A stretch of DNA of 64,000 nt from Alphaproteobacteria bacterium (GCA_022826665.1 JAJDUK010000105.1:1-64000), one strand, 5' to 3'; counted from the first letter of the stretch, positions 1 to 64,000 are shown. Notes: generated by a model not told the origin, from the letters alone. Program-made: numbers and translations.

Positions 1-116
1 AGGGCGGAATGCGCTGGACCGTCAACGGCGCCAACGCCATCATCGCCCTGCGCTGCGCCGTCGAGAGCAATCGCTTCGACGACTTCTGGGAGCGTCGCGC
101 CGGTGCAAACGCGTGA
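1..116 (+). mobile_element. C-terminal end of an ISKra4-family transposase (cut by window start)
   Basis: The first 113 bases read through without a stop in frame 3 and end at a TGA at 114-116. The residues (GGMRWTVNGANAI, then ALRC, then ESNRFDDFWERRAG) match the conserved C-terminal end of ISKra4-family transposases as I know it: a MRWTV.GA.AIIALR core followed by a short FxDFWERR tail. Only about 37 residues are inside the window, so it is impossible to say whether the element is intact. The bases just after the stop (117-150) probably hold the right end of the element, but I cannot define the terminal inverted repeat without the left end. The next gene is convergent. Confidence 0.7.
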
Positions 117-194
117 ATCTCACAAATGCGACGTGCACCCCATTACATTACTTCACTCTAATTGCGGGGGTCAATCGAGTTTGGAAGCCAGATG

Positions 195-225
195 AGCAGG
201 TAGACGGAACCTCGCCTACCCTGCT
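195..225. other. Imperfect stem-loop between convergent genes
   Basis: AGCAGGTAG (195-203) pairs with CTACCCTGCT (216-225) with one bulged base, around a 12-base loop. It lies between the transposase remnant and the stop of the convergent IolD-like gene. There is no T-run on either side, so a terminator role is only a guess; it could also be part of the insertion-sequence end. Confidence 0.25.
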
Positions 226-247
226 TCGGTAAGCCCGCCGCGCGCGG

Positions 248-2149
248 TCAGATCAGCGTGCGCACGTAGCGGTCCTGCACGTCGTCGCACCAGTTGCCGA
301 CGTTCCAGCGCCCGTAGGCTCCCATGCCGCCCCTGGGGTCGTCCCCGTAGTAGACCGGGACGTGGATGAGGCTGAGGCCGTCGTAGTCAAACGCCTCTTC
401 GAGCGCCGCGGTGAGCGAAGACGGATCGAACCCGCCCGAGAGCGCCTTCACCCCCGGTACCGACGCCGCCATCTGCACGTAGTCCACCGGCACGGAGTCC
501 GAGGTGCGGAAATCCGCTCCGTACTGCGCCTGCTGCAACTGGCTGATCGCGCCCATGCGGCGGTTGTCGAACAGGACGATGGCGCCGCGCGCGCTGTGCT
601 CCACGCCGTCGATCAGCACCTGCGGGTTCATCGTGAACGACCCGTCGCCGGTGAAGGCCACGCCATAGCGCCCGTTCTCGGCCAGCGCGCCGGCGAGCAG
701 GGCCGACACCGAGAACCCCATGTAGGACGCGCCCGCCTCGGTGAAGGTCTCGTAGGGCTCGTCGTCCTCGACGATCTGGAAGCCGTTGGCCTGCACGTCG
801 CCGGCGTCGAAAAACTTGATGGCGCGCTTGGCCTTGCAAAACGCGGCAGTCACCGCGATCGCCTGAGGCTGGGTCAGCACCTCCCTCTGCCAGACCGCGT
901 CGACGGGTTGGGCGGCCTCCAGCTGCGCGGCCTTGAACGCCCGCCACTCGGCCTTCTTCGCGGCGCAGGCGTCGAGCCATGCCCGCTTCGTCGCCGGTGC
1001 CTCCGCATGATAGCGGCGCAGCGCGTCGTTCAGGCGCTCCAGCACCGCACCGGCATCGCCGCACAGCGCAGAAGTGCGGTTGTAGTGCTGGACGTCCTCC
1101 GGATCGGCGTTGATGTTGACGACGTGGCGGACCTTCGGCCAACCGGTTCCCGAGCAATCGCTCTGGCAAACCGCCCGGCTGCCGATGACCACCAGCAGGT
1201 CCGCTTCCTCCATCGCGAAGTTGCCGCTGATGCTCCCCTTGGAGCCACCGACGTGCAGGTTCTGCGGGTGGTCGTCGGGAAGCACCCCGGTCGAGCCGGG
1301 GCTGAGCACCACCGCCGCGCCCGCAAGCTCCGCGAACTCCCGGATTTCGCGGGCGAAGGGCCGCGCCCCGCCACCCGCCTTGACCGCGACGCGCCGGGCG
1401 CTGGCGACGAGCGCCGCGGCTTGCGTGTAGGCGTCCTCGTCGGCGGGTGCGGCAGGGGTAAACGCAGGCGCCGCCGGCAGGGTATCGAGCCGGATCAGGG
1501 TCTCCGCCGGCTGCGTGTTGAGGGGCAGGTTGAGGTAGAACGGACCGGCCTTCCACGGGTGGAACAGCGTCATCGCGCCCCGCCGCAGCGCCGCCCGCAG
1601 CCCGCCGGGGCTGTGCAGGGTCCAGGACTCGCCCATCAGCGCGGTCATTTGCCCGAACAGACCCTGCGCCGGCTTCGGCACCTGCTGCATGTTGTAGCCT
1701 TCGCCGTGCGTGGTCTCGTCGCCGTAGAGGTGATAGACGCCGACGCCGTTGGAGGCCGCCGCCAGCGACCCGGCTAGTGCCTGCATCGCGCCTGGCCCGA
1801 TGGACGTGACCACGGCGGAAGGCTCCCCGTAGACCCAGCGGAGTGCGGTGGCGGCGTGGGCCATCGCGACCTCGTTGCGGAACTGCCAGCACCGGACCAG
1901 ACCGTGGTCCTGGTAGACCCGCAGCACCTCGCCGACCGCGGTGGAGCCGTGCCCGAAGATCGCGAGGTACTTGGTCACGCCCTGGCGCATCAGGCCCAGC
2001 ACCAGCGCCTCGGCGAGGGGGAGGGCGACCGGCTCGCCGAGCCGGCCTGCATCGATGGCCGCGTTCAGGCCGCCGGCAGCGGCGAGCCAGGCCGCTCTCT
2101 CGTCCGTCGAGGGCGGCAGCGGTCCGGGCGTGCCAGCAGTGTTCGTCAT
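248..2149 (-). CDS. ThDP-dependent enzyme, IolD-like (trihydroxycyclohexane-dione hydrolase type)
   Basis: A 633-residue thiamine-diphosphate enzyme. The pyrimidine-binding domain starts near residue 42, with an IFGHG motif at 64-68 and the catalytic Glu expected at E93 in RNEVAMAHA. The C-terminal pyrophosphate domain has GDGSFTMNP followed by DN about 26 residues later, the usual Mg/ThDP signature. The length and the IFGHG motif fit the IolD family of inositol catabolism better than acetolactate synthase. The ATG at 2149 overlaps the stop of the upstream dehydrogenase gene as ATGA, so the two are translationally coupled; the frame stays open further upstream but that would intrude into the neighbour. 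IolG, the partner of IolD, also belongs to the Gfo/Idh/MocA family, so the pair resembles iolG-iolD. The actual substrate is not shown by the sequence. Confidence 0.75.
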   Translation of the reverse strand: MTNTAGTPGPLPPSTDERAAWLAAAGGLNAAIDAGRLGEPVALPLAEALVLGLMRQGVTKYLAIFGHGSTAVGEVLRVYQDHGLVRCWQFRNEVAMAHAATALRWVYGEPSAVVTSIGPGAMQALAGSLAAASNGVGVYHLYGDETTHGEGYNMQQVPKPAQGLFGQMTALMGESWTLHSPGGLRAALRRGAMTLFHPWKAGPFYLNLPLNTQPAETLIRLDTLPAAPAFTPAAPADEDAYTQAAALVASARRVAVKAGGGARPFAREIREFAELAGAAVVLSPGSTGVLPDDHPQNLHVGGSKGSISGNFAMEEADLLVVIGSRAVCQSDCSGTGWPKVRHVVNINADPEDVQHYNRTSALCGDAGAVLERLNDALRRYHAEAPATKRAWLDACAAKKAEWRAFKAAQLEAAQPVDAVWQREVLTQPQAIAVTAAFCKAKRAIKFFDAGDVQANGFQIVEDDEPYETFTEAGASYMGFSVSALLAGALAENGRYGVAFTGDGSFTMNPQVLIDGVEHSARGAIVLFDNRRMGAISQLQQAQYGADFRTSDSVPVDYVQMAASVPGVKALSGGFDPSSLTAALEEAFDYDGLSLIHVPVYYGDDPRGGMGAYGRWNVGNWCDDVQDRYVRTLI

Positions 2150-3240
2150 GCGCTCGTTCCTCCTTCGGCGGCGACAGGTACCGGCCTGCCCAGGCACGCG
2201 GACTCCAGGGCGGCGAGCGCGAAGCGCAACACTTGCCGACCCTCGCGCGCGGTCAGCACCGGGCGCCCGCCCTGCGTGAGGACCTCCAGAAAGTGGCGCG
2301 TGGAGAGCACGAAGCTCTGCTCCCAGCCGGTCTCCACGTCGCGGAACTCGGTGAGCGTGCCGTCCCGGTAGAGCGAGACCGGCGGCGTGTCCCCCAGCCG
2401 CCCATGGCCGCCGTTCATCCAGATCACCCCCTTGCTGCCGGTGATTTCCACGCGGTCGTCCTGGGCATAGTGCCGGGTTGCGATTTCGAGCTCCGGCGAA
2501 TGGACGATCTCCAGGTTGCCGATGCGGTTGCCGGGGAAACGGAACGACACGATCGAGGGCGCATCCAGCCGCTCGCGGTGGTCCGCTGTCTCGGTCTCTC
2601 CGATGAAGGCGTGGACCTCCTCCGGCTCGCCCATGAAGTGCCAGGCGAGGGCGAACTTGTGGTGGCCGTCGTCGAACACCAGCGGCCCGCCGCCGGCGTG
2701 CTCAGGCCGCTGCCGCCAGGCGATGGCGCTGGCCGGCACGTCCCAGGCGGTCGCGCTCCGTCCCGGATTGCTCTTGATGCGGATGGAGAGCGGCGTGCCG
2801 ATCGCGTCGTCTGCGATCAGCTCCCGCGCCCGCACGACCGGGGGGTAGAACAGGAAGTTCTCGAACACCTTGAACGGGCGGTCAGAGGCGTCGGCGGCGG
2901 CAACCAGGCGGTCGGCTTCTTCGAGCGAGATGCACATCGGCTTCTGGAGCGAGACAATCTTGCCGGCGCCCGTGGCCTTCAGTGCAGCGTCGAGATGCAG
3001 GTGATGGGGCAGCAGGATCTCGACGAGATCCACGTCCGGGCGGGCGAGCAGGGTGTCGATATCATCGTCGATGGCAACGTCGTCGAGCCCCCAGGCCGCC
3101 GCCCGCTCCGCCGCACGCGCCGCGTCCACGTCGCAGAGCGCCACGATCCGCGCCAGCGGGCTGGCCAGGTATTCGATGGCGTGCAGATCGGAAATCCGGC
3201 CCGTGCCCACGATGCCGACTCCGATGGAACCGCTGTACAT
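2146..3240 (-). CDS. Gfo/Idh/MocA-family NAD(P)-dependent oxidoreductase
   Basis: A 364-residue dehydrogenase. The N-terminal Rossmann fold shows GIVGTGRIS at 9-17, and the family EKP signature appears as QKP at 99-101, so the first residue is changed while the catalytic Lys remains. A DDGHH segment near residue 190 is the expected position of the family active-site His. Enzymes of this family oxidise or reduce sugars, inositols or their amino derivatives. It is the first gene of a two-gene unit with the IolD-like enzyme (ATGA overlap) and is divergent from a CUT1 importer, so the three parts probably act on the same imported sugar or cyclitol. The ATG at 3240 is the natural start because the Rossmann strand begins six residues in. 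Confidence 0.85.
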   Translation of the reverse strand: MYSGSIGVGIVGTGRISDLHAIEYLASPLARIVALCDVDAARAAERAAAWGLDDVAIDDDIDTLLARPDVDLVEILLPHHLHLDAALKATGAGKIVSLQKPMCISLEEADRLVAAADASDRPFKVFENFLFYPPVVRARELIADDAIGTPLSIRIKSNPGRSATAWDVPASAIAWRQRPEHAGGGPLVFDDGHHKFALAWHFMGEPEEVHAFIGETETADHRERLDAPSIVSFRFPGNRIGNLEIVHSPELEIATRHYAQDDRVEITGSKGVIWMNGGHGRLGDTPPVSLYRDGTLTEFRDVETGWEQSFVLSTRHFLEVLTQGGRPVLTAREGRQVLRFALAALESACLGRPVPVAAEGGTSA

Positions 3241-3421
3241 AACTCGTCAGTTCCCTTCGCGGCAGCGGGTGGACACGCCGGTCACGCGGGGTCGTCCCGC
3301 GTGGCCGATACGCTGCGAACCTAGGCGGTTTCCACGTCGTCGCGCAACGAATGCCGCCGATGCTTCATCGACAGTTCGGCATGCTCCGGCGCGATATCCC
3401 GGTGAATCGGCCCCGTTCTCG

Positions 3422-3451
3422 TTGACACCGCGCGGAGCGATGCGCTTCACT
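3422..3451 (+). promoter_or_regulatory. Candidate sigma70 promoter for the CUT1 importer operon
   Basis: A perfect -35 hexamer TTGACA at 3422-3427 is followed after 18 bases by TTCACT (3446-3451), a weak -10. It lies 54 bases before the chosen start of the binding-protein gene, inside the 264-base divergent intergenic region (3241-3504). I see no clear operator there beyond a short GTTG...CAAC inverted repeat around 3456-3475. Confidence 0.4.
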
Positions 3452-3504
3452 TTCGAGTTGCTCAATCACAACGCTGGCATATCAACCGCATGGGGGAAAA
3501 TTCC

Positions 3505-4776
3505 ATGATCACTCTCAACAGGCGCAGGGTACTGGCCACCATGGCGGTCGTGCCGGCCCTGCTGCTCGGCGCGCCGGCCTTCGCACAAGGCGGCGACGTC
3601 ACGCTCACGCACTACTTCACCGGCGAGTTCGGACTCAAGATCTTCAACGAGCAGGTCGCGAAGTTCGAAGCCGCCACCGACTACACCATCAAGAACAGCC
3701 CGATCGGGCACGAGGACTTCAAGACCGATATCCTGGTGCGCGCGGCCGGCGACAGCCTGCCCGACGTCTTCAGCTACTGGGCCGGGGCGCGGACGCAGTT
3801 CGTCGTCGATTCCGGGAGCCTTCACACCATCGACGACATGTGGGCCAGGGACGGCCTCGACAACGTCGTCGCGAAGTCCGTGGCCGACAGCGCCACCATG
3901 TACAACGGCGCGCGCTACCTGGTGCCGTTCAACTACCACTACGCGGGCATGTTCTATAACACCCAGGTGCTCGCGGACGCGGGCGTCACCGAGATGCCGA
4001 CGACCTGGGACGGGTTCCTGGCGCTCTGCGAGACGCTCAAGGGCAAGGGCGTGACCCCGATCGCGCTCGGCTCGAAGAACCGCTGGCCCGCCCAGTTCTG
4101 GTTCGACTACCTGCTGCTTGGCACCGCCGGCCCCGACTACCGCGCCGGTCTGATGAACGGCTCCGCGTCCTACGACGACGCCGAGGTCAAGGCCGCCATG
4201 GCGATGTGGAAGGACCTGGCGGACAAGGGCTACTTCGCCGCCAACGCCAACGCCGATTCATGGACGGATGCGTCGGACAAGGTGGCCCGCGGCGATGCGG
4301 CGATGACCCTGATGGGCACCTGGATCACCGGCTACTGGAACGGACTGGGGCTGGAGCCCGGCACGGACTACGACTTTTTCCCGTTCCCGGCCATCGCTGA
4401 CGGCGTCCCCGTCTCGGTGGTCGGCCCGGTGGACGGCCTGGTCATCTCCAACGACGGGGAGAACCGCGCCGGCGCCGAGGCGTTCCTCAGCTTCATGATG
4501 TCGAACGCCGACGTGCAGGCGAGCTGGACCGGCGCATACGGGGCGCTGTCTGCCAACGTCAACGTCGATCCGGCGAACTACAACGTCGTGATGCAGCGGG
4601 TCTCCGGCATCGTGGCCGGGGCGGACAACTTCGCGTTTAACTACGACCTCGCGACACCGCCGCCGGTGGCGGAGGTCGGGCTCTCCATGTTCTCGCGCTT
4701 CATGGACGACCCGAGCAAGGTGGACGATATCCTCGCGCAGGTCGCCGCGGACGCAGCCCAGGCGTTCACGGAGTAG
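3505..4776 (+). CDS. ABC importer periplasmic binding protein, CUT1 family
   Basis: A 423-residue extracellular solute-binding protein of family 1 (sugar and polyol type). It begins MITLNRRRVLATMAV, has a hydrophobic stretch and a likely signal-peptidase site after AFA at residue 27. The twin arginines suggest Tat or a Sec signal with a strong positive n-region. The start at 3505 is preferred over an in-frame ATG at 3490 because GGGGGAAA sits seven bases before 3505 while 3490 has no ribosome site. It is the first gene of a four-gene operon with two permeases and an ATPase, and is divergent from the IolG/IolD-like pair. The substrate is probably a sugar, sugar acid or cyclitol. A perfect GC-rich stem-loop follows the stop codon, as after two other binding-protein genes here. 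Confidence 0.85.
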   Translation: MITLNRRRVLATMAVVPALLLGAPAFAQGGDVTLTHYFTGEFGLKIFNEQVAKFEAATDYTIKNSPIGHEDFKTDILVRAAGDSLPDVFSYWAGARTQFVVDSGSLHTIDDMWARDGLDNVVAKSVADSATMYNGARYLVPFNYHYAGMFYNTQVLADAGVTEMPTTWDGFLALCETLKGKGVTPIALGSKNRWPAQFWFDYLLLGTAGPDYRAGLMNGSASYDDAEVKAAMAMWKDLADKGYFAANANADSWTDASDKVARGDAAMTLMGTWITGYWNGLGLEPGTDYDFFPFPAIADGVPVSVVGPVDGLVISNDGENRAGAEAFLSFMMSNADVQASWTGAYGALSANVNVDPANYNVVMQRVSGIVAGADNFAFNYDLATPPPVAEVGLSMFSRFMDDPSKVDDILAQVAADAAQAFTE

Positions 4777-4794
4777 GCGCGGTTTCGTGCGGGC

Positions 4795-4825
4795 GGGCCG
4801 CCGGGCGGTACATCCCCGGCGGCCC
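4795..4825 (+). other. Intercistronic stem-loop after the binding-protein gene
   Basis: GGGCCGCCGGG (4795-4805) and CCCGGCGGCCC (4815-4825) form a perfect 11-bp stem with a 9-base loop. It begins 18 bases after the binding-protein stop and ends 28 bases before the permease start. No T-run follows. In transport operons such hairpins are known to protect the upstream message, giving more binding protein than permease; that role is inferred here. Confidence 0.6.
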
Positions 4826-4853
4826 GTTCACGTTCCGCCATGAGCAGTGATCG

Positions 4854-5735
4854 ATGGAACGGGAGAACCGTCTCTGGCGGGTAATCCTGCTGGCGCTGCC
4901 GGTTGCGGTGTTCGCGGCGTTCGTGGTCTGGCCGCTTGCCAGCTCCTTCTACTACAGCTTCACCGACTGGAACGGCTTCAATCCCGACTACGACTTCGTC
5001 GGCTTCGACAACTTCCTCAAGATCCACACCGACAAGCTGTTCCTCAACGCCACGATCAACACGGCGTTCTGGATCGTGGCAGCGATCGTCGTGCCGACCG
5101 CTTTGGGGCTCGGGCTCGCGCTCCTGATCGACAGCCGCATTCCCGGCGGCCCGGTGTTCAAGTCGATCTTCTACCTGCCGATCTGCCTCTCGGCCGTGGT
5201 GGTCGGGCAGATCTGGGTCTGGATCTATCAGCCGGACTGGGGGCTGCTGAACACCGTGGTGGAGGCGGTGAGCGGCGAGAATTTCAACTACGCATGGCTG
5301 GCGAAGCCGGATTCCGCGCTCTGGTCGGTGATCCTCGCCTGGTCGTGGCAGCAGACCGGGCTCTCGATGGTGATCTTCCTGGCCGGGCTCACCACCATCC
5401 CCGAGGAGCTGCTGGAGGTGTGCGAGATCGAGGGCGCGAAGGCATTTCAGCGCATCCGCCTGGTGGTCATCCCCCTGCTCACGCCGGCCACCGTGGTGGT
5501 GATCGCGCTCAACGTCATCAACTCGCTCAAGGGATTCGACATCCTCTACACCATGACCGGCGGCGGGCCGTTCAACAGCTCCGACACGCTGGCCATGCAC
5601 ATGTACAACGAGTCCTTCAAGAAGTACCTGATGGGCTACGGCAGCGCGATCTCGGTGGTTCTGTTCCTGATCGCGCTGACCATCATCCGCCTCTACTTCC
5701 GCCAGCTGCGCAAGGTGGACGAGCTCCATGGTTGA
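4854..5735 (+). CDS. ABC importer permease, MalF/UgpA type
   Basis: A 293-residue inner-membrane permease with six predicted hydrophobic segments, the first at about residues 11-33. The EAA loop that contacts the ATPase reads EGAKAFQRIRLVVIPLL near residues 193-209. The short N-terminus and EAA position are typical of the first permease of CUT1 carbohydrate importers. It follows the binding-protein gene after a stem-loop and overlaps the second permease gene by eight bases, so the two are co-translated. Confidence 0.88.
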   Translation: MERENRLWRVILLALPVAVFAAFVVWPLASSFYYSFTDWNGFNPDYDFVGFDNFLKIHTDKLFLNATINTAFWIVAAIVVPTALGLGLALLIDSRIPGGPVFKSIFYLPICLSAVVVGQIWVWIYQPDWGLLNTVVEAVSGENFNYAWLAKPDSALWSVILAWSWQQTGLSMVIFLAGLTTIPEELLEVCEIEGAKAFQRIRLVVIPLLTPATVVVIALNVINSLKGFDILYTMTGGGPFNSSDTLAMHMYNESFKKYLMGYGSAISVVLFLIALTIIRLYFRQLRKVDELHG

Positions 5736-6588
5736 CGTGGCGCTCGCCTTCGCTCCAGGCAGGCGGTTCAACCCGTGGCCTGCGGTGATCTTCATCTCGC
5801 TCGCAGTCCTCGCGCTGCTGTTCCTGGCGCCGACCGCCGGCGTGCTGCTGTCGTCGATCAAGACCACCCGCGACATCGCGCTCGGCCAGTTGTGGACGAT
5901 CCCGTCGGAGCTTTTCTGGGGCAACTACGCCGAGGTGCTCGCCAACCCGGCCGTGCACCGGTACTTCCTCAACACGTTTATCGTCACCGCTCCCGCGACG
6001 GTGGCCTCGATCGCGCTGGGCTCGCTGGCCGGCTACGTGTTCGCCAAGCTGCCGTTCCGCGGCAGCAACCTGCTCTTCCTCGTCATCGTCTCCGGCATGT
6101 TCTTCCCGCCGCAGGTTATCCTGATTCCCCTGTTCCGGCTCTTCAACGCCATGGATCTGATCGACACCCTCTACCCCATCATCATCATCCACACCGCGAT
6201 GGGCATTCCCATCTGCACGCTCCTGATGCGCAACTTCTTCGCCACCGTCCCGAATGCGCTGCGCGAGGCGGCGATCCTGGAAGGCGCCAACGAGTGGCAG
6301 GTGCTGACCCGGGTGGCGCTGCCGCTCAGCCTGCCGGCGCTGGCCGTACTGGCGACGCTCCAGTTCACCTGGATCTGGAACGACTTCCTGTGGCCGCTCA
6401 TCTTCACCCAGTCCGACGAGAAGCGGACCATCATGCTGGGGATCGTGAACTTGCAGGGGCAGTACTCGGTGGCCTGGGGAGTGCAGGGATCGCTGTCGCT
6501 GATCGCGAGCCTGCCGACGCTCATCGTGTTCCTGTTCTTCCAGCGCTATTTCATCAAGGGGATGACCATGGGCGCGGTGAAGGGGTAG
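5728..6588 (+). CDS. ABC importer permease, MalG/UgpE type
   Basis: A 286-residue inner-membrane permease, partner of the upstream MalF-type subunit. The EAA loop reads EGANEWQVLTRVALPLSLP near residues 184-202, followed by the characteristic WNDFLWPL segment of the second CUT1 permease. It overlaps the previous gene by eight bases and ends two bases before the ATPase start, consistent with stoichiometric synthesis of the membrane complex. Confidence 0.88.
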   Translation: MVDVALAFAPGRRFNPWPAVIFISLAVLALLFLAPTAGVLLSSIKTTRDIALGQLWTIPSELFWGNYAEVLANPAVHRYFLNTFIVTAPATVASIALGSLAGYVFAKLPFRGSNLLFLVIVSGMFFPPQVILIPLFRLFNAMDLIDTLYPIIIIHTAMGIPICTLLMRNFFATVPNALREAAILEGANEWQVLTRVALPLSLPALAVLATLQFTWIWNDFLWPLIFTQSDEKRTIMLGIVNLQGQYSVAWGVQGSLSLIASLPTLIVFLFFQRYFIKGMTMGAVKG

Positions 6589-6590
6589 CG

Positions 6591-9127
<2,537 letters not shown>

Positions 9128-9175
9128 GTCTCACCAGGGTCATGGTCCGCGCGGCGCTGGCAGTGCTCGAACGGC

Positions 9176-9187
9176 AACATATATGTT
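9176..9187. promoter_or_regulatory. Perfect 12-bp palindrome in the glpK-glpD divergent region
   Basis: AACATATATGTT is its own reverse complement and lies 5 bases before the glpD start, within the 65-base gap shared with glpK. The half sites AACAT/ATGTT recall DeoR-type (GlpR) operators, which regulate glycerol genes, but there is only one copy and I cannot test it. It could act as a repressor site for glpD. Confidence 0.3.
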
Positions 9188-9192
9188 CACCT

Positions 9193-10710
9193 ATGGGTGT
9201 GAAGGATTCGGCGCCGCGCACGGTCGACCTGCTCGTCATCGGTGGCGGCATCAACGGCACCGGAATCGCGCGGGACGCAGCGGGGCGCGGCCTCGACGTG
9301 CTGCTCTGCGAGCAGGACGATCTGGCCGCGCACACCTCCTCGGCCAGCACCAAGCTGATCCACGGCGGGCTTCGCTACCTGGAGCACCGCGACTTCCGGC
9401 TCGTGCGCCAGTCCCTGCGCGAGCGCGCGGTGCTGCTGCGCATCGCCCCGCACATCGTCTGGCCGCTGCGCTTCGTGCTGCCGCATCACGCCGGGCTGCG
9501 CCCGTGGTGGACGATCCGGCTGGGGCTCTTTCTCTACGACCGCCTGGGCGGGCGTGGCCCGCTGCCGCCGTGTGCGAGCGTCGACCTCGGCAGCCACGCG
9601 AGCGGGCGCGCGCTGCAGGGGCGCTATCGCCGGGCCTTCGAATACTCAGACTGCTGGGTGCAGGATTCGCGGCTGGTGGTGCTGAACGCCCGTGATGCGC
9701 ACGTGCGGGGAGCGGAGGTCCGCACCCGCACGGAATGCGTATCGCTCGCGCCGAGCGGCTCGACCTGGACGGCGGTTCTCGAGGATCAAGGGTCGGGCGA
9801 GCGCATCACCGTCGAGGCGCGGGGCATCGTCAACGCGAGCGGCCCTTGGGTCGGCCGCACCCGCGCGCTCGCGGGTGGCGCCCAGGCGAAGCAGGGTGTC
9901 AGGCTCATCAAGGGCAGCCACATCGTGGTGCGCAGGCTCTTCGACCACGCGCATCCCTACATCTTCCAGACCGGCGACGGCCGCGTGCTGTTCGCGATCC
10001 CCTACGAGGAGGACTACACCCTGCTGGGGACGACCGACGTCGAGTTCGGGGGCGCGCCGGGGCCGGTCGAGATCACGCCCGAGGAGATCGACTATATCTG
10101 CGCGGCGGCCAATCTCTACTTCGAGACTCCCATGACTGCGGCCGACGTGGTCTGGAGCTACGCCGGCATCCGCCCGCTGCTCGACGATCACGCCGAGAAC
10201 GCGAGCGAGGTCACCCGCGACTACGTGCTGCACCTCGATCAGGCTTCGGCGCCAATGCTCTCGGTCTATGGCGGCAAGATCACGACCTACCGCAGGCTGG
10301 CAGAGCAGGCGGTGGACATGCTGGCCGAGCCGCTCGGCGTCAATGGGTCGCGCTGGACCGCCGACGCGCCCCTCCCCGGCGGAGACATTCCCGGCGCAGA
10401 CATCGGCGAGTTCGCCGCGCAATGCACCGCGCGTTATTCGTGGCTACCGGAGGGTCTGCTCCGTCACTGCGTGCGCCACTACGGCACCGATATGCACGTG
10501 CTGCTCAACGGCTGCGGCAGCATCGACGGCCTGGGCGAGCACTTCGGGGCCGGGCTCTACGCGGCGGAGGTCGCGTATCTGGTCGAGCACGAGTGGGCCC
10601 GGACCGCAGACGACATCCTGTGGCGGCGCACGCGCAAGGGCCTCGGCGTCTCCGCCGGCGGGGTCGAGCGGTTGCGTGCTTACCTGCGGGATAGATGCGG
10701 CGAGCGGTGA
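9193..10710 (+). CDS. glpD: FAD-dependent glycerol-3-phosphate dehydrogenase
   Basis: A 505-residue flavoprotein that oxidises sn-glycerol 3-phosphate to dihydroxyacetone phosphate and feeds electrons to quinone at the inner membrane. The FAD-binding motif VIGGGINGTG is at 15-24, followed by the family segment TSSASTKLIHGGLRYLE near 50-66. The C-terminal domain (DAO_C) ends with RRTRKGLG. The ATG at 9193 is chosen over an earlier in-frame ATG at 9142 because the FAD motif then starts at the normal distance and the earlier start would invade the glpK leader. The stop is seven bases from the convergent guaD stop. Confidence 0.95.
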   Translation: MGVKDSAPRTVDLLVIGGGINGTGIARDAAGRGLDVLLCEQDDLAAHTSSASTKLIHGGLRYLEHRDFRLVRQSLRERAVLLRIAPHIVWPLRFVLPHHAGLRPWWTIRLGLFLYDRLGGRGPLPPCASVDLGSHASGRALQGRYRRAFEYSDCWVQDSRLVVLNARDAHVRGAEVRTRTECVSLAPSGSTWTAVLEDQGSGERITVEARGIVNASGPWVGRTRALAGGAQAKQGVRLIKGSHIVVRRLFDHAHPYIFQTGDGRVLFAIPYEEDYTLLGTTDVEFGGAPGPVEITPEEIDYICAAANLYFETPMTAADVVWSYAGIRPLLDDHAENASEVTRDYVLHLDQASAPMLSVYGGKITTYRRLAEQAVDMLAEPLGVNGSRWTADAPLPGGDIPGADIGEFAAQCTARYSWLPEGLLRHCVRHYGTDMHVLLNGCGSIDGLGEHFGAGLYAAEVAYLVEHEWARTADDILWRRTRKGLGVSAGGVERLRAYLRDRCGER

Positions 10711-10717
10711 TACTGCT

Positions 10718-12055
10718 CTAGCCCTCGCCCAGATCCCGGCCGGCGACCCTCTCGCCCCTCACGTACACCGCCCGCACGGCGCGGTCGTCGCCCAGCATCA
10801 TCAGCGCGAACAGCATGTCCTCCAGGCTCTCCGAAAGCTCCTGACGGGCGGCGAGCACCGGCGTCGCCTGCGGGTCGAGCACGACGACATCGGCCCAGCG
10901 TCCGGCATCGAGCGTGCCGATCTCGCCATCGAGGCGGAGGCCGCGCGCATTGCCCAGGGTGGCCAGGTAAAACCCGTCGAAGGCGTTGAAGCTACAGCCC
11001 TTCAGCCTAGCGATCTTGTACGCCTCGGCGAGCGTCTGAAGCAGGGAGTAGCTGGTGCCGCCGCCGATGTCGGTGGCGATGCCGACCCTGACCGGACGCC
11101 GCGCCGCGCCCACGTGCTCGATGTCGAACAGGCCCGATCCCAGAAACGTGTTCGAGGTCGGGCTGTGGACCACCATTGAGTCTGCGTCGTGCAGGGCCTG
11201 GCATTCGCGCTCCGAGAGGTGGATGCCGTGGGCAAAGACGGAGGATTCGCCCACGAGGCCGAAGCGCTCGTAGACATCGGTGTAGTCCTTCGACCAGGGG
11301 AACAGCCGCTGCACCGCCTCGATCTCGGCGGCGCTCTCCGAGAGATGGGTGTGGAGCAGGCAGCCGGGATGGTCGGCCAGCAGCTCGCCGGCGAGTCGAA
11401 GCTGCTCCTCGCTCGACGTGACGGCGAAACGCACTGTGAGCGCGTAGCGCAGGCGCTCGACCTCGTGCCACGACGCGATGAGCTCCGCGCTCTCCCGCGC
11501 GCTCGCTTCCGCGTCCTGGGTCACGGCGTCGGGGGCGTTGCGGTCCATCATGGTCGCCCCCGTCATCAGGCAGAGCCCGCGCCGCTGCGCCGCCCGAAAG
11601 AGACAATCGGCCGCCATTCCGTGCACGGAGGAGAAGACGAGGGCGCTGGTGGTGCCGTGGCTCACGAGCTTGTCGAGAAATCTCTCCGCGGCTGCCGCAG
11701 CATGGTCCTCGGCGGCATAGCGCGCTTCTTCGGGGAAGGCGAATCGCTCAAGCCATTCAAGCAGGTCGTGCGCGGGCGCCGCCAGCATGCGGTGTTGCGG
11801 AAAGTGAACGTGCGCATCGATCAATCCCGGTAGGATGACCTCGCGGCCATAACGCTCGCACGGAGCCTCGGCGTGCTCCCGCGGCAGGTCGGTGAAGGCA
11901 CCGTGCCACAGGATACGGCCCTGCTGGCTCACGACCACCGCCCCGTCCTCGTGGCTCTGCATCGCCTGGTCGGGGCCGACGACGCGGGGATCGTCCCGGA
12001 AACTTACCGTGCGGCCGCGCAGAACCCGCGCCGCGGCATCGGCGCCCGCCGTCAT
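10718..12055 (-). CDS. guaD: Guanine deaminase
   Basis: A 445-residue amidohydrolase that converts guanine to xanthine and ammonia. Metal ligands are in HVHFPQH at 82-88, LHTHLSES near 235 and HGIHLSE near 275. SPTSN and ATDIGGGTSYSLL near 295 and 325 are the characteristic guanine deaminase segments (the Asp in ATD is the last metal ligand). It is the last gene of the purine operon, and its ATG overlaps the uraD stop as ATGA. Its xanthine product is the substrate of the XdhAB enzyme encoded upstream in the same operon. Confidence 0.93.
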   Translation of the reverse strand: MTAGADAAARVLRGRTVSFRDDPRVVGPDQAMQSHEDGAVVVSQQGRILWHGAFTDLPREHAEAPCERYGREVILPGLIDAHVHFPQHRMLAAPAHDLLEWLERFAFPEEARYAAEDHAAAAAERFLDKLVSHGTTSALVFSSVHGMAADCLFRAAQRRGLCLMTGATMMDRNAPDAVTQDAEASARESAELIASWHEVERLRYALTVRFAVTSSEEQLRLAGELLADHPGCLLHTHLSESAAEIEAVQRLFPWSKDYTDVYERFGLVGESSVFAHGIHLSERECQALHDADSMVVHSPTSNTFLGSGLFDIEHVGAARRPVRVGIATDIGGGTSYSLLQTLAEAYKIARLKGCSFNAFDGFYLATLGNARGLRLDGEIGTLDAGRWADVVVLDPQATPVLAARQELSESLEDMLFALMMLGDDRAVRAVYVRGERVAGRDLGEG

Positions 12056-12564
12056 CCCGCGACCCGATCCTCGATGCGGAAGCGCATGATGCGGCAGACA
12101 TTGTCGATCGCGTTCTCGACTTCGACCTCCCGCCCGTTGGCGATACGCTCCTCGAAGGCGGCGAGGATCATCGCCGCTGTCGCGCCCTTGACCGCGAAGA
12201 TGAAGGGTATCTCGAAGCGTTCCTTGTAGGCGGCATTGAGCGCGGTGAAGCGATCGAATTCCTCAGGTGTCAGCCGGTCCAGGCCCGCACCCGCCTGCTC
12301 CTTTCGAGAATCCTCGCTCAAGTCCCCGGCGATCGCCGCGCGGCCGGCGAGATCGGGATGCGCGCGCAGCACGGCCAGCCGTTCCTCCCGCGAAGCGTCG
12401 CGCAGGGCGGCGGCAAAGACATCGGCGACCGCGTCACGGTCGGCGAAGGGGCGGGCGCCGGCCGCACGCTCGGCGACCCAGGGCGAGTGTTCCGCCACGT
12501 CGCCGAACCGGGTGGTGAAATCGGAGACGGCCATCCGGTTGAGATCGTCGATGGAGAGGAGCAT
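12052..12564 (-). CDS. uraD: OHCU decarboxylase (2-oxo-4-hydroxy-4-carboxy-5-ureidoimidazoline decarboxylase)
   Basis: A 170-residue protein catalysing the last step from urate to S-allantoin, decarboxylation of OHCU. The catalytic His lies in AEHSPWVAE (H26), and the conserved RLAVLRAHPDLAG block follows near residue 65. The ATG at 12564 is preferred, with AAGGCGG about eight bases upstream; an in-frame ATG at 12585 would add seven residues but its only purine-rich stretch is too close. It sits four to 25 bases after the puuD stop and overlaps guaD by four bases, so the three products are made together. Confidence 0.9.
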   Translation of the reverse strand: MLLSIDDLNRMAVSDFTTRFGDVAEHSPWVAERAAGARPFADRDAVADVFAAALRDASREERLAVLRAHPDLAGRAAIAGDLSEDSRKEQAGAGLDRLTPEEFDRFTALNAAYKERFEIPFIFAVKGATAAMILAAFEERIANGREVEVENAIDNVCRIMRFRIEDRVAG

Positions 12565-12589
12565 GCCTGCCGCCTTGCCGCCCATCGTC

Positions 12590-13771
12590 CTACTTGTTGT
12601 CGTCGATCCAGGCGCCGAGCTGCGCGCGCTCTTCGTCCGTCATTTCGGTCTCGTTGCCGAGCGGCATGGTGCGGGTCTGGACCGTGAATTTGTCCACCAG
12701 CTCCGCGTGACGGTGCAGCTCATCGATGGTCTCCAGCACGATGTCCTTGGGCGGCGTGTCAAAGCTCTCATGGCTCGGGCTCGCGGCGTGACAGGAGACG
12801 CAGTGCTTGTCGACGATGGCCATGACCTCCACGTCCGAAATATCGAGATCCAGCGTCTCCCGTTGCTGCGGCGAAGTCATCCACACGGCTGCGGCGAGGG
12901 CGACCAGCATGACGGGCAGGGTCCAGACGTATCGGGGAAACGGATCGCCGGCCTCGTGGCGGACAAAGGCATGGCGCAGGCCGGCGCCGCCGACGATGAC
13001 GAAGGCGACGATCAGCCAGGCTTGCGGGTGCGCCGACAGCATCGGGTAATGCCCGCCCACCATGGTCACGAGCACCGGCAGCGTCAGATAGGTGTTGTGG
13101 ACCGAGCGCTGCTTGCCGATGGCGCCGTATTTCGCATCCGGCTCCCGCCCCGCCAGCAGGGCCCTGGTGATCTTCTTCTGGTTGGGGATGATCACCGCGA
13201 ACACGTTGGCCGCCATGAGGGTGCCGATGAAGGCGCCGACATGAATCAACGCGGCGCGGCCGGAGAACACGTTGGTGTAGAGGTAGGCCGCCAGGAGAAT
13301 CCACAGGAACGTTACGATAGCGAGCAGGGTGGGCCGCTTGCCGACGGGCGAGCGGCACAGGCCGTCATAAGCGAACCAGCCGACGGCAAGGCTCCCAACC
13401 GAGATGCCGACCGCGTGCAGGGGCTCGAGGTCCAGGACCGCGGGGTCGATCATCCAGGTCCCGGCACTGAGGTAAAACTGGACGATCAGGAGCAGGAAGC
13501 CGGTGAACCAGGTCAGATAGGCTTCCCACTTGAACCAGACCAAGTCGCCGGGCAGCTCCTTCGGCGCAACGGTGAACTTCTCGACATGATAGAAGCCGCC
13601 GCCGTGCACCTGCCACGCGGTGCCCAGCACGCCTTCCTTCATCTTCTCCCGCTTCCTTAGCTTGACGTCGAGAGCGATGAAATAGAACGAGGTGCCGATC
13701 CAGCCGATGCCGGCGATCATGTGCGCCCAGCGAATCAGGAGATTGAGCCAGTCGACGGCGAAGGCGGCCAA
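12590..13771 (-). CDS. puuD: Membrane urate hydroxylase with C-terminal cytochrome c domain
   Basis: A 393-residue inner-membrane protein that oxidises urate to 5-hydroxyisourate without soluble urate oxidase, presumably passing electrons to the respiratory chain. The N-terminal 280 residues hold about eight hydrophobic segments, with the PuuD pattern RWAHMIAGIGWIG near residue 14 and PNQKKI near 195. The C-terminal domain has one CVSCH haem c site at 324-328 and a probable axial Met in TRTMPLGNE (M369). The start is a TTG at 13771, with AGGAG eight bases before it. It follows the binding-protein gene across an 86-base gap holding a strong stem-loop. A second, much shorter PuuD-like protein is encoded at 60040-60570. 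Confidence 0.92.
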   Translation of the reverse strand: MAAFAVDWLNLLIRWAHMIAGIGWIGTSFYFIALDVKLRKREKMKEGVLGTAWQVHGGGFYHVEKFTVAPKELPGDLVWFKWEAYLTWFTGFLLLIVQFYLSAGTWMIDPAVLDLEPLHAVGISVGSLAVGWFAYDGLCRSPVGKRPTLLAIVTFLWILLAAYLYTNVFSGRAALIHVGAFIGTLMAANVFAVIIPNQKKITRALLAGREPDAKYGAIGKQRSVHNTYLTLPVLVTMVGGHYPMLSAHPQAWLIVAFVIVGGAGLRHAFVRHEAGDPFPRYVWTLPVMLVALAAAVWMTSPQQRETLDLDISDVEVMAIVDKHCVSCHAASPSHESFDTPPKDIVLETIDELHRHAELVDKFTVQTRTMPLGNETEMTDEERAQLGAWIDDNK

Positions 13772-13798
13772 GCGCGTGTCTCCTCGCGCTCACAACAA

Positions 13799-13840
13799 CC
13801 GGCGCACCGGGCCCGCCTCGCGGCAGGAACGGTGCGCCGG
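13799..13840 (-). other. Intercistronic stem-loop between the BMP binding-protein gene and puuD
   Basis: CCGGCGCACCG (13799-13809) and CGGTGCGCCGG (13830-13840) form a perfect 11-bp stem with a 20-base loop. On the transcribed strand it starts 17 bases after the binding-protein stop and is followed by GTTGTTGTG, too short for a convincing terminator. It probably sets 3' ends or protects the abundant binding-protein message while letting some transcripts reach puuD-uraD-guaD. Confidence 0.6.
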
Positions 13841-13857
13841 CCAGTATCGGTAACGGA

Positions 13858-14928
13858 CTATTCTGGCAAGGTGTCGTCGACGCCCTGGACGTACCAGTTG
13901 ATGCCCGCGAGCGTCCCGTCGTCCATGACCTCGCCTTCCGCCACGGCCAGCGTGCCGTCCTGCTTGTACACGGGACCGGCAAAGGGGTTGAGTTCCCCGG
14001 AGGCGATCGCGGCTGCCGTTTCCGCGGCCGCCGCCGCGACGTCATCGGGCATGTTGGTGTAGGGTGCCATCACCACCGTGCCCGCGGCCATTCCGGTCCA
14101 TGTGTCACCCGACTCCCAGGTCCCGTCGAGCACCGCCTGGGCACGCTCGACGTAGTAGGGGCCCCACTCGTCGATGATCGCCGTGAGCTGTGCCTTCGGC
14201 GCGAAGTGGATCATGTCGGAGGCCTGACCGAAGCCGAGCACGCCCTGTTCTTCGGCGATCTGTAGCGGCGCCGTCGAATCGGTGTGCTGGGTGATGATGT
14301 CGGCACCCTGGCCGATCAGCACCTTCGCGGCATCGGCTTCCTTGCCCGGATCGAACCACGTGTTGACCCAAACCACCTTGAGCTTGAAGTCGGGGTTCAC
14401 GGTCTGTGCGCCCAGGATGAACGCGTTGATGCCCATCACGACCTCTGGAATGGGGAAGGACGCGATGTAGCCGGCAACCCCCGACTTCGACATCTTCGCG
14501 GCGATCTGGCCGATGACGTATCGGCCTTCATGGAAGCGCGCGTTGTAGGACGCGACGTTCTCGGACTGCTTGTAGCCGGTCGCGTGCTCGAACTTCACGT
14601 CGGGAAATCGCTTCGCCACCTTGATTGTCGGGTCCATGTAGCCGAAGGACGTGGTGAAGATCAGCCCGACACCCTGGCGCGCCAGTCGCTCGATCGCGCG
14701 CTCGGCGTCCGGCCCCTCCGGCACGTTTTCGACATACACGGTCTCGACCTGGTCACCCAGTGCCTCCTCGACAGCGAGGCGGCCCTGGTCATGAGCGTAG
14801 GTCCAGCCATGATCGCCGATCGGCCCGATATAGATGAACCCAACCTTGAGCTTGTCGGCAGCGGACGCGGCACCCGCGGCGAATGTCATCGCCAGCGCGA
14901 GCGCGACCATTCCAATGAGCTTCTTCAT
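13858..14928 (-). CDS. BMP-family (purine/nucleoside) ABC binding protein
   Basis: A 356-residue periplasmic binding protein of the BMP (basic membrane protein, PnrA/Med) family, which binds nucleosides or purines. The signal peptide ends at ASA, residue 23. The mature start KLKVGFIYIGPIGDHGWTY is the hallmark of this family. The ATG at 14928 is preceded by a near-perfect AAAGGAGG six bases upstream, the strongest ribosome site I noticed in the window, which fits high expression. Two permease genes and an ATPase lie directly upstream, and puuD, uraD and guaD lie downstream, so the ligand is most likely a purine base, nucleoside or urate. Confidence 0.9.
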   Translation of the reverse strand: MKKLIGMVALALAMTFAAGAASAADKLKVGFIYIGPIGDHGWTYAHDQGRLAVEEALGDQVETVYVENVPEGPDAERAIERLARQGVGLIFTTSFGYMDPTIKVAKRFPDVKFEHATGYKQSENVASYNARFHEGRYVIGQIAAKMSKSGVAGYIASFPIPEVVMGINAFILGAQTVNPDFKLKVVWVNTWFDPGKEADAAKVLIGQGADIITQHTDSTAPLQIAEEQGVLGFGQASDMIHFAPKAQLTAIIDEWGPYYVERAQAVLDGTWESGDTWTGMAAGTVVMAPYTNMPDDVAAAAAETAAAIASGELNPFAGPVYKQDGTLAVAEGEVMDDGTLAGINWYVQGVDDTLPE

Positions 14929-15021
14929 GATGCCTCCTTTCACGTCAGCAAGTTTTCTTGCGGTGCAACGATTCATTCCGCCAACGTTCATCGTAACGCG
15001 CCGGCGGCCGGCCGTCCCACT

Positions 15022-15942
15022 CTACCTCTCGGGCGCGAAGGGCTGCCCGATCATTGCGGGCGTGTTCATCCTGATCAAAGACCTGTTCCCAGAAATGATC
15101 ACCAGCACCACTATCGTGACGAGGTAGGGCAGGGACGACAATAGCTGGGACGGGATTCCGACGCCCAGACCCTGGACGTAGAGGCCCATGATCCAGACCG
15201 TGCCGAAGAGATAGGCCCCGATCAGCAGACGCCCGGGCAGCCACGTGGAAAAAACGACCAGTGCGAGCGCGATCCAGCCGCGGCCCGCGCTCATGTTCTC
15301 GATCCACTGCGGTGTGTAGGCGAGCGCCAGATACGCGCCGGCGAGGCCCGAGCAGGCGCCGCCGAAGGCGATGCAGGCGTAGCGCACCCTGATCACGCCG
15401 TAGCCCAAAGCATGGGCGGAATGGTGGTTGTTGCCCACCGCGTTGATGACGAGGCCGATCCGGGTTCGAAACAGCACGTAGCTGACGGCCGCGATCAGCG
15501 CCAGCGAGATGTAGACCAGGATGTCCTGGCCGAACAGGATGGGCCCGATGAAGGGGATGTCGGTGAGCAGGGGGATGTGGATCGATTCGAGCTTCTCGCC
15601 GGGAAGCCCCGTGAACCCTTCACCGATCAGGCCGGACAGCCCCAGCCCCAGCAGCGTGAGCGACAGCCCGGTCGCGACCTGCGAGGTCATCAAGGTCTGG
15701 GTCAGAAAGGCGAAGAGCATCGACGTGGCGACGCCTGCGTAGAGCCCAACCAGAATGCCGAGCAACGCCGAGCCGGTCGTGTAGGCGGCGGCAAAGCTGC
15801 AGACCGCGCCCATGATCATCATGCCTTCGACGCCCAGGTTGAGGACGCCCGAGCGTTCCGTGACGAGCTCTCCGGTCGCCGCCAGCAGCAACGGCGTGGA
15901 CGCCGTGATGATCGTCAGAATGACGGCTTCGAGGGCTTCCAT
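15022..15942 (-). CDS. Nucleoside-type ABC importer permease (YufQ/NupQ-like)
   Basis: A 306-residue inner-membrane permease of the BPD_transp_2 family. The N-terminal segment TERSGVLNLGVEGMM (near 29-43) is the conserved motif of the second permease in BMP-type nucleoside importers. About eight hydrophobic segments are visible. It lies 31 bases downstream of the partner permease and 93 bases upstream of the binding-protein gene, in the middle of the purine operon. Confidence 0.88.
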   Translation of the reverse strand: MEALEAVILTIITASTPLLLAATGELVTERSGVLNLGVEGMMIMGAVCSFAAAYTTGSALLGILVGLYAGVATSMLFAFLTQTLMTSQVATGLSLTLLGLGLSGLIGEGFTGLPGEKLESIHIPLLTDIPFIGPILFGQDILVYISLALIAAVSYVLFRTRIGLVINAVGNNHHSAHALGYGVIRVRYACIAFGGACSGLAGAYLALAYTPQWIENMSAGRGWIALALVVFSTWLPGRLLIGAYLFGTVWIMGLYVQGLGVGIPSQLLSSLPYLVTIVVLVIISGNRSLIRMNTPAMIGQPFAPER

Positions 15943-15973
15943 CGACCGGTGCCTAAATCTTCCAGTTCAACTT

Positions 15974-17032
15974 CTAGCTGCGAACGAGCCTGATGCGGTA
16001 ACGGATCAGCGTATCGCAGGCCAGGATGAGGAACAGCAGCATGCCCTGGAACACCTGAGTCGTCTTGTCGGAGATGCCGAGTATCACTTGCACCCCTTCT
16101 CCGCCCATGTAGCTGATCGCGAGCAGCACGCCCGCGAAGAAGACGCCGATTGGGTTCAGGCGACCGAGGAAGGCGACGATGATCGCGGTGAAACCGTAGC
16201 CCGGCGAGACGTTCGGTTGCAGTTGCCCGCTCGGACCCGCGACTTCGCAGATGCCGGCCAGCCCCGCGAGAGCGCCTGACAGCATGAAGCAGAACAAGAC
16301 CACCCGCTTCCCCTTGAAGCCGGCGAACGAGCCGGCGCGCGGCGAGGTGCCGACGACGCGGATCTCGAATCCGCGCAGCGTCCGTCCCATCATGAAGGCG
16401 ACGATGATGACGGCGACGATGGCGAAGATGGCGCCGATATGCACCCGTCCCTCGCCCAGAGGCGGTATGACTTGCCAGCCCTCGAACAATATGGACTGTG
16501 GGAAATTGTAGCCGTCCGGGTCGCGCCAGGGCCCCCGTATCAGCCAGTCCAGCAGCAGCTGGGCGACGTAGACCAGCATCAGGCTGGTCAGGATCTCGTT
16601 GGCGGAGAACCGGTTCTTCAGGAACGCCGGGATTGCGGCAAAGAGCGCACCGCCCGCGATACCGAGAACGAGCATGAGGATCAGGACCAGCGGCGACTGC
16701 CAGTCGGGGAAATAGATCGGGATGGAGGCGCCGATCAGGGCGCCCATCGTAAGCTGGCCCTCCGCACCGATGTTCCAGACATTGGCGGTGTAGCAGACGG
16801 CGAGACCGACGCCGATCAGGATGAGCGGTGCGGCCTTGACGATCACCTCTTCGATGGACCAGGCGCTGGTCAGCGGGTCGATGAAGTAGATGTAGAGCGC
16901 TTCGCCGGGATCGAACCCCAAGGCCACGAACATGATGGCGCCGAGCGCGAGCGTGATGCCGATCGCCAGCACAGGCGACAGAAACGCCATCAGCGTCGAA
17001 CGCTGGCTGCGTCTTTCCAGCCTGAGAATCAC
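15974..17032 (-). CDS. Nucleoside-type ABC importer permease (YufP/NupP-like)
   Basis: A 352-residue inner-membrane permease of the BPD_transp_2 family. The segment YTANVWNIGAEGQLTMGA (near 80-97) is the characteristic motif of the first permease of BMP-type nucleoside importers. The start is GTG at 17032; the overlapping GTGA contains the stop of the ATPase gene, so the two are translationally coupled. It functions with the 15022-15942 permease and the dual-domain ATPase. Confidence 0.88.
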   Translation of the reverse strand: MILRLERRSQRSTLMAFLSPVLAIGITLALGAIMFVALGFDPGEALYIYFIDPLTSAWSIEEVIVKAAPLILIGVGLAVCYTANVWNIGAEGQLTMGALIGASIPIYFPDWQSPLVLILMLVLGIAGGALFAAIPAFLKNRFSANEILTSLMLVYVAQLLLDWLIRGPWRDPDGYNFPQSILFEGWQVIPPLGEGRVHIGAIFAIVAVIIVAFMMGRTLRGFEIRVVGTSPRAGSFAGFKGKRVVLFCFMLSGALAGLAGICEVAGPSGQLQPNVSPGYGFTAIIVAFLGRLNPIGVFFAGVLLAISYMGGEGVQVILGISDKTTQVFQGMLLFLILACDTLIRYRIRLVRS

Positions 17033-18618
17033 GCCTCTGCCCCGTGCTCGACATCCCGGCCAGCTCTCTCGTGGGTGCCCGCCATCAGCAAGCCGATCCG
17101 TTCCGGGCTGAGCTCTCCCGCCGGGTAGGCTTCCGACAGCTCGCCGCGCGAGATCACCGCGATGCGATCGGCGATCTCGAAGATCTCGTCGAGGTCCTGG
17201 CTGATCATCAGAACCGCCGAGCCGCTCCGCGCCATGTCCACCAGGGACTGGCGGATGAACGCCGCCGCGCCCGCGTCGACTCCCCAGGTTGGCTGATGCA
17301 CCACCAGGATGCGAGGCCTGCGGGTCATCTCGCGGCCGACGACGAATTTCTGCAGGTTGCCGCCGGAGAGCGCGCTCGCTTCCGGATCAGCCAGGTTCTT
17401 GCGCACGTCATAGTGCTCGGCGACCCTGGCCATCACGTCTTTCGCCGCGCCGCGGTTGATCAGGCCGTGCCGCACGACATCGTTACCAACGGCATGGTGG
17501 GTGAGAACGAGGTTCTCCGAGAGTGGCAGGTCCGCAATGGCGGCGTGGCCGACGCGCTCTTCCGGCACGAAGGCGGCATCGCGCCGGCGCCTTTGCGTGA
17601 TGGTCTCGCGGCCGCAGGGCGCGCCCGCCAGCTTCACCGCATCCGCAGATTTGCTTGTTCGTTCGCCCGAGATGGCGTCGAAGAGCTCCGACTGGCCGTT
17701 GCCCGCGACCCCCGCGATCGCGACGATCTCGCCGGATCGAACCGCGAGATCGATGCTCTTCAGCGCGACGCCGAAGGGGTCATCGGTCGGCATGGAGAGG
17801 CCGGCGAGCTCGAGCAGGGGCGCGCCGGTTGCCGCGCCGCTCCCCGACTGAAGCGCTGCGACGTCGGTGCCGATCATGTGCCTGGCGAGGGAGGCGGCGG
17901 ATTCCTGCTGTGGATCGACCCGCGCCACCAGACGCCCCAGGCGCAGGATCGTCGCGTCGTGGCAGAGGCGCTTCACCTCCTCCAGGCGATGGGAGATGTA
18001 GAGCACCGCGCAGCCTTCGCCAGCCAGGCGCTCCAGGGTGACGAAGAGCTGATCCGCCTCCTGAGGAGTCAGGACTGCGGTGGGCTCGTCCAGGATCAGC
18101 AAGCGCGGCTCCTGCAACAGGCAGCGCACGACCTCGATGCGCTGGCGCTCGCCCACCGAAAGATCAGCCACGAGCGCGCCGGGCCGCAGCGGCAGGCCGT
18201 AGTCGGCGGAGACCGTCTCGATCCGCCCGGCCAGCGCCTTCAGGTCCCTCTCCCCCTTGAGCGCAAGCGCGATGTTCTGCGTGACGGTGAGCGCATCGAA
18301 CAGCGAGAAGTGCTGAAACACCATGCCGATGCCCAGCTCCCGCGCTGCCGCTGGATTCGAGATCGTGACCGGAGCGGCCCCCCAGAAAAGTGTTCCCGAC
18401 GTGGGCTGCAGGGCCCCGTAAATGATCTTCACCAGGGTGGACTTGCCGGCGCCGTTCTCGCCCAGCAGTGCGTGGATTTCGCCGGGCTTCAGGCTCAGGT
18501 CGATATCGTCGTTGGCCCGCAGATCGCCGAAGAGCTTGACGATGTTGCGGGCTTCCAGAATGTACGCGCCCGCAGCCGCCCCGTTACCGTTATCCGACCC
18601 CATCGCGCCGACGCTCAT
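17029..18618 (-). CDS. Nucleoside-type ABC importer ATPase with two ABC domains
   Basis: A 529-residue fused ATPase of the BMP/ribose importer class. Domain 1 is intact: Walker A GENGAGKST at 53-61, signature LSVGERQR near 160, Walker B LLILDEPTA near 183. Domain 2 is degenerate: GVAGNGQSE replaces Walker A (GQ instead of GK), and Walker B reads ILVVHQPTW, with no catalytic Glu, although LSGGNLQK is kept. One active and one degenerate site is usual for this family. The ATG at 18618 is chosen; a second ATG at 18603 is possible. It lies 26 bases after the xdhC stop, so the importer and the oxidase genes form one operon. Confidence 0.88.
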   Translation of the reverse strand: MSVGAMGSDNGNGAAAGAYILEARNIVKLFGDLRANDDIDLSLKPGEIHALLGENGAGKSTLVKIIYGALQPTSGTLFWGAAPVTISNPAAARELGIGMVFQHFSLFDALTVTQNIALALKGERDLKALAGRIETVSADYGLPLRPGALVADLSVGERQRIEVVRCLLQEPRLLILDEPTAVLTPQEADQLFVTLERLAGEGCAVLYISHRLEEVKRLCHDATILRLGRLVARVDPQQESAASLARHMIGTDVAALQSGSGAATGAPLLELAGLSMPTDDPFGVALKSIDLAVRSGEIVAIAGVAGNGQSELFDAISGERTSKSADAVKLAGAPCGRETITQRRRRDAAFVPEERVGHAAIADLPLSENLVLTHHAVGNDVVRHGLINRGAAKDVMARVAEHYDVRKNLADPEASALSGGNLQKFVVGREMTRRPRILVVHQPTWGVDAGAAAFIRQSLVDMARSGSAVLMISQDLDEIFEIADRIAVISRGELSEAYPAGELSPERIGLLMAGTHERAGRDVEHGAEA

Positions 18619-18644
18619 CCGTCCCGGACCTGCGGCGCGGGCCC

Positions 18645-19634
18645 CTAGGACGAGGCCTCCGCGCTGTGCGCAGCGAGCGCCATCGCATCCCTGCGGCGCA
18701 GCAGATCCGCGACCACCGATGCGGCGATGACCGCCGGCTGTTTCGACGTAACGCCGTCGATGCCGATCGGACAGACCAACCGCTCGATATCGTCGTCCGC
18801 CAGGCCCGCCTGTCGCATGCGGCTGATAAAGCGGCCCTTCTTCGACGCCGAGCCGATCAGGCCGACATAGCCGAACCGCCTTGCCCTGAGCGCGGCGAGG
18901 ACCACGTCGAAGTCGAGCGCATGGCTGTGGGACATCACCAGGACGAAAGCACCGTCGGGCACTCCGTCCAGCTCGGCCGCCGGTTCCGCCGCCACGACGA
19001 CCCGCACGTCGCCCGGTACGATGGTAGGAAATTCGTTCTTCCGAGGATCTATCCACACCACGCTGAAGTCGAGCGGCGCGAGCGCGATGATCAGGGCGCG
19101 GCCGACATGACCGGCGCCGATGAGCGCCAGAACCTGCTTACGTGTCCCGAAGCGCTCTAGCAGACGTCCGTCCGCCGCAAGCAGGCTGTCTTCGCCGCCC
19201 GGCAGATCGCGCTCCAGAATGGTCCGCTCTACGCACTGCTCGGTGATGCGGCCCTCGGTGGTGAAAAGTCCGGCCTTTTCGGCTTCGGCGAGCGCCTGCA
19301 CCTCGGCGGCCCGTCCGGGCGTGAACACTTCACAGAGGATGCGCACCGAGCCGCCGCAACACTGGCCGAGATCGGGGCCGAGCGCCGTGCGGGCTACGTC
19401 CACCGGCGGAGCCTCCCCGCCCGTGCAGCCCTTCGCCAAGGCCGCGCGGGCGCGTTCGATCGCCTGCCATTCCAGCGTCCCGCCGCCGATCGTGCCGGCA
19501 AACGAGCCGTTCTCCAGCACAACCATGCGCGCGCCGGGTTCGCGAGGTGCCGAGCCCTTGGCTTCGACGATGCTGACCAGGGCGCAATTCTGTTCATCGC
19601 GGAGCGCGCGGCCGATGGTCGCCCAGGTCTTCAT
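18645..19634 (-). CDS. xdhC: Xanthine dehydrogenase accessory protein (Moco sulfuration/insertion)
   Basis: A 329-residue XdhC/CoxI-family protein. In Rhodobacter capsulatus, XdhC binds molybdenum cofactor, promotes its sulfuration and delivers it to XdhB. Visible family features are APREPGARM near 30, TIGGGTLEW near 48, GQCCGG near 95, and a C-terminal Rossmann segment ALIGAGHVGRAL near 170 followed by IGSASKKGRF near 260. The order xdhA-xdhB-xdhC matches R. capsulatus; the gap from xdhB is nine bases. Confidence 0.93.
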   Translation of the reverse strand: MKTWATIGRALRDEQNCALVSIVEAKGSAPREPGARMVVLENGSFAGTIGGGTLEWQAIERARAALAKGCTGGEAPPVDVARTALGPDLGQCCGGSVRILCEVFTPGRAAEVQALAEAEKAGLFTTEGRITEQCVERTILERDLPGGEDSLLAADGRLLERFGTRKQVLALIGAGHVGRALIIALAPLDFSVVWIDPRKNEFPTIVPGDVRVVVAAEPAAELDGVPDGAFVLVMSHSHALDFDVVLAALRARRFGYVGLIGSASKKGRFISRMRQAGLADDDIERLVCPIGIDGVTSKQPAVIAASVVADLLRRRDAMALAAHSAEASS

Positions 19635-19643
19635 CGCTTCGCC

Positions 19644-21977
19644 TCAGGCGTCCTGCATGGAGCGGATCGCGCGGGCAATCGTTTCCGGCGTCGCCGGCGC
19701 ATCGAGCGCGGGCACCCGCCCCGGATTGAGGCTAGCGATGGCGTTCGAGATCGCCGAGAACACCGAGATCGCCAGCATCAGGGGCGGCTCGCCCACCGCT
19801 TTCGAGCGGTAGATGGTCGGCTCCCTGTTGCCCTTGGATTTCCACAGTGCGACCCTGAAGTCCTCCGGCACATCGCTCGCGACCGGTATCTTGTAGGTGG
19901 AGGGCGCGTGGGTCGTGAGCCGGCCCTTCGCATCGAACACCAGCTCTTCGGTGGTGAGCCAGCCCATGCCCTGCGCGAAGCCGCCTTCGATCTGGCCGAT
20001 GTCGATCGCGGGATTGAGCGAATTGCCGACATCGTGGAGCAGGTCCACGCGGTCCACCCGCATCTCTCCGGTCAGCGTATCGATCGTCACCTCCGAGCAG
20101 GCGGCGCCGTAGGCGAAATAGAGGAATGGCCGCCCGCTCGCCGAGGCACGGTCCCAAGTGATCTTCGGCGTCGCGAAGTAACCGGTCGAAGACAGCGAGA
20201 CCCGTTCCAGGAAGCAGGTCTTCGCCAGCTCGGCGAAGGGGATGTCCTGCCCGCCGACCGTGACCGTGCTGTCGGCGAAGCGGACCTCCGCCTTGGGCAC
20301 CTGGTAGAGCCGGCCAGCCAGAGCGGCCATGCGATCCTTGATCGTGGCGGCTGCCCGCTTTGCCGCCATCCCGTTCAGATCGGAGCCGGACGACGCGGCG
20401 GTGGGCGTCGTGTTGGGCACCATGTCGGTCTTCGTCGCGGTGATCTTCACGTGCTCGAAGCCGATGCCGAATTCCTCCGCCACGACCTGCGCGACCTTGG
20501 TGTGGAGCCCCTGCCCCATCTCGGTGCCGCCGTGGTTCACCAGCACCGAGCCGTCGGTATAGACGTGCACGAGCGCGCCCGCCTGGTTGAGGTGCTTCAG
20601 CGTGAAGGCGATCCCGAACTTGACCGGCGTGAGCGACATCCCCTTCTTGAGAAAGCGGTTGCTCCCGTTGAAGGCCGCGATGCCCCTGCGCCGCTCCCGG
20701 TAGTCGCTGGTCGTCTCCAGCTCGCGCACCAGCCGCGGCAGGATGTTGTCGCCCACCTTCATGCCGTAGGGCGTAATGTCCCGCCCGCGGCCGTAGAGAT
20801 TGCGCTTGCGCACGTCCAGCGGGTCGAGGCCGAGCCGGCAGGCGATGTCGTCCATCATCCGCTCGGCGAGCATCATGCCCTGCGGCCCGCCGAACCCCCT
20901 GAACGCCGTGTTCGAGACCGTGTCGGTCTTGACCCGCCGCGAGAGGATCCGCGCGCTCGGATAGAAGTAGGCGTTGTCGGCGTGGAACATGGCCCGGTCG
21001 CAGACGGCCATGGAGAGATCGGCCGAGTAGCCGCAGCGGGCGTTGAGCGCGCCGTCGACCGCCACAAGTCTGCCGGTGTCGTCGCAGCCGTAGCTGTAAT
21101 CGACCCTGAAGTCGTGGCGCTTGCCGGTCATGATCATGTCGTCGTCGCGGTCGAGGCGGAGCTTGGCGGCCGAGCCGGTCACGCTGGCTGCGAGCGCGGC
21201 GAGGCAGGCCCATTGTGCCGCCTGGCTCTCCTTGCCGCCGAAGGCGCCGCCCATGCGCCGGCATTCGCACACCACGTCCGAGTCCGGCTTGCCCAGCATG
21301 GCCGCCACGAGGTGTTGGATTTCCGAAGGATGCTGCGTCGACGAAAGGACATGCATCGCGCCGCCCTCGCCGGGCAGCGCCAGGGCGACTTGCCCCTCGA
21401 GATAGAAGTGCTCCTGACCGCCGACGTGGAGTGAGCCCGACCCCGTATGTGGGGCCTGCTTCATGTCCGCGCCCGGCTCGCCGCGCAGGAACTGGTAGTC
21501 GGGAACCACCGTTTCGCCGGAGGCGAGACCTGCCTCGACCGAGACGCGCGGCTCCTCCTCGTCGACCGTGATGCGGGCCAGGCGGCTGGCGCGGCGGGCC
21601 TCGTCCCGGCTCAGCGCCACCACCGCGAAGACCACCTGGCCGTGAAACGCGATGAATCCGTCGGCGAGGATCGGGTCGTCGCCGAAGACCGGGCTGCAAT
21701 CGTTCTTTCCGGGGATGTCGGCGGCGGTGAGCACCGCCGCGACGCCCGGCGCGGCCCGGACCGCATCGAGGTCGAGCGCGGTGATCCGGCCACGCGCGGC
21801 ATGATTGGCATATCCGGGCGCGACGTGCACCAGCGCCGCCGGCTCGGGAACGTCGTCAATGAAGCGCGCCGTGCCCTGGACGTGCCCGCGCGCGCTGTCG
21901 TGGGCGAGCGCTCGCCCGACCGCGCCGTTGCCGTCGCCGGGCGCGGTCCGCTCCGCTTGAAGAACCTCAGGCGGCAC
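19644..21977 (-). CDS. xdhB: Xanthine dehydrogenase, molybdenum-binding subunit
   Basis: A 777-residue subunit that holds molybdopterin and oxidises hypoxanthine and xanthine to urate. Key residues can be lined up with bovine xanthine oxidase: E250 in GGAFGGKE (E802), R328 in CDRAMFH (R880), F362 in FRGFGGPQ (F914) and the catalytic base E730 in KAVGEPP (E1261). So all substrate-binding positions I can check are kept. The start is GTG at 21977, with GGAGG nine bases before it; the xdhA stop lies inside its first codons, an 11-base overlap. The open frame continues upstream to 22238, but those residues are arginine-rich shadow of xdhA. Confidence 0.95.
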   Translation of the reverse strand: MPPEVLQAERTAPGDGNGAVGRALAHDSARGHVQGTARFIDDVPEPAALVHVAPGYANHAARGRITALDLDAVRAAPGVAAVLTAADIPGKNDCSPVFGDDPILADGFIAFHGQVVFAVVALSRDEARRASRLARITVDEEEPRVSVEAGLASGETVVPDYQFLRGEPGADMKQAPHTGSGSLHVGGQEHFYLEGQVALALPGEGGAMHVLSSTQHPSEIQHLVAAMLGKPDSDVVCECRRMGGAFGGKESQAAQWACLAALAASVTGSAAKLRLDRDDDMIMTGKRHDFRVDYSYGCDDTGRLVAVDGALNARCGYSADLSMAVCDRAMFHADNAYFYPSARILSRRVKTDTVSNTAFRGFGGPQGMMLAERMMDDIACRLGLDPLDVRKRNLYGRGRDITPYGMKVGDNILPRLVRELETTSDYRERRRGIAAFNGSNRFLKKGMSLTPVKFGIAFTLKHLNQAGALVHVYTDGSVLVNHGGTEMGQGLHTKVAQVVAEEFGIGFEHVKITATKTDMVPNTTPTAASSGSDLNGMAAKRAAATIKDRMAALAGRLYQVPKAEVRFADSTVTVGGQDIPFAELAKTCFLERVSLSSTGYFATPKITWDRASASGRPFLYFAYGAACSEVTIDTLTGEMRVDRVDLLHDVGNSLNPAIDIGQIEGGFAQGMGWLTTEELVFDAKGRLTTHAPSTYKIPVASDVPEDFRVALWKSKGNREPTIYRSKAVGEPPLMLAISVFSAISNAIASLNPGRVPALDAPATPETIARAIRSMQDA

Positions 21978-23454
21978 GCTCGGTGTCCTCCGGCCGCAGT
22001 CCCACCAGTCGGGTCTCGGTGCTCGCCGTCCCGCCCGCCTCGTGCAGGGCCTTGCGGAGCAGCGCCTGCGCCGTCTCCAGCCGATACCGGGCGCCGGCTC
22101 GCATGTCGTCAATGGGCTGGAAGTCCATTGCCAGCGCCTTGCAGATGGCTTCCCAGCCTTGCGGGTCGTCAAGCGGCAGGTCTCTGAGGGCCGATTCCGT
22201 GGCGGCGGCCCGCTTCGGCGTGGCCGCCATGCCACCAAAGGCGACGCGCGCGTGCGTGATGCGGCCCGTCTCCACGGTGAACCTGAACGCGCCCAGGACG
22301 GCGGAAATGTCCTGATCGAAGCGTTTGGAGATCTTGTAGCAGCGGAAGACGTGGTCGGATTCGAGGCGCGGCACGTCGATCCCGGTCACGAACTCGCCGG
22401 CCGCCCGGTCCTGCTTGCCGTAGTCGATGAAGAAGTCTTCGAGCGGCATCGACCGCGTCGCCTGGCCCCGGCGCAGGTGCAGCGTCGTACCGAGCGCAAT
22501 CAAGGCTGGCATTGAATCGCCGATCGGGGAGCCGTTGGCGATATTGCCTCCAATCGTCCCCACTGCGCGGACCTGCTTGCCGCCGAAACGACGCAACAGC
22601 TCGACGAGATCGGGATCGATCGCCGCCATGGCGGGTTCCGCCTGCGCATGAGTGACGCCCGCTCCAAAATAGAAGCCCTGCTCGGTCTCGCGCATCTCCG
22701 CCAAGCCGGCCACCCTTCCCAGAAGAATGATCTTCGGCAAGGCCCGCAGCTGCTTGGTGATCCAAAGGCCGACATCAGTGGCGCCCGCGACCAGCGTGGC
22801 GTCCGGATGCCGCACGTAGAGGCGGGCCAGGGCATCGACCGTGGCCGGTGCAGCCAGGAAACCCGCCTCCTCATCGCCGATGAAGATGTCCTCGCCATCG
22901 TTGAGCGCCGCCAGGCGTTCGGTGGTGTTGGCCCGGTGCGCCGCGAATGCGTCGCGCGGCGTTCCGTCGCACGCCTCCAGCGCCGCATCGACGATCGGCC
23001 GGTAGCCGGTGCAGCGGCACAGATTGCCGGCGAGCGTGTCGTTCACCGCCTGCCGGTCCGCGCGCCCGCCAGCGTGATAAAGCGTGAAGAGACTCATCAC
23101 GATGCCCGGCGTGCAGAAGCCGCATTGGCTGCCGTGATGCCTGAGCACCGCGTCCTGCACCGGGTGCAGTGCGCCGTTCGCACCGGCCAAATCCTCCACC
23201 GCGACCAGCTCCTTGCCGTCGATCATCCCTAGAAGGCAGATGCAGGCGTTGACCGGCGCGTACTCCAGCCCGCCGTCCTGCAGGGTGCCGAGCGCCACGG
23301 TGCAGGCGCCGCAGTCGCCCTCAGCGCAGCCCTCCTTGGTGCCGTAGGCATGGCGGCGCAGTCGCAGATAGTCGAGCAGGGTCTCATTCGCGCCCACATC
23401 GGTCAGCGAGACGACCTCGCCGCGGTGGAGAAACCGGACCGACGAGCGCGTCAT
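21967..23454 (-). CDS. xdhA: Xanthine dehydrogenase, 2Fe-2S and FAD subunit
   Basis: A 495-residue subunit. The first 2Fe-2S cluster uses C43, C48 and C51 (GCAEGDCGAC) plus C71 or C73; the second uses CGFCTPG near 112 and NLCRCTG near 144. The C-terminal half is the FAD domain (FAD_binding_5 with TIGGNIANGSP near 300) and the CO dehydrogenase flavoprotein C-terminal domain. It passes electrons from the Mo site to NAD. It begins three bases after the uraH stop and overlaps xdhB, so uraH-xdhABC is tightly coupled. Confidence 0.95.
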   Translation of the reverse strand: MTRSSVRFLHRGEVVSLTDVGANETLLDYLRLRRHAYGTKEGCAEGDCGACTVALGTLQDGGLEYAPVNACICLLGMIDGKELVAVEDLAGANGALHPVQDAVLRHHGSQCGFCTPGIVMSLFTLYHAGGRADRQAVNDTLAGNLCRCTGYRPIVDAALEACDGTPRDAFAAHRANTTERLAALNDGEDIFIGDEEAGFLAAPATVDALARLYVRHPDATLVAGATDVGLWITKQLRALPKIILLGRVAGLAEMRETEQGFYFGAGVTHAQAEPAMAAIDPDLVELLRRFGGKQVRAVGTIGGNIANGSPIGDSMPALIALGTTLHLRRGQATRSMPLEDFFIDYGKQDRAAGEFVTGIDVPRLESDHVFRCYKISKRFDQDISAVLGAFRFTVETGRITHARVAFGGMAATPKRAAATESALRDLPLDDPQGWEAICKALAMDFQPIDDMRAGARYRLETAQALLRKALHEAGGTASTETRLVGLRPEDTERAA

Positions 23455-23457
23455 GCG

Positions 23458-23802
23458 TCAACTGCCGCGATAGGTGGAGTAGCCATACGCGGAAAGTAGC
23501 AGCGGGACGTGGTAGTGGCCTTGCGGATCCGCGACACCGAAGCGCACCGGCACGACATCGAGGAACGGCGGTTCGGGAAGCGGCCCGCCGGCACGCCTTC
23601 GATAGTCGCCCGCCATGAAGCGCAGCTCGTAGGTCCCGGCGGCAAACGCCTCCCCTTCCAGCAAAGCGCCCTCGACCCGGCCGTCGTCGTTCGTCACGAC
23701 TGTCTTGAGCCGTTCCGCCGCCGCGCCGTCCAGGCGCCAGAGCTCCACCGTCAATCCCCCCGCTGGCGTGCCCAGCGTCAAATCGAGGACATGTGTCGTC
23801 AA
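23458..23802 (-). CDS. uraH: 5-Hydroxyisourate hydrolase (transthyretin-like)
   Basis: A 114-residue cytoplasmic or periplasmic tetramer-forming enzyme that hydrolyses 5-hydroxyisourate, the PuuD product, to OHCU. The N-terminal TTHVLD and the C-terminal YSTYRGS are the family's signature active-site ends; GHYHVPLL near residue 95 supplies another conserved His. The start must be TTG at 23802: an in-frame TGA lies 18 bases upstream and there is no ATG between. It is the promoter-proximal gene of the 13 kb purine operon. No signal peptide is visible, so action in the cytoplasm is assumed. Confidence 0.92.
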   Translation of the reverse strand: MTTHVLDLTLGTPAGGLTVELWRLDGAAAERLKTVVTNDDGRVEGALLEGEAFAAGTYELRFMAGDYRRRAGGPLPEPPFLDVVPVRFGVADPQGHYHVPLLLSAYGYSTYRGS

Positions 23803-23869
23803 CCGCCCGATGGGTCTTCACTCCTCGGCTGCCGATTGCGTTTTATCGTCTCTTCAAAACAACCGGCGA

Positions 23870-23879
23870 TTGTCTACGA
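23870..23879. promoter_or_regulatory. Candidate GntR/FadR-type operator upstream of uraH
   Basis: TTGTCTACGA fits the TNGTNNACNA pattern of FadR-subfamily GntR regulators and lies about 70 bases before the uraH start, in the most AT-rich part of the 276-base gap 23803-24078. A short ACAA-N7-TTGT inverted repeat overlaps it. The same gap holds a 6-bp stem-loop (TCAGGC at 23994-23999 with GCCTGA at 24005-24010). No regulator gene is nearby, so the assignment is weak. Confidence 0.25.
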
Positions 23880-24078
23880 AATTTTGAGATCGCAAAAGAA
23901 CGGTATTTCGTGAACCAGCACTGCAGCGGCGCGGCGAAGCATCGTATCGGCGTTCGGCTCCAGGCGTGGTGGTAACTGGGGCGGGGCGAGCCCTCAGGCT
24001 TCTTGCCTGACGCGGCGCGGGTTCGGCAGAGGCGTGGCTGCCGTCCGCGCCAGCACGGCGCACCGATGTCAGCGCGAC

Positions 24079-25101
24079 TCAGGTGGTGACGACGATCTTG
24101 CCGCGCTGCACGTTGGATTCCATGTAGCGATGGGCGTCCACGATCTGCTCGAGCGGGAAGGTCCGGTCGATGATCGGCCTCAACGCGCCGGAGGCCACCT
24201 CGTCATGTACGAAGGCAAAGCAAGCGGCGCGCTTTTCCGGCAGGCGCATCGTGTCGTACAGGCTGTGGAACTTGAAGAAGAGCCGCTTCGCGAGCATCGG
24301 CAGGACGGGGATGTCGATCGGCTCGGTGCGGAGGTTGCCGTAGTTGACGATGAGCCCATAGGGCTGCGCCGCCGCGACGAGATCGCCAATGAAGGCGCCG
24401 CCCACCGGGTCGTAGGCGATGGTGAAGCCCTGGCCGCCGGTGATCTCCTTCACGCGGGTCTCCAGGTCCTCCTCCTCGGTGGCGACGACGTGATCCGCAC
24501 CGGCGCCATAGAGAAAATCTGCCTTCTCGGACTTGCGTGTGGCCGCGATGACCGTGGCCCCGGCATTCTTCGTGATCTGCAGCCCGGCAAGCGCGGCGCT
24601 GCTGCTCGCCGCCGTAACCAGAACGATGTCGTCGGACGATACGCCGGCGTGATCGACAAGCCCGCCCCACGCGGTGCCGTACTGGCACCAGCTCGCGCCG
24701 GCCTCCACCGCCGAAATGTCGTCGGGATTGCGCGCGACGCAGAACGCGGGCACCACCGCGCTCTCGCCGTAGAGGCCGTACTTGTTGACGGAATCGCTGG
24801 TCCAGTTGCCCCACTGATCCCACGAGTTGAAGGGAACGGCACCGGCGCGGTCGCCGATGGAGAGGCCTGAGACGCCAGGGCCCAGCGCATCGACCACGCC
24901 GCTCGCCTCGATCCCGATGCGGGAAGGGAAGCTGGGGTGCGAGACATAGGCGCCGTTCCGCAACATGATCTCCGCCCGGTTCAGGCCGATCGCCTCGATC
25001 TTGAGGCGAACCTCGCCCTCCCCCGGCTCTTCGAGCGGCTCGTCGCGAACCTCCAGGACCTCCGGGCCGCCGTGTCTGGCAAAGCGAACGATGCGTGGCA
25101 T
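24079..25101 (-). CDS. Quinone-oxidoreductase-like MDR family dehydrogenase
   Basis: A 340-residue medium-chain dehydrogenase/reductase of the zeta-crystallin/quinone reductase class. It starts with the groES-like fold (PRIVRFARHGGPEVL, then the EAIGLNRAEIMLR segment near 36-48) and has a Rossmann nucleotide-binding half with VTAASSSAALAGLQI near 160-174. The zinc-binding Cys residues of true alcohol dehydrogenases are absent, so an NADPH-dependent quinone or enone reductase is likely. It stands alone between the purine operon and a divergent secreted-protein gene, with no substrate clue. Confidence 0.8.
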   Translation of the reverse strand: MPRIVRFARHGGPEVLEVRDEPLEEPGEGEVRLKIEAIGLNRAEIMLRNGAYVSHPSFPSRIGIEASGVVDALGPGVSGLSIGDRAGAVPFNSWDQWGNWTSDSVNKYGLYGESAVVPAFCVARNPDDISAVEAGASWCQYGTAWGGLVDHAGVSSDDIVLVTAASSSAALAGLQITKNAGATVIAATRKSEKADFLYGAGADHVVATEEEDLETRVKEITGGQGFTIAYDPVGGAFIGDLVAAAQPYGLIVNYGNLRTEPIDIPVLPMLAKRLFFKFHSLYDTMRLPEKRAACFAFVHDEVASGALRPIIDRTFPLEQIVDAHRYMESNVQRGKIVVTT

Positions 25102-25291
25102 GCGATTGACCTCTCCCCGTCTCGGAAACTCTGTCGAACGTTTGGATGATAAGGCTTGAGAACGGTCGAGTGGAGCCCTCGCCCGGTCGAAAACGCCCGC
25201 ACCACGCCCGCGGGCACACGATTTCGAGAAGGCGCCATAATTCGGTCGTATTCCCGTGCGATCGTCGCCTCAACGGCCGGGGTGACTGCTG

Positions 25292-26113
25292 TTGCGGCTT
25301 CTTCACAGGGGACGATGGTTCGGAGGTCGCCCGCTCCGCTCTCGGTGGGCGCTCGTCGTGGGCTGCGCCATGGTCCTGATCGGCTCCGTGACGGCGGTCG
25401 CCCCGGCTGACTCGGCTGAGTCCGACGAAACGACCTACCTCCACCCGTCTCCCTGGGAAGCGGCCGACGCCGAAGCGCAATTCTTGGCCGACCGCCTTCT
25501 TCGAAGGGAAGGCGGCGGCCTGATGTTGGACGACGAGCGCCAGCGCGCACTCCGTCACGAGGTCAAGCAGGCTCTGTCGCTTATTCGCCGCGCGTATCCG
25601 GCGATGGCAGACGTTCGCGTGCGAGAGGAATACAGGCCGGGGAGGATCATACTTGGCCTCAAGGGTGAGCTAAAAGACACCGTTGTCGGCATGTGGAACG
25701 ATGAGAACGCGCTCACCCCGCCACCCACCGGGCACGCGGCCTTCGATGCCCTCAATGCGAAGTTGGGGCTCAAGGCTGCAGAGACGCTCCGCTTTGGCGG
25801 TTACGCTTTCCTGGACGTGGACGAGCGCGTGGACGTGATAGAGGCGGCTTTTGCCTATTTCATGATCGACGGCGTTGACTACGCCCGGCCCGAATGGGCG
25901 GTAGGGGGTAGCCCCGATGTCGACGCGGCCAAGGTGCAGGGTATCTGGCACTTCGTCTTTCGCAACGCGTGGGGCGACTGCCCGGCCGGCTGCATCCACA
26001 GCGAGCTCTCGTTCTTCATTGTTGCAAACGGTGAGGTCCAGCGGATCGGGCGCGCAGAGGCGCGCAGCATGGACCCCATCGCGACGCTTCTCGCGGACAG
26101 GGGCTGGCGCTAA
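25292..26113 (+). CDS. Secreted protein of unknown family
   Basis: A 273-residue protein I do not recognise. The N-terminus is a long positive n-region followed by ALVVGCAMVLIGSVTAV and ADSA near residue 42, a plausible Sec signal. The mature part is mixed and soluble-looking. It contains RRAYPAMADVRVREE near 95 and a C-terminal block WGDCPAGCIHSELSFF near 228-243 with two Cys in CPAGC, possibly a disulfide or metal loop. The start is TTG at 25292; no ATG precedes the hydrophobic segment, and the first in-frame ATG would fall inside it, so the start is uncertain. It is divergent from the MDR gene and convergent with the amidohydrolase gene 27 bases away. It looks slightly less GC-rich than its neighbours. 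Confidence 0.55.
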   Translation: MRLLHRGRWFGGRPLRSRWALVVGCAMVLIGSVTAVAPADSAESDETTYLHPSPWEAADAEAQFLADRLLRREGGGLMLDDERQRALRHEVKQALSLIRRAYPAMADVRVREEYRPGRIILGLKGELKDTVVGMWNDENALTPPPTGHAAFDALNAKLGLKAAETLRFGGYAFLDVDERVDVIEAAFAYFMIDGVDYARPEWAVGGSPDVDAAKVQGIWHFVFRNAWGDCPAGCIHSELSFFIVANGEVQRIGRAEARSMDPIATLLADRGWR

Positions 26114-26140
26114 TCGGGATGGAGGCGGACCTGCGCCCGT

Positions 26141-27253
26141 TCAAGCGGTTGGCAGGTCGAAGTTGTAGAAGCGGGCGCAGTTGTTGAAGGTGATGTCCCG
26201 CCGCGTCTCCTCATCCAGATGGCCGAAGACGCGCTCGATCACCGCCATCGTATTCGGATAGGTGCAGCGCGCGTGGGGAAAGTCCGAGCCCCACATGATG
26301 GTCTTCGGGTCGATCACGTCCAGCACCTTGTCGAGGTAGGGATCGTCGATCAGCCCGTGATAGATCTGGCCCATGTACTCCTCGATGGGCCGCTTGATCT
26401 TGGGGATGTCCAGCGCCGGGCCGAAGTCGTCCTGAATCTGCTTGGCGCGGAACAGCCAGTAGGGTAGCCAGCAGACCTCGTACTCCGAGAGCACAAGCTT
26501 GAGGTTCTCGAAGCGGTCGAGGACGCCGCCAAAAATGAACTCGTTGGCGAGCACGGGCCCGGCCTCCGCCAGGACGCCGATGCAGGTGCGCGGCACGTTG
26601 ATGCGCTCAGGCCCGTGCAGGACGAAGGGGTCGACCTCGTTTCCGGTGATGATGTGGAGCGTCACCGGCTGGTCCAGCTCCTGCGCCAGCGCCCAGAAGG
26701 GATCGTAGTGCTTGTCCTGGAACGGCGGCCACTCGGGGCGGGAGTCGCAGTTGATGATCACGCTCTTCAGCCCGCGCTTCGCGGTGCGCTCCAGCTCCTT
26801 GCAGGCCCAGTCGATGTCCGCCATGTGGATCATCGAGGTGCCGTAGAGCTGCTTCGGCGCGTGGCTGCAGTATTCAGCGAGCCAGTCGTTGAACACGCTG
26901 CACAGGTCCTCGACCAGCCGGTCGTCCCGCGCGCGCATCGCGTAGAGCATCCAGGTCGAGTTCACGATCTCGCCGACGACACCGTCCTCTTTCATGCACT
27001 CCAGCCGGATCGCGGGGTCAGTGCCTGAGCCCACGAGCTTTCGCTGCAGCTCCTCGTCGCCCTCGACGATCTCGTCCACGCGCACGTATTCGAACCCGGT
27101 GAAGAAGTGGTCGCCCTTGATGCCGGCATGTTCGGACACCATGCGCGGCACGGCATCGCCGTAGCGCGCGCCGAGCGGCTTCGACCACAGGTCCGCCGGC
27201 TCGATTACGTGGGAATCGCCGGAGATAACGGGCAGTTGTCCGTTTGCAGACAT
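26141..27253 (-). CDS. Amidohydrolase family 2 (ACMSD-like) metal-dependent hydrolase/decarboxylase
   Basis: A 370-residue TIM-barrel enzyme of the amidohydrolase_2 family. ISGDSHVIEP at 10-19 carries the first metal ligands (D13, H15), a His in VTLHIITGNE lies near 204, and MWGSDFPHARCTYP near 326-339 carries the last metal Asp. The family includes decarboxylases and C-C or C-N hydrolases acting on ring-cleavage products and hydroxybenzoates. It lies downstream of a CUT2-type importer (31 bases after the permease gene), and upstream on the same strand are a NicX-like ring-cleaving dioxygenase and a Rieske oxygenase. A role in breaking down an aromatic or heteroaromatic compound is inferred. 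Confidence 0.8.
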   Translation of the reverse strand: MSANGQLPVISGDSHVIEPADLWSKPLGARYGDAVPRMVSEHAGIKGDHFFTGFEYVRVDEIVEGDEELQRKLVGSGTDPAIRLECMKEDGVVGEIVNSTWMLYAMRARDDRLVEDLCSVFNDWLAEYCSHAPKQLYGTSMIHMADIDWACKELERTAKRGLKSVIINCDSRPEWPPFQDKHYDPFWALAQELDQPVTLHIITGNEVDPFVLHGPERINVPRTCIGVLAEAGPVLANEFIFGGVLDRFENLKLVLSEYEVCWLPYWLFRAKQIQDDFGPALDIPKIKRPIEEYMGQIYHGLIDDPYLDKVLDVIDPKTIMWGSDFPHARCTYPNTMAVIERVFGHLDEETRRDITFNNCARFYNFDLPTA

Positions 27254-27283
27254 CGCTAACTTCTGAGCCCTGGTTTTGGAGAA

Positions 27284-28309
27284 CTAGTCTCTGAGCATGA
27301 GCAGCAGCTTCTGCCGGTAGTTGTCGGCGATCACCGCGAGGATGAGCAGGATGCCGATCACCACCAGCTGCATGTAGGAGCTGATGCGCAGCAGGTTCAT
27401 GCCGTTCTGCACGAGGATGATGAAGATGGCGCCGAGCACCACGTTGGGCAGCCGCCCGGTGCCGCCGAAGAGGCTGACGCCGCCGATCACGCAGGCCGCG
27501 ATCGAGAGCAGCGGGTACTCCTTGCCGATGTTGCCCTCGCCGCTTTCCAACCGCGCGGTCAGCATGATCGCGCCGATGGTCGTGATCGCGGCGGTCACGA
27601 CGTAGGCCATGAACAGGTAGAAGCGCGTGCTGATGCCCGAAAGCTGCGAGGCCTTGAGGTTGCCGCCGAGCGCGTAGAGATAGCGCCCCATCCGGGTCCA
27701 GTTGAGGAACACGTACATCAGGATGATGAACCCGATGGTGATCCAGATCGGGATCGGGACACCGATTCCCCTGCCGTAGCCGAGGACGTTCGCGAAGTTG
27801 TCCGGCATGCCGTAGATCGGCGTGCCGCCGGTGATCATGAGCGCGATGCCGAAGACGATGGACGACATCGCCAGCGTCATCATGAAGGGCGGCACGCGGA
27901 AGACCGCCACGCCGATGCCGTTGACCACGCCGATGCCGGTGCCGGCGCCAAAGCCGGCGAGGCAGCCGATGAGGATCGCGGCCGTGGTGGCCTCGCCGCC
28001 GTCCCACACGCCCACCATGGTCATGGATGTGATGACCGAGACCAGGGCGAACATGACACCCACCGAGAGATCGAGGCCTGCGGTCAACAGCACGACCATC
28101 TGGCCCATGGAGACCATGATCAGGTAAGTGGACTGGCGCGCGACCTGCATGAGATTGCGGCCGCTGAAGAAATTGTCCGTGGTAATCGCGAAGACAATGA
28201 TTGCGATGATGAGGAACCAGGGGAGCACGCCCGCGCGGACGAAGATGAGCGTCGCAAAATACTCCGCCCTCTCCAACGCCGTCGGACGCTGCTGGGCTAC
28301 ATCGGCCAT
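27284..28309 (-). CDS. ABC importer permease, CUT2 (RbsC) type
   Basis: A 341-residue inner-membrane permease of BPD_transp_2 type with eight to ten hydrophobic segments. GLDLSVGVMFALVSV near 77-91 is the typical RbsC/XylH motif, and ACVIGGVSLFGGTG near 272-285 is the conserved C-terminal loop. GGAGGGAGAG precedes the ATG. It lies 16 bases after the ATPase gene and works with the TorT-like binding protein encoded upstream. Confidence 0.88.
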   Translation of the reverse strand: MADVAQQRPTALERAEYFATLIFVRAGVLPWFLIIAIIVFAITTDNFFSGRNLMQVARQSTYLIMVSMGQMVVLLTAGLDLSVGVMFALVSVITSMTMVGVWDGGEATTAAILIGCLAGFGAGTGIGVVNGIGVAVFRVPPFMMTLAMSSIVFGIALMITGGTPIYGMPDNFANVLGYGRGIGVPIPIWITIGFIILMYVFLNWTRMGRYLYALGGNLKASQLSGISTRFYLFMAYVVTAAITTIGAIMLTARLESGEGNIGKEYPLLSIAACVIGGVSLFGGTGRLPNVVLGAIFIILVQNGMNLLRISSYMQLVVIGILLILAVIADNYRQKLLLMLRD

Positions 28310-28325
28310 AAACTCTCCCTCCGGA

Positions 28326-29900
28326 TCACGCCTCGTCCTCCTTCTCGAAGAAGTGGTGCAGCACCGTTTCCTCCGAGATTTCGGATTGATCGAGCTCGGC
28401 GCGCAGTTCGCCGCGGTACATCACGTAGGTGCGGTGTACGAGGTGCAGGATCTCCGGCAGGTCCGAGGAGATCAGGAGCACGCCGGCACCTGCCTCGCAG
28501 AGATCGCGGATGAACTCGTAGATCGCCACCCGCGCGCCGACGTCGACGCCTACCGTCGGCTCGTCAAAGACGAAGAGCTTCACGTCCCGCACCAGCGACT
28601 TGCCCACCAGCACCTTCTGCTGGTTGCCGCCGGAGAAGTGCTCCAGGTCGCGCTCGATGTTGAGCGGCATCAGGTCGAGCTTCTGCGCGATGTCGCGCAC
28701 GACCTTGCGCTCGTTGTTGCGGCGCAGGAACAGGCGGTTCGAGAACTTTCCCAGCCCGAGCGAGGGCAGTGACACGTTCTCCCGCACGTTCTGCATCATC
28801 ACCAGGCCCTCTTGGCGGCGGTCCGAGGGCAGGTAGTAAAGGCCGCGGTCGAGCATCCGGCGGGTCCCAAGCTTGTTCACGTGCTTGGCCCGGTCGTAGA
28901 CGACATCGCCGTCGAAGGTGATCTTGCCCGCCATGATCCGCTCGAGGCCGAAGCAGGCGCGGCCCAGGTCGGACTTGCCGGAGCCCACCAGGCCGGCGAG
29001 GCCGACCACTTCGCCGCGCCGCACGTTGATCGAGACGTCGTTCACGAAGTGCTTCGCGGTGACGAGGTTCTCGACCTCCAGCAGGGTCTCGGCCGGGTTG
29101 CGTTTGATATCCGGGAAGATCTGTTCGATGACGCGGCCGGTCATCAGCTCGACGAGCTTCTGATCGGTCGCCTCCTCGACGGGGATCGTGTCGATATGCA
29201 CCCCGTCGCGCAGCACGGTTATGCGGTCGCCGATCCGCTTGATCTCGTTCATCCGGTGGGTGATGTAGATGATGCCGATGCCTTCGGCCTTGATCTGCTC
29301 GATCAGGCTGAACAGCCGGTCGGTCTCGCGTTCAGTGAGCGAGGCGGTCGGCTCGTCGAAGATCATGATGTTCGGCCGGGTGCGGAAGGCCTTGGCGATC
29401 TCCACCATCTGCTGCTCGGCGCGGGAGAGATACATCACCTCGTCGCGCGGTCTGAGCGGGAAGCCCAGGCGGTCCAGCGTCTCGCGCGCCTGGCGGGCGA
29501 GCGCCCTCTTGTTGAGGATCGGACCGCGTGTCAGCTCGTCGCCGAGAAACAGGTTCTCCTCGACCGTGAGGTGCGGCACCAGCGAGAATTCCTGGAAGAC
29601 GGCGCTCACGCCGAGCTGACGCGCGTGGTGCACCGAGTGAATATTGATCTGCTCGCCGCGCAGGTGAATGGTCCCGCCGGATGGCCTGTGGACACCGGCG
29701 ACGATCTGGATCAGCGTCGACTTGCCCGCGCCATTCTCGCCGAACAGTACGTGCACCTCGCCAGCCTGCACGTCGAAATTAACGCGATCTAGCGCGAGCG
29801 TGCCGGGAAATTGCTTAGAGAGATTTTCTAATCTGAGAAGGGTGTCCCCGGAGCTCTGAGGCTCCGGGGACTCGTCAAACACTGCTGATGGTTCTGCCAC
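28326..29900 (-). CDS. ABC importer ATPase with two ABC domains, CUT2 (RbsA/XylG) type
   Basis: A 524-residue fused ATPase. Domain 1 has GENGAGKST near 55-63, an unusual signature LSRAEQQM near 158, and Walker B IMIFDEPTA near 181. Domain 2 keeps a P-loop-like GLVGSGKSD near 297, has FSGGNQQK near 413 and LFVFDEPTVGVD near 434. So both P-loops look intact, unlike the purine importer ATPase. The start is GTG at 29900, with GGAGG about ten bases upstream. A 7-bp inverted repeat (29885-29919) encloses that ribosome site and the GTG. Confidence 0.87.
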   Translation of the reverse strand: MAEPSAVFDESPEPQSSGDTLLRLENLSKQFPGTLALDRVNFDVQAGEVHVLFGENGAGKSTLIQIVAGVHRPSGGTIHLRGEQINIHSVHHARQLGVSAVFQEFSLVPHLTVEENLFLGDELTRGPILNKRALARQARETLDRLGFPLRPRDEVMYLSRAEQQMVEIAKAFRTRPNIMIFDEPTASLTERETDRLFSLIEQIKAEGIGIIYITHRMNEIKRIGDRITVLRDGVHIDTIPVEEATDQKLVELMTGRVIEQIFPDIKRNPAETLLEVENLVTAKHFVNDVSINVRRGEVVGLAGLVGSGKSDLGRACFGLERIMAGKITFDGDVVYDRAKHVNKLGTRRMLDRGLYYLPSDRRQEGLVMMQNVRENVSLPSLGLGKFSNRLFLRRNNERKVVRDIAQKLDLMPLNIERDLEHFSGGNQQKVLVGKSLVRDVKLFVFDEPTVGVDVGARVAIYEFIRDLCEAGAGVLLISSDLPEILHLVHRTYVMYRGELRAELDQSEISEETVLHHFFEKEDEA

Positions 29901-29919
29901 TTTCAGGGGCCTCCATCAG
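29885..29919 (-). promoter_or_regulatory. Inverted repeat enclosing the ribosome site and start of the ATPase gene
   Basis: CTGATGG (29885-29891) and CCATCAG (29913-29919) are perfect inverted repeats separated by 21 bases. On the transcript the loop contains the Shine-Dalgarno GGAGG partly in the upstream arm and the GTG start in the loop. If it forms, it would lower translation of the ATPase relative to the binding protein. It is only 7 bp, so the claim is tentative. Confidence 0.3.
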
Positions 29920-29947
29920 TCCCTTATCTGTGGCGATCCGATCACGC

Positions 29948-31126
29948 CTAGTCGGTGCTGAACACGGGTGTCCAGCCCTTGGGCGCGAGCGTCGTGGTGG
30001 TGTCGAAGTCCGCGTGATTCTCCGGCGTCACCATGATCGCCAGCGGCTGCACATGCTCGATCATCCGGCCGGTGTCGTTGAACTCGGGCCGGCCGCCGGT
30101 GGCCGAGGGCTTGCCCTCGAGAATGCGGACCGCCTGATCGATGGAGATCCGCGCCTGGATGATCATCTGATCGGTCGGCGCCATGGCGACACTGCCGCGG
30201 CCGACGAATTGATGCATGCCGGGCGTGTAGTAGTAGGAGACGAGCTTGACCTCGTCCTGCAGACCCAGGTCACGGAGCGCAGCCATGCCGCCCTCGACCG
30301 CCGGCGCCACGCCAACGATGTAGTCGAGATCGACATCGCTACCCGAGGTCTGCGCCTGGATCACGTTCTCGACGAGGCTGAGCTGGGCCTCCTTGCTGGT
30401 CTGGGCCCACTTGGTCGAGATGACCTCGGCGTCGGAGCCGACGACCGCATCGTGACAGCCCTGGTTGCCGGCCACCGACCAGCTGGCTCCGGGCGGGCCC
30501 GGGAACCAGGCGATCTTGACGTTGCCGCTGCCTTCGGGGTGCTGGTCGGCGACCCACTTGCAGGCGATCCGGCCCATGCTGTAGTAGCTCTCCAGCGACT
30601 TGGCATCGACCTCGGTGTTGATCCCGTTGATCAGGTCGACAACCGGGATGCCCCTGGCACGCAGTTCGTTGACCTGCTTGATGTTGCCCTCTGCCGAGAT
30701 CGCCGAAAGCACGAGAATCTCGGCGCCGTTGGCGATGCAGTCCTCGACCTGCGAGAGCTGCTTCTCCAGCTTGTCGTAGCCGCCGGCCTCGATCAGGGAG
30801 ATCTTCTGGCCGAGGCGCTTGCCTTCCTCGATGATCCCGTAGGCCGCGCCGACCCAGTAGGAGTCCACGAGGTGGGGGAAGGACACGCAGATGTGGTGCT
30901 TCGCGTCCACCTCATCCGGCATCAGCGGTACGTAGTCGACGATCTCGAGATTCTGGTTGGCGGGATCGGTCCAGCATGCCGGATCGCCGTCCGTGCATGA
31001 CGGGTTGTAAATCTCGACTTGCGCCGGCCACCAGACGCCGTCGTCCTCTGCCTGCACGTCGGACGCGGCAAAGCCCGTCATGGCCATGCCCGCCGCGACG
31101 GCGGCGCCTAGAGTCAGTTTCCACAT
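29948..31126 (-). CDS. TorT-like periplasmic sugar-type binding protein
   Basis: A 392-residue type I periplasmic binding protein (Peripla_BP_4). The signal peptide ends at VQA, residue 26. The mature N-terminus has WWPAQVEIYNP near 32, which resembles TorT, the periplasmic partner of TMAO sensing, and the rest follows the ribose-binding fold (DYVPLMPDEVDAKHH, then SAISAEGNIKQ). Since a complete RbsA/RbsC-type ATPase and permease follow, it is an importer component here rather than a sensor subunit. GGGAGAG precedes the ATG. The leader contains overlapping stem-loops and a candidate promoter. Confidence 0.82.
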   Translation of the reverse strand: MWKLTLGAAVAAGMAMTGFAASDVQAEDDGVWWPAQVEIYNPSCTDGDPACWTDPANQNLEIVDYVPLMPDEVDAKHHICVSFPHLVDSYWVGAAYGIIEEGKRLGQKISLIEAGGYDKLEKQLSQVEDCIANGAEILVLSAISAEGNIKQVNELRARGIPVVDLINGINTEVDAKSLESYYSMGRIACKWVADQHPEGSGNVKIAWFPGPPGASWSVAGNQGCHDAVVGSDAEVISTKWAQTSKEAQLSLVENVIQAQTSGSDVDLDYIVGVAPAVEGGMAALRDLGLQDEVKLVSYYYTPGMHQFVGRGSVAMAPTDQMIIQARISIDQAVRILEGKPSATGGRPEFNDTGRMIEHVQPLAIMVTPENHADFDTTTTLAPKGWTPVFSTD

Positions 31127-31164
31127 GGTCGTCTCTCCCTCTGGTCATGGACCTGTATCGGCGC

Positions 31165-31213
31165 GGGCGCCGGTACTGTCACCGGCGCCCACACAATCAC
31201 GTCTCCGTGTGGG
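31165..31213 (-). promoter_or_regulatory. Two overlapping, mutually exclusive stem-loops in the leader of the TorT-like gene
   Basis: Stem 1: CCCACAC (31188-31194) with GTGTGGG (31207-31213). Stem 2: GGGCGCCGGT (31165-31174) with ACCGGCGCCC (31181-31190), a perfect 10-bp stem with a 6-base loop. They share 31188-31190, so full forms exclude one another. On the transcript stem 1 comes first, right after the predicted start site, then stem 2, then the start codon 39 bases on. No T-run follows, so this is not a plain terminator; 5' message protection, a translational switch or termination of the upstream unit are possible. Confidence 0.45.
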
Positions 31214-31217
31214 GGGC

Positions 31218-31245
31218 ATATTACGGTCACGCGACGAAAGCGCAA
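31218..31245 (-). promoter_or_regulatory. Candidate promoter for the TorT-like importer operon
   Basis: On the minus strand TTGCGC (31245-31240) and TAATAT (31223-31218) are 16 bases apart, placing a start site near 31211. It lies 25 to 52 bases beyond the NicX-like gene stop, so the importer may be transcribed apart from the dioxygenase genes. Confidence 0.35.
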
Positions 31246-31269
31246 ATGCCCTTTGCCCCCTTTGGCTGG

Positions 31270-32310
31270 TCAGTGGGCGGGTGCCCGCATGTCCCCCGGC
31301 ACGACTGCGCCGTTCTCCACGATCAGCTCGTCGTCGAGCCAAAGCGAGCAGCCCTGCATCGGCAAGTCGAGGTGGCAGGGGGTGTCGTTCTCGCCGCCGA
31401 ACTCGGTGTCGGGGCCGAGCGAGAACAGCACGTTGCCGTAGTGCGCGCGGCCGTCCATGCCGATGCCCGGCAGGTCGGGCCGCCAGATGCAGTGATGGTT
31501 TAGCCCCCAGCCGATGTGCGAGACCGCGTAGGCGCGCGGGTCGTTGTAGCCCTCGATGAAGCCGCGCAGGTGGTCGGCGCGGGCGCCGCCCGAGATCTCC
31601 GTCACCATGCCGTCGCTGATGTCGAAGGCGATGCGCTCGCCTGTAAACTCGCGCAGCGGGAAGACGATGTCGTCCGCGTCCATCACCACCCGCCCGTTCA
31701 CGCCTTGCTCGGCAGCGAGAGTGGCGAGGAAGCCCCCCGGCCAGTGGTCCCAGCGCCCGGGCTCGGTGGTAAAGCCGTATTCGGTCAGGATGAACTTGTC
31801 GCCCAGCGTGTAAGTGACGTCGGTGCCAGCGTCGTTGGTGAAGCGCAGGCTCTGCGCCGCCTTTAGTCTCTGCTCTCCGGCTTCGACGCGCGTGCGCATC
31901 TCGGCGGTCGGGAACAGACGCTCCAGAATCTCCTCGGGCTCGACGACGAGCAGGATTCGGCTGCCCGCCTCCTGCATCGCGATCTGCTCGTGGGAGAAGA
32001 GCAGGAGCATGTGGTCGACCACCATGTCGGCGTCCTTGCAGGTCTGCATCGCCTCCGGGTGCTTGCTCAGCGCGTTTTGCCCGATGTTGGCGATCCTGAC
32101 CGCCGGGTCTTCCGCACCGTCCGAGGGGAGGTGCACGTCGGCCACGTCCGCGCCGAGGTCGCGTGCGGCTGCGAGCGACGCCTGCCTGTAATTCCCGAGC
32201 TGATCGCCTTCCGAGAGGACGGCCACAGTCTCGCCCGGTCCCACCTCGCAAAGCTCGAGATTCTTGCGGAACAACTCGGTCAGTCGTGCCTGATGCTGCT
32301 GTGTGCCCAT
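31270..32310 (-). CDS. NicX-like 2,5-dihydroxypyridine 5,6-dioxygenase family protein
   Basis: A 346-residue protein matching the NicX family as I know it. NicX cleaves 2,5-dihydroxypyridine to N-formylmaleamate in nicotinate catabolism and resembles M29 aminopeptidases in fold. The iron ligands of Pseudomonas NicX (His265, His318, Asp320) have counterparts H265 in SHIGWG and H313/D315 in PCHLD. TEYGFTTEPGRWDHWPGGF near 176-194 and GRAHYGNVLFSLGP near 287-300 are also NicX-like. An AGGAG seven bases before the ATG overlaps the end of the Rieske gene, 11 bases upstream, so the two are coupled. The real ring substrate is unknown: no other nic genes are in the window. Confidence 0.78.
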   Translation of the reverse strand: MGTQQHQARLTELFRKNLELCEVGPGETVAVLSEGDQLGNYRQASLAAARDLGADVADVHLPSDGAEDPAVRIANIGQNALSKHPEAMQTCKDADMVVDHMLLLFSHEQIAMQEAGSRILLVVEPEEILERLFPTAEMRTRVEAGEQRLKAAQSLRFTNDAGTDVTYTLGDKFILTEYGFTTEPGRWDHWPGGFLATLAAEQGVNGRVVMDADDIVFPLREFTGERIAFDISDGMVTEISGGARADHLRGFIEGYNDPRAYAVSHIGWGLNHHCIWRPDLPGIGMDGRAHYGNVLFSLGPDTEFGGENDTPCHLDLPMQGCSLWLDDELIVENGAVVPGDMRAPAH

Positions 32311-32321
32311 GATTCCGGCTC

Positions 32322-33590
32322 CTATTCCGCCGCGCTCACCAGCGCGGTGTAGCCGCCGTCGCGCGGCTCCCGGTTGCGCGAGGCGCTCTCGCGCAGCGCG
32401 TCCTCGCCGTCCTGGCGGCGCCTGTCGCGGGCCTCGTCGTCCTCGCTCAAGAGCTTGTCGAGATAGTAGTTGAGAAGGTGGTGGATGGCGCGCTCCAGCC
32501 TCGCGGTCGGCCCCGGCCGGAAGGCGCGCGATCCGACCCCGTTCTGCAGCGATTCCAGCATGGCCCGGTCCTCGTTCGCGACCAGCCGGATGAAGTCGGC
32601 ATAGATCTGGTTCTTCTCCTCGAAGGCGGGCGCGTCGAAATACTCGTCCGGCAGCTGCGTGTAGATGATGATCCGGGTGGTGCCGTGGTCGATCGGATGC
32701 GCCACCCAGGGCTGGATCATGTCATGGCGGCCGAAGATGTTCATGGTCGGCCTAATCCAGGTGGTGCAGGCGAACTTGTCGGTCACCTTGCCCTTGAGCC
32801 AGGGCATGGTGTCGAAGAGCGTCGCTCCCCTCGGCGCCATTGTGTAGCTCTCGTAGGCGGCGTTGTAGCCGTTCTTCTGCAGGTTGAAGCGGAAGTCGTT
32901 GACCGGGAAGTGGCCGCCGAAGGAATCCTTGTGGATCACGCCCACGTGGTAGATGTCCATCAGGTTCTCGGGGATGAACTTCCAATTGCAGGGCACGTCG
33001 AAGACGTATTTGTCCGACGTGCGCGTGTTCTCCGGTTGGAGGAAGGCGGCGAACTCCCTGACTCCGTCCTCGTCGAGGCAATCCGCGAGGCTGCGACAAT
33101 CCGGGTCGAAATTGACGAAGATGTAGCCGCCCCAGGTGTCGAGATTGACCCGCGGCAGCGCGCAGTTCGAGAAGTCGAAGTTCTCCACCTCCTTGGTGTG
33201 CGGCGCGCCCAGCAGCTTGCCCTTAAGGTCGTAGACCCAGGCGTGATAGGGGCAGCGGAAGCTCTTCAGGTTGCCTTCGCCGGTCGTGACCTCGACGCCC
33301 CGGTGCTGGCACACGTTGCTGAAGGCGTTGAGCCGGCCCGCACCGTCGCGGCAGATCAGGAGCGGCTCGCCCGCGATGCGGATGGCCCGATAGTCGCCCT
33401 CGTTCTCGAACTCCTCCACCCGGCCGACGCAGAGCCACTCCTTCATGAAGATGGCGTCGACCTCGTAGTCGAAGATCTCCGGCGCCGTGTAGAGGAAGCC
33501 CGGCAGATGCCGCGCTTGGCCGAGGTCCCGGCGCGTCTTCCTGATCTCTTCGAGAATGCTCTCGTCGAGCGTTATGCCCCGATGCTGCAT
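32322..33590 (-). CDS. Rieske-type ring-hydroxylating or demethylating oxygenase, alpha subunit
   Basis: A 422-residue oxygenase. The Rieske 2Fe-2S site uses C94-x-H96 and C113-x2-H116 (CQHRG and CPYHAW). The mononuclear iron site has NLMDIYHVGVIH, giving D212 as the inter-subunit electron bridge and H215 and H220 as ligands. The length and lack of a beta-subunit gene suggest a homomeric enzyme. No ferredoxin or reductase gene is adjacent, so a general one must serve. It is directly upstream of the NicX-like gene, and the pair could hydroxylate then open an aromatic or pyridine-type ring. AAGGGG lies nine bases before the ATG. Confidence 0.88.
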   Translation of the reverse strand: MQHRGITLDESILEEIRKTRRDLGQARHLPGFLYTAPEIFDYEVDAIFMKEWLCVGRVEEFENEGDYRAIRIAGEPLLICRDGAGRLNAFSNVCQHRGVEVTTGEGNLKSFRCPYHAWVYDLKGKLLGAPHTKEVENFDFSNCALPRVNLDTWGGYIFVNFDPDCRSLADCLDEDGVREFAAFLQPENTRTSDKYVFDVPCNWKFIPENLMDIYHVGVIHKDSFGGHFPVNDFRFNLQKNGYNAAYESYTMAPRGATLFDTMPWLKGKVTDKFACTTWIRPTMNIFGRHDMIQPWVAHPIDHGTTRIIIYTQLPDEYFDAPAFEEKNQIYADFIRLVANEDRAMLESLQNGVGSRAFRPGPTARLERAIHHLLNYYLDKLLSEDDEARDRRRQDGEDALRESASRNREPRDGGYTALVSAAE

Positions 33591-33635
33591 CGCTCAACGC
33601 CCCCCTTGCCATTCAAAGCCGGCAGTATAACGGCT

Positions 33636-33658
33636 GGTCCTGCGTGAGTCCGCAGGCC
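33636..33658 (-). terminator. Small stem-loop after the LarA-like gene
   Basis: GGtCCTGCG (33636-33644) pairs with CGCAGGCC (33651-33658) with one bulged T and a 6-base loop, starting three bases after the LarA-like stop. No T-run follows. A weak terminator or processing site in the 71-base gap before the Rieske gene. Confidence 0.25.
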
Positions 33659-33661
33659 CCC

Positions 33662-34978
33662 TCACACCGGGCAGCGGGTGAGCAGGCGGCCCTTATCGTC
33701 GAAGCGGAGCGCCTCGGCCTCGCCCAGCACCTCGCCCGCGCCATTCAACTCTTCGGCCAGCGGCGGTGAGACCAGAATCGTGTCGAGGTGCAGGGTCGAG
33801 CGGATGATGCAGAGCCGCGCGTCCGCCCCGTCGAGGTGCCAGGACGTGCCGACGGCAGTCTGCAGCGCCGCCTTGTCGGTGGCGAGCACGGCGGGAATCC
33901 GCACCCGCTCGGTGAAGGTCGCGGTGCAGGCGTTCATGTACATGGCGTAGAGGTCGAGGTTGTCGGCGACCGCCTTGGTCGTGTAGTCGGCGTTGCCGAC
34001 GCCGAGGCCGTTGCCGTGGGTCTCCGGCGTCAGCCCCAGCACCACCAGCTTGGTGATCACCGGCGCCGGCGGGTTGGGCCGCCCGCGGATGTCGAAGCGC
34101 GCGGTGACCGCCGGGTCCATGCCGGTGCCGGAGATGTTCTTGCCGAGCCTCTCTACCGCGAGCACGTCGATCTGCTCGAAGGGCAGCTTCGGGACGCAGC
34201 CCTTGGCGGTCTTCAGCAGGCGGGCGTCGGTCTCGTAGAAGTCTTCCGGCTCGGCGCCCTCGATGATCGCGGCCTCGCGCGCGGCGTTCTCGACGATGGC
34301 GATGCCGTAGGCGATCGGCGCCTCGCGGATGGCGATGCTGGCCCATTCGGGCAGCACCTCCATGTAGCCGCGCACGCCGAGGCGGTGCACGAAGCGCGCG
34401 CCTTCCGCCTTGCCGAGCCCGATGGCGGTCATCTTGGTGAGCCCGCTTTCCACCTCCCGGTCGAAGGAGGTGTGGGACTTTACCCGGCCCACCACCAGCA
34501 CCGCATCGGCCTCGAAGGCGCGGCGGTCGAAATGGACTGCAACGCCGGCGCTCGTCTGCCCCAGCCGCACCACCTCCATGCTGGCCTCGATGGGGCAGCC
34601 CATGGCCTCTTCGGTGAAGCCGAGCTCGGCCAGCAGCGTCACTTGACCCGAGGCGACGGCACCGGCGTGGCTGCCCATTGCAGGCACGATGAAGGGCGAA
34701 AGTCCGCGCTCCTTGAGCCAAGCGACCGCCGCCTTGACCACCGTCGGTTTGCTCTTGATTCCCCGGCTGCCGCAGGTGATCGCGACGCGGGAGCCCGCCG
34801 CGAGCGCGTTGAGCCGGCGCGATTCATCGAGCGCCGCACGCGTGGCGGCGGCGACATCGGAGAGCGCCGGCACGTCGGGATGGCGCAGCGCCACCGGCAT
34901 CACCGGCGGCAGCCGCTCGTTCTCGAACTGCGGCAGCGCGATGGCGGGGAAGGTGGGGCTCGGCCTGTTCAGAGTCAT
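33662..34978 (-). CDS. LarA-like (lactate racemase N-terminal domain) protein
   Basis: A 438-residue protein with the LarA N-terminal (DUF2088-type) fold. FIVPAMGSHAGAVASGQ near residue 93, GRVKSHTSFDREVESGLTK near 155-173 and LGKAEGARFVH near 179-189 carry conserved His and Lys residues like those that hold and use the nickel-pincer cofactor in LarA. Larger LarA relatives racemise or epimerise 2-hydroxyacids. No larB, larC or larE cofactor genes lie in this window, so whether it holds the cofactor is open. The ATG at 34978 is taken over a GTG at 34993. It is one of a row of minus-strand catabolic genes. Confidence 0.65.
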   Translation of the reverse strand: MTLNRPSPTFPAIALPQFENERLPPVMPVALRHPDVPALSDVAAATRAALDESRRLNALAAGSRVAITCGSRGIKSKPTVVKAAVAWLKERGLSPFIVPAMGSHAGAVASGQVTLLAELGFTEEAMGCPIEASMEVVRLGQTSAGVAVHFDRRAFEADAVLVVGRVKSHTSFDREVESGLTKMTAIGLGKAEGARFVHRLGVRGYMEVLPEWASIAIREAPIAYGIAIVENAAREAAIIEGAEPEDFYETDARLLKTAKGCVPKLPFEQIDVLAVERLGKNISGTGMDPAVTARFDIRGRPNPPAPVITKLVVLGLTPETHGNGLGVGNADYTTKAVADNLDLYAMYMNACTATFTERVRIPAVLATDKAALQTAVGTSWHLDGADARLCIIRSTLHLDTILVSPPLAEELNGAGEVLGEAEALRFDDKGRLLTRCPV

Positions 34979-35026
34979 GGTGGCACGATACACCAGACCG
35001 GCACCGGCCAGAATGTCCGTCTCGTT

Positions 35027-35455
35027 CTAATGCAGCGGTCCCGGCGGGCGTTCGCTGGTGTCGGGCGTCGGCTGGCGCTGGGCTGCCGGCCCGGCCTGAT
35101 GGTGGACCATGCGCCAGCCGCCCTCTTCGCGGGCGAAGACGTTGGTGGCGATCAGCCAACCCTGTTGCTCCAGCACCTCGCGACAGATCACGAACGCGCT
35201 CGGGCCGAGCACGAAAGCCCGCGGCCTCTCGCAGCGGATCTGCGGCGCACCAGGGCCACCGAGGATCGCGGCCCAGCTTTCCATCACCGCTTCGCGCCCG
35301 ACCAGCGCGTCCCAACCCGGATGGATGCAGGCGACCGGCGTCTCCTGCGCCCAGAGCGCATCCATGGCCGCGAGGTCGCGGGCGGAAAAGGCCCGGTAGA
35401 ACTCCTGGTTGGCGGCGAGCACCGCCTCCTCGTCCGACATCGCTTGCTCCGGCAT
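35027..35455 (-). CDS. NTF2-like (SnoaL/DUF4440-type) protein
   Basis: A 142-residue small alpha+beta barrel protein. The N-terminal helix pattern AANQEFYRAFSARDLAAMDALWA (given in part: FYRAFSARDLAAMDALWA), the strand VACIHPGW and the C-terminal GWRMVHHQAGPA are the usual SnoaL-like/ketosteroid-isomerase-like layout. Some members isomerise or hydrate small substrates, others only bind ligand. It ends 48 bases before the LarA-like start and begins 21 bases after the ThDP enzyme stop, so it probably shares their pathway. The last 17 residues are proline-rich and disordered. Confidence 0.75.
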   Translation of the reverse strand: MPEQAMSDEEAVLAANQEFYRAFSARDLAAMDALWAQETPVACIHPGWDALVGREAVMESWAAILGGPGAPQIRCERPRAFVLGPSAFVICREVLEQQGWLIATNVFAREEGGWRMVHHQAGPAAQRQPTPDTSERPPGPLH

Positions 35456-35476
35456 GGCCGCTTCCTCCCGCGCCGT

Positions 35477-37102
35477 TCAGCCGCGCAGCGACTCATATTG
35501 CGCGTTGTAGGCGTCGGGATCGACCGTCACGTCGACCAAGACCGGCCCGTCGTGCGCGAAGGCCTCCGTCAGCGCCGGCGTCAGCGGCTCGGTGGCGCCC
35601 ACGCGCCAACCACGGCAGCCAAGACCCTCCGCGACTTGGGCGTGGTCCATATCGCCGAAGCGCACGCCTCGGCTCTCCCGCTGCTGCCGTTGTTGCTTGA
35701 TGTCGATAAGGGAGAGCGCGGAATCGTTGAACACCACGACTGCGATCCAGCAACCGAGGCGGGCGGCCGTCGCGAGCTCCGCAAGGCACATGTGCAGGCC
35801 GCCGTCGCCGGTCATGGCGATTACCGGCCGCGTCGGCTCCTCCAGCGCAGACGCGATCGCAGCAGGCAGGGCAAAGCCCATGGTGGAAAGGCCGTTCGAC
35901 TTCAGTACGTCGTTGGGCTCGTCGGCCTGCCAGAGTCCCATGGCCGAGAACATGTGCGCGCCGGAGTCGACGGTGAGTCGTGCCCGCGCAGGTGCTGCGT
36001 GGCGCACCGCGCTCACCACATCCTCGGCCGTGCGCTGGCCCAGGCCGGTCATCGCGAAGCCGGCGCGAAGCCGGCTGCGCAGCGCGGCAATCTCAAGCTC
36101 CGACCAGCCCGCCGGCAGCGCGCCTTCCATGAGCGCCACGGCGGAGCGGTCGAGGGCACCGGTCAGCACCGCCGCCGGTGTCGCCGGATAGTCGTAGCCG
36201 TCGTGGGCCGCCAGCGCGAGGATCGGCCCCTCGAAGCGCCACGGGCCGGGCAGCAGCTCCACCGGATCGAGGCCAAAGAATATGAGCAGGTCGGCTTTGT
36301 CGAGGCAGCGCGCGTCGGCCGAAGCGCCGGTGAAGCACCCGACCACCAGTGGGTCGGCGTCCGCGACCGCGCCCTTGGCCTTGTAGGTGGTCATCACCGG
36401 GCAGCCGAGCGACTGCACCAGCACCCTGAGCGCCGCGCTCGCCGCGCGGCCGCGCGCCTCCATGCCGGCGACGATGAGCGGGCGCTGAGCCTGGGCAAGC
36501 AACCCCCGCGCCTCGGCCAGCGCGATCAGGTCGAAGTCCTTGGCGGCTTTCGTCGCCGTGCTCCGTTTCCTGACGGCAAGCGCGGCGGTGCCCGTGGCGG
36601 GCGCAGTGGCCGCTGCCGACGTGAGGTCGAGTTGCACCGGCCCCGCCGGATGGGCCATGGCCGTGTCGAGCAGCGAGGCGACCTCGCCCGGCCCTTCGCC
36701 CGGCTCGGGCCTGGCATAGCCCTTGACCAGGGGCGCGAAGAGAGCGCGCTGGTCGAAGCGCTGGTGCAGCGCGTGGTGGCCCGGCGCCGCCTCCGCCAGC
36801 GCATCGGTGACGAGCAGCACGGGCGCACGCTCCAGCGCGGCGTAGGCGATGCCGTTGACCGCGCTCGCCGCACCCGGTCCCACGCCGGTCACCACCACGC
36901 CAGGCGCGCCGCCGAGCTCTGCGGTGACCGCCGCCATCAGGGTGGCGGAGGTCTCGCCGTGGGTGAGCACGAAGTCGATACCTTCCGCCGCGAACGCGTC
37001 GATGACATCAAGGCTGCTGGCCCCGCCCGGCACGCCGAAGGCGCGGCGCACGCCGCGCTCCCGGCACGCTACCGCGAGTCCCTGGGCGAGCGTTTCAGCC
37101 AT
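35477..37102 (-). CDS. ThDP-dependent enzyme, acetolactate-synthase-like
   Basis: A 541-residue thiamine-diphosphate enzyme with the three usual domains. The catalytic Glu lies in THGETSATLMA (E50), and the Mg/ThDP motif is GDGGLHMCLAEL near 432 followed by FND. The middle domain (about 190-320) is rather short and lacks an evident FAD-binding signature. Relatives include acetolactate synthases, sulfoacetaldehyde acetyltransferases and oxalyl-CoA-type lyases; none can be assigned here. It lies 33 bases after the alcohol dehydrogenase stop in the same transcription direction. Confidence 0.78.
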   Translation of the reverse strand: MAETLAQGLAVACRERGVRRAFGVPGGASSLDVIDAFAAEGIDFVLTHGETSATLMAAVTAELGGAPGVVVTGVGPGAASAVNGIAYAALERAPVLLVTDALAEAAPGHHALHQRFDQRALFAPLVKGYARPEPGEGPGEVASLLDTAMAHPAGPVQLDLTSAAATAPATGTAALAVRKRSTATKAAKDFDLIALAEARGLLAQAQRPLIVAGMEARGRAASAALRVLVQSLGCPVMTTYKAKGAVADADPLVVGCFTGASADARCLDKADLLIFFGLDPVELLPGPWRFEGPILALAAHDGYDYPATPAAVLTGALDRSAVALMEGALPAGWSELEIAALRSRLRAGFAMTGLGQRTAEDVVSAVRHAAPARARLTVDSGAHMFSAMGLWQADEPNDVLKSNGLSTMGFALPAAIASALEEPTRPVIAMTGDGGLHMCLAELATAARLGCWIAVVVFNDSALSLIDIKQQRQQRESRGVRFGDMDHAQVAEGLGCRGWRVGATEPLTPALTEAFAHDGPVLVDVTVDPDAYNAQYESLRG

Positions 37103-37135
37103 GCGGACCGCCGCGTTAGCCTCCGGGCCGCGCCG

Positions 37136-38179
37136 CTACGGGATCAGCACCGCGCGACCCTTGACCGTCCCGGCATGGAGATCGTGTAGCGCCTGGTTGG
37201 CATCGGCGAGCGCGTATTCGCGGGTGGCGAGCGTCACCAGCCCCCGGTCGGCGAGCGCCATCAGCTCCACCAGCTCGGCATAGGTGCCCACCAGATTGCC
37301 GACGATGGTCTTCTCCGAGACGATCATGTCGATCGCCGGGATCTGGACGCGCCCGCCGTAGCCGACGATGTAGTAGAAGCCGTCGTTGCGGGTCATGGCG
37401 AGACCCTTGTCGATGGCATCGCCTTCGCCCACGAAGTCGATCACCGCCTCCGCGCCGTGCCCGCCAGTAAGCGAGAGCACCTCATCGACCGCGCCGTCAC
37501 CCCCGCGCACCACGTGGTGAGCACCGCATTCCCTGGCGAGGCCGAGCGCCAAGTCGGAATAGTCGATCACGATAATCTCGGCGGCGCACAGCGCCGCGAG
37601 CGACTGGATGCCGATATGGCCGAGCCCGCCGGCGCCGATGATCACGGCGTACTCGCCCGGCACCAGGTGAGCTGCGGCCTTCTTGGCGACGCGGTAGGCG
37701 GTCAACCCCGCGTCGGTGTAAGGCGCCACGTCCTTGGGCGCGAGGCTCTGGGGCAGCTTGATCAGCGCCCGCTCCCCGGTGTGCAGGTAGTCGGCATAGC
37801 CGCCGGCCGCGTTGATGCCGGGGAAGCTGCTCTCGCCCGCGTGCATGTCGTTGCCGCGCCGGCAGGCGAGGCAGTGGCCGCTGGTCACCAGCGGGTGGCA
37901 GATCACCGGGTCGCCGACCTCGACGCTCTCCACGCCGCTACCTACCGCCTCCACCCAGCCGGCGTTCTCGTGGCCCATAATGTGGGGGAAGGCGACATCC
38001 ACATGCCCCTTCCACACGCCCTCGATGATGTGGAGATCGGTGCGGCAGACGCCAGCACCGCCGATACGGACGATCACGTCCGTGGGCTTCTCGATCGTGG
38101 GATCGTCCACCTCCTCGTAGGTCACGAATTCGGGGCTGGTGAGAGCCTCGTCGTAGCCGTGGAGCGTCGCTGCCTTCAT
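37136..38179 (-). CDS. NAD(P)-dependent zinc alcohol dehydrogenase with a degraded structural zinc site
   Basis: A 347-residue MDR alcohol dehydrogenase. Catalytic zinc ligands are C44 in GVCRTDLH and H68-E69 in MGHENAGW, with a Rossmann motif GAGGLGHIG near 183. In the structural zinc lobe, SGHCLACRRGNDMHA stands where related enzymes have four Cys; the first and last are Ser and Ala, so only two remain and structural zinc is probably lost. A strong GGAGGACCCC precedes the ATG. It sits between a CUT1 importer operon and a ThDP enzyme gene, and likely oxidises an alcohol derived from the imported substrate. Confidence 0.85.
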   Translation of the reverse strand: MKAATLHGYDEALTSPEFVTYEEVDDPTIEKPTDVIVRIGGAGVCRTDLHIIEGVWKGHVDVAFPHIMGHENAGWVEAVGSGVESVEVGDPVICHPLVTSGHCLACRRGNDMHAGESSFPGINAAGGYADYLHTGERALIKLPQSLAPKDVAPYTDAGLTAYRVAKKAAAHLVPGEYAVIIGAGGLGHIGIQSLAALCAAEIIVIDYSDLALGLARECGAHHVVRGGDGAVDEVLSLTGGHGAEAVIDFVGEGDAIDKGLAMTRNDGFYYIVGYGGRVQIPAIDMIVSEKTIVGNLVGTYAELVELMALADRGLVTLATREYALADANQALHDLHAGTVKGRAVLIP

Positions 38180-38199
38180 GGGGTCCTCCGGTGATTGGT

Positions 38200-39255
<1,056 letters not shown>

Positions 39256-39259
39256 GGGC

Positions 39260-40168
39260 CTACTCCCGGATCACGCCGGCGAGCGTGCCGCGCGCCAGGT
39301 AGCGCTCCAGCACGAACGCGATGATGACCAGCGGCAGCACCGAGACCAGCGCGGACGCGCTCAGACTCCACCACGGCACCTTGTTGGAGTTGAGGATTAC
39401 GATGGTGGGCGGCAGCAGCTGCACCTTGGCGAAGGTGAGCGTGAGCGCGAAGAAGAAGTCGCTCCACGAGAAGATGATGCAGAGCAGCGTCGCCACCACC
39501 ATGCCCGGCGCGCAGTTGGGCAGGATGATCCGGTAGAACGCCTGGATCGGGTTGCAGCCGTCGATCAGCGCCGCCTCGTCCAGCTCGATGGGCACGGTGT
39601 TGAAGAAATCCACCATCACCCAGACCACGATGGGCAGCAGCATCGCCACGTAAACCAGGATCAGCCCGAGGTGGGTGTCGAGCAGGCCGGTGAAGCGCAG
39701 CAGCAGGAAGTAGGGGATCGCGAGCACCGCCGGCGGCATGATGCGCTGGGAGATGAAGAAGAAGGTGATGTCGTTGTTGCCCAAGGGGCCTGCGCGGAAG
39801 GTGAAGCGCGAGAGCCCGTAGGCCGCGAGCGTGCCGAGGAAGAGTGCGATCGAGGTCGAGATCAGGCTCACCACCAGGCTCGAGAGATACGGCCCCTGCA
39901 TGCTGATGCCGCCCGAGCTGGTATCGCGGAAGAGCGCGGTCCAGCCGTCCACGGTCGGCTCGTATTCGAGGAAGGGGATGTAGGTCGCGCCGCCGACCAC
40001 GCCGGGGTCGCTCTTGAACGAGGTGGACAGCGCCCAGAGGAAGGGGGCCACCACGAAGATCGCCCAGGCGATCAGCGCGGCGTACTTGAGCACGCGGTAG
40101 AGGTCCGCCTTGAACCCGCTCATGGCGATGCCGCGCACGCGCTCCCGCGCTGGCTCGTGCGCGCTCAT
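39260..40168 (-). CDS. ABC importer permease, MalG type
   Basis: A 302-residue inner-membrane permease. The EAA loop reads EAALIDGCNPIQAFYRIILP near 208-227, followed by FSWSDFFFALTL. A polar N-terminal extension of about 22 residues precedes the first membrane segment. The ATG at 40168 overlaps the stop of the MalF-type gene as ATGA; an internal Met 15 residues later is possible. The open frame beyond 40168 is only shadow of the neighbour. Confidence 0.87.
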   Translation of the reverse strand: MSAHEPARERVRGIAMSGFKADLYRVLKYAALIAWAIFVVAPFLWALSTSFKSDPGVVGGATYIPFLEYEPTVDGWTALFRDTSSGGISMQGPYLSSLVVSLISTSIALFLGTLAAYGLSRFTFRAGPLGNNDITFFFISQRIMPPAVLAIPYFLLLRFTGLLDTHLGLILVYVAMLLPIVVWVMVDFFNTVPIELDEAALIDGCNPIQAFYRIILPNCAPGMVVATLLCIIFSWSDFFFALTLTFAKVQLLPPTIVILNSNKVPWWSLSASALVSVLPLVIIAFVLERYLARGTLAGVIRE

Positions 40169-41049
40169 ACCCGCACCGGCCCCTGCCGCCCGATCATGAG
40201 CCGGCTCAGGCTGCGGGCGAAGACGGTGAGCGCGATGATCATGATCGCGAGATAGATGATCGAGAGCGAGGCGGTGTAGCCGATCTGAAATTCGCGCAGG
40301 CCCCTGATATAGAGGAGATAGCTCGTGGTTTCCGTGGACGAGCCGGGGCCGCCGGAGGTGAGCGCGTAGATCGTCTCCATCAGCTTGGAGGATTCGATCA
40401 GGCGGATGATCAGCGCGCCCAGCGTGATCGGCGCCATCAGCGGGAAGGTGACGTGGACGAAGGTCCGGATCGGCCCGGCGCCGTCGATCTGGGCCGCCTC
40501 GTAGGGCTCGCGCGGCAGCGACATGAGCCCCGCCAGCAGCAGGATGAACATGAAGGAGGTCCACTGCCAGACGTCGATGATGACCACCGCGGCGAAGGCG
40601 GGGCCGGACTTGCTCAGCCACGGCACACCTGGGATGCCGAACCAGCTCAGCACGTCGTTCAGCGGCCCCAGGGTCTCGTGAAAGATCGTGCGCCAGACCA
40701 CCGCCATCACCACCGGGGTCACGCACATCGGCACGATGAAGAGCACGCGGAAGAAGCGACCGGCGCGCACGTCCTTCCACAGCATGAGCGCCAGCGCGAA
40801 GCCCAGCAGGTATTCGAAGACGACGCAGAAGAGCACCATCAGGTAGAGGGTGCCCATGGAATCCCAGAAGCGCCCGTCGGTGATGGCGCGGGCGTAGTTG
40901 TCCCAGCCGATGTAGTCGAGCTCGGGGAAGTTCACGTCCCAGCCGGAGAGGCTGAGGCGCACGGTGTAGATCAGCGGAAAGATGATGATCGCGACCAGCG
41001 CGAGCAGCGCCGGAAGCAGAAAGATGTGCTTGTAGCGCGAGTCCAGCAT
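40165..41049 (-). CDS. ABC importer permease, MalF type
   Basis: A 294-residue inner-membrane permease with six hydrophobic segments. The EAA loop reads EAAQIDGAGPIRTFVHVTFP near 184-203. The sequence MLDSRYKHIFLLPALLAL at the N-terminus is typical of polyol/sugar CUT1 systems. It is separated from the binding-protein gene by 82 bases that hold a perfect stem-loop and overlaps the second permease gene by four bases. Confidence 0.87.
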   Translation of the reverse strand: MLDSRYKHIFLLPALLALVAIIIFPLIYTVRLSLSGWDVNFPELDYIGWDNYARAITDGRFWDSMGTLYLMVLFCVVFEYLLGFALALMLWKDVRAGRFFRVLFIVPMCVTPVVMAVVWRTIFHETLGPLNDVLSWFGIPGVPWLSKSGPAFAAVVIIDVWQWTSFMFILLLAGLMSLPREPYEAAQIDGAGPIRTFVHVTFPLMAPITLGALIIRLIESSKLMETIYALTSGGPGSSTETTSYLLYIRGLREFQIGYTASLSIIYLAIMIIALTVFARSLSRLMIGRQGPVRV

Positions 41050-41064
41050 GGCCGTGCGAAGAAC

Positions 41065-41090
41065 GACCGGCGGGCCTCAGCCCGCCGGTC
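41065..41090 (-). other. Intercistronic stem-loop after the second CUT1 binding-protein gene
   Basis: GACCGGCGGG (41065-41074) and CCCGCCGGTC (41081-41090) form a perfect 10-bp stem with loop CCTCAG. It lies 42 bases after the binding-protein stop and 16 bases before the permease start. Same placement as the stem-loops at 4795-4825 and 13799-13840; a role in differential expression is inferred. Confidence 0.6.
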
Positions 41091-41131
41091 TCTTCAAGCG
41101 AGGTCTAACGCTATTCCGGATTCCGCCGGTC

Positions 41132-42700
41132 CTATTGGACCTGATCCAGCGAGACGTTGTCCTCGAGCGCGACCACGTTCTTGTATGCCTCGCGGATCGC
41201 GTCGACGCCGATCCGGTCGGCGATGCGGGTCCACTCCTCGGCGACCTCGTCGAGCGCGGCCTGGGCCGTCATCTCGCCCGCCATCGCCTTGGCGACGCCC
41301 GCCATCATGGCGGTGTAGAACTGGTTGACGCCGGGCACACGCAGGTCGAAGACCCGGTTGGTGCTCGTGTCCATGCCCCGCAGCATGTCGGTGAAGCTCA
41401 CCGCCACCGCGCGATCCCAGCCGGCTTCCTGCTCCCAGTAGTCGGGATCCATGTGGCTGGTGCGGAAGGGATTGACGCCGAAGCGGCCGATCAGCAGGTC
41501 GTGGTTGGTGTTGGCGTAGTTCGAGAAGAAGCAGAACCAGTCGAACGCCATCTCCTGCTCTTCGCTGTACCTGGAGACGCCGGCGCCCCAGCCCCAAGTC
41601 ACGTAAGGCGCGACCGAGGGGGTCTCGAACTCGTCCCACTGGCCGCTGACCCGGTTCCATACCTTGTGCGAGCCCATGGAGGGGCCGTACTGGGTGCCGA
41701 CGCGAATCTTGTTGCGGATCGGCGAATCCGGTTGCATCGCCTGGATGAAGGCATCGTCCCAGGTGACACTCATCAGCGACTCACCGCCGCCCCAGGAGAA
41801 GATCTCGTCGCCGATGCCGAAGTTGATCCCGCCGGGCGGCATGTAGCGGAGCGCGTCCATCCACATCTCCAGCCCCTTGACGAAGCCCGGATTGTTGACC
41901 TGCGGGGTCATGGTCTCGAGATCGAACCAGAAGCCGCCGGTCACGTTCGGGTTCTTGGCGTAGGAGGCGACGCGGGTGATGAAGTTGGCGAAGGCCACGT
42001 CGTCGCGCTTGACGATCTCGGTCGAGCCGTACTCCAGCTCGCCGTCGCCGTCCCAGTCCCAGCCGCTGAAGAAGGTGGCGACCTCGGCGTATTCCTCCCA
42101 GGTCGTCGGGATGGCGAGATCGCGGCCGTACTCGGCCTTGAACTTGGCCTGGTTATCCGCGTCCTCGAACGGCGGCAGGATGTACTTGAAGTAGTTCCGG
42201 TCGCCGTCGAAGGTGTACTGCAGGCGCTCGCCGTTCCAGCTGGCGACACCCTGATAGGCGGGCGTGATGTCCTTCATCTCGTCGGTGTCGAGATACTTCT
42301 GGGGCACAGCCGCCAGGTGAGGCGCCCAGTCGCCGATCCAGTAGGAGCCGCCGTAGACGATGTCATAGACGTGCTGGCCGGTCTGGAACGGGATCATCAC
42401 CTTCTGGTAGAGCTCGCCGAAGGGGGCGTGCACCACGTTGACCGTGCCGCCGGTCAGCTCCTCGAACTGCTTGGAGTGCAGCGCCACCGGCTCGCCCATC
42501 ACGGGCACGGCGTGGGTCAGGATGGTGATCTCGTGCCCGGTGTAGTCCTTCGCGTCGGTGGACGCGTAGGAGCAGATGCCCGGATGGTCTTCCTTGATCC
42601 CGTACTTCGCGACGTAGTCGGTCTCCGCGAAGGCGGGCATCGTCAAGGCCACGCCGACCGTGCCGAGCACGCCGGCCGCCAGAACGGTTCTCGGATGCAT
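41132..42700 (-). CDS. ABC importer periplasmic binding protein, CUT1-like
   Basis: A 522-residue solute-binding protein, about 100 residues longer than the usual family 1 member. The signal peptide ends at AFA near residue 25. The body shows the family 1 fold (EITILTHAVPVMGEP near 57, IVYGGSYWIGDWAPHL near 112), with a loop rich in Asp, Gly and Trp (WDWDGDGELEYG near 211-222) that resembles a calcium-binding DxDxDG motif. The second ATG at 42700 is chosen because AGGGAG lies six bases before it and directly abuts the first ATG at 42706. It starts a four-gene importer operon. Confidence 0.85.
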   Translation of the reverse strand: MHPRTVLAAGVLGTVGVALTMPAFAETDYVAKYGIKEDHPGICSYASTDAKDYTGHEITILTHAVPVMGEPVALHSKQFEELTGGTVNVVHAPFGELYQKVMIPFQTGQHVYDIVYGGSYWIGDWAPHLAAVPQKYLDTDEMKDITPAYQGVASWNGERLQYTFDGDRNYFKYILPPFEDADNQAKFKAEYGRDLAIPTTWEEYAEVATFFSGWDWDGDGELEYGSTEIVKRDDVAFANFITRVASYAKNPNVTGGFWFDLETMTPQVNNPGFVKGLEMWMDALRYMPPGGINFGIGDEIFSWGGGESLMSVTWDDAFIQAMQPDSPIRNKIRVGTQYGPSMGSHKVWNRVSGQWDEFETPSVAPYVTWGWGAGVSRYSEEQEMAFDWFCFFSNYANTNHDLLIGRFGVNPFRTSHMDPDYWEQEAGWDRAVAVSFTDMLRGMDTSTNRVFDLRVPGVNQFYTAMMAGVAKAMAGEMTAQAALDEVAEEWTRIADRIGVDAIREAYKNVVALEDNVSLDQVQ

Positions 42701-42806
42701 TGTCATCTCCCTGAGTGGCTTGCGGAACGCCGCACGGCGCCGTTGCCGCGCCGGCGTCGGCTCACGGCCGGCGAGTATGCGTCATCGCCCGCGGGCCAAG
42801 CAAGGA

Positions 42807-42832
42807 GCGGCCCGGCGCGCGTGCCGGGCCGC
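42807..42832 (-). terminator. Stem-loop after the benzoylformate-decarboxylase-like gene
   Basis: GCGGCCCGGC (42807-42816) and GCCGGGCCGC (42823-42832) form a perfect 10-bp stem with a 6-base loop, 34 bases after the stop of the ThDP enzyme gene. The transcript then reads GCTCCTTGCTTGG, only mildly T-rich. It probably separates the hyuA-hyuB-ThDP unit from the importer operon, whose promoter must lie in 42701-42806. Confidence 0.5.
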
Positions 42833-42865
42833 AGGCCCGGACGGCGCGACTGCTCCGCGCGCGGC

Positions 42866-44530
42866 CTAGATTTTGCCCTCGACCGCGGCCTCGATCAGGT
42901 AGGGGGCGCCCGAGGCGAGGCCGTCCTTCACCGCCTGGGCCAGCTCGTCGGGCTCGGTGACGCGGGTGCCGGCGACGCCCATCCCGGACGCCATCTCGAC
43001 AAATCCCAAAGGGGGGTCGACGAGGTCCATGTGCACGTAGGGGTGGTTGGAGCCCACGCCGAAGCGTTTCCGGTAGATGTCGAGGTTGTGCTTAAGGATG
43101 CGGTACTCGGCGTTGGCGAGGATGACGAAGACGATGGGCAGCCGGTGGTGCGCCGCGGTCCAGAGCGCCTGGATGCTGTACATCGCCGAGCCGTCGCCCG
43201 AGAGGCAGACCATCGGGCGCTCCGGCATCGCGAGATTGACGCCCAGCGCGCCGGCGATCCCCTGGCCGATGCCGCCGCCGCGGCCGCAGAAGTAGTCGCC
43301 GTGGCCGCCGAAGTTGAAGATCTTGGGGATATCGGGGCTGCCGGTGATCGCCTCCTCGACGATCACCACGTCCTCCGGCACCGCCGCCGCCAGCGCCTCC
43401 AGCATGATCGGCACCGGCATGGGCCGCCGCTCGCGCATGGCGTCGAGGCGGGTAAGCCTGTCCCCCCGCTCCTTCTCGGCGAAGGCGGCCAGCACCCGGT
43501 TCCGCTCCTCGGCCTCGGTGGCGTAAGCCTCCGAGCGCTCCGCCTCCACCTGGGCGCTGAGCGCCTCCAGCGCGGGCTTGAGCCCCGCGATCAGGCCCGC
43601 ATCGAGCCCGTGGTTGCGGGCGAGCCGCTCGGTCGACTCTTCGATGTGCAGCACCTTGGCACCGGGCGGGAACGGCCCGCTGGGCGCGTACCATACTTCC
43701 TCGAAGAAGGGGCCGCCCACCATGAGCACCGCGTCCGCCCCGCCGAAGGTCTTCGCGATGGTGGCGGGGTCGGTGGGGATGCGGCCGCGGTAGTTGGGGT
43801 GCATGTTGGGCACCGGCTGGTGCTGGTGGATCAGCTCGGTCCAGATGCCGGCGCCGGTCGCCTCGGCGAGCGCAACCAGCGCCTCGCCCGCGCCCGTGCG
43901 CGCGACATCGTCGCCGATCGCGATGGCCGGCTCGCTCGCGGCCAGCAGGAGCCGGGCCATGGCGGCGACGCCGTCCGGGTCCGGCGGGGGCGCGCGCCAG
44001 AGCGGGCCGGCGGCACGGGCCTCGACCTCGGTCTGCTGCTCCATCACGTTGATCGGCAGCGCGACGAAGACCGGGCCGCAGGGCGCATCGTGCGCGATCT
44101 TGAAGGCGCGCCGCACGATCGGCGCGATCTCGTCCGCGCTCTCGGCCTGCACGCTCCACTTCACCACCGGCGCCGCCATGGCCACCAGGTCGTGGCCGAG
44201 GATGGGATCGCGCAGGCGCAGCCGCGTGTCCTGCTGGCCGGCGGTCACCACCATGGGCGAGTTGGTGCGGAGCGCGCCGAAGATCATGCCGATTGCGTTG
44301 CCGAGGCCGGGCGCCACGTGGAGGTTCACCACGCCGGCGCGGCCGCAGGCCTGGGCGTAGTAGCTCGCGGCCCCGATGGCGACGCCCTCGTGCAGCGCCA
44401 GCACGTACTCGATGCCCTGATAGCGCGCGAGGCTGTCGATCAGCGGGCTCTCGGTGGTGCCGGGGTTGCCGAACATGTGCTCGACCCCGTGCGCCAGCAG
44501 GCTCTCCATGAAGACGTCGCGCCCGTACAT
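42866..44530 (-). CDS. ThDP-dependent decarboxylase, benzoylformate-decarboxylase-like
   Basis: A 554-residue thiamine-diphosphate enzyme. FGNPGTTESP near 20-29, the catalytic Glu in LALHEGV (E47) and NLHVAPGLGNAIG near 68-80 line up with benzoylformate decarboxylase, including its active-site His70. The second active-site His of that enzyme (His281) is not evident; the matching segment reads FFEEVWYAPSG. The ThDP motif is SGDGSAMYSIQAL near 440 followed by NAEY. So it is a decarboxylase or carboligase of this class with a different substrate pocket. The ATG at 44530 starts the homology; it follows hyuB by 100 bases. Confidence 0.8.
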   Translation of the reverse strand: MYGRDVFMESLLAHGVEHMFGNPGTTESPLIDSLARYQGIEYVLALHEGVAIGAASYYAQACGRAGVVNLHVAPGLGNAIGMIFGALRTNSPMVVTAGQQDTRLRLRDPILGHDLVAMAAPVVKWSVQAESADEIAPIVRRAFKIAHDAPCGPVFVALPINVMEQQTEVEARAAGPLWRAPPPDPDGVAAMARLLLAASEPAIAIGDDVARTGAGEALVALAEATGAGIWTELIHQHQPVPNMHPNYRGRIPTDPATIAKTFGGADAVLMVGGPFFEEVWYAPSGPFPPGAKVLHIEESTERLARNHGLDAGLIAGLKPALEALSAQVEAERSEAYATEAEERNRVLAAFAEKERGDRLTRLDAMRERRPMPVPIMLEALAAAVPEDVVIVEEAITGSPDIPKIFNFGGHGDYFCGRGGGIGQGIAGALGVNLAMPERPMVCLSGDGSAMYSIQALWTAAHHRLPIVFVILANAEYRILKHNLDIYRKRFGVGSNHPYVHMDLVDPPLGFVEMASGMGVAGTRVTEPDELAQAVKDGLASGAPYLIEAAVEGKI

Positions 44531-44630
44531 GTCTCTCGTCCGTTGCTGGGAAACCGCCCGCTGCGGCCGGAGCCGCTCAGGCGCGCATCCTGCCAGAAAG
44601 CGCGCCGCCCGGCACCCCGCCTCGCCGCGC

Positions 44631-46415
44631 TCAGCCCTCCCAGGCGCGGAGGAGGCGGGTGCGCTCCTCGTCCACGACGATGTCGATGCCGTTGGCGGCG
44701 CGGACCAGGGCGACCCTGTAGACGCCGAGCGCGCGCTCGATGCTGAGCCAGCCGCGGGCGACATCCTCGGCGACGGCGGCCGGGTCGCGGGCCGTAGGCT
44801 CGCCGTAGCCGCCGCCGGCGACGGTGCGGTAGTGCATCGCCTCGCCGGGCGCGAGCCGCTCCTCGTGGAAGGAGGGGAGGGTGCGGAAGCTGCCGTCCGC
44901 TTCCCGCTTGCGGTTGAGCGAGGGTGCGCCCGCCGCCCCGCCGAGCACGCCCTGCGCCGGGTTCAGGTCGCCGTCGCTGCAGTAGAAGACCGAGACCGGG
45001 CCCGCGAGCGAGCGATAGGCGCCCTGAGTCGCCGGCGCGCCGTTCCAGCGTCCCGCGCCCATGGTATCCATGGCAATGCGGCGCTCCTCCATCAGGATCG
45101 AGTACTGCGCCTCGTCGATCTCGATCGAATCGATCACCAGCACGCCGCCGCCGTCCGGCGCCTCGTAGGTGAGCCAGCCGTCGTGCCCGTGGGTGCCGGG
45201 GCCGCCGGAGAGGCCAACGCAGAACTGGTTCACGTAGGGCACCGGCGCGCCGTCCCGGTCGTCGATGCCGGAGACCACGCCGAGGCCGGCGGACATGTTG
45301 CCGCCGCCTTCGGCCAGCCCGTGGGGCGCGCCGATCTGCGCGAAGCAGCACTGTACGGCGTTGATGAGGCGGTCGTTGACGTTGGTGGTGGCGACCGAGG
45401 TACCGGCCGGGAAGGTCGGCCGGCCCACGACGCAGCCGTCCCTGAGCTTCACCCTGATGCGGCTCGCGCTGCCCTCGTTGTGCGGGATGGTCGGGTCGAG
45501 GTTGTAGAAGACGCCGATCCGGCACGAGCCCGCGGCGCAGGCCTCCGAGAGGTTAACCCCGCCGGGCACGCAGTCCGGGTTGTCGCGGAGGTCCACGGTG
45601 ATGAACCCGTCCTCCGGCTCGATGGTGACCTCGGCGGTGATCGGGATGCCGTCCTCCGCGACGCCGGGGATCGGGTCGTGGCTGCAAGTGTAGCGCCAGG
45701 TACCGGCGGGCAACTCGCGGATCGCTGCCTCCGCCCGGCGCGAACCGTAGTCCATCCAGGCGTCCACGAAGGCGCGCACGGTCTCGTTGCCGTAGTGCGC
45801 GACCAGCGCCTTCAGCCTGCGCTCGCCGATGCGGCAGGCGCCGACCTGGGCGCGGTAGTCGCCGTACCAGACGTGCGGCGCGCGGATCTTCTGTAGGCCG
45901 ATGCGCACGATGTCGGCCTTGTCCTCCCGGTTCTCCTGGATGCGCACGCAGGGGAAGTGCACGCCCTCCTGATAGAGCGTCGCGGCATAGGGCAGATAGG
46001 TGGTGGGCTCCGGCGCGCCGACATCGGCATGGTGCGAGCGCGAGAGCACCCAGAACAGCGGCTCGCCGTCGGCGAAGACCGGCACGCAGAGAGTCATGTC
46101 TGCGTGGTGGGTGACCCCGTGGTAGGGGCTGTTGTTGAAGAAGGCGTCGCCCTCCTTCACGTCGTCGAAAAGCGCGGTGATCGGCCGGGTCGTGAGCTCC
46201 AGCGCGCTGACGTGGATCGGCATCGCCTCCTCGACGCAGATCAGGCGGTGATCGTAGGTGAGGATGCCGCAGGACATGTCGCGCGCATTGGTGATGACCG
46301 CCGAGCGCGAGGCGCGCATCACCGTGTTGCTCATCTCGCGGATGATCGCTTCCAGGCGGCGGGAGAGCACCGCCATCAGCAGCGGGTCGAAGCGCTCGGG
46401 CGTCGTTTCAGCCAT
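44631..46415 (-). CDS. hyuB: Hydantoinase/oxoprolinase subunit B
   Basis: A 594-residue HyuB-family subunit. With HyuA such proteins form ATP-dependent N-methylhydantoinases, 5-oxoprolinases, or acetone/acetophenone carboxylases. The family start DPLLMAVLSRRLEAI near 9-23, NSPYHGVTHHADMTL near 93-107, and the His-rich GGPGTHGHDGW near 392-402 are visible. The ATG at 46415 follows the hyuA stop by ten bases, with AAGG overlapping that stop. The substrate could be a hydantoin, a cyclic amide or a ketone; the nearby ring-cleavage genes make a cyclic amide plausible. Confidence 0.85.
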   Translation of the reverse strand: MAETTPERFDPLLMAVLSRRLEAIIREMSNTVMRASRSAVITNARDMSCGILTYDHRLICVEEAMPIHVSALELTTRPITALFDDVKEGDAFFNNSPYHGVTHHADMTLCVPVFADGEPLFWVLSRSHHADVGAPEPTTYLPYAATLYQEGVHFPCVRIQENREDKADIVRIGLQKIRAPHVWYGDYRAQVGACRIGERRLKALVAHYGNETVRAFVDAWMDYGSRRAEAAIRELPAGTWRYTCSHDPIPGVAEDGIPITAEVTIEPEDGFITVDLRDNPDCVPGGVNLSEACAAGSCRIGVFYNLDPTIPHNEGSASRIRVKLRDGCVVGRPTFPAGTSVATTNVNDRLINAVQCCFAQIGAPHGLAEGGGNMSAGLGVVSGIDDRDGAPVPYVNQFCVGLSGGPGTHGHDGWLTYEAPDGGGVLVIDSIEIDEAQYSILMEERRIAMDTMGAGRWNGAPATQGAYRSLAGPVSVFYCSDGDLNPAQGVLGGAAGAPSLNRKREADGSFRTLPSFHEERLAPGEAMHYRTVAGGGYGEPTARDPAAVAEDVARGWLSIERALGVYRVALVRAANGIDIVVDEERTRLLRAWEG

Positions 46416-46425
46416 GCCGGTGCCT

Positions 46426-48492
46426 TCAGTCGCCGCCTGTGTCGATGTGGAAGTTGCCGCCCGCATCCGTGCGCGCCCGCTGCCCGGCGAGCAGCAGGAT
46501 GGTGGTAGTGTCGCTGTCGATCAGCGCGGGCCCCGCGATTTCGGCGCCCGCCGGCGGCGCGTTGCCGTCGTAGGCGGGGAGCGCGCGGAAGGCCCGCTCC
46601 TCGCCGAGGTAAACCGCGCGCCGGCCCCGCTCGGGCAGGCGCCCGCCGGCTGGCGCGGCGGCCTGTTCCCCTGCGGCTGCGGCACGGCTGCCGGTGCCGA
46701 TGGCGCGCACGGTCCAGGTGGTGAACTCGACCTCGCCGTCGTCCTCCCGGATGGTGTGAATGCGCTCGTGCATAGCGTGGAACGCGTCCGATAGCGCGGG
46801 CACGTCAGCCTCGGTCAGCGCGCCTGCCGCCGGCGCGAAGGGCGCCTCGATCTCCCAGGACTGGTACTTGTAGCGGGCCTGGAAGGCGTATTCGTAGCGG
46901 CGGTCCGGCTCCGGCACACCGGCGCGCTCGAGGAAGCGCCGCGCCCGCTCATGGAGCGCCGCCAGCGTGCGGTTGACCGCGTCGAGCGCGAAGTGGCGGT
47001 TGCTGGTGTGGAGCGTCGCGGTCTCCTCGCCTCGGATGTCCGTGACCAGCCCGCCGAAGGCGCTCAGGCCCGCCGCCACCCCCGGCACCATGAAGCGCTC
47101 GATGCCGAGCGCCTGCGCCATCTCGCCGATGTGGCAGGCGGTGGCGCCGCCGCCCGCGACCAGGAAGCTTTCGCGCGGGTCGATGCCCTCGTTGACGGTG
47201 ATGTCCTCGATCGCCGCGATCATGTTCTCGTTGCTGGTGACGTGGATCGCGTAGGCCGCCTCCGCCACTTCCAGCCCGAGCGCGTCGGCCACCGTGGCGA
47301 CGGCCGCGTGCGCGGCGTCGGTATCCAGCGGCAGCCGGCCGCCCAGGAAGTAATCGGGATCGAGCAGCCCCAGCACCAGGTTGGCGTCGGTCACTGTGGG
47401 CCGCGTGCCGCCGCGGCCGTAGGCCGCAGGGCCGGGGTCTGCGCCGGCGCTCACCGGGCCCACGCGCAGCAGGCCGCCGGAATCGACCCAGGCGATGCTG
47501 CCGCCGCCCGCGCCCACCGAACGCACGTCGATCTTGGGCAGCCCCAGCAGGTCGTCGTTGATCGGCGCCTCGGTGGTGCGGATCAGGCTGCGCGCCCGGA
47601 TCGCCGAGACATCGAAGGTGGTGCCGCCCATGTCGATGACGACGATGTCGGGCTCTTCCGAGAGCGCGAGCGCGGCGATGGGCGCGAGAGTGGGCCCGCT
47701 CATCACCGCGTGGATCGGGCGCGCGGCGATCTCGCCCACCGTCATCATGCCGCCCTGGCAGTTGGCGACCAGCAGCGTGCCGCCGAAGCCGGCCTCGCGC
47801 ACCGCGCCCTCCAGCCGGCCGAGATAGGCGGGCACAATGGCGTGCAGCGCTGCGTCGATGGCGGTGGCAATGGTGCGGCGGTACTCGCGCGGGATCGGGT
47901 TGAGCGTGTGGCTGAGCGTGACCGGCACCTCGGGCCAGAGCGCGCGCACGATCTTGCCGACGCGGCGCTCGTGCGCGGGCTCCACCACCGACCAGAGCAG
48001 GCTGACGGCGATGGCATCCACCGGGCAGCGCCTGAAGTGGTCCACGGCCGCGCGCACGTCCTCTTCGGCGAGCGGCGCGATCTCGTTGCCACGCGCGTCG
48101 ATCCGCCCACGCACCTCGACGGTGCGGTTGCGGGGGACGAAGGGCCGGGGATAGTCGAGCCGCCAGTCGAAGGCGCGCTTGCGCGGCGCCTCGCGCAGGG
48201 TCAGCACGTCCGGATGGCCGGCGGTGCAGATCAGCCCGACCGCGCCGGTGCGCCCCTCCACCAGCGCGTTGGTGGCGACCGTGGTGCCGTGAACGATGCG
48301 CGCCGTCCGGGCGAGAAAGCCGGGCAGGTCGGCGTCGAAAGCGCGGGCGGCGAGCGCGAGAGCATCCATGAAGCCCTGCTCGAACGCAGGCGGGGTCGAC
48401 GGCGCCTTGACCACCGCGCGCCGGCTCCCGTCCGAGACCACACAATCGGTAAAGGTCCCGCCGATGTCGATCGAGACCTGATACTGGCTCAC
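46426..48492 (-). CDS. hyuA: Hydantoinase/oxoprolinase subunit A (ATP-binding)
   Basis: A 688-residue HyuA-family subunit with an actin/hexokinase-like ATP-binding fold. SIDIGGTFTD at 7-16 is the phosphate-binding loop, TNALVEG follows near 80, and VIDMGGTTFDVS near 283 is the second loop. The C-terminal half matches the hydantoinase A domain. The start is GTG at 48492, preceded by GGGGGGCGG; it puts the SIDIGG loop at the normal position. It is the first gene of a hyuA-hyuB-ThDP decarboxylase unit and divergent from the MORN-protein gene. Confidence 0.87.
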   Translation of the reverse strand: MSQYQVSIDIGGTFTDCVVSDGSRRAVVKAPSTPPAFEQGFMDALALAARAFDADLPGFLARTARIVHGTTVATNALVEGRTGAVGLICTAGHPDVLTLREAPRKRAFDWRLDYPRPFVPRNRTVEVRGRIDARGNEIAPLAEEDVRAAVDHFRRCPVDAIAVSLLWSVVEPAHERRVGKIVRALWPEVPVTLSHTLNPIPREYRRTIATAIDAALHAIVPAYLGRLEGAVREAGFGGTLLVANCQGGMMTVGEIAARPIHAVMSGPTLAPIAALALSEEPDIVVIDMGGTTFDVSAIRARSLIRTTEAPINDDLLGLPKIDVRSVGAGGGSIAWVDSGGLLRVGPVSAGADPGPAAYGRGGTRPTVTDANLVLGLLDPDYFLGGRLPLDTDAAHAAVATVADALGLEVAEAAYAIHVTSNENMIAAIEDITVNEGIDPRESFLVAGGGATACHIGEMAQALGIERFMVPGVAAGLSAFGGLVTDIRGEETATLHTSNRHFALDAVNRTLAALHERARRFLERAGVPEPDRRYEYAFQARYKYQSWEIEAPFAPAAGALTEADVPALSDAFHAMHERIHTIREDDGEVEFTTWTVRAIGTGSRAAAAGEQAAAPAGGRLPERGRRAVYLGEERAFRALPAYDGNAPPAGAEIAGPALIDSDTTTILLLAGQRARTDAGGNFHIDTGGD

Positions 48493-48715
48493 CCGCCCCC
48501 CGCGCCGCTTGCTGGTCCGCGTGCATCCTCGCAGCGCCTGCACCGGCGGCGCAAGAGCCAGGCCAGCGGCGGCGTCATCGGCCACTGCACGCGCCCGCGC
48601 GGGGGTGGGGTCGGTGTGCGATCTGTACTATGATCTGCCGATAAATGGGCACAAGCCCAAGGCAGGGTGCGGGCAAAGAAAGCGCCAAATAAGCAAGGCG
48701 CGCTCGGGGGGAGAC

Positions 48716-49507
48716 ATGAGGGCCATCGCGACACTGGCCGTGGCGCTCGCCGCGGCTATCGTCTGGACCGTGGGTTCGGCCAGCGCCTATACCATGGATT
48801 CGGCTAATGCCTACGTCGTCGATCCTTTCAGCCGGGTGATGGAAGTGGTCAAGGCGGCAAATGTGCGGGCCGGCCCGAGCACCGAGTACGACGTGCGCGT
48901 CGTCCTGCACGAAGGCGCGACCGTGCGCGTGACCGGCGCCGTTCTGGGCCGCGACTGGATGCGGGTCGACCTGCGCGGGGACGGCGACGGGTCCTTCATC
49001 TACGCGCCGCTCTTGAGGGAGACCGGGGCCGCGGCAGGCCTTCGGCCCGTCGGCCCCAACTGGTCTGTCACCCAAAACCAGCCATGCCACGTGTGGAACG
49101 ACGGCCAGCGCGGTCATGAGCCGTTCATCTGGTGGGGGGACTGTGTGGACGGCAAGGCCTCGGGCGAGGGACGGCTCATCTGGCATACCCGCTACGGCAG
49201 GCACGTTTACGAAGGCAACATGGAGGCCGGCAAGCAACACGGACATGGGACCCTGCTGCGCAGCGATGCCGCCCGCTACGAAGGCGAATGGCAGGAAGGC
49301 AAGAGGCACGGAATCGGCATCTACACCTGGGCTGCCGGCCACCGCTACGAGGGCGGCTGGCGCGACGACCGGCCGCACGGCTTCGGCACCGCGACGTTTG
49401 CCGATGGCGACGTCCACCAGGGCGAGTGGCGCCGGGGTTGCTACGGGGAGCGGGACGGAATCTGGTCGGCCCTGATCGCCACCGTGGAAGACTGCGGTTT
49501 CAATTAG
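48716..49507 (+). CDS. Secreted SH3b-MORN repeat protein
   Basis: A 263-residue exported protein. A Sec signal peptide ends near SASA, residue 24. Residues 47-101 form a bacterial SH3 domain (AANVRAGPSTEYDVRVVL, then WMRVDL). From about residue 139 there are four MORN-type repeats: GKASGEGRLIW, YEGNMEAGKQHGHGTL, YEGEWQEGKRHGIGIYTW and YEGGWRDDRPHGFGTATF, ending with HQGEWRRG. SH3b domains often bind cell-wall peptides, and MORN repeats bind lipid or protein, so a role at the envelope is likely. The ATG at 48716 has GGGGGGAGA five bases upstream. The gap 48493-48715 is a divergent promoter region with an AT-rich patch (TACTAT at 48626). Confidence 0.75.
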   Translation: MRAIATLAVALAAAIVWTVGSASAYTMDSANAYVVDPFSRVMEVVKAANVRAGPSTEYDVRVVLHEGATVRVTGAVLGRDWMRVDLRGDGDGSFIYAPLLRETGAAAGLRPVGPNWSVTQNQPCHVWNDGQRGHEPFIWWGDCVDGKASGEGRLIWHTRYGRHVYEGNMEAGKQHGHGTLLRSDAARYEGEWQEGKRHGIGIYTWAAGHRYEGGWRDDRPHGFGTATFADGDVHQGEWRRGCYGERDGIWSALIATVEDCGFN

Positions 49508-49613
49508 CGGACCGCCAACACCTCAAGACCTGACGGCAACCGCCGAACGCCTCACTCGCCGGGGGCGAAACCTGCTATGTCAGCGCGCAGGTGACGTTGA
49601 GGCGGGCGGTTGG

Positions 49614-50462
49614 ATGCCGAAGCGACTGAGCGAGGCGGAGCGGCGCAGCTTTCGCGAGCAGGGCTATTGCGCGCCGCTCCGCGCCATGAGCGCGGCAGAG
49701 GCGCGGCACTACCGCGCAGAGCTGGAACGCTTCGAGCGGCACTGGCCGGACGAGCGCCACATGCTCGATCAGGGTGCCTCGCTGCTCTGCCCCTGGATCG
49801 ACGAATTCACCCGCCACTCCGGTCTGCTCGACCCGATGGAGGACCTGCTCGGCCCCAACCTTTTGGTCTGGGGCGTCTCGCTCAGGCTCAAGGAGGCGGA
49901 CGGCAGGACCTTCGCCGGCTGGCATCAGGACACTGCCTACTGCGACATCAAGCCGGTCGTGGTGATTGCCGCCCTCGCGTTCTCCGACTGCGGCGAGGAC
50001 GCCGGGTGCCTCCGCGTGATTCCCGGCTCCCATCGCGGGGCGCTGCTGCCGCACCGCGAGCACTTCGGCACCGACAGCCTGCTCACCCGCGAGCAACAGA
50101 TCGACGCGCCCCTCGACGAGAGCGTCGCGGTCTCGCTGCCGATAGCGGCAGGCGAGGCGGTCTTCTTCAACAACGCCATCTGCCATTCCTCCGGATCCAA
50201 CCGGAGCAACGACCGGCGCATCATCTTTCTCATCGAGTACGTGCCCACGCATGCGTGGCAGCACGAGCCGCGGGAGTCGGCGATGCTGGTGCGTGGCGTC
50301 GATCGCTTCCACCACTTCGATGTCGATCCGCGCCCGGTCCAGGAGATGAGCCCGGCGGCGCGGGCGGCGTGGCAGCGCAAGGTCGAGGTGCAGGCAGAGG
50401 TGCTCTACCGCGGCGCCACCCATCCCACGCGCGCGCTGGCGTCGGGGGGTCGAACGGCATGA
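49614..50462 (+). CDS. Phytanoyl-CoA dioxygenase (PhyH) family Fe/2-oxoglutarate enzyme
   Basis: A 282-residue non-haem iron, 2-oxoglutarate-dependent oxygenase. Iron ligands are H104 and D106 in WHQDTAYCD and the distal H191 in AICHSSGSN; an Arg near 201 would bind 2-oxoglutarate. PGSHRGALLPH near 137-147 is the family segment between them. PhyH enzymes hydroxylate or demethylate lipids, betaines and natural products. It is convergent with the chaperonin gene 23 bases away, and a second 2-oxoglutarate enzyme lies at 53246-54085. Confidence 0.83.
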   Translation: MPKRLSEAERRSFREQGYCAPLRAMSAAEARHYRAELERFERHWPDERHMLDQGASLLCPWIDEFTRHSGLLDPMEDLLGPNLLVWGVSLRLKEADGRTFAGWHQDTAYCDIKPVVVIAALAFSDCGEDAGCLRVIPGSHRGALLPHREHFGTDSLLTREQQIDAPLDESVAVSLPIAAGEAVFFNNAICHSSGSNRSNDRRIIFLIEYVPTHAWQHEPRESAMLVRGVDRFHHFDVDPRPVQEMSPAARAAWQRKVEVQAEVLYRGATHPTRALASGGRTA

Positions 50463-50484
50463 CAGACGCGCAGGCGGAGAGCGG

Positions 50485-52155
50485 CTACCCCTCGCTCTGA
50501 GCGCCCGGCAGGGCGTCCTCCGGTAGCGCCTGGGTACCCGAGTCCATCGCGCGGGGGAAGCCGGCGACGATGGCTTCCGCCGCGATGGCGCGGGCGGCGG
50601 CGGGGATGGCGGTGCGGAGCGCCATCCGCACCACCTTCGTCGGGTCCACGATCCCTGCGCGCGCGAGGTCGCAGTCGCGCTGCCGGTCCGCATCGAAGCC
50701 CCAGCGCGGGTTGTCCTGCGCCAGCGCGCGGGCGATAGCGTAGGAGCCTTCGCCGCCGGCGTTCTCCACGATCCGCCGCATCGGCGCCTTGAGCGCGGCC
50801 TTCAGCGCGCCCACGCCCATGGCCTCGTCAGCGGTGCAGCCGGCGCGGACTTCGCCGAGCGTGCGGGCCGCCTGCACCAAGGCCACGCCGCCGCCGGGCA
50901 CCACGCCGTCTGCCGCTGCGGCACGCGCCGCGTTGAGCGCGTCGGTGGCGCGCTCCTTGCGGGCGCGGAGCTCGGCCTCGGTCGCGCCGCCGAGGCGCAA
51001 GTGGGCGATGCCGGCGGCGAGGCGGGCCAAGCGCTCCTGCAGCTTCTCGCGGTCGAAGCTCAGGTATTTCTCGGCCTCGGCCTCGCGGCGCAGCATGTTG
51101 CAGCGCTGCGCAATCTCCTGCGCATCGCCGGCGCCTTCCACGATGGTGGTGCGGTCGCGCGCGACGTGCACGCGCTTGGCGGCGCCCATCATCGCGGGCT
51201 TCAGGTTCTCCAGCTTGTTGCCGAGCTCGTCGGTGACGATCTGGCCGCCGGTCGCGACCGCGATGTCCTCCAGCATCGGCTTGCGCCAGCGGCCGAAGCC
51301 CGGCGCCTTGACCGCGACGACGCGGAGTCCGCCCTGCTGCTTGTTCACGGTGAGCGTCGCCAGCGCCTCGCCGACCACGTCCTCGGAGACGATGAGCAGC
51401 GCATGCGCCGACTTCGCGAAGGCGCGGAGCGCGGGCACGATGGCGTCCACGCTGGAGATGGTCCGCTCGTGCATCAGCACGTAGGCGTCCTCCAGCGTGA
51501 CCGTCATGTCGTCCGGGTCGGTGACGAAGGCGGTGGACACGTAGCCCTTGTCGAAGCTCATGCCCTGGTGCACCGAAAGCTCGCTCTCGATGCCCCTGGC
51601 CTCCTCGATGGTGACGACGCCGTCCGGTCCGACCTGCGCGATTGCCGCCGCGAGGTGCCGGGCGATCTCCTCGTCGCCGCCCGACGCGAGCCGGGCCACG
51701 CGCTCAAGCCCGCCGCGCGCGGGCAGCGGGCGGGACTGCGCATCGAGGGCCGCCGTGACCGCGGCAAGCCCGCGCTCGATCCCGCGCATCACGCTCATGG
51801 GGTCCGCGCCCGCCGCGGTGGCCCGGTGGCCCTCCGCCATCAGCGCGGCAGCCAGCACCATCGCGGTGGTGGAGCCGTCGCCCACCTCGTCGGTCACCTT
51901 CGAGCCCACGTGGCGGATCAGGCGGCCGCCGATATCCTCGAAGCGGTCCTCGAGGTCGATGTGGCGCGCGACGGTGTAGCCATCCGTCGAGACCCAGGGC
52001 TTGGCGTGGCGGCGCTCGATCAGCACCGCGCGCCCGCCGGGGCCGAGGGTGGTGCCGACGATGTCGCCGACGGTGGCAGCGCCCCGCAGCAGCGCGGCCT
52101 TGGCCTCAGGCCCGGTGCCGATGCGCTTTGGCCCCGGAATGCCGCCGATCATCAT
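50485..52155 (-). CDS. Orphan GroEL-like chaperonin (Hsp60 paralogue)
   Basis: A 556-residue chaperonin clearly related to GroEL but divergent. ATPase residues are kept: TTLGPGG near 35-41, D58 (GroEL D52), D93 in GDGSTT (D87) and D405 in ATDALNAARAA (D398), with PGGGVAL at 420-426. Apical-domain residues partly differ: YVSTAF replaces GroEL YLSPYF and TLTVN replaces TLVVN. The C-terminus ends in GTQALPEDALPGAQSEG, with no GGM repeat. No groES is adjacent, so this is not the main chaperonin operon. It follows the transaminase gene by 61 bases and probably shares its transcript. Confidence 0.88.
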   Translation of the reverse strand: MMIGGIPGPKRIGTGPEAKAALLRGAATVGDIVGTTLGPGGRAVLIERRHAKPWVSTDGYTVARHIDLEDRFEDIGGRLIRHVGSKVTDEVGDGSTTAMVLAAALMAEGHRATAAGADPMSVMRGIERGLAAVTAALDAQSRPLPARGGLERVARLASGGDEEIARHLAAAIAQVGPDGVVTIEEARGIESELSVHQGMSFDKGYVSTAFVTDPDDMTVTLEDAYVLMHERTISSVDAIVPALRAFAKSAHALLIVSEDVVGEALATLTVNKQQGGLRVVAVKAPGFGRWRKPMLEDIAVATGGQIVTDELGNKLENLKPAMMGAAKRVHVARDRTTIVEGAGDAQEIAQRCNMLRREAEAEKYLSFDREKLQERLARLAAGIAHLRLGGATEAELRARKERATDALNAARAAAADGVVPGGGVALVQAARTLGEVRAGCTADEAMGVGALKAALKAPMRRIVENAGGEGSYAIARALAQDNPRWGFDADRQRDCDLARAGIVDPTKVVRMALRTAIPAAARAIAAEAIVAGFPRAMDSGTQALPEDALPGAQSEG

Positions 52156-52216
52156 GGCGCGCGCCCGCCGTCGCCGGCCGCTACCGGGAACCCGTGCGGC
52201 GCGTGCGGCCTGCGGC

Positions 52217-53161
52217 TCAGCCCTCGTAGTCGATCGGGGTGGCCTCGCGGTCGTCCTCGTGCCGCACCCAGTAGAGATCGCGCAGCCTTTCGGTCACCGG
52301 GCCGGTGGCGCCATCGCCCACCGGCTCGTGGTCGATCTTCGTGACCGGCAGAATCCCGCCTGCGGTGCTGGTAACGAAGACCTCGTCGGCGCCGCGCAGA
52401 TCGTCCGGCGAGACCGCACCGACCTCGCCCTTCACGTTCAGCTCGCCGAGCAGGTCGAGCGCAGTTCGCCGCGTAATGCCTTCGAGGCAGGTGCCGCCGG
52501 GCGTGGTCGCGGTGCCGCCCTTCACGGCGAAGACGTTGAAGCCCGGCCCCTCGGCGACGTTGCCGTCGAGGTCCACCACCACCGGCATGTCGCAGCCGCG
52601 CTCGTAGCTCTCGAACAGCGCTCGGATCATGTCGCCCCAGTGGAAGTTCTTCGTGGTGGGATCGACCGAGCCCGGCGGGATGCGCAGGTAGGAGCTCAGG
52701 TGCAGGTTGATGCCGCGCGCGCGCATCTCCTCGTCCGCGATCCAGACGAAGGGGATGGCGAAGGCGATGAAGCGATTCTCGCAGGCGCGGGGGTCGCGGG
52801 TGCCCTTGGGCGGCATGCCGCGGGTGCAAAGCACCTCCACGTAGGCATCGCGCAGCTGGCTGAGGCGCATCAGCCGCATCAGGATTTCGACCACCTCGTC
52901 GCGGGCGTGGGGAATGGACATGCGGACGCTGGCGAGGCTCTTCTCGAAGCGGTCGAGATGGTGATCGAGGCGAAAGAACTTGCCGCCCCAGACGTGGACC
53001 ACGTCGTAGGTGACGTCGGAGCGGGTGAAGCCCCAGTCCAGGATCGGTATCCGCGCCTCGGCGATCGGCACGTAGGCGCCCTCGATGAAGGCGGCGCCGT
53101 CGGCAAAGCGGTTCTCCAGTCGCACCACGCCGTCGGGCGTCGCTTCCGTGACCCGTGTCAT
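52217..53161 (-). CDS. Class IV PLP aminotransferase, (R)-selective amine transaminase-like
   Basis: A 314-residue fold type IV PLP enzyme. The Schiff-base Lys is K171 in TTKNFHWGD and E204 in VAEGPGFN binds the pyridine nitrogen. The block SDVTYDVVHVWGGKFFRLD (48-66) is nearly the same as in the (R)-amine transaminase of Aspergillus terreus as I remember it, and FAIPFVW near 134-140 and TSTAGGILP also match that group rather than branched-chain or D-amino-acid transaminases. The ATG at 53161 has GGGGAGA six bases upstream; ATGs at 53167 and 53185 are alternatives. It lies between a TauD-like dioxygenase gene and the orphan chaperonin gene. Confidence 0.85.
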   Translation of the reverse strand: MTRVTEATPDGVVRLENRFADGAAFIEGAYVPIAEARIPILDWGFTRSDVTYDVVHVWGGKFFRLDHHLDRFEKSLASVRMSIPHARDEVVEILMRLMRLSQLRDAYVEVLCTRGMPPKGTRDPRACENRFIAFAIPFVWIADEEMRARGINLHLSSYLRIPPGSVDPTTKNFHWGDMIRALFESYERGCDMPVVVDLDGNVAEGPGFNVFAVKGGTATTPGGTCLEGITRRTALDLLGELNVKGEVGAVSPDDLRGADEVFVTSTAGGILPVTKIDHEPVGDGATGPVTERLRDLYWVRHEDDREATPIDYEG

Positions 53162-53245
53162 CAGCATTCTCCCCGGTTCGCACATCCAGATTGGGCGACA
53201 GTCTGCCGCATCGCGCCGACTAGCGCGACCGTCGGCACGCGATGT

Positions 53246-54085
53246 CTACACCGGCACCGTTCCCTCGATGAGGATGCGGAGCAGCCGGCGCGGGTGATCG
53301 CCCTGGTGGGGTGATGCCTTGTGCATCGTGCAGCGATTGTCCCAGATCACGATGTCGTCCGGTTGCCATGCGTGGACATGGACGAACGCCGGCTGCGTGG
53401 CGTGCTCTATGAGCTTGTCGAGGAGGGCGTCGCCGTCCGCGAGCGGCAGGTCCGCGATCCGGTCGATGCGGTTGGGGTTGATGTAGAGCGCTTTGCGGCC
53501 GGTCTCCGGATGGGTGCGCACCAGCGGGTGCGTCACCGGCGGGGTGCGCGCCTCTTCCTCAGCGCTCCGCTCCGGCACAGGCGAGCGGTTGCGCCGCGCC
53601 TGATACATATGCACGGCCTTGAGCCTTGCGATGCGGGTCTTGGTCTCGTCTGGCAATGCCTCGTAGGCCAGGTGCATGTTGGTGAACGACGTATCGCCGC
53701 CCTTGGGCGGCACGACCTCGCCGTAGAGCATCGTGGCAGCACACGGCACGGCCATGTAGGAATCGTCAGTGTGCCACTGGCCGCCAAAGGTCGCCGCCTT
53801 GCCCGTGGCGGTGCTGATCCCCTGGCGGCGCTCGATCAGCGAAATCTCGGGATAGTCAGTGTCTCGCAGGACGCCCATCAGTTCCCGCTGGGGCGTGCCG
53901 AAGATGCCGGCGAGGCGCAGGAACGATTCGGGCGTCGCCGTGCCGTTGCGGATGCAGAGCGTCGGGCTCGCCCGGAAGGCGTGGCGCAGCGCCTCGCAGT
54001 CCTCCGCAGCCGGCGACTCGAGATCGAACCCGGTCACCACTGCACCGAGCCCGGCGCTGCCGGGGTCCGTCAGGGCTATACTCAC
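53246..54085 (-). CDS. TauD/TfdA-family Fe/2-oxoglutarate dioxygenase
   Basis: A 279-residue oxygenase. Iron ligands are H105 and D107 in WHTDDSY and H255 in CTMHKAS; R266 in HPRRLLRI binds 2-oxoglutarate. The family releases sulfite from taurine or oxidises ether, phosphonate or amine substrates. The start is GTG at 54085 with GAGG six to seven bases upstream; the frame stays open upstream but that stretch is arginine-rich and lacks homology. It heads a probable minus-strand operon with the (R)-transaminase-like enzyme and the chaperonin, and is divergent from yajC across 259 bases. Confidence 0.85.
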   Translation of the reverse strand: MSIALTDPGSAGLGAVVTGFDLESPAAEDCEALRHAFRASPTLCIRNGTATPESFLRLAGIFGTPQRELMGVLRDTDYPEISLIERRQGISTATGKAATFGGQWHTDDSYMAVPCAATMLYGEVVPPKGGDTSFTNMHLAYEALPDETKTRIARLKAVHMYQARRNRSPVPERSAEEEARTPPVTHPLVRTHPETGRKALYINPNRIDRIADLPLADGDALLDKLIEHATQPAFVHVHAWQPDDIVIWDNRCTMHKASPHQGDHPRRLLRILIEGTVPV

Positions 54086-54283
54086 CGCGCGCCTCGTCCG
54101 TTGCTGCCGCCTGCTCGTGCCTTGTCCTTGGGACGCTCGCACATCGCCCCGATTCCAGCAATTGCCGCCGGAATCGCGCGCCTTCCTGCTTCGCATTTCG
54201 CGCCGGGCTCAGGTGGAGGGAAAAAATGCAGGACCGCGATCGGCAACAATTGTAACGAAGCCGCGATCCGCTTGGCATATGCG

Positions 54284-54311
54284 TTGCCCGCGCATGGATT
54301 TGGGCCTATGT
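54284..54311 (+). promoter_or_regulatory. Candidate promoter for yajC-secD-secF
   Basis: TTGCCC (54284-54289) and CTATGT (54306-54311) are 16 bases apart, 34 bases before the yajC start. The match is moderate. The divergent region 54086-54344 must also drive the TauD-like operon. Confidence 0.25.
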
Positions 54312-54344
54312 TTCGGGCGCTTTTCTGGCCAGGAGTACGAATCC

Positions 54345-54905
54345 ATGGTTCCGAGGAAGTTGGTGAGTGCGCTCGCCAAGACGGGCGCGCTCGGGCTCGT
54401 CTTGATCGCGTTGGCCGGCTGCCCGCCCATGCAACAGGGCGGCGAAGGCGGCGAGGCCGGCGGCGGCGACATGCTGATGTCGATCCTGCCGCTCATTCTG
54501 ATTTTCGTGGTGTTCTACTTCCTGCTGATTCGCCCGCAGCAGAGGAAGCAGAAGGCCCACCGCGAAATGCTGCAGAACGTGAACCGGGGCGACGACATCG
54601 TCACCAACGGCGGTCTGGTCGGAAACGTCGTCAAGGTCGGCCGCGGCGACAGCGTTCTCGTGGAGATCGCGCCCGATGTCAGGGTCAGGGTGATGCGCAA
54701 CATGATCTCGCAGATCATGCCGCGCCATGAACAGTACGAGGAAGACGACGAGGACGAAGACGAAGAGGACGAGCGCGAGGACGAGACCCTCGAGGACGAG
54801 GTCGACGACGAAGACGAGGACGAGGACTACGAGGACCTCGACGAGGAAGACGAAGACGAGGAGGAAGAGGAGGAGGACGACAGGCGGAGAAGGCGCAGGC
54901 GCTGA
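54345..54905 (+). CDS. yajC: YajC, Sec translocase accessory subunit, with lipobox-like start and charged tail
   Basis: A 186-residue YajC, far longer than the usual 110. The core is typical: a membrane segment at about 45-62 ending FYFLLIRPQQRKQKAHREML, then the NRGDDIVTNGGLVG domain. Two additions stand out. The N-terminus is a lipoprotein-like signal, with lipobox LAGC ending at C26. The C-terminus (131-179) has 42 Asp/Glu in 49 residues, then seven Arg in a row. Mixed codons (GAC, GAG, GAA; AGG, CGG, AGA, CGC) argue against a simple triplet expansion. AGGAG lies nine bases before the ATG. secD and secF follow. Confidence 0.9.
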   Translation: MVPRKLVSALAKTGALGLVLIALAGCPPMQQGGEGGEAGGGDMLMSILPLILIFVVFYFLLIRPQQRKQKAHREMLQNVNRGDDIVTNGGLVGNVVKVGRGDSVLVEIAPDVRVRVMRNMISQIMPRHEQYEEDDEDEDEEDEREDETLEDEVDDEDEDEDYEDLDEEDEDEEEEEEDDRRRRRRR

Positions 54906-54932
54906 TCGGGCCGTTCCTCTCCCGTATAGCCG

Positions 54933-56510
54933 ATGCTCCGTACCCGTCTCTGGCAAGTCGCTGTCGTCGCGGTGATCATCGCCGCGGCGATCGTCTTCGC
55001 CGTGCCCAACCTGTTCAGCCGCGTCTCGCTCGAGAGCTATCCCACGTGGCTGCCATCGAGCCAAGTCAACCTCGGCCTCGATCTCCAGGGCGGCTCCCAC
55101 CTTCTGCTTGAGGTGCAGGTCGCCGACATCCTGCGCGAGCGGATCACGACCTTGGTCGATGACACGCGCGTGGAGCTCAGGCGCAACGGCATCAAGTACA
55201 CCGGGCTGAAGGCGGCGCGGGACCGCGTCGTCTTCCAGCTCATCGACCCCGCCCAGATCGACGTGGCGGCCGAAGCGGTGGAGGACCTCGACCCCGAGGC
55301 CGAGATCGACAACGACTCCGGCGGCGCCTTCCAGATCGTGCTCACCGAGGAGGCGGTGGAGGGCCGGCGGCTGGCGGCGGTGAACCAGTCGATCGAGATC
55401 ATCCGCCGCCGCATCGACGAGACCGGCGTGCGGGAGCCCACCATCCAGCGCCAGGGCGAGGACCGCATCCTGGTTCAGCTGCCCGGCGTGGACGATCCCG
55501 AGCGCATCAAGCGCTTGCTGGGCCGGACGGCGAAGCTCACCTTCCATCTGCTGGACGAGAACGTGACCGCGCAGGACCGGCGCTCAGGCCGCGTGCCGCT
55601 GGGCTCGCTGCGGCTTCCCAGCGACGAGGTGGGCGAGGACGGCGAAGAGACATTTTACATCATCCGCAAGCGAGTCATGGTGAGCGGCGATTCGCTGGTC
55701 GATGCAGCGACCACGCGCGACCAAACCGGGCAGTGGGCGGTGAGCTTCCGCTTCGATTCCACCGGGGCGCGGAAGTTCGGCGACGTGACCACCGAGAATG
55801 TCGGCAGGCCCTTCGCCATCGTGCTGGACGGCCGGGTCATCAGCGCGCCGGTGATCCGCGAGCCCATCGTGGGCGGCAACGGGCAGATCACCGGCAACTT
55901 CACCGTGGAGGAAGCCAACGACCTTTCGCTCCTGCTGCGCGCAGGTGCGCTGCCGGCGCCGATGAAGATTCTGGAGGAGCGCACGGTCGGGCCCGACCTC
56001 GGCGCCGATTCCATCGAGGCCGGCAAGATCGCCTGTATCATCGGGCTCGCGGCGGTGATCGTGTTCATGGTGCTCTACTACGGCCTGTTCGGCCTGGTCG
56101 CGGATCTCGCGCTGATCCTCAACCTGATCATCATGCTGGGCGTGCTGTCGCTGCTGCAGGCGACGCTGACGCTGCCCGGCATCGCCGGCATCGTGCTGAC
56201 CATCGGCATGGCAGTGGACGCCAACGTGCTGATCTTCGAGCGAATACGGGAGGAGGCGAAAGCGGGCCGGGCGCCGTTCTCGGCCATGGAGGCCGGCTAT
56301 CGCCGTGCCTTCACCACGATCATCGACTCCAACCTGACGACACTGATCGCCGCCATCATCCTCTTCATCATCGGCACCGGGCCGGTGAAGGGCTTCGCCG
56401 TCACGCTCGGAATCGGGATCGCCACCTCCATGTTCACCGCCATGCTGGTGAGCCGGATCATCCTGGTCGCCTGGCTGCGCCAGCGGCGGCCCGCAGCGCT
56501 GCCGCTTTAG
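54933..56510 (+). CDS. secD: Protein translocase subunit SecD
   Basis: A 525-residue inner-membrane subunit that uses the proton gradient to help pull proteins through SecYEG. One N-terminal membrane segment (about 7-27), a large periplasmic P1 region starting with VNLGLDLQGGSHLLLEV near 45-61, and five C-terminal membrane segments. GMAVDANVLIFERIREE near 426-442 is the conserved proton-path motif with its Asp. Length and layout are normal. It begins 27 bases after yajC. Confidence 0.96.
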   Translation: MLRTRLWQVAVVAVIIAAAIVFAVPNLFSRVSLESYPTWLPSSQVNLGLDLQGGSHLLLEVQVADILRERITTLVDDTRVELRRNGIKYTGLKAARDRVVFQLIDPAQIDVAAEAVEDLDPEAEIDNDSGGAFQIVLTEEAVEGRRLAAVNQSIEIIRRRIDETGVREPTIQRQGEDRILVQLPGVDDPERIKRLLGRTAKLTFHLLDENVTAQDRRSGRVPLGSLRLPSDEVGEDGEETFYIIRKRVMVSGDSLVDAATTRDQTGQWAVSFRFDSTGARKFGDVTTENVGRPFAIVLDGRVISAPVIREPIVGGNGQITGNFTVEEANDLSLLLRAGALPAPMKILEERTVGPDLGADSIEAGKIACIIGLAAVIVFMVLYYGLFGLVADLALILNLIIMLGVLSLLQATLTLPGIAGIVLTIGMAVDANVLIFERIREEAKAGRAPFSAMEAGYRRAFTTIIDSNLTTLIAAIILFIIGTGPVKGFAVTLGIGIATSMFTAMLVSRIILVAWLRQRRPAALPL

Positions 56511-56519
56511 GCCCGTATC

Positions 56520-57710
56520 ATGTGGCGTTTCCGGCTCATCCCCGACAACACGAAGGTGCCGTTCCTGCGGCTGCGCCGCACCTTCTTCATCGTCTCCATC
56601 GTGCTGGCGGTGCTTTCGGTCGCGGTCCTGCTTGGCCGTGGGCTCAACTTCGGGATCGACTTTGCCGGTGGCATCCTGATCGAGGTGGGCACCGAGCGGG
56701 AGGCCGATATCGGGCAGATGCGGAGCGCGCTCACCGGCCTGGGCCTCGGCGAGATCGCGCTGCAGGAGTTCGGCTCGCCCAACGAGGTGCTGATCCGCAT
56801 CGAGCGCCAGCCGGGCGATGCCGGCGCCCAGCAGGTCGCCGTCACCGCCGTGCGCGAGGCCTTGAGCGCGAACTACAGCGATACGTTGAGCTACCGCCGG
56901 GTCGAGACGGTGGGGCCGAAGGTCGGCGGCGAGCTGATCCAGGCCGGCATCATCGCGGTGGTGGTCTCGGTCTTCCTGATGCTGGTCTATATCTGGTTCC
57001 GGTTCGAGCTGCCCTTCGCCATCGGCGCGGTGATCGCGTTGCTTCATGACGTGCTGCTCTCGCTCGGAATCTTTGCGGCGCTCGGGCTGGAATTCAATTT
57101 GCCCATTGTCGCCGCGATTCTGCTCATCGTCGGCTATTCGATGAACGACACCGTGGTCGTGTACGACCGCGTGCGCGAGAATCTGCGCAAATACAAGACG
57201 CTGCCGCTTCTGGAACTGCTCAACAAGAGTGTCAACGAGACTCTCGCGCGCACCGTCATCACCTCGGCGACGACAATGCTCGCCCTGCTTGCCCTGCTCA
57301 TCTTCGGCGGTGCCGTCATCCGCGATTTCAGCTTCGCGATGATCTGGGGCGTGATCGTCGGCACCTACTCGTCGATCTTCATTGCCGGCGCGCTCCTGCT
57401 CTACGTGCAGCCGCAGCGGGGTGGCCAAAAGAAGACCGTGGGTCAGGCCGAGCGAACCGCCGCCATCGACGACGATTCGCCGCCTGCACGGTTTGCAGCC
57501 GAGCCCGAGCCCGCGGCCGCCCTGCCGGAGCCGGAAGCGCCGGTGGCCAACGTGGCCGACATCGCCCGGGCCGCCGACGCGGCCGAGGCGGCCCTCGCCC
57601 AGGAGGGCGAGGAGGGGCCCGAGCCGGAGCCCGCTGGCTCCCGCAGGCAGCGCCGCGCGAGCTCCGCGCGGGAGCGCAAGCGCCGGCGACGCAAGCGCGG
57701 CAAGCGCTAA
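56520..57710 (+). CDS. secF: Protein translocase subunit SecF with long charged C-terminal tail
   Basis: A 396-residue SecF, about 80 residues longer than usual. The core has six membrane segments, FGIDFAGGILIEVG near 42-55 and GYSMNDTVVVYDRVREN near 205-221, the SecF counterpart of the SecD proton-path motif. From about residue 298 a cytoplasmic tail follows: an Ala/Pro/Glu-rich stretch and then a basic end in which 15 of the last 23 residues are Arg or Lys. YajC, two genes upstream, has a strongly acidic tail. It starts nine bases after secD. Confidence 0.95.
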   Translation: MWRFRLIPDNTKVPFLRLRRTFFIVSIVLAVLSVAVLLGRGLNFGIDFAGGILIEVGTEREADIGQMRSALTGLGLGEIALQEFGSPNEVLIRIERQPGDAGAQQVAVTAVREALSANYSDTLSYRRVETVGPKVGGELIQAGIIAVVVSVFLMLVYIWFRFELPFAIGAVIALLHDVLLSLGIFAALGLEFNLPIVAAILLIVGYSMNDTVVVYDRVRENLRKYKTLPLLELLNKSVNETLARTVITSATTMLALLALLIFGGAVIRDFSFAMIWGVIVGTYSSIFIAGALLLYVQPQRGGQKKTVGQAERTAAIDDDSPPARFAAEPEPAAALPEPEAPVANVADIARAADAAEAALAQEGEEGPEPEPAGSRRQRRASSARERKRRRRKRGKR

Positions 57711-57719
57711 GAGCACACT

Positions 57720-58103
57720 GTGGATATCACGCCGCTCCTCCCCGAAGGCCGGCAGATCATCGAGAGCTACGGCGACGACGGCTTCAGGATTAGCGGCGAG
57801 CGTTATCCGGGCCCGGTCATCGTCTGGCCCGAGGGCGTGGTGCCGTGGGAGGTCTCGGGCATTGCGTCCGCCGCGATCGAGACCCTCGATGCGGTGTTCT
57901 CCGCCGAGCCGCCGATCGAGATTCTCCTGATCGGTAGCGGCGCCGCGTTCGAGATGGCTCCGACGGAGTTGCGCGCGGCGCTCGGCAAGCGCGGCCTCTC
58001 CGTCGAGAGCATGGACACCGGCGCCGCTTGCCGCACCTACAACGTGCTCATGGCTGAGGACCGACGCGTCGCCGCAGCCCTCATTCCCGCGCGGGGCGGC
58101 TGA
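57720..58103 (+). CDS. Mth938/NDUFAF3-like protein
   Basis: A 127-residue DUF498 (Mth938-like) protein. The pattern GFRISGERYPGPVIVWP near 21-37, EILLIGSGA near 65-73 and a C-terminal NVLMAEDRRVAAALIP are typical. The mitochondrial relative NDUFAF3 helps assemble respiratory complex I, and I recall that bacterial relatives commonly sit beside secD-secF in alphaproteobacteria, as here. The start is GTG at 57720, nine bases after the secF stop. The stop lies in the loop of a stem-loop. Confidence 0.88.
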   Translation: MDITPLLPEGRQIIESYGDDGFRISGERYPGPVIVWPEGVVPWEVSGIASAAIETLDAVFSAEPPIEILLIGSGAAFEMAPTELRAALGKRGLSVESMDTGAACRTYNVLMAEDRRVAAALIPARGG

Positions 58104-58112
58104 CCGCCCCGC
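58091..58112. terminator. Stem-loop at the end of the yajC-secDF-Mth938 operon
   Basis: GCGGGGCGG (58091-58099) and CCGCCCCGC (58104-58112) form a perfect 9-bp stem; the 4-base loop contains the stop codon of the Mth938-like gene. It lies between convergent genes. No T-run follows, so efficiency is uncertain. Confidence 0.45.
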
Positions 58113-58123
58113 CCCTCAGGGGG

Positions 58124-58708
58124 TCAGCTCAGCGGGATGTCGCTGCCTTCCTTCGAGGTCTGGTACACGGACGAGAGTTCGTCGTAGAGCGCGTGAAGGC
58201 CGCGAATCCTTTGCTGCAGGACTTCTTCGCCGCCGACCAGATCGTCGACGGACCGGCATCGCCAGAACGCGTTCTCGCGGGCGTAATCCCCGTTCTCGAT
58301 GCGGAAGACCTCGCTCAGAATCCGCAGATCATGGGGGATGTTGAAGGCGTCGCGGGTGTCCACGTAGCCGAAGAGGTAGTGGAAGTTGTCGAACCCGGCC
58401 CAGGTGATCGCCGACAGGCACAGCGAGCAGGGCTCGTGGGTCGAGAGGAACAGGCAATCCTCGGGCGCAGGCTGCTCCGCCCCGGACAGCGCGAAGAACG
58501 CGTTGAGGGTCGAGATTTCGCCGTGGAACAGCGGGTTCTCGGTCTCGCGGTTGGTTGCGGCGATGACCAGCGACAGGTCCGACTTGCGCAGGATCGCGCC
58601 GCCGAACACCTTGTCGCCACGCGCAACGCCCGCCCGAGTCAGCGGAACGATGTCATGCTCGATCACATCCAGGAAGCGGTTGGCCAGCGCCCGATCCGAA
58701 TGGGTCAC
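58124..58708 (-). CDS. Nucleoside/base deaminase of the cytidine deaminase superfamily
   Basis: A 194-residue zinc deaminase. The HxE motif is H62-G-E64 in LFHGEIST, and the second half is PCSLC with C94 and C97. The family (COG0590) includes guanine, cytosine and tRNA-adenosine deaminases. The C-terminal extension of about 80 residues (FGYVDTRDAFNIPHD onward) is longer than in TadA, so a free base or nucleoside substrate is more likely. The start is GTG at 58708, overlapping the stop of the adenosine-deaminase-like gene as GTGA. The two are clearly coupled and may act on the same purine. Confidence 0.82.
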   Translation of the reverse strand: MTHSDRALANRFLDVIEHDIVPLTRAGVARGDKVFGGAILRKSDLSLVIAATNRETENPLFHGEISTLNAFFALSGAEQPAPEDCLFLSTHEPCSLCLSAITWAGFDNFHYLFGYVDTRDAFNIPHDLRILSEVFRIENGDYARENAFWRCRSVDDLVGGEEVLQQRIRGLHALYDELSSVYQTSKEGSDIPLS

Positions 58709-59733
58709 GGCGAAGCTCTCGCCTCTGACGCCGCATAGCCCTCCAGCCGGCTGAGCAGGGCACGCTGCTCCTCCGCCGGCAGCCAGCTTGCCTCGAAGGC
58801 GTTGGCGGCGAGCCGGACGACCTGATCCCGGCTCAGATCGGCCTCCTCCTGGGTCGCGACCAGATTCTCGTAGATGTAACCCAGGAAGTACGCGGGATCG
58901 TCGGAGTTGACGGTCGCGCGCATGCCCTTCTCCAGCATGCGCCGAACCTCCAGGGCCTTGAGGCTGCCGGTGATGCACTTGTTGGAGATCGGGCAGACCG
59001 TGAGCGCCAAGCCCCTGCGCACGATCTCGTCGCAGAGCGCCTCGTCCTCCAGCGAATTGACGCCGTGGTCGATCCGGTCGACCCCGATGTCGTCGAGGGT
59101 CTGCCAGAGGTGCAGGGTCGAGTTCTCCTGATCCACGTCGCAGTGCATGGTGAGCCGGTAGCCCTCGGCGCGCGCCCGGGCGAACACCTCCTTGAACTTC
59201 ACCGGCGGATTGCCCTTCTCGTCGGAGTCGAGACCCACGCCGACGATCCAGTCCCTGTATGGCAGGGATTGTTCCAGCGTCGCCATTGCGGATTCGGCGC
59301 TCATGTCCCGCAGGAAGCACATGATGAGCTGGGTGCGGATGCCGAGCCTTCCCTGCGCATCCTCCTGCGCCCGGCGAATGCCGCGAATCACGGTGTCGTA
59401 CGCGATGCCGCGCGATGTGTGGGCCTGGGGGTCGAAGAACATCTCGGCATAGATCACGCCCTGGGAGTGCGCCTTGGTCAGGTAGGCGGTCGCCAGATCG
59501 TAGAAGTCTTGCTCGGTCACCAGGACGCCCATGCCCTCGTAGTACATCTTGAGGAACGACGGCAGATCGTCGAAGTCGTAAGCGGCCCGCATCTCCTCGA
59601 CCGATGCGTAAGGCAGCTCGATGCCGTTGCGGCGGGCGAGGTCGAACTTCAGCTCCGGCTCGAGCGTCCCCTCCACGTGGACGTGCAACTCGGCCTTCGG
59701 CATGTCTTCGATGAAGCGTCTCATGTCCGTCAT
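58705..59733 (-). CDS. Adenosine/adenine deaminase superfamily enzyme with altered active-site motif
   Basis: A 342-residue metal-dependent deaminase (COG1816). H17 and H19 in ELHVHVEGTLEP, H223 in IDHG and D278/D279 in NSDDPAYF are the expected metal and catalytic positions. FFDPQAHTSRG near 99-109 is the adenine-deaminase-type segment. However the usual HAGE motif, with its catalytic Glu, is replaced by HCDVD (197-201). So it may act on another purine, for example an N6-substituted adenine, or use a different proton shuttle. The ATG at 59733 gives the normal N-terminus; the open frame upstream to 59949 lacks homology. Confidence 0.85.
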   Translation of the reverse strand: MTDMRRFIEDMPKAELHVHVEGTLEPELKFDLARRNGIELPYASVEEMRAAYDFDDLPSFLKMYYEGMGVLVTEQDFYDLATAYLTKAHSQGVIYAEMFFDPQAHTSRGIAYDTVIRGIRRAQEDAQGRLGIRTQLIMCFLRDMSAESAMATLEQSLPYRDWIVGVGLDSDEKGNPPVKFKEVFARARAEGYRLTMHCDVDQENSTLHLWQTLDDIGVDRIDHGVNSLEDEALCDEIVRRGLALTVCPISNKCITGSLKALEVRRMLEKGMRATVNSDDPAYFLGYIYENLVATQEEADLSRDQVVRLAANAFEASWLPAEEQRALLSRLEGYAASEARASP

Positions 59734-59864
59734 GACGTCAAGCCCATGGTTCGGCGGTGAACGATTGATCTCTCGGATACCCGACAATTCAATACGTTGC
59801 CACAGCGATCTGCGCCCAGCCAGCGCGCCCAACGACCGACCGAGCCGCGAATTGGCGCCGGCAA

Positions 59865-59892
59865 TTGCAACCGCCCGTTCACGCACTATGCT
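59865..59892 (+). promoter_or_regulatory. Candidate promoter for the small membrane peptide and PuuD-like gene
   Basis: TTGCAA (59865-59870) and TATGCT (59887-59892) are 16 bases apart, each matching four of six consensus bases, and lie 39 bases before the small gene start. The 197-base gap 59734-59930 is shared with the divergent deaminase operon. Confidence 0.4.
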
Positions 59893-59930
59893 AGAGGCTT
59901 GCGATTCGGAATTGCAGGGGGGCACAAGAA

Positions 59931-60023
59931 ATGACCAACCCGCTGACATCGCTTGGCAAGACCGTGATCATGGGGGTCGCTATGACCGTGATCATCGTCG
60001 CGATTCTCTACGGCATAAGCTGA
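59931..60023 (+). CDS. 30-residue single-pass membrane peptide upstream of the PuuD-like gene
   Basis: A 30-codon gene with ATG at 59931 and TGA at 60021-60023. GGGGGGCAC lies about six to ten bases before the ATG. The peptide has a short polar start (MTNPLTSLGK) and one hydrophobic segment (TVIMGVAMTVIIVAILYGIS), the layout of small membrane-enzyme subunits such as CydX. It ends 16 bases before the PuuD-like gene and has its own candidate promoter. I do not recognise the peptide; that it is expressed is inferred from its ribosome site, position and clear membrane span. Confidence 0.6.
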   Translation: MTNPLTSLGKTVIMGVAMTVIIVAILYGIS

Positions 60024-60039
60024 CCGAGGGGGCGAGGCG

Positions 60040-60570
60040 ATGGACATTCCATTGGTCGACTACCATTGGTGGACATTCTTCTTCCGCTGGACCCACGTGC
60101 TCGCGGGCGTGATGTGGATCGGGCTGCTCTGGTACTTCAACTTCGTCCAGATCCCGAACATGCCGAAGATCCCGGACGACCAAAAACCCGCGATCGGCAA
60201 GGTGATCGCGCCGGCGGCGCTCTTCTGGTTCCGCTGGGCGGCGCTCGCCACGGTGGCGACCGGCATCGTGCTCGCGCTGATGAACGAGTATTTCTCGGAT
60301 GCCATCACCTTCGGCATCCTCGGCGCGGCCACCGACGGGCACGTGCTGAGACACACCGCGATCGGCATCGGCATGTGGCTCGGCATCATCATGATGCTGA
60401 ACGTCTGGCTCATCATCTGGCCAAACCAGAAGCGAGCGCTCGGAATCGTGGAGGTCGAGGCCGACCGCAAGGCGCGATCGGCGCGCTACGCCATGCTGGC
60501 GTCGCGCACCAACACGATGCTCTCGATCCCGATGCTCTACTCCATGGTCTCGGCGCAGAACGTCTACTGA
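60040..60570 (+). CDS. Short PuuD-like membrane protein without cytochrome c domain
   Basis: A 176-residue inner-membrane protein that resembles PuuD, shortened. FFFRWTHVLAGVMWIGLLW near 13-31 matches the first PuuD segment, and IIWPNQKRALG near 125-135 followed by RTNTMLSIPMLYSMV near 158-172 matches the PuuD block PNQKKI...HNTYLTLPVLVTMV. About four hydrophobic segments are visible. The middle PuuD segments and the CxxCH haem domain are missing. GAGGGGGCGAGG precedes the ATG. It may be a redox subunit that relies on a separate cytochrome or quinone. It is convergent with hpnE across a strong stem-loop. Confidence 0.82.
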   Translation: MDIPLVDYHWWTFFFRWTHVLAGVMWIGLLWYFNFVQIPNMPKIPDDQKPAIGKVIAPAALFWFRWAALATVATGIVLALMNEYFSDAITFGILGAATDGHVLRHTAIGIGMWLGIIMMLNVWLIIWPNQKRALGIVEVEADRKARSARYAMLASRTNTMLSIPMLYSMVSAQNVY

Positions 60571-60588
60571 CGCGATAGCGCACACGCA

Positions 60589-60624
60589 CCCGCCCGGCCG
60601 CCGCATCATTCGGCGCCGGGCGGG
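60589..60624. terminator. Bidirectional terminator-like stem-loop
   Basis: The left arm 60589-60603 pairs with the right arm 60611-60624 as a 14-bp GC-rich stem with one bulged C and loop CATCATT. On the plus strand GGCCGTTTCC follows. It lies in the 68-base gap between the convergent PuuD-like and hpnE genes, so it can end both messages. Confidence 0.55.
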
Positions 60625-60638
60625 GCCGTTTCCCCGGA

Positions 60639-61916
60639 TCAGACGGCGGCGAGCGCCCGCAGGGCGTGCTGCGCCGCGGTGACTCCCGAACGCACCGCTC
60701 CCTCGATGGTGGCGGGCAGCCCGGTCGCGGTCCAGTCGCCGGCGAGAAAGAGATTGCGAAAGCGGGTCTCGGCCGGCGGGCGCAGCAGCATGGCAGAGGG
60801 GATCTGGGCGAAGGTCGCGCGCTTCTCCTTCACGATGCGAACGGCGGGCGTGACGGGAGGGTGGTAATCCAAGGCCTGGGAAACGTCGGACCAGAGCAGT
60901 TCCGCAATCTCTGCCGCGGGGCGCTCCGCCAGCGCGCCCGCCGCGCTCACGGTGACCGAGGCAATATCGCCACGAGCGAAGATCCACTGCGCCGTGCCGC
61001 CCACGACGCCGAGGATCGCGCTGCCGCCCGGCATCGGCACTGGGCGGTCGAGGCGGAAGTGCGCGTTGACGATGGGCCGGGCCTCCAGCGGCGCCGGAAT
61101 CTCGGGCAGGAGCTGGGTGCAGACCTGCGGCGTCACCGCGAGCACGGCGACATCGCCCGGTCCGAACGCCGCCGCGTCGCCGTCGCCATTGCCGGCGAAA
61201 TCAAAGGCCGTGATCGCGCGCCCGTCGTGCTGGATGGCACGGAGCCGGCGGTTGTAGCGCAGCTGGCCGCCGCCCCGCTCCACGTAGCGCACGCCCGGCT
61301 CCACCAGATCGGGGCCGAGGCCCTCGCGGGCGAGATAGGCGCGGCAGGCCGCCTCGCCCTGGCCGAAGGTAAGCCGCAGCACCGGCCAGAGCAGGCGCGC
61401 GGATGCTTCCTCCACCGAGGCGTTGAGCACCGCCACGGTGAGCGGCTCCCACAGCCGCTCCAGCAGCGGCCCCGTGCCGCGCAGCCGCTCTGCGGCGGTG
61501 TCGCCGTCGCGCGCGCGGGCGAGCGCGAGGCCCGCCAGATAGTGGCGCGCGCGGCTGCCCGGTACGCGGCGCCCCGGCGCCATGATCCACCAGGGTACGG
61601 GCCCGGCATTGGGGCGCACGGTCCAGCGCTCGCCCGAGCGAAGATCGACGAAGGGGAAGGCCGCGCGCTCCTGCCCCACCAGGTCGTCGCGGGCGCCGAT
61701 GGTCTCCAGGTACGCGAACACGGCGGGATTGGCGCCCAGGATCAGGTGGTTGCCATTGTCGATGGTCCGGTCCAGGGTGGCATCGTGGAACGAACGGCAG
61801 CGGCCGCCTGCGTGCGCCGCCGCCTCCCAAAGGACGACGCGCTGCCTCGCCTTCACCAGCTCCACGGCGCAGGAAAGCCCCGCCATGCCGGCGCCGATCA
61901 CGTGAACGGTCGCCAT
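60639..61916 (-). CDS. hpnE: Hydroxysqualene dehydroxylase
   Basis: A 425-residue FAD-dependent amine-oxidase-fold enzyme of the HpnE family, which removes the hydroxyl from hydroxysqualene to give squalene for hopanoid synthesis. VIGAGMAGLSCAVEL at 6-20 is the dinucleotide-binding motif, TIDNGNHLILGANP near 58-71 is a typical HpnE segment, and LFLAGDWTATGLPATIEGA near 387-405 is the C-terminal FAD contact. The ATG at 61916 puts the FAD motif at residue 6; the upstream open frame is arginine-rich shadow. hpnC, hpnD and the squalene-hopene cyclase gene are not next to it. It is divergent from the NDUFAF6-like gene. Confidence 0.85.
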   Translation of the reverse strand: MATVHVIGAGMAGLSCAVELVKARQRVVLWEAAAHAGGRCRSFHDATLDRTIDNGNHLILGANPAVFAYLETIGARDDLVGQERAAFPFVDLRSGERWTVRPNAGPVPWWIMAPGRRVPGSRARHYLAGLALARARDGDTAAERLRGTGPLLERLWEPLTVAVLNASVEEASARLLWPVLRLTFGQGEAACRAYLAREGLGPDLVEPGVRYVERGGGQLRYNRRLRAIQHDGRAITAFDFAGNGDGDAAAFGPGDVAVLAVTPQVCTQLLPEIPAPLEARPIVNAHFRLDRPVPMPGGSAILGVVGGTAQWIFARGDIASVTVSAAGALAERPAAEIAELLWSDVSQALDYHPPVTPAVRIVKEKRATFAQIPSAMLLRPPAETRFRNLFLAGDWTATGLPATIEGAVRSGVTAAQHALRALAAV

Positions 61917-61999
61917 GCTCCCTCGCATCCCTCCGGCGCGTCCATGTACAGGGGAGGGGAGGCGCCTGGCAAACGCGCGGTGGGGCGGGGAAGGCCTGA

Positions 62000-62845
62000 G
62001 TGACGCCCGCGCTCTCGTCCGTCGGCGCGCTCGCGCGGGCTGCCGACTACGACCGCTACCTCTCTGCCGTGTTCGCACCCGCCAGCCGGCGCGAGGCACT
62101 GTTCGCGCTGATCGCCTTCAACCACGAGATTGCGCGCATCCCCGAGGCGGTGAGCGAGCCCATGCTGGGCCGCATCCGGCTGCAATGGTGGCGCGAGGTG
62201 CTCGACGCAGCCTATGCGGGCGAGCCCACCCGGCGCCACGAGGTGGCGGTTCCGCTGGCAGACGCGATCCGTGCGTGCGGTCTCGACCGCGCCCCGTTCG
62301 ACGCGTTGCTGGAGGCGCGGGAGGCCGACCTGGAAGAAGGCGGTGCGGCCGATCTTGCGGCGCTGGAGCGCTACGCCGCGGGCACGGGGGGAGCGCTGAC
62401 GGAACTCATGGTGCGGACCACGGGTGCGGATTCCGGCCCGGCGCTGGAGGCCGGGAGGCAGGTCGGCACCGCCTGGGCGCTGATCGGCACCCTCCGCGCC
62501 GCGCCCCACGCGGCCGCGCAAGGCCGGGTCACACTGCCGGCCGACCTGCTCGCCGGCGCTGGGATCACGGCCGAGGATGTGCGGGCGGGCCGGGGGTTCG
62601 AGCGCTTCGCCGCCGTCGCCGAGCCGGTGGCCGGCCGCGCCGCCGATCTGCTCACTGCGGCACGGCAGGCCCGGAGCGCTGTGCCCCGGCAGGGCCGCGG
62701 CGTTCTGCTGATCGCCCGCCTCGCCGATCTCTATCGTGCGCGTCTGCGCCGCGCCGCATGGGACCCGCGCGATCCCCGTATCTCCGTCGGTCCGCTCCGC
62801 AAGCAAGCGGCGATGCTGGCGGGCGCGCTGTCGGGCCGTTACTGA
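62000..62845 (+). CDS. Squalene/phytoene synthase-fold protein, NDUFAF6-like
   Basis: A 281-residue protein with the squalene/phytoene synthase fold. True synthases have two Asp-rich DxxxD motifs for Mg-diphosphate. Here the first region reads ALIAFNHEIARIPEAVSE and the second ADLLTAARQ, with no such pairs, so prenyl transfer is unlikely. SEPMLGRIRLQWWREVL near 52-68 is the signature of the NDUFAF6-like branch, whose mitochondrial member assists complex I assembly. The start is GTG at 62000 with GGGAAGG eight bases upstream. In other alphaproteobacteria I recall this gene close to secDF and the Mth938-like gene; here 3.9 kb separate them. Confidence 0.82.
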   Translation: MTPALSSVGALARAADYDRYLSAVFAPASRREALFALIAFNHEIARIPEAVSEPMLGRIRLQWWREVLDAAYAGEPTRRHEVAVPLADAIRACGLDRAPFDALLEAREADLEEGGAADLAALERYAAGTGGALTELMVRTTGADSGPALEAGRQVGTAWALIGTLRAAPHAAAQGRVTLPADLLAGAGITAEDVRAGRGFERFAAVAEPVAGRAADLLTAARQARSAVPRQGRGVLLIARLADLYRARLRRAAWDPRDPRISVGPLRKQAAMLAGALSGRY

Positions 62846-62854
62846 CGCCTTTGC

Positions 62855-64000
62855 TCAGGCTGCCGCGGCGCGGCCCTCGCCCAGCCAGCGGCCGAGACCA
62901 GCCCGTGCGCGCTCCACCATCGCGGCCTTGCGTGCGCGCTTGGGCACGCGGCCCGCGAGCGGCGGGAACAGGCCGAAGTTGACGTTCATCGGCTGGAAGG
63001 TCCCGCTCGCGCCCAGGTGTCCGCCGGTGATGTGGCTCAGCAGCGCACCGAACGCAGTGGTCGGCGGCGGGGGCGGGGCGGTGACGCCCGCAACCTCCGC
63101 CGCGGCGAAGCGCCCGGCGAGCAGGCCGATAGCCGCGCTCTCGACATACCCCTCGACGCCGGTGATCTGGCCCGCGAAGCGCACGTGCGGCGCGCGGCGC
63201 AGGCGAAGCTCAGCATCCAGCAGGACCGGGCTGTTGATGAAGGTGTTCCGGTGAATGCCACCGAGGCGGGCGAAGCCGGCCTGCTCCAGCCCCGGAATCA
63301 GGCGGAACACCCGCTTCTGCGCGCCGTGCGTGAGCTTGGTCTGGAAGCCCACCATGTTGAAGAGGGTGCCGAGCGCGTTGTCCTGGCGGAGCTGCACCAC
63401 CGCATGAGGGCGGGCGCCGGTGGCGGGGTCGGTGAGGCCCACGGGCTTCATGGGGCCGAAGCGGAGCGTGTCGCGCCCGCGCGCGGCCATCACCTCGATG
63501 GGCAGGCAGCCCTCGAAGTAGGGCGTGTCGCGCTCCCAGTCCCGGAAGGGGATCGTGTCGGCGGCGAGCAGGGCGTCGATGAAGGCCTCGTAGCGCTCGC
63601 GGTCCAGCGGGCAGTTGATGTAGGCGGCGCGGTCGCCGCCGGGCCCGGCCTTGTCGTAGCGGGACTGGAACCAGGCCCGGTCGAAGTCGATGCTCTCGCG
63701 GTGGACGATGGGCGCGAGCGCGTCGAAGAAGGCGAGGTGCTCTTCGCCGGTGGCGTCCAGGATCGCCTGGCTGAGCCCCGGCGCGGTGAGGGGGCCGGTG
63801 GCGACGATGGCCGGGCCTTCCGCCGCATCCGGCAGGCCGGGGGCCTCCGCGCGGCAAACCCGGATGGCGGGCTCGTCCTCGATCGCCCGCTGCACCGCAT
63901 CGGCGAAGCCCGTGCGATCCACCGCCAGCGCCTGGCCGGCCGGCACCTTGTGGCGGTCGGCGGCGGCCATGACCAGCGAGTCCGCGCGCCGCATCTCCTC
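62855..64000 (-). CDS. trmFO: tRNA (uracil-54-C5)-methyltransferase, folate-dependent (5' end beyond window)
   Basis: The C-terminal 381 residues of TrmFO, the FAD- and methylene-tetrahydrofolate-dependent enzyme that makes ribothymidine-54 in t[19 protein letters not shown] near the start, [29 protein letters not shown], the Cys in [10 protein letters not shown], and [21 protein letters not shown] are all hallmark segments. The FAD-binding N-terminus (about 65-70 residues) lies beyond 64000; the frame is still open at the window edge (two Glu codons). It is convergent with the NDUFAF6-like gene, nine bases away. Confidence 0.94.

Follow-up and report, generated by a model that had tools for sequence, protein, structure and literature searches.

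We identified a gene pair, encoding a Rieske oxygenase and a NicX-like dioxygenase, whose enzymes probably first hydroxylate a pyridine-type ring and then cleave it, and an adjoining importer gene set that appears to be separate from it; we assign this reading as a whole a probability of about 0.62. The genes lie in a 64,000-nucleotide stretch of alphaproteobacterial DNA (hereafter, the window), where positions 26141-33590 hold six co-directional genes on the minus strand. The original prediction, made from this sequence, had proposed a pathway for another pyridine or N-heteroaromatic ring. It was right about the gene set, strand and coordinates, which domain matches supported, and about the NicX-like and Rieske enzymes; the Rieske-NicX pair fits such a pathway, and the importer and the PF04909 protein appear not to belong to it. 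The labels "ACMSD-type" and "dedicated importer" did not hold. The host is a marine alphaproteobacterium, probably sponge-associated to judge from the names of its closest records (RHO bins), with a genome (G000) of 4.63 Mb in 106 contigs that is 99.2% complete. The features discussed are as follows.

33662-34993, minus strand: nickel-pincer-cofactor isomerase group 22 (NPN22; NF052515, 476 bits, cut-off 400)
33624-33653, minus strand: promoter-like element of the Rieske-NicX pair (GCGGACT, 17 nt, TATACT; from an alignment of the NPN22-Rieske gap)
32322-33590, minus strand: Rieske non-heme iron oxygenase alpha subunit (PF00355 and PF00848)
31270-32310, minus strand: NicX-like 2,5-dihydroxypyridine 5,6-dioxygenase homologue (7cn3 match, ligands, AF2 fold)
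31161-31246, minus strand: promoter-like element (TTTGCG, 17 nt, TAATAT) and leader hairpin of the importer unit
29948-31126, minus strand: TorT-like periplasmic binding protein of a CUT2-type ABC importer (NF008185, PF13407, 4yhs)
28326-29900, minus strand: CUT2 ABC ATPase, AraG/XylG-like (PF00005)
27284-28309, minus strand: CUT2 ABC permease (PF02653)
26141-27253, minus strand: PF04909 amidohydrolase-fold protein related to the diiron monooxygenase PtmU3 (135 bits)

Homology, metal ligands and predicted fold indicate that the NicX-like protein is a genuine homologue of 2,5-dihydroxypyridine (DHP) dioxygenase. It matched P. putida NicX (7cn3) with a phmmer value of 1.3e-80 (274 bits, ~42% identity) and had no matches in Pfam or NCBIfam. 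The iron of NicX is held by His265, Ser302, His318 and Asp320 (PMC7910607). The window protein keeps all four ligands (P. putida numbering), one more, with Ser302, than the three first predicted, and so does every full-length relative that we aligned. The alignment also showed conservation of the DHP-binding residues Glu177 and His189 and of Leu104. Near the pocket entrance, C76 is replaced by Ile and H105 by Phe. The H105F mutant of NicX retains activity (PMC7910607), and Phe105 is also found in NdpE, the product of a plasmid gene annotated as a Sphingobium DHP dioxygenase, and we therefore reject the residue as a sign of a new substrate. In a tree that contained several long branches and was rooted at its midpoint only, the window clade excluded both P. 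putida NicX and NdpE, which are DHP dioxygenases by characterisation or annotation, and NdpE was the closer of the two to the window protein; this placement is consistent with conserved chemistry in the clade. An AF2 model of the protein (pLDDT 95) superimposed on 7cn3 in Foldseek with a TM score of 0.93 and an rmsd of 1.8 A, and the next structural relatives were M29 peptidases at 0.51-0.63.

Annotations often give homologues of this enzyme the label "leucyl aminopeptidase", a point for caution when reading them. Taken at face value, such public labels, carried by its plasmid homologues, and the second rank of M29 peptidases in structure would make the protein an M29-type aminopeptidase in an incidental neighbourhood. 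However, PF02073 (M29) gave no match, the homologues labelled in this way sit in pyridine-type operons, and the complete NicX iron site together with a predicted fold so much closer to NicX than to M29 therefore makes a peptidase role unlikely. We regard it as very improbable, and the concern that the protein might prove to be only a peptidase was not borne out. It may instead be that substrate preference has shifted within the family and that the window enzyme opens a ring other than pyridine or a larger fused one, such as a hydroxyquinoline-like ring. The distance from NicX in overall identity, the changes at C76 and H105, and the loss of E177 and H189 from another family member in the alignment (L024b) would all suit such a shift. 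We nevertheless consider it unlikely: the two residues that hold DHP are kept in the window protein, and in close relatives NicX is adjoined by homologues of maleate isomerase or maleamate amidohydrolase.

The Rieske protein is likely the ring hydroxylase that supplies the NicX substrate, as judged from its sequence. Its cluster ligands (C94, H96, C113 and H116), the bridging residue D212 and the iron ligands H215, H220 and D341 are kept across 24 homologues. Among relatives of solved structure, carnitine monooxygenase CntA is the closest (141 bits); that this is a carnitine-type monooxygenase and not a ring hydroxylase counts against a Rieske-fed route. The best NCBIfam match was the glycine-betaine monooxygenase GbcA, at 136 bits against a cut-off of 670. 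We identified no Rieske ferredoxin or reductase partner beside the pair, which likewise counts against such a route.

Because the closest solved enzyme acts on a quaternary-ammonium compound and GbcA is the best family match, the Rieske protein could be an N-demethylase or hydroxylase acting on homarine or trigonelline as a quaternary pyridinium substrate, with NicX cleaving the resulting ring. Homarine has been reported in marine invertebrates and phytoplankton, and both compounds are common in marine animals. Against this, the bridging residue is Asp where CntA has Glu, the GbcA score is well under its cut-off, and betaine-type genes were absent among the conserved neighbours that we examined; a pyridinium substrate of this kind is improbable.

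The original prediction had coupled the NicX-like enzyme to the Rieske oxygenase, and gene arrangement supported this. The two genes are separated by 11 bp in the window. Among 37 NicX loci fetched from genome contigs as a comparison set, a Rieske gene that passes a 60% identity threshold (61-96%) adjoins NicX in 15, distributed over Alphaproteobacteria, Gammaproteobacteria and Myxococcota, and one at 40-44% does so in three more. Members of one genus (g6) have NicX without this Rieske, an observation that counts against the Rieske-fed route. Upstream of the Rieske gene, the GCGGAC core and TATACT of the promoter-like element are invariant in all seven same-genus loci. The short gap and this conserved element thus make the pair look like its own transcription unit. 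NPN22 lies upstream in 7/7 loci of the genus, although a ~600-bp insertion separates it from the Rieske promoter-like element in one of them (L002), and was not found beside the pair in the fetched loci of other genera. It is a constant upstream neighbour within the genus, and its link to the pathway is putative.

The neighbourhoods of relatives point to the kind of ring. In three gammaproteobacterial loci (L008, L011 and L012), Rieske and NicX are each 67-69% identical to the window proteins, and the genes upstream of them encode a molybdenum hydroxylase of three subunits and another Rieske protein. On the downstream side of NicX, L008 and L011 encode an alpha/beta hydrolase of the NicD type and an Amdase-family protein that shares 49-51% identity with NdpH, a maleate isomerase; the L012 locus ends after NicX. 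NicX also has a homologue of one of two enzymes, maleate isomerase or maleamate amidohydrolase, as a neighbour in L015, L019, L030, L031, L036 and L038 (maleate isomerase at 57% to NdpH in L019 and 53% in L031, maleamate amidohydrolase at 44% in L015), which ties the window clade to an N-formylmaleamate/maleamate lower pathway. Part of the NicD-NicF-NicE set of lower-pathway genes occurs in seven loci (L008, L011, L015, L019, L030, L031 and L036). In L031, from Paraburkholderia oxyphila, a Rieske gene of the VanA type adjoins the NicX operon. On a Variovorax plasmid, NicX is grouped with an FAD monooxygenase, a molybdenum hydroxylase, an isochorismatase and a hydrolase, and a 38% Rieske homologue lies ~6 kb away. 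Because molybdenum-hydroxylase and NicD-, NicE- or NicF-type genes recur in these loci, pyridine-ring catabolism is the best reading, and the window pair likely serves such a route.

We searched the host genome with NdpF, NdpG and NdpH, gammaproteobacterial NicD- and NicE-like proteins, and the NicX-linked FAD monooxygenase of Variovorax as queries. Only distant matches were returned, and a complete nic cluster, which would have spoken against a separate route, was not found elsewhere in this genome. No maleate isomerase (NicE) was found (best match 24-30% identity), no close NicD (distant hydrolases only, the best at 32% and 100 bits), and no NicC-type flavin monooxygenase (best match to the Variovorax query 31%, partial). 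The earlier statement that the usual nic genes are missing thus extends to the whole genome for NicC, NicE and a close NicD, and fails for NicF, as several NicF-like isochorismatases are present at about 34-40% identity to NdpG. Although 21 molybdenum hydroxylase large-subunit matches were obtained, none exceeded 39% identity to the NicX-linked enzyme, and no orthologue was recognised among them. Without maleate isomerase, close NicD and NicC, a canonical lower pathway is not visible, and this, in a genome 99.2% complete, counts against the Rieske-fed route. By these gene searches, the lower pathway either lacks steps or is put together in another way; it may draw on other families, or the product may be handled differently. 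An alpha/beta hydrolase and luciferase-like pair, near NicX in G014 and G016 and on another contig (C60) in the host, could stand in for NicD or simply reflect synteny.

In the route that we propose, a molybdenum hydroxylase, one of the many in this genome, would make a 2-hydroxypyridine or a hydroxypyridine-carboxylate, probably the Rieske substrate. The Rieske oxygenase would hydroxylate this pyridine-type ring, giving 2,5-dihydroxypyridine or a near analogue, and the NicX-like Fe(II) dioxygenase would open the ring between C5 and C6 to give N-formylmaleamate or an analogue. The importer and the PtmU3-like protein (26141-31126) would act independently, perhaps on a different compound. The in silico data show homology, intact active sites, close pairing of the two genes, neighbourhoods that are conserved, and separate promoter-like elements; we infer the substrate, Rieske regiochemistry, electron donors and downstream steps. 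The ring-cleavage pair is well supported by sequence comparison, and its Rieske feed would be a variation on the 2,5-dihydroxypyridine route already known. That it forms an undescribed route, in which Rieske hydroxylation (possibly N-demethylating a marine pyridinium such as homarine) feeds NicX and the lower pathway dispenses with maleate isomerase, is a tentative and rather doubtful extension. We found no description of a Rieske-NicX pathway in the open-access papers that were searched.

The nic system of P. putida KT2440 has the same type of Fe(II) dioxygenase, with identical iron and DHP-binding residues, but uses the flavin monooxygenase NicC where the window has a Rieske oxygenase; NicE and a close NicD were not found in the host genome, and His105 is Phe in the window protein. 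In the ndp system of Sphingobium (NdpE-H), NdpE shares Phe105 and is nearer to the window protein than P. putida NicX is, whereas the annotated monooxygenase NdpD takes the place of the Rieske enzyme and the lower pathway is complete in one cluster. Common to the window and the pic pathway of Alcaligenes faecalis and Bordetella (PicA-G) are the 2,5-DHP dioxygenase step and, at a superficial level, a neighbour from the amidohydrolase family; the PF04909 protein of the window lacks decarboxylase hallmarks and lies in a separable unit. The nic, pic and ndp routes all use other hydroxylases before NicX. The recurrent Rieske-NicX pair would point to a distinct, putative mode of N-heteroaromatic breakdown in several lineages, including probable sponge-associated bacteria.

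A TorT-like CUT2 importer is present on the same strand, as predicted; its binding protein scored 283 bits with NF008185 (cut-off 200) and 277 bits with 4yhs. On sequence evidence, however, the importer and the PF04909 gene are a second, independent transcription unit, perhaps for another compound, and not a dedicated part of the NicX route. The unit follows NicX co-directionally in the window and in L004, L005 and L018 (the L002 locus is cut within the binding-protein gene), and is absent after NicX in L003 and L006 of the same genus. In G016, one of the two same-genus genomes without the unit beside the pair, the importer-PF04909 unit is on contig C18 and NPN22-Rieske-NicX on C23. G009, without any NicX match, has orthologues of the importer and of the PF04909 protein together, as do G011-G013, where NicX is on other contigs. 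The unit has its own promoter-like element (TTTGCG-N17-TAATAT, 31218-31246) and a strong leader hairpin at 31161-31194 (fold z -3.9) without a match in Rfam; this leader can also be recognised in G016, ahead of the relocated importer.

The original prediction can be read as one integrated pathway, in which the importer brings in a pyridine, the Rieske protein hydroxylates it, the PF04909 protein decarboxylates 3,6-dihydroxypicolinate to 2,5-DHP and NicX cleaves the ring. The co-directional adjacency in four loci agrees with this, and the characterised picolinate pathway does combine an amidohydrolase-family decarboxylase, PicC, with a NicX-type enzyme, PicD (PMC10142695). The separate contig and leader in G016, the loci without the unit after NicX, the unit without NicX in G009 and its placement elsewhere in G011-G013 all argue against it, as does a PtmU3-like active site with Glu instead of His at beta-6, and we consider it quite unlikely. 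PicC-like decarboxylation by the PF04909 protein is disfavoured by Glu257, judged against PtmU3 and LigW2, and by the separable linkage. We retain two independent units, and note as a caution that neighbourhood alone had misassigned the importer and the PtmU3-like protein to the NicX route.

The PF04909 protein had been called an ACMSD-type amidohydrolase, but in sequence it scored highest with PtmU3, a diiron monooxygenase with an amidohydrolase fold (PMC10811679, PMC7782822), at 135 bits compared with 44 bits for human ACMSD. Six core metal ligands (D13, H15, H200, E257, D324 and H327) are all kept in full-length family members and are shared with the dinuclear monooxygenases PtmU3 and AibH2 (AROs). 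Glu257, on beta-6, is as in PtmU3; LigW2/LigW-type decarboxylases align their catalytic His at this position, and decarboxylation is disfavoured. Arg329, invariant in a 10-member family alignment, occupies the site of PtmU3 Glu313 and AibH2 Asp342, where an acidic residue is said to mark dinuclear members; because of this replacement, the protein may be mononuclear. Another difference from PtmU3 and AibH2 is that no small Rieske ferredoxin gene lies beside it. Fold ranking of an AF2 model also put PtmU3 first, and because the model is moderate (pLDDT 72) we take this as supporting evidence only. A role as an oxygenase is putative and unproven.

In other genera the importer unit is adjoined by genes for an alpha/beta hydrolase, a RidA-like protein and a cyclic amidohydrolase. 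TorT-like CUT2 importers on Agrobacterium and Diaphorobacter plasmids have the same order of binding protein, ATPase and permease, but adjoin 5-oxoprolinase-like and biotin-carboxylase genes where the window importer adjoins the PtmU3-like gene. By analogy, these plasmid neighbours hint at lactams or cyclic amides as importer ligands.

Three Binatia-type loci carry a second NicX paralogue:

L024, 13148-14170, second NicX paralogue
L025, 13179-14225, second NicX paralogue
L028, 13126-14163, second NicX paralogue

The iron ligands are retained in each, and the 2,5-dihydroxypyridine-binding residues Glu177 and His189 (P. putida NicX numbering) are replaced by Ser and Asn. Genes next to this paralogue encode Rieske and VOC proteins as well as a molybdenum hydroxylase and a luciferase-like monooxygenase. 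The paralogue possibly acts on another ring substrate.

Other NicX-like genes are publicly labelled 'leucyl aminopeptidase':

L053, 9986-11011
L054, 9980-11020
L128, 9989-11020

All three lie within pyridine-type operons, and this label is probably wrong.

Within the genus, a nickel-pincer-cofactor isomerase of group 22 (window 33662-34993; NF052515 match, 476 bits) always adjoins the Rieske-NicX pair.

A GC-rich leader hairpin (window 31161-31194) follows a conserved promoter-like element and precedes the TorT-like gene; it is also present at the relocated importer copy in the same-genus genome G016. An Rfam search with this hairpin returned no match.

In the window's own genome (4.6 Mb), 21 places match a molybdenum hydroxylase large subunit, which is a large set. 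Judged from translations alone, window 17029-23454 appears to hold xanthine dehydrogenase genes, together with genes for an XdhC-like protein and for the ATPase of a nucleoside-type ABC transporter. Elsewhere, the TorT-like CUT2 importers of L124 and L125 adjoin genes for 5-oxoprolinase PxpA and a biotin-dependent carboxyltransferase, followed in one of the two loci by a xanthine-dehydrogenase-type enzyme.
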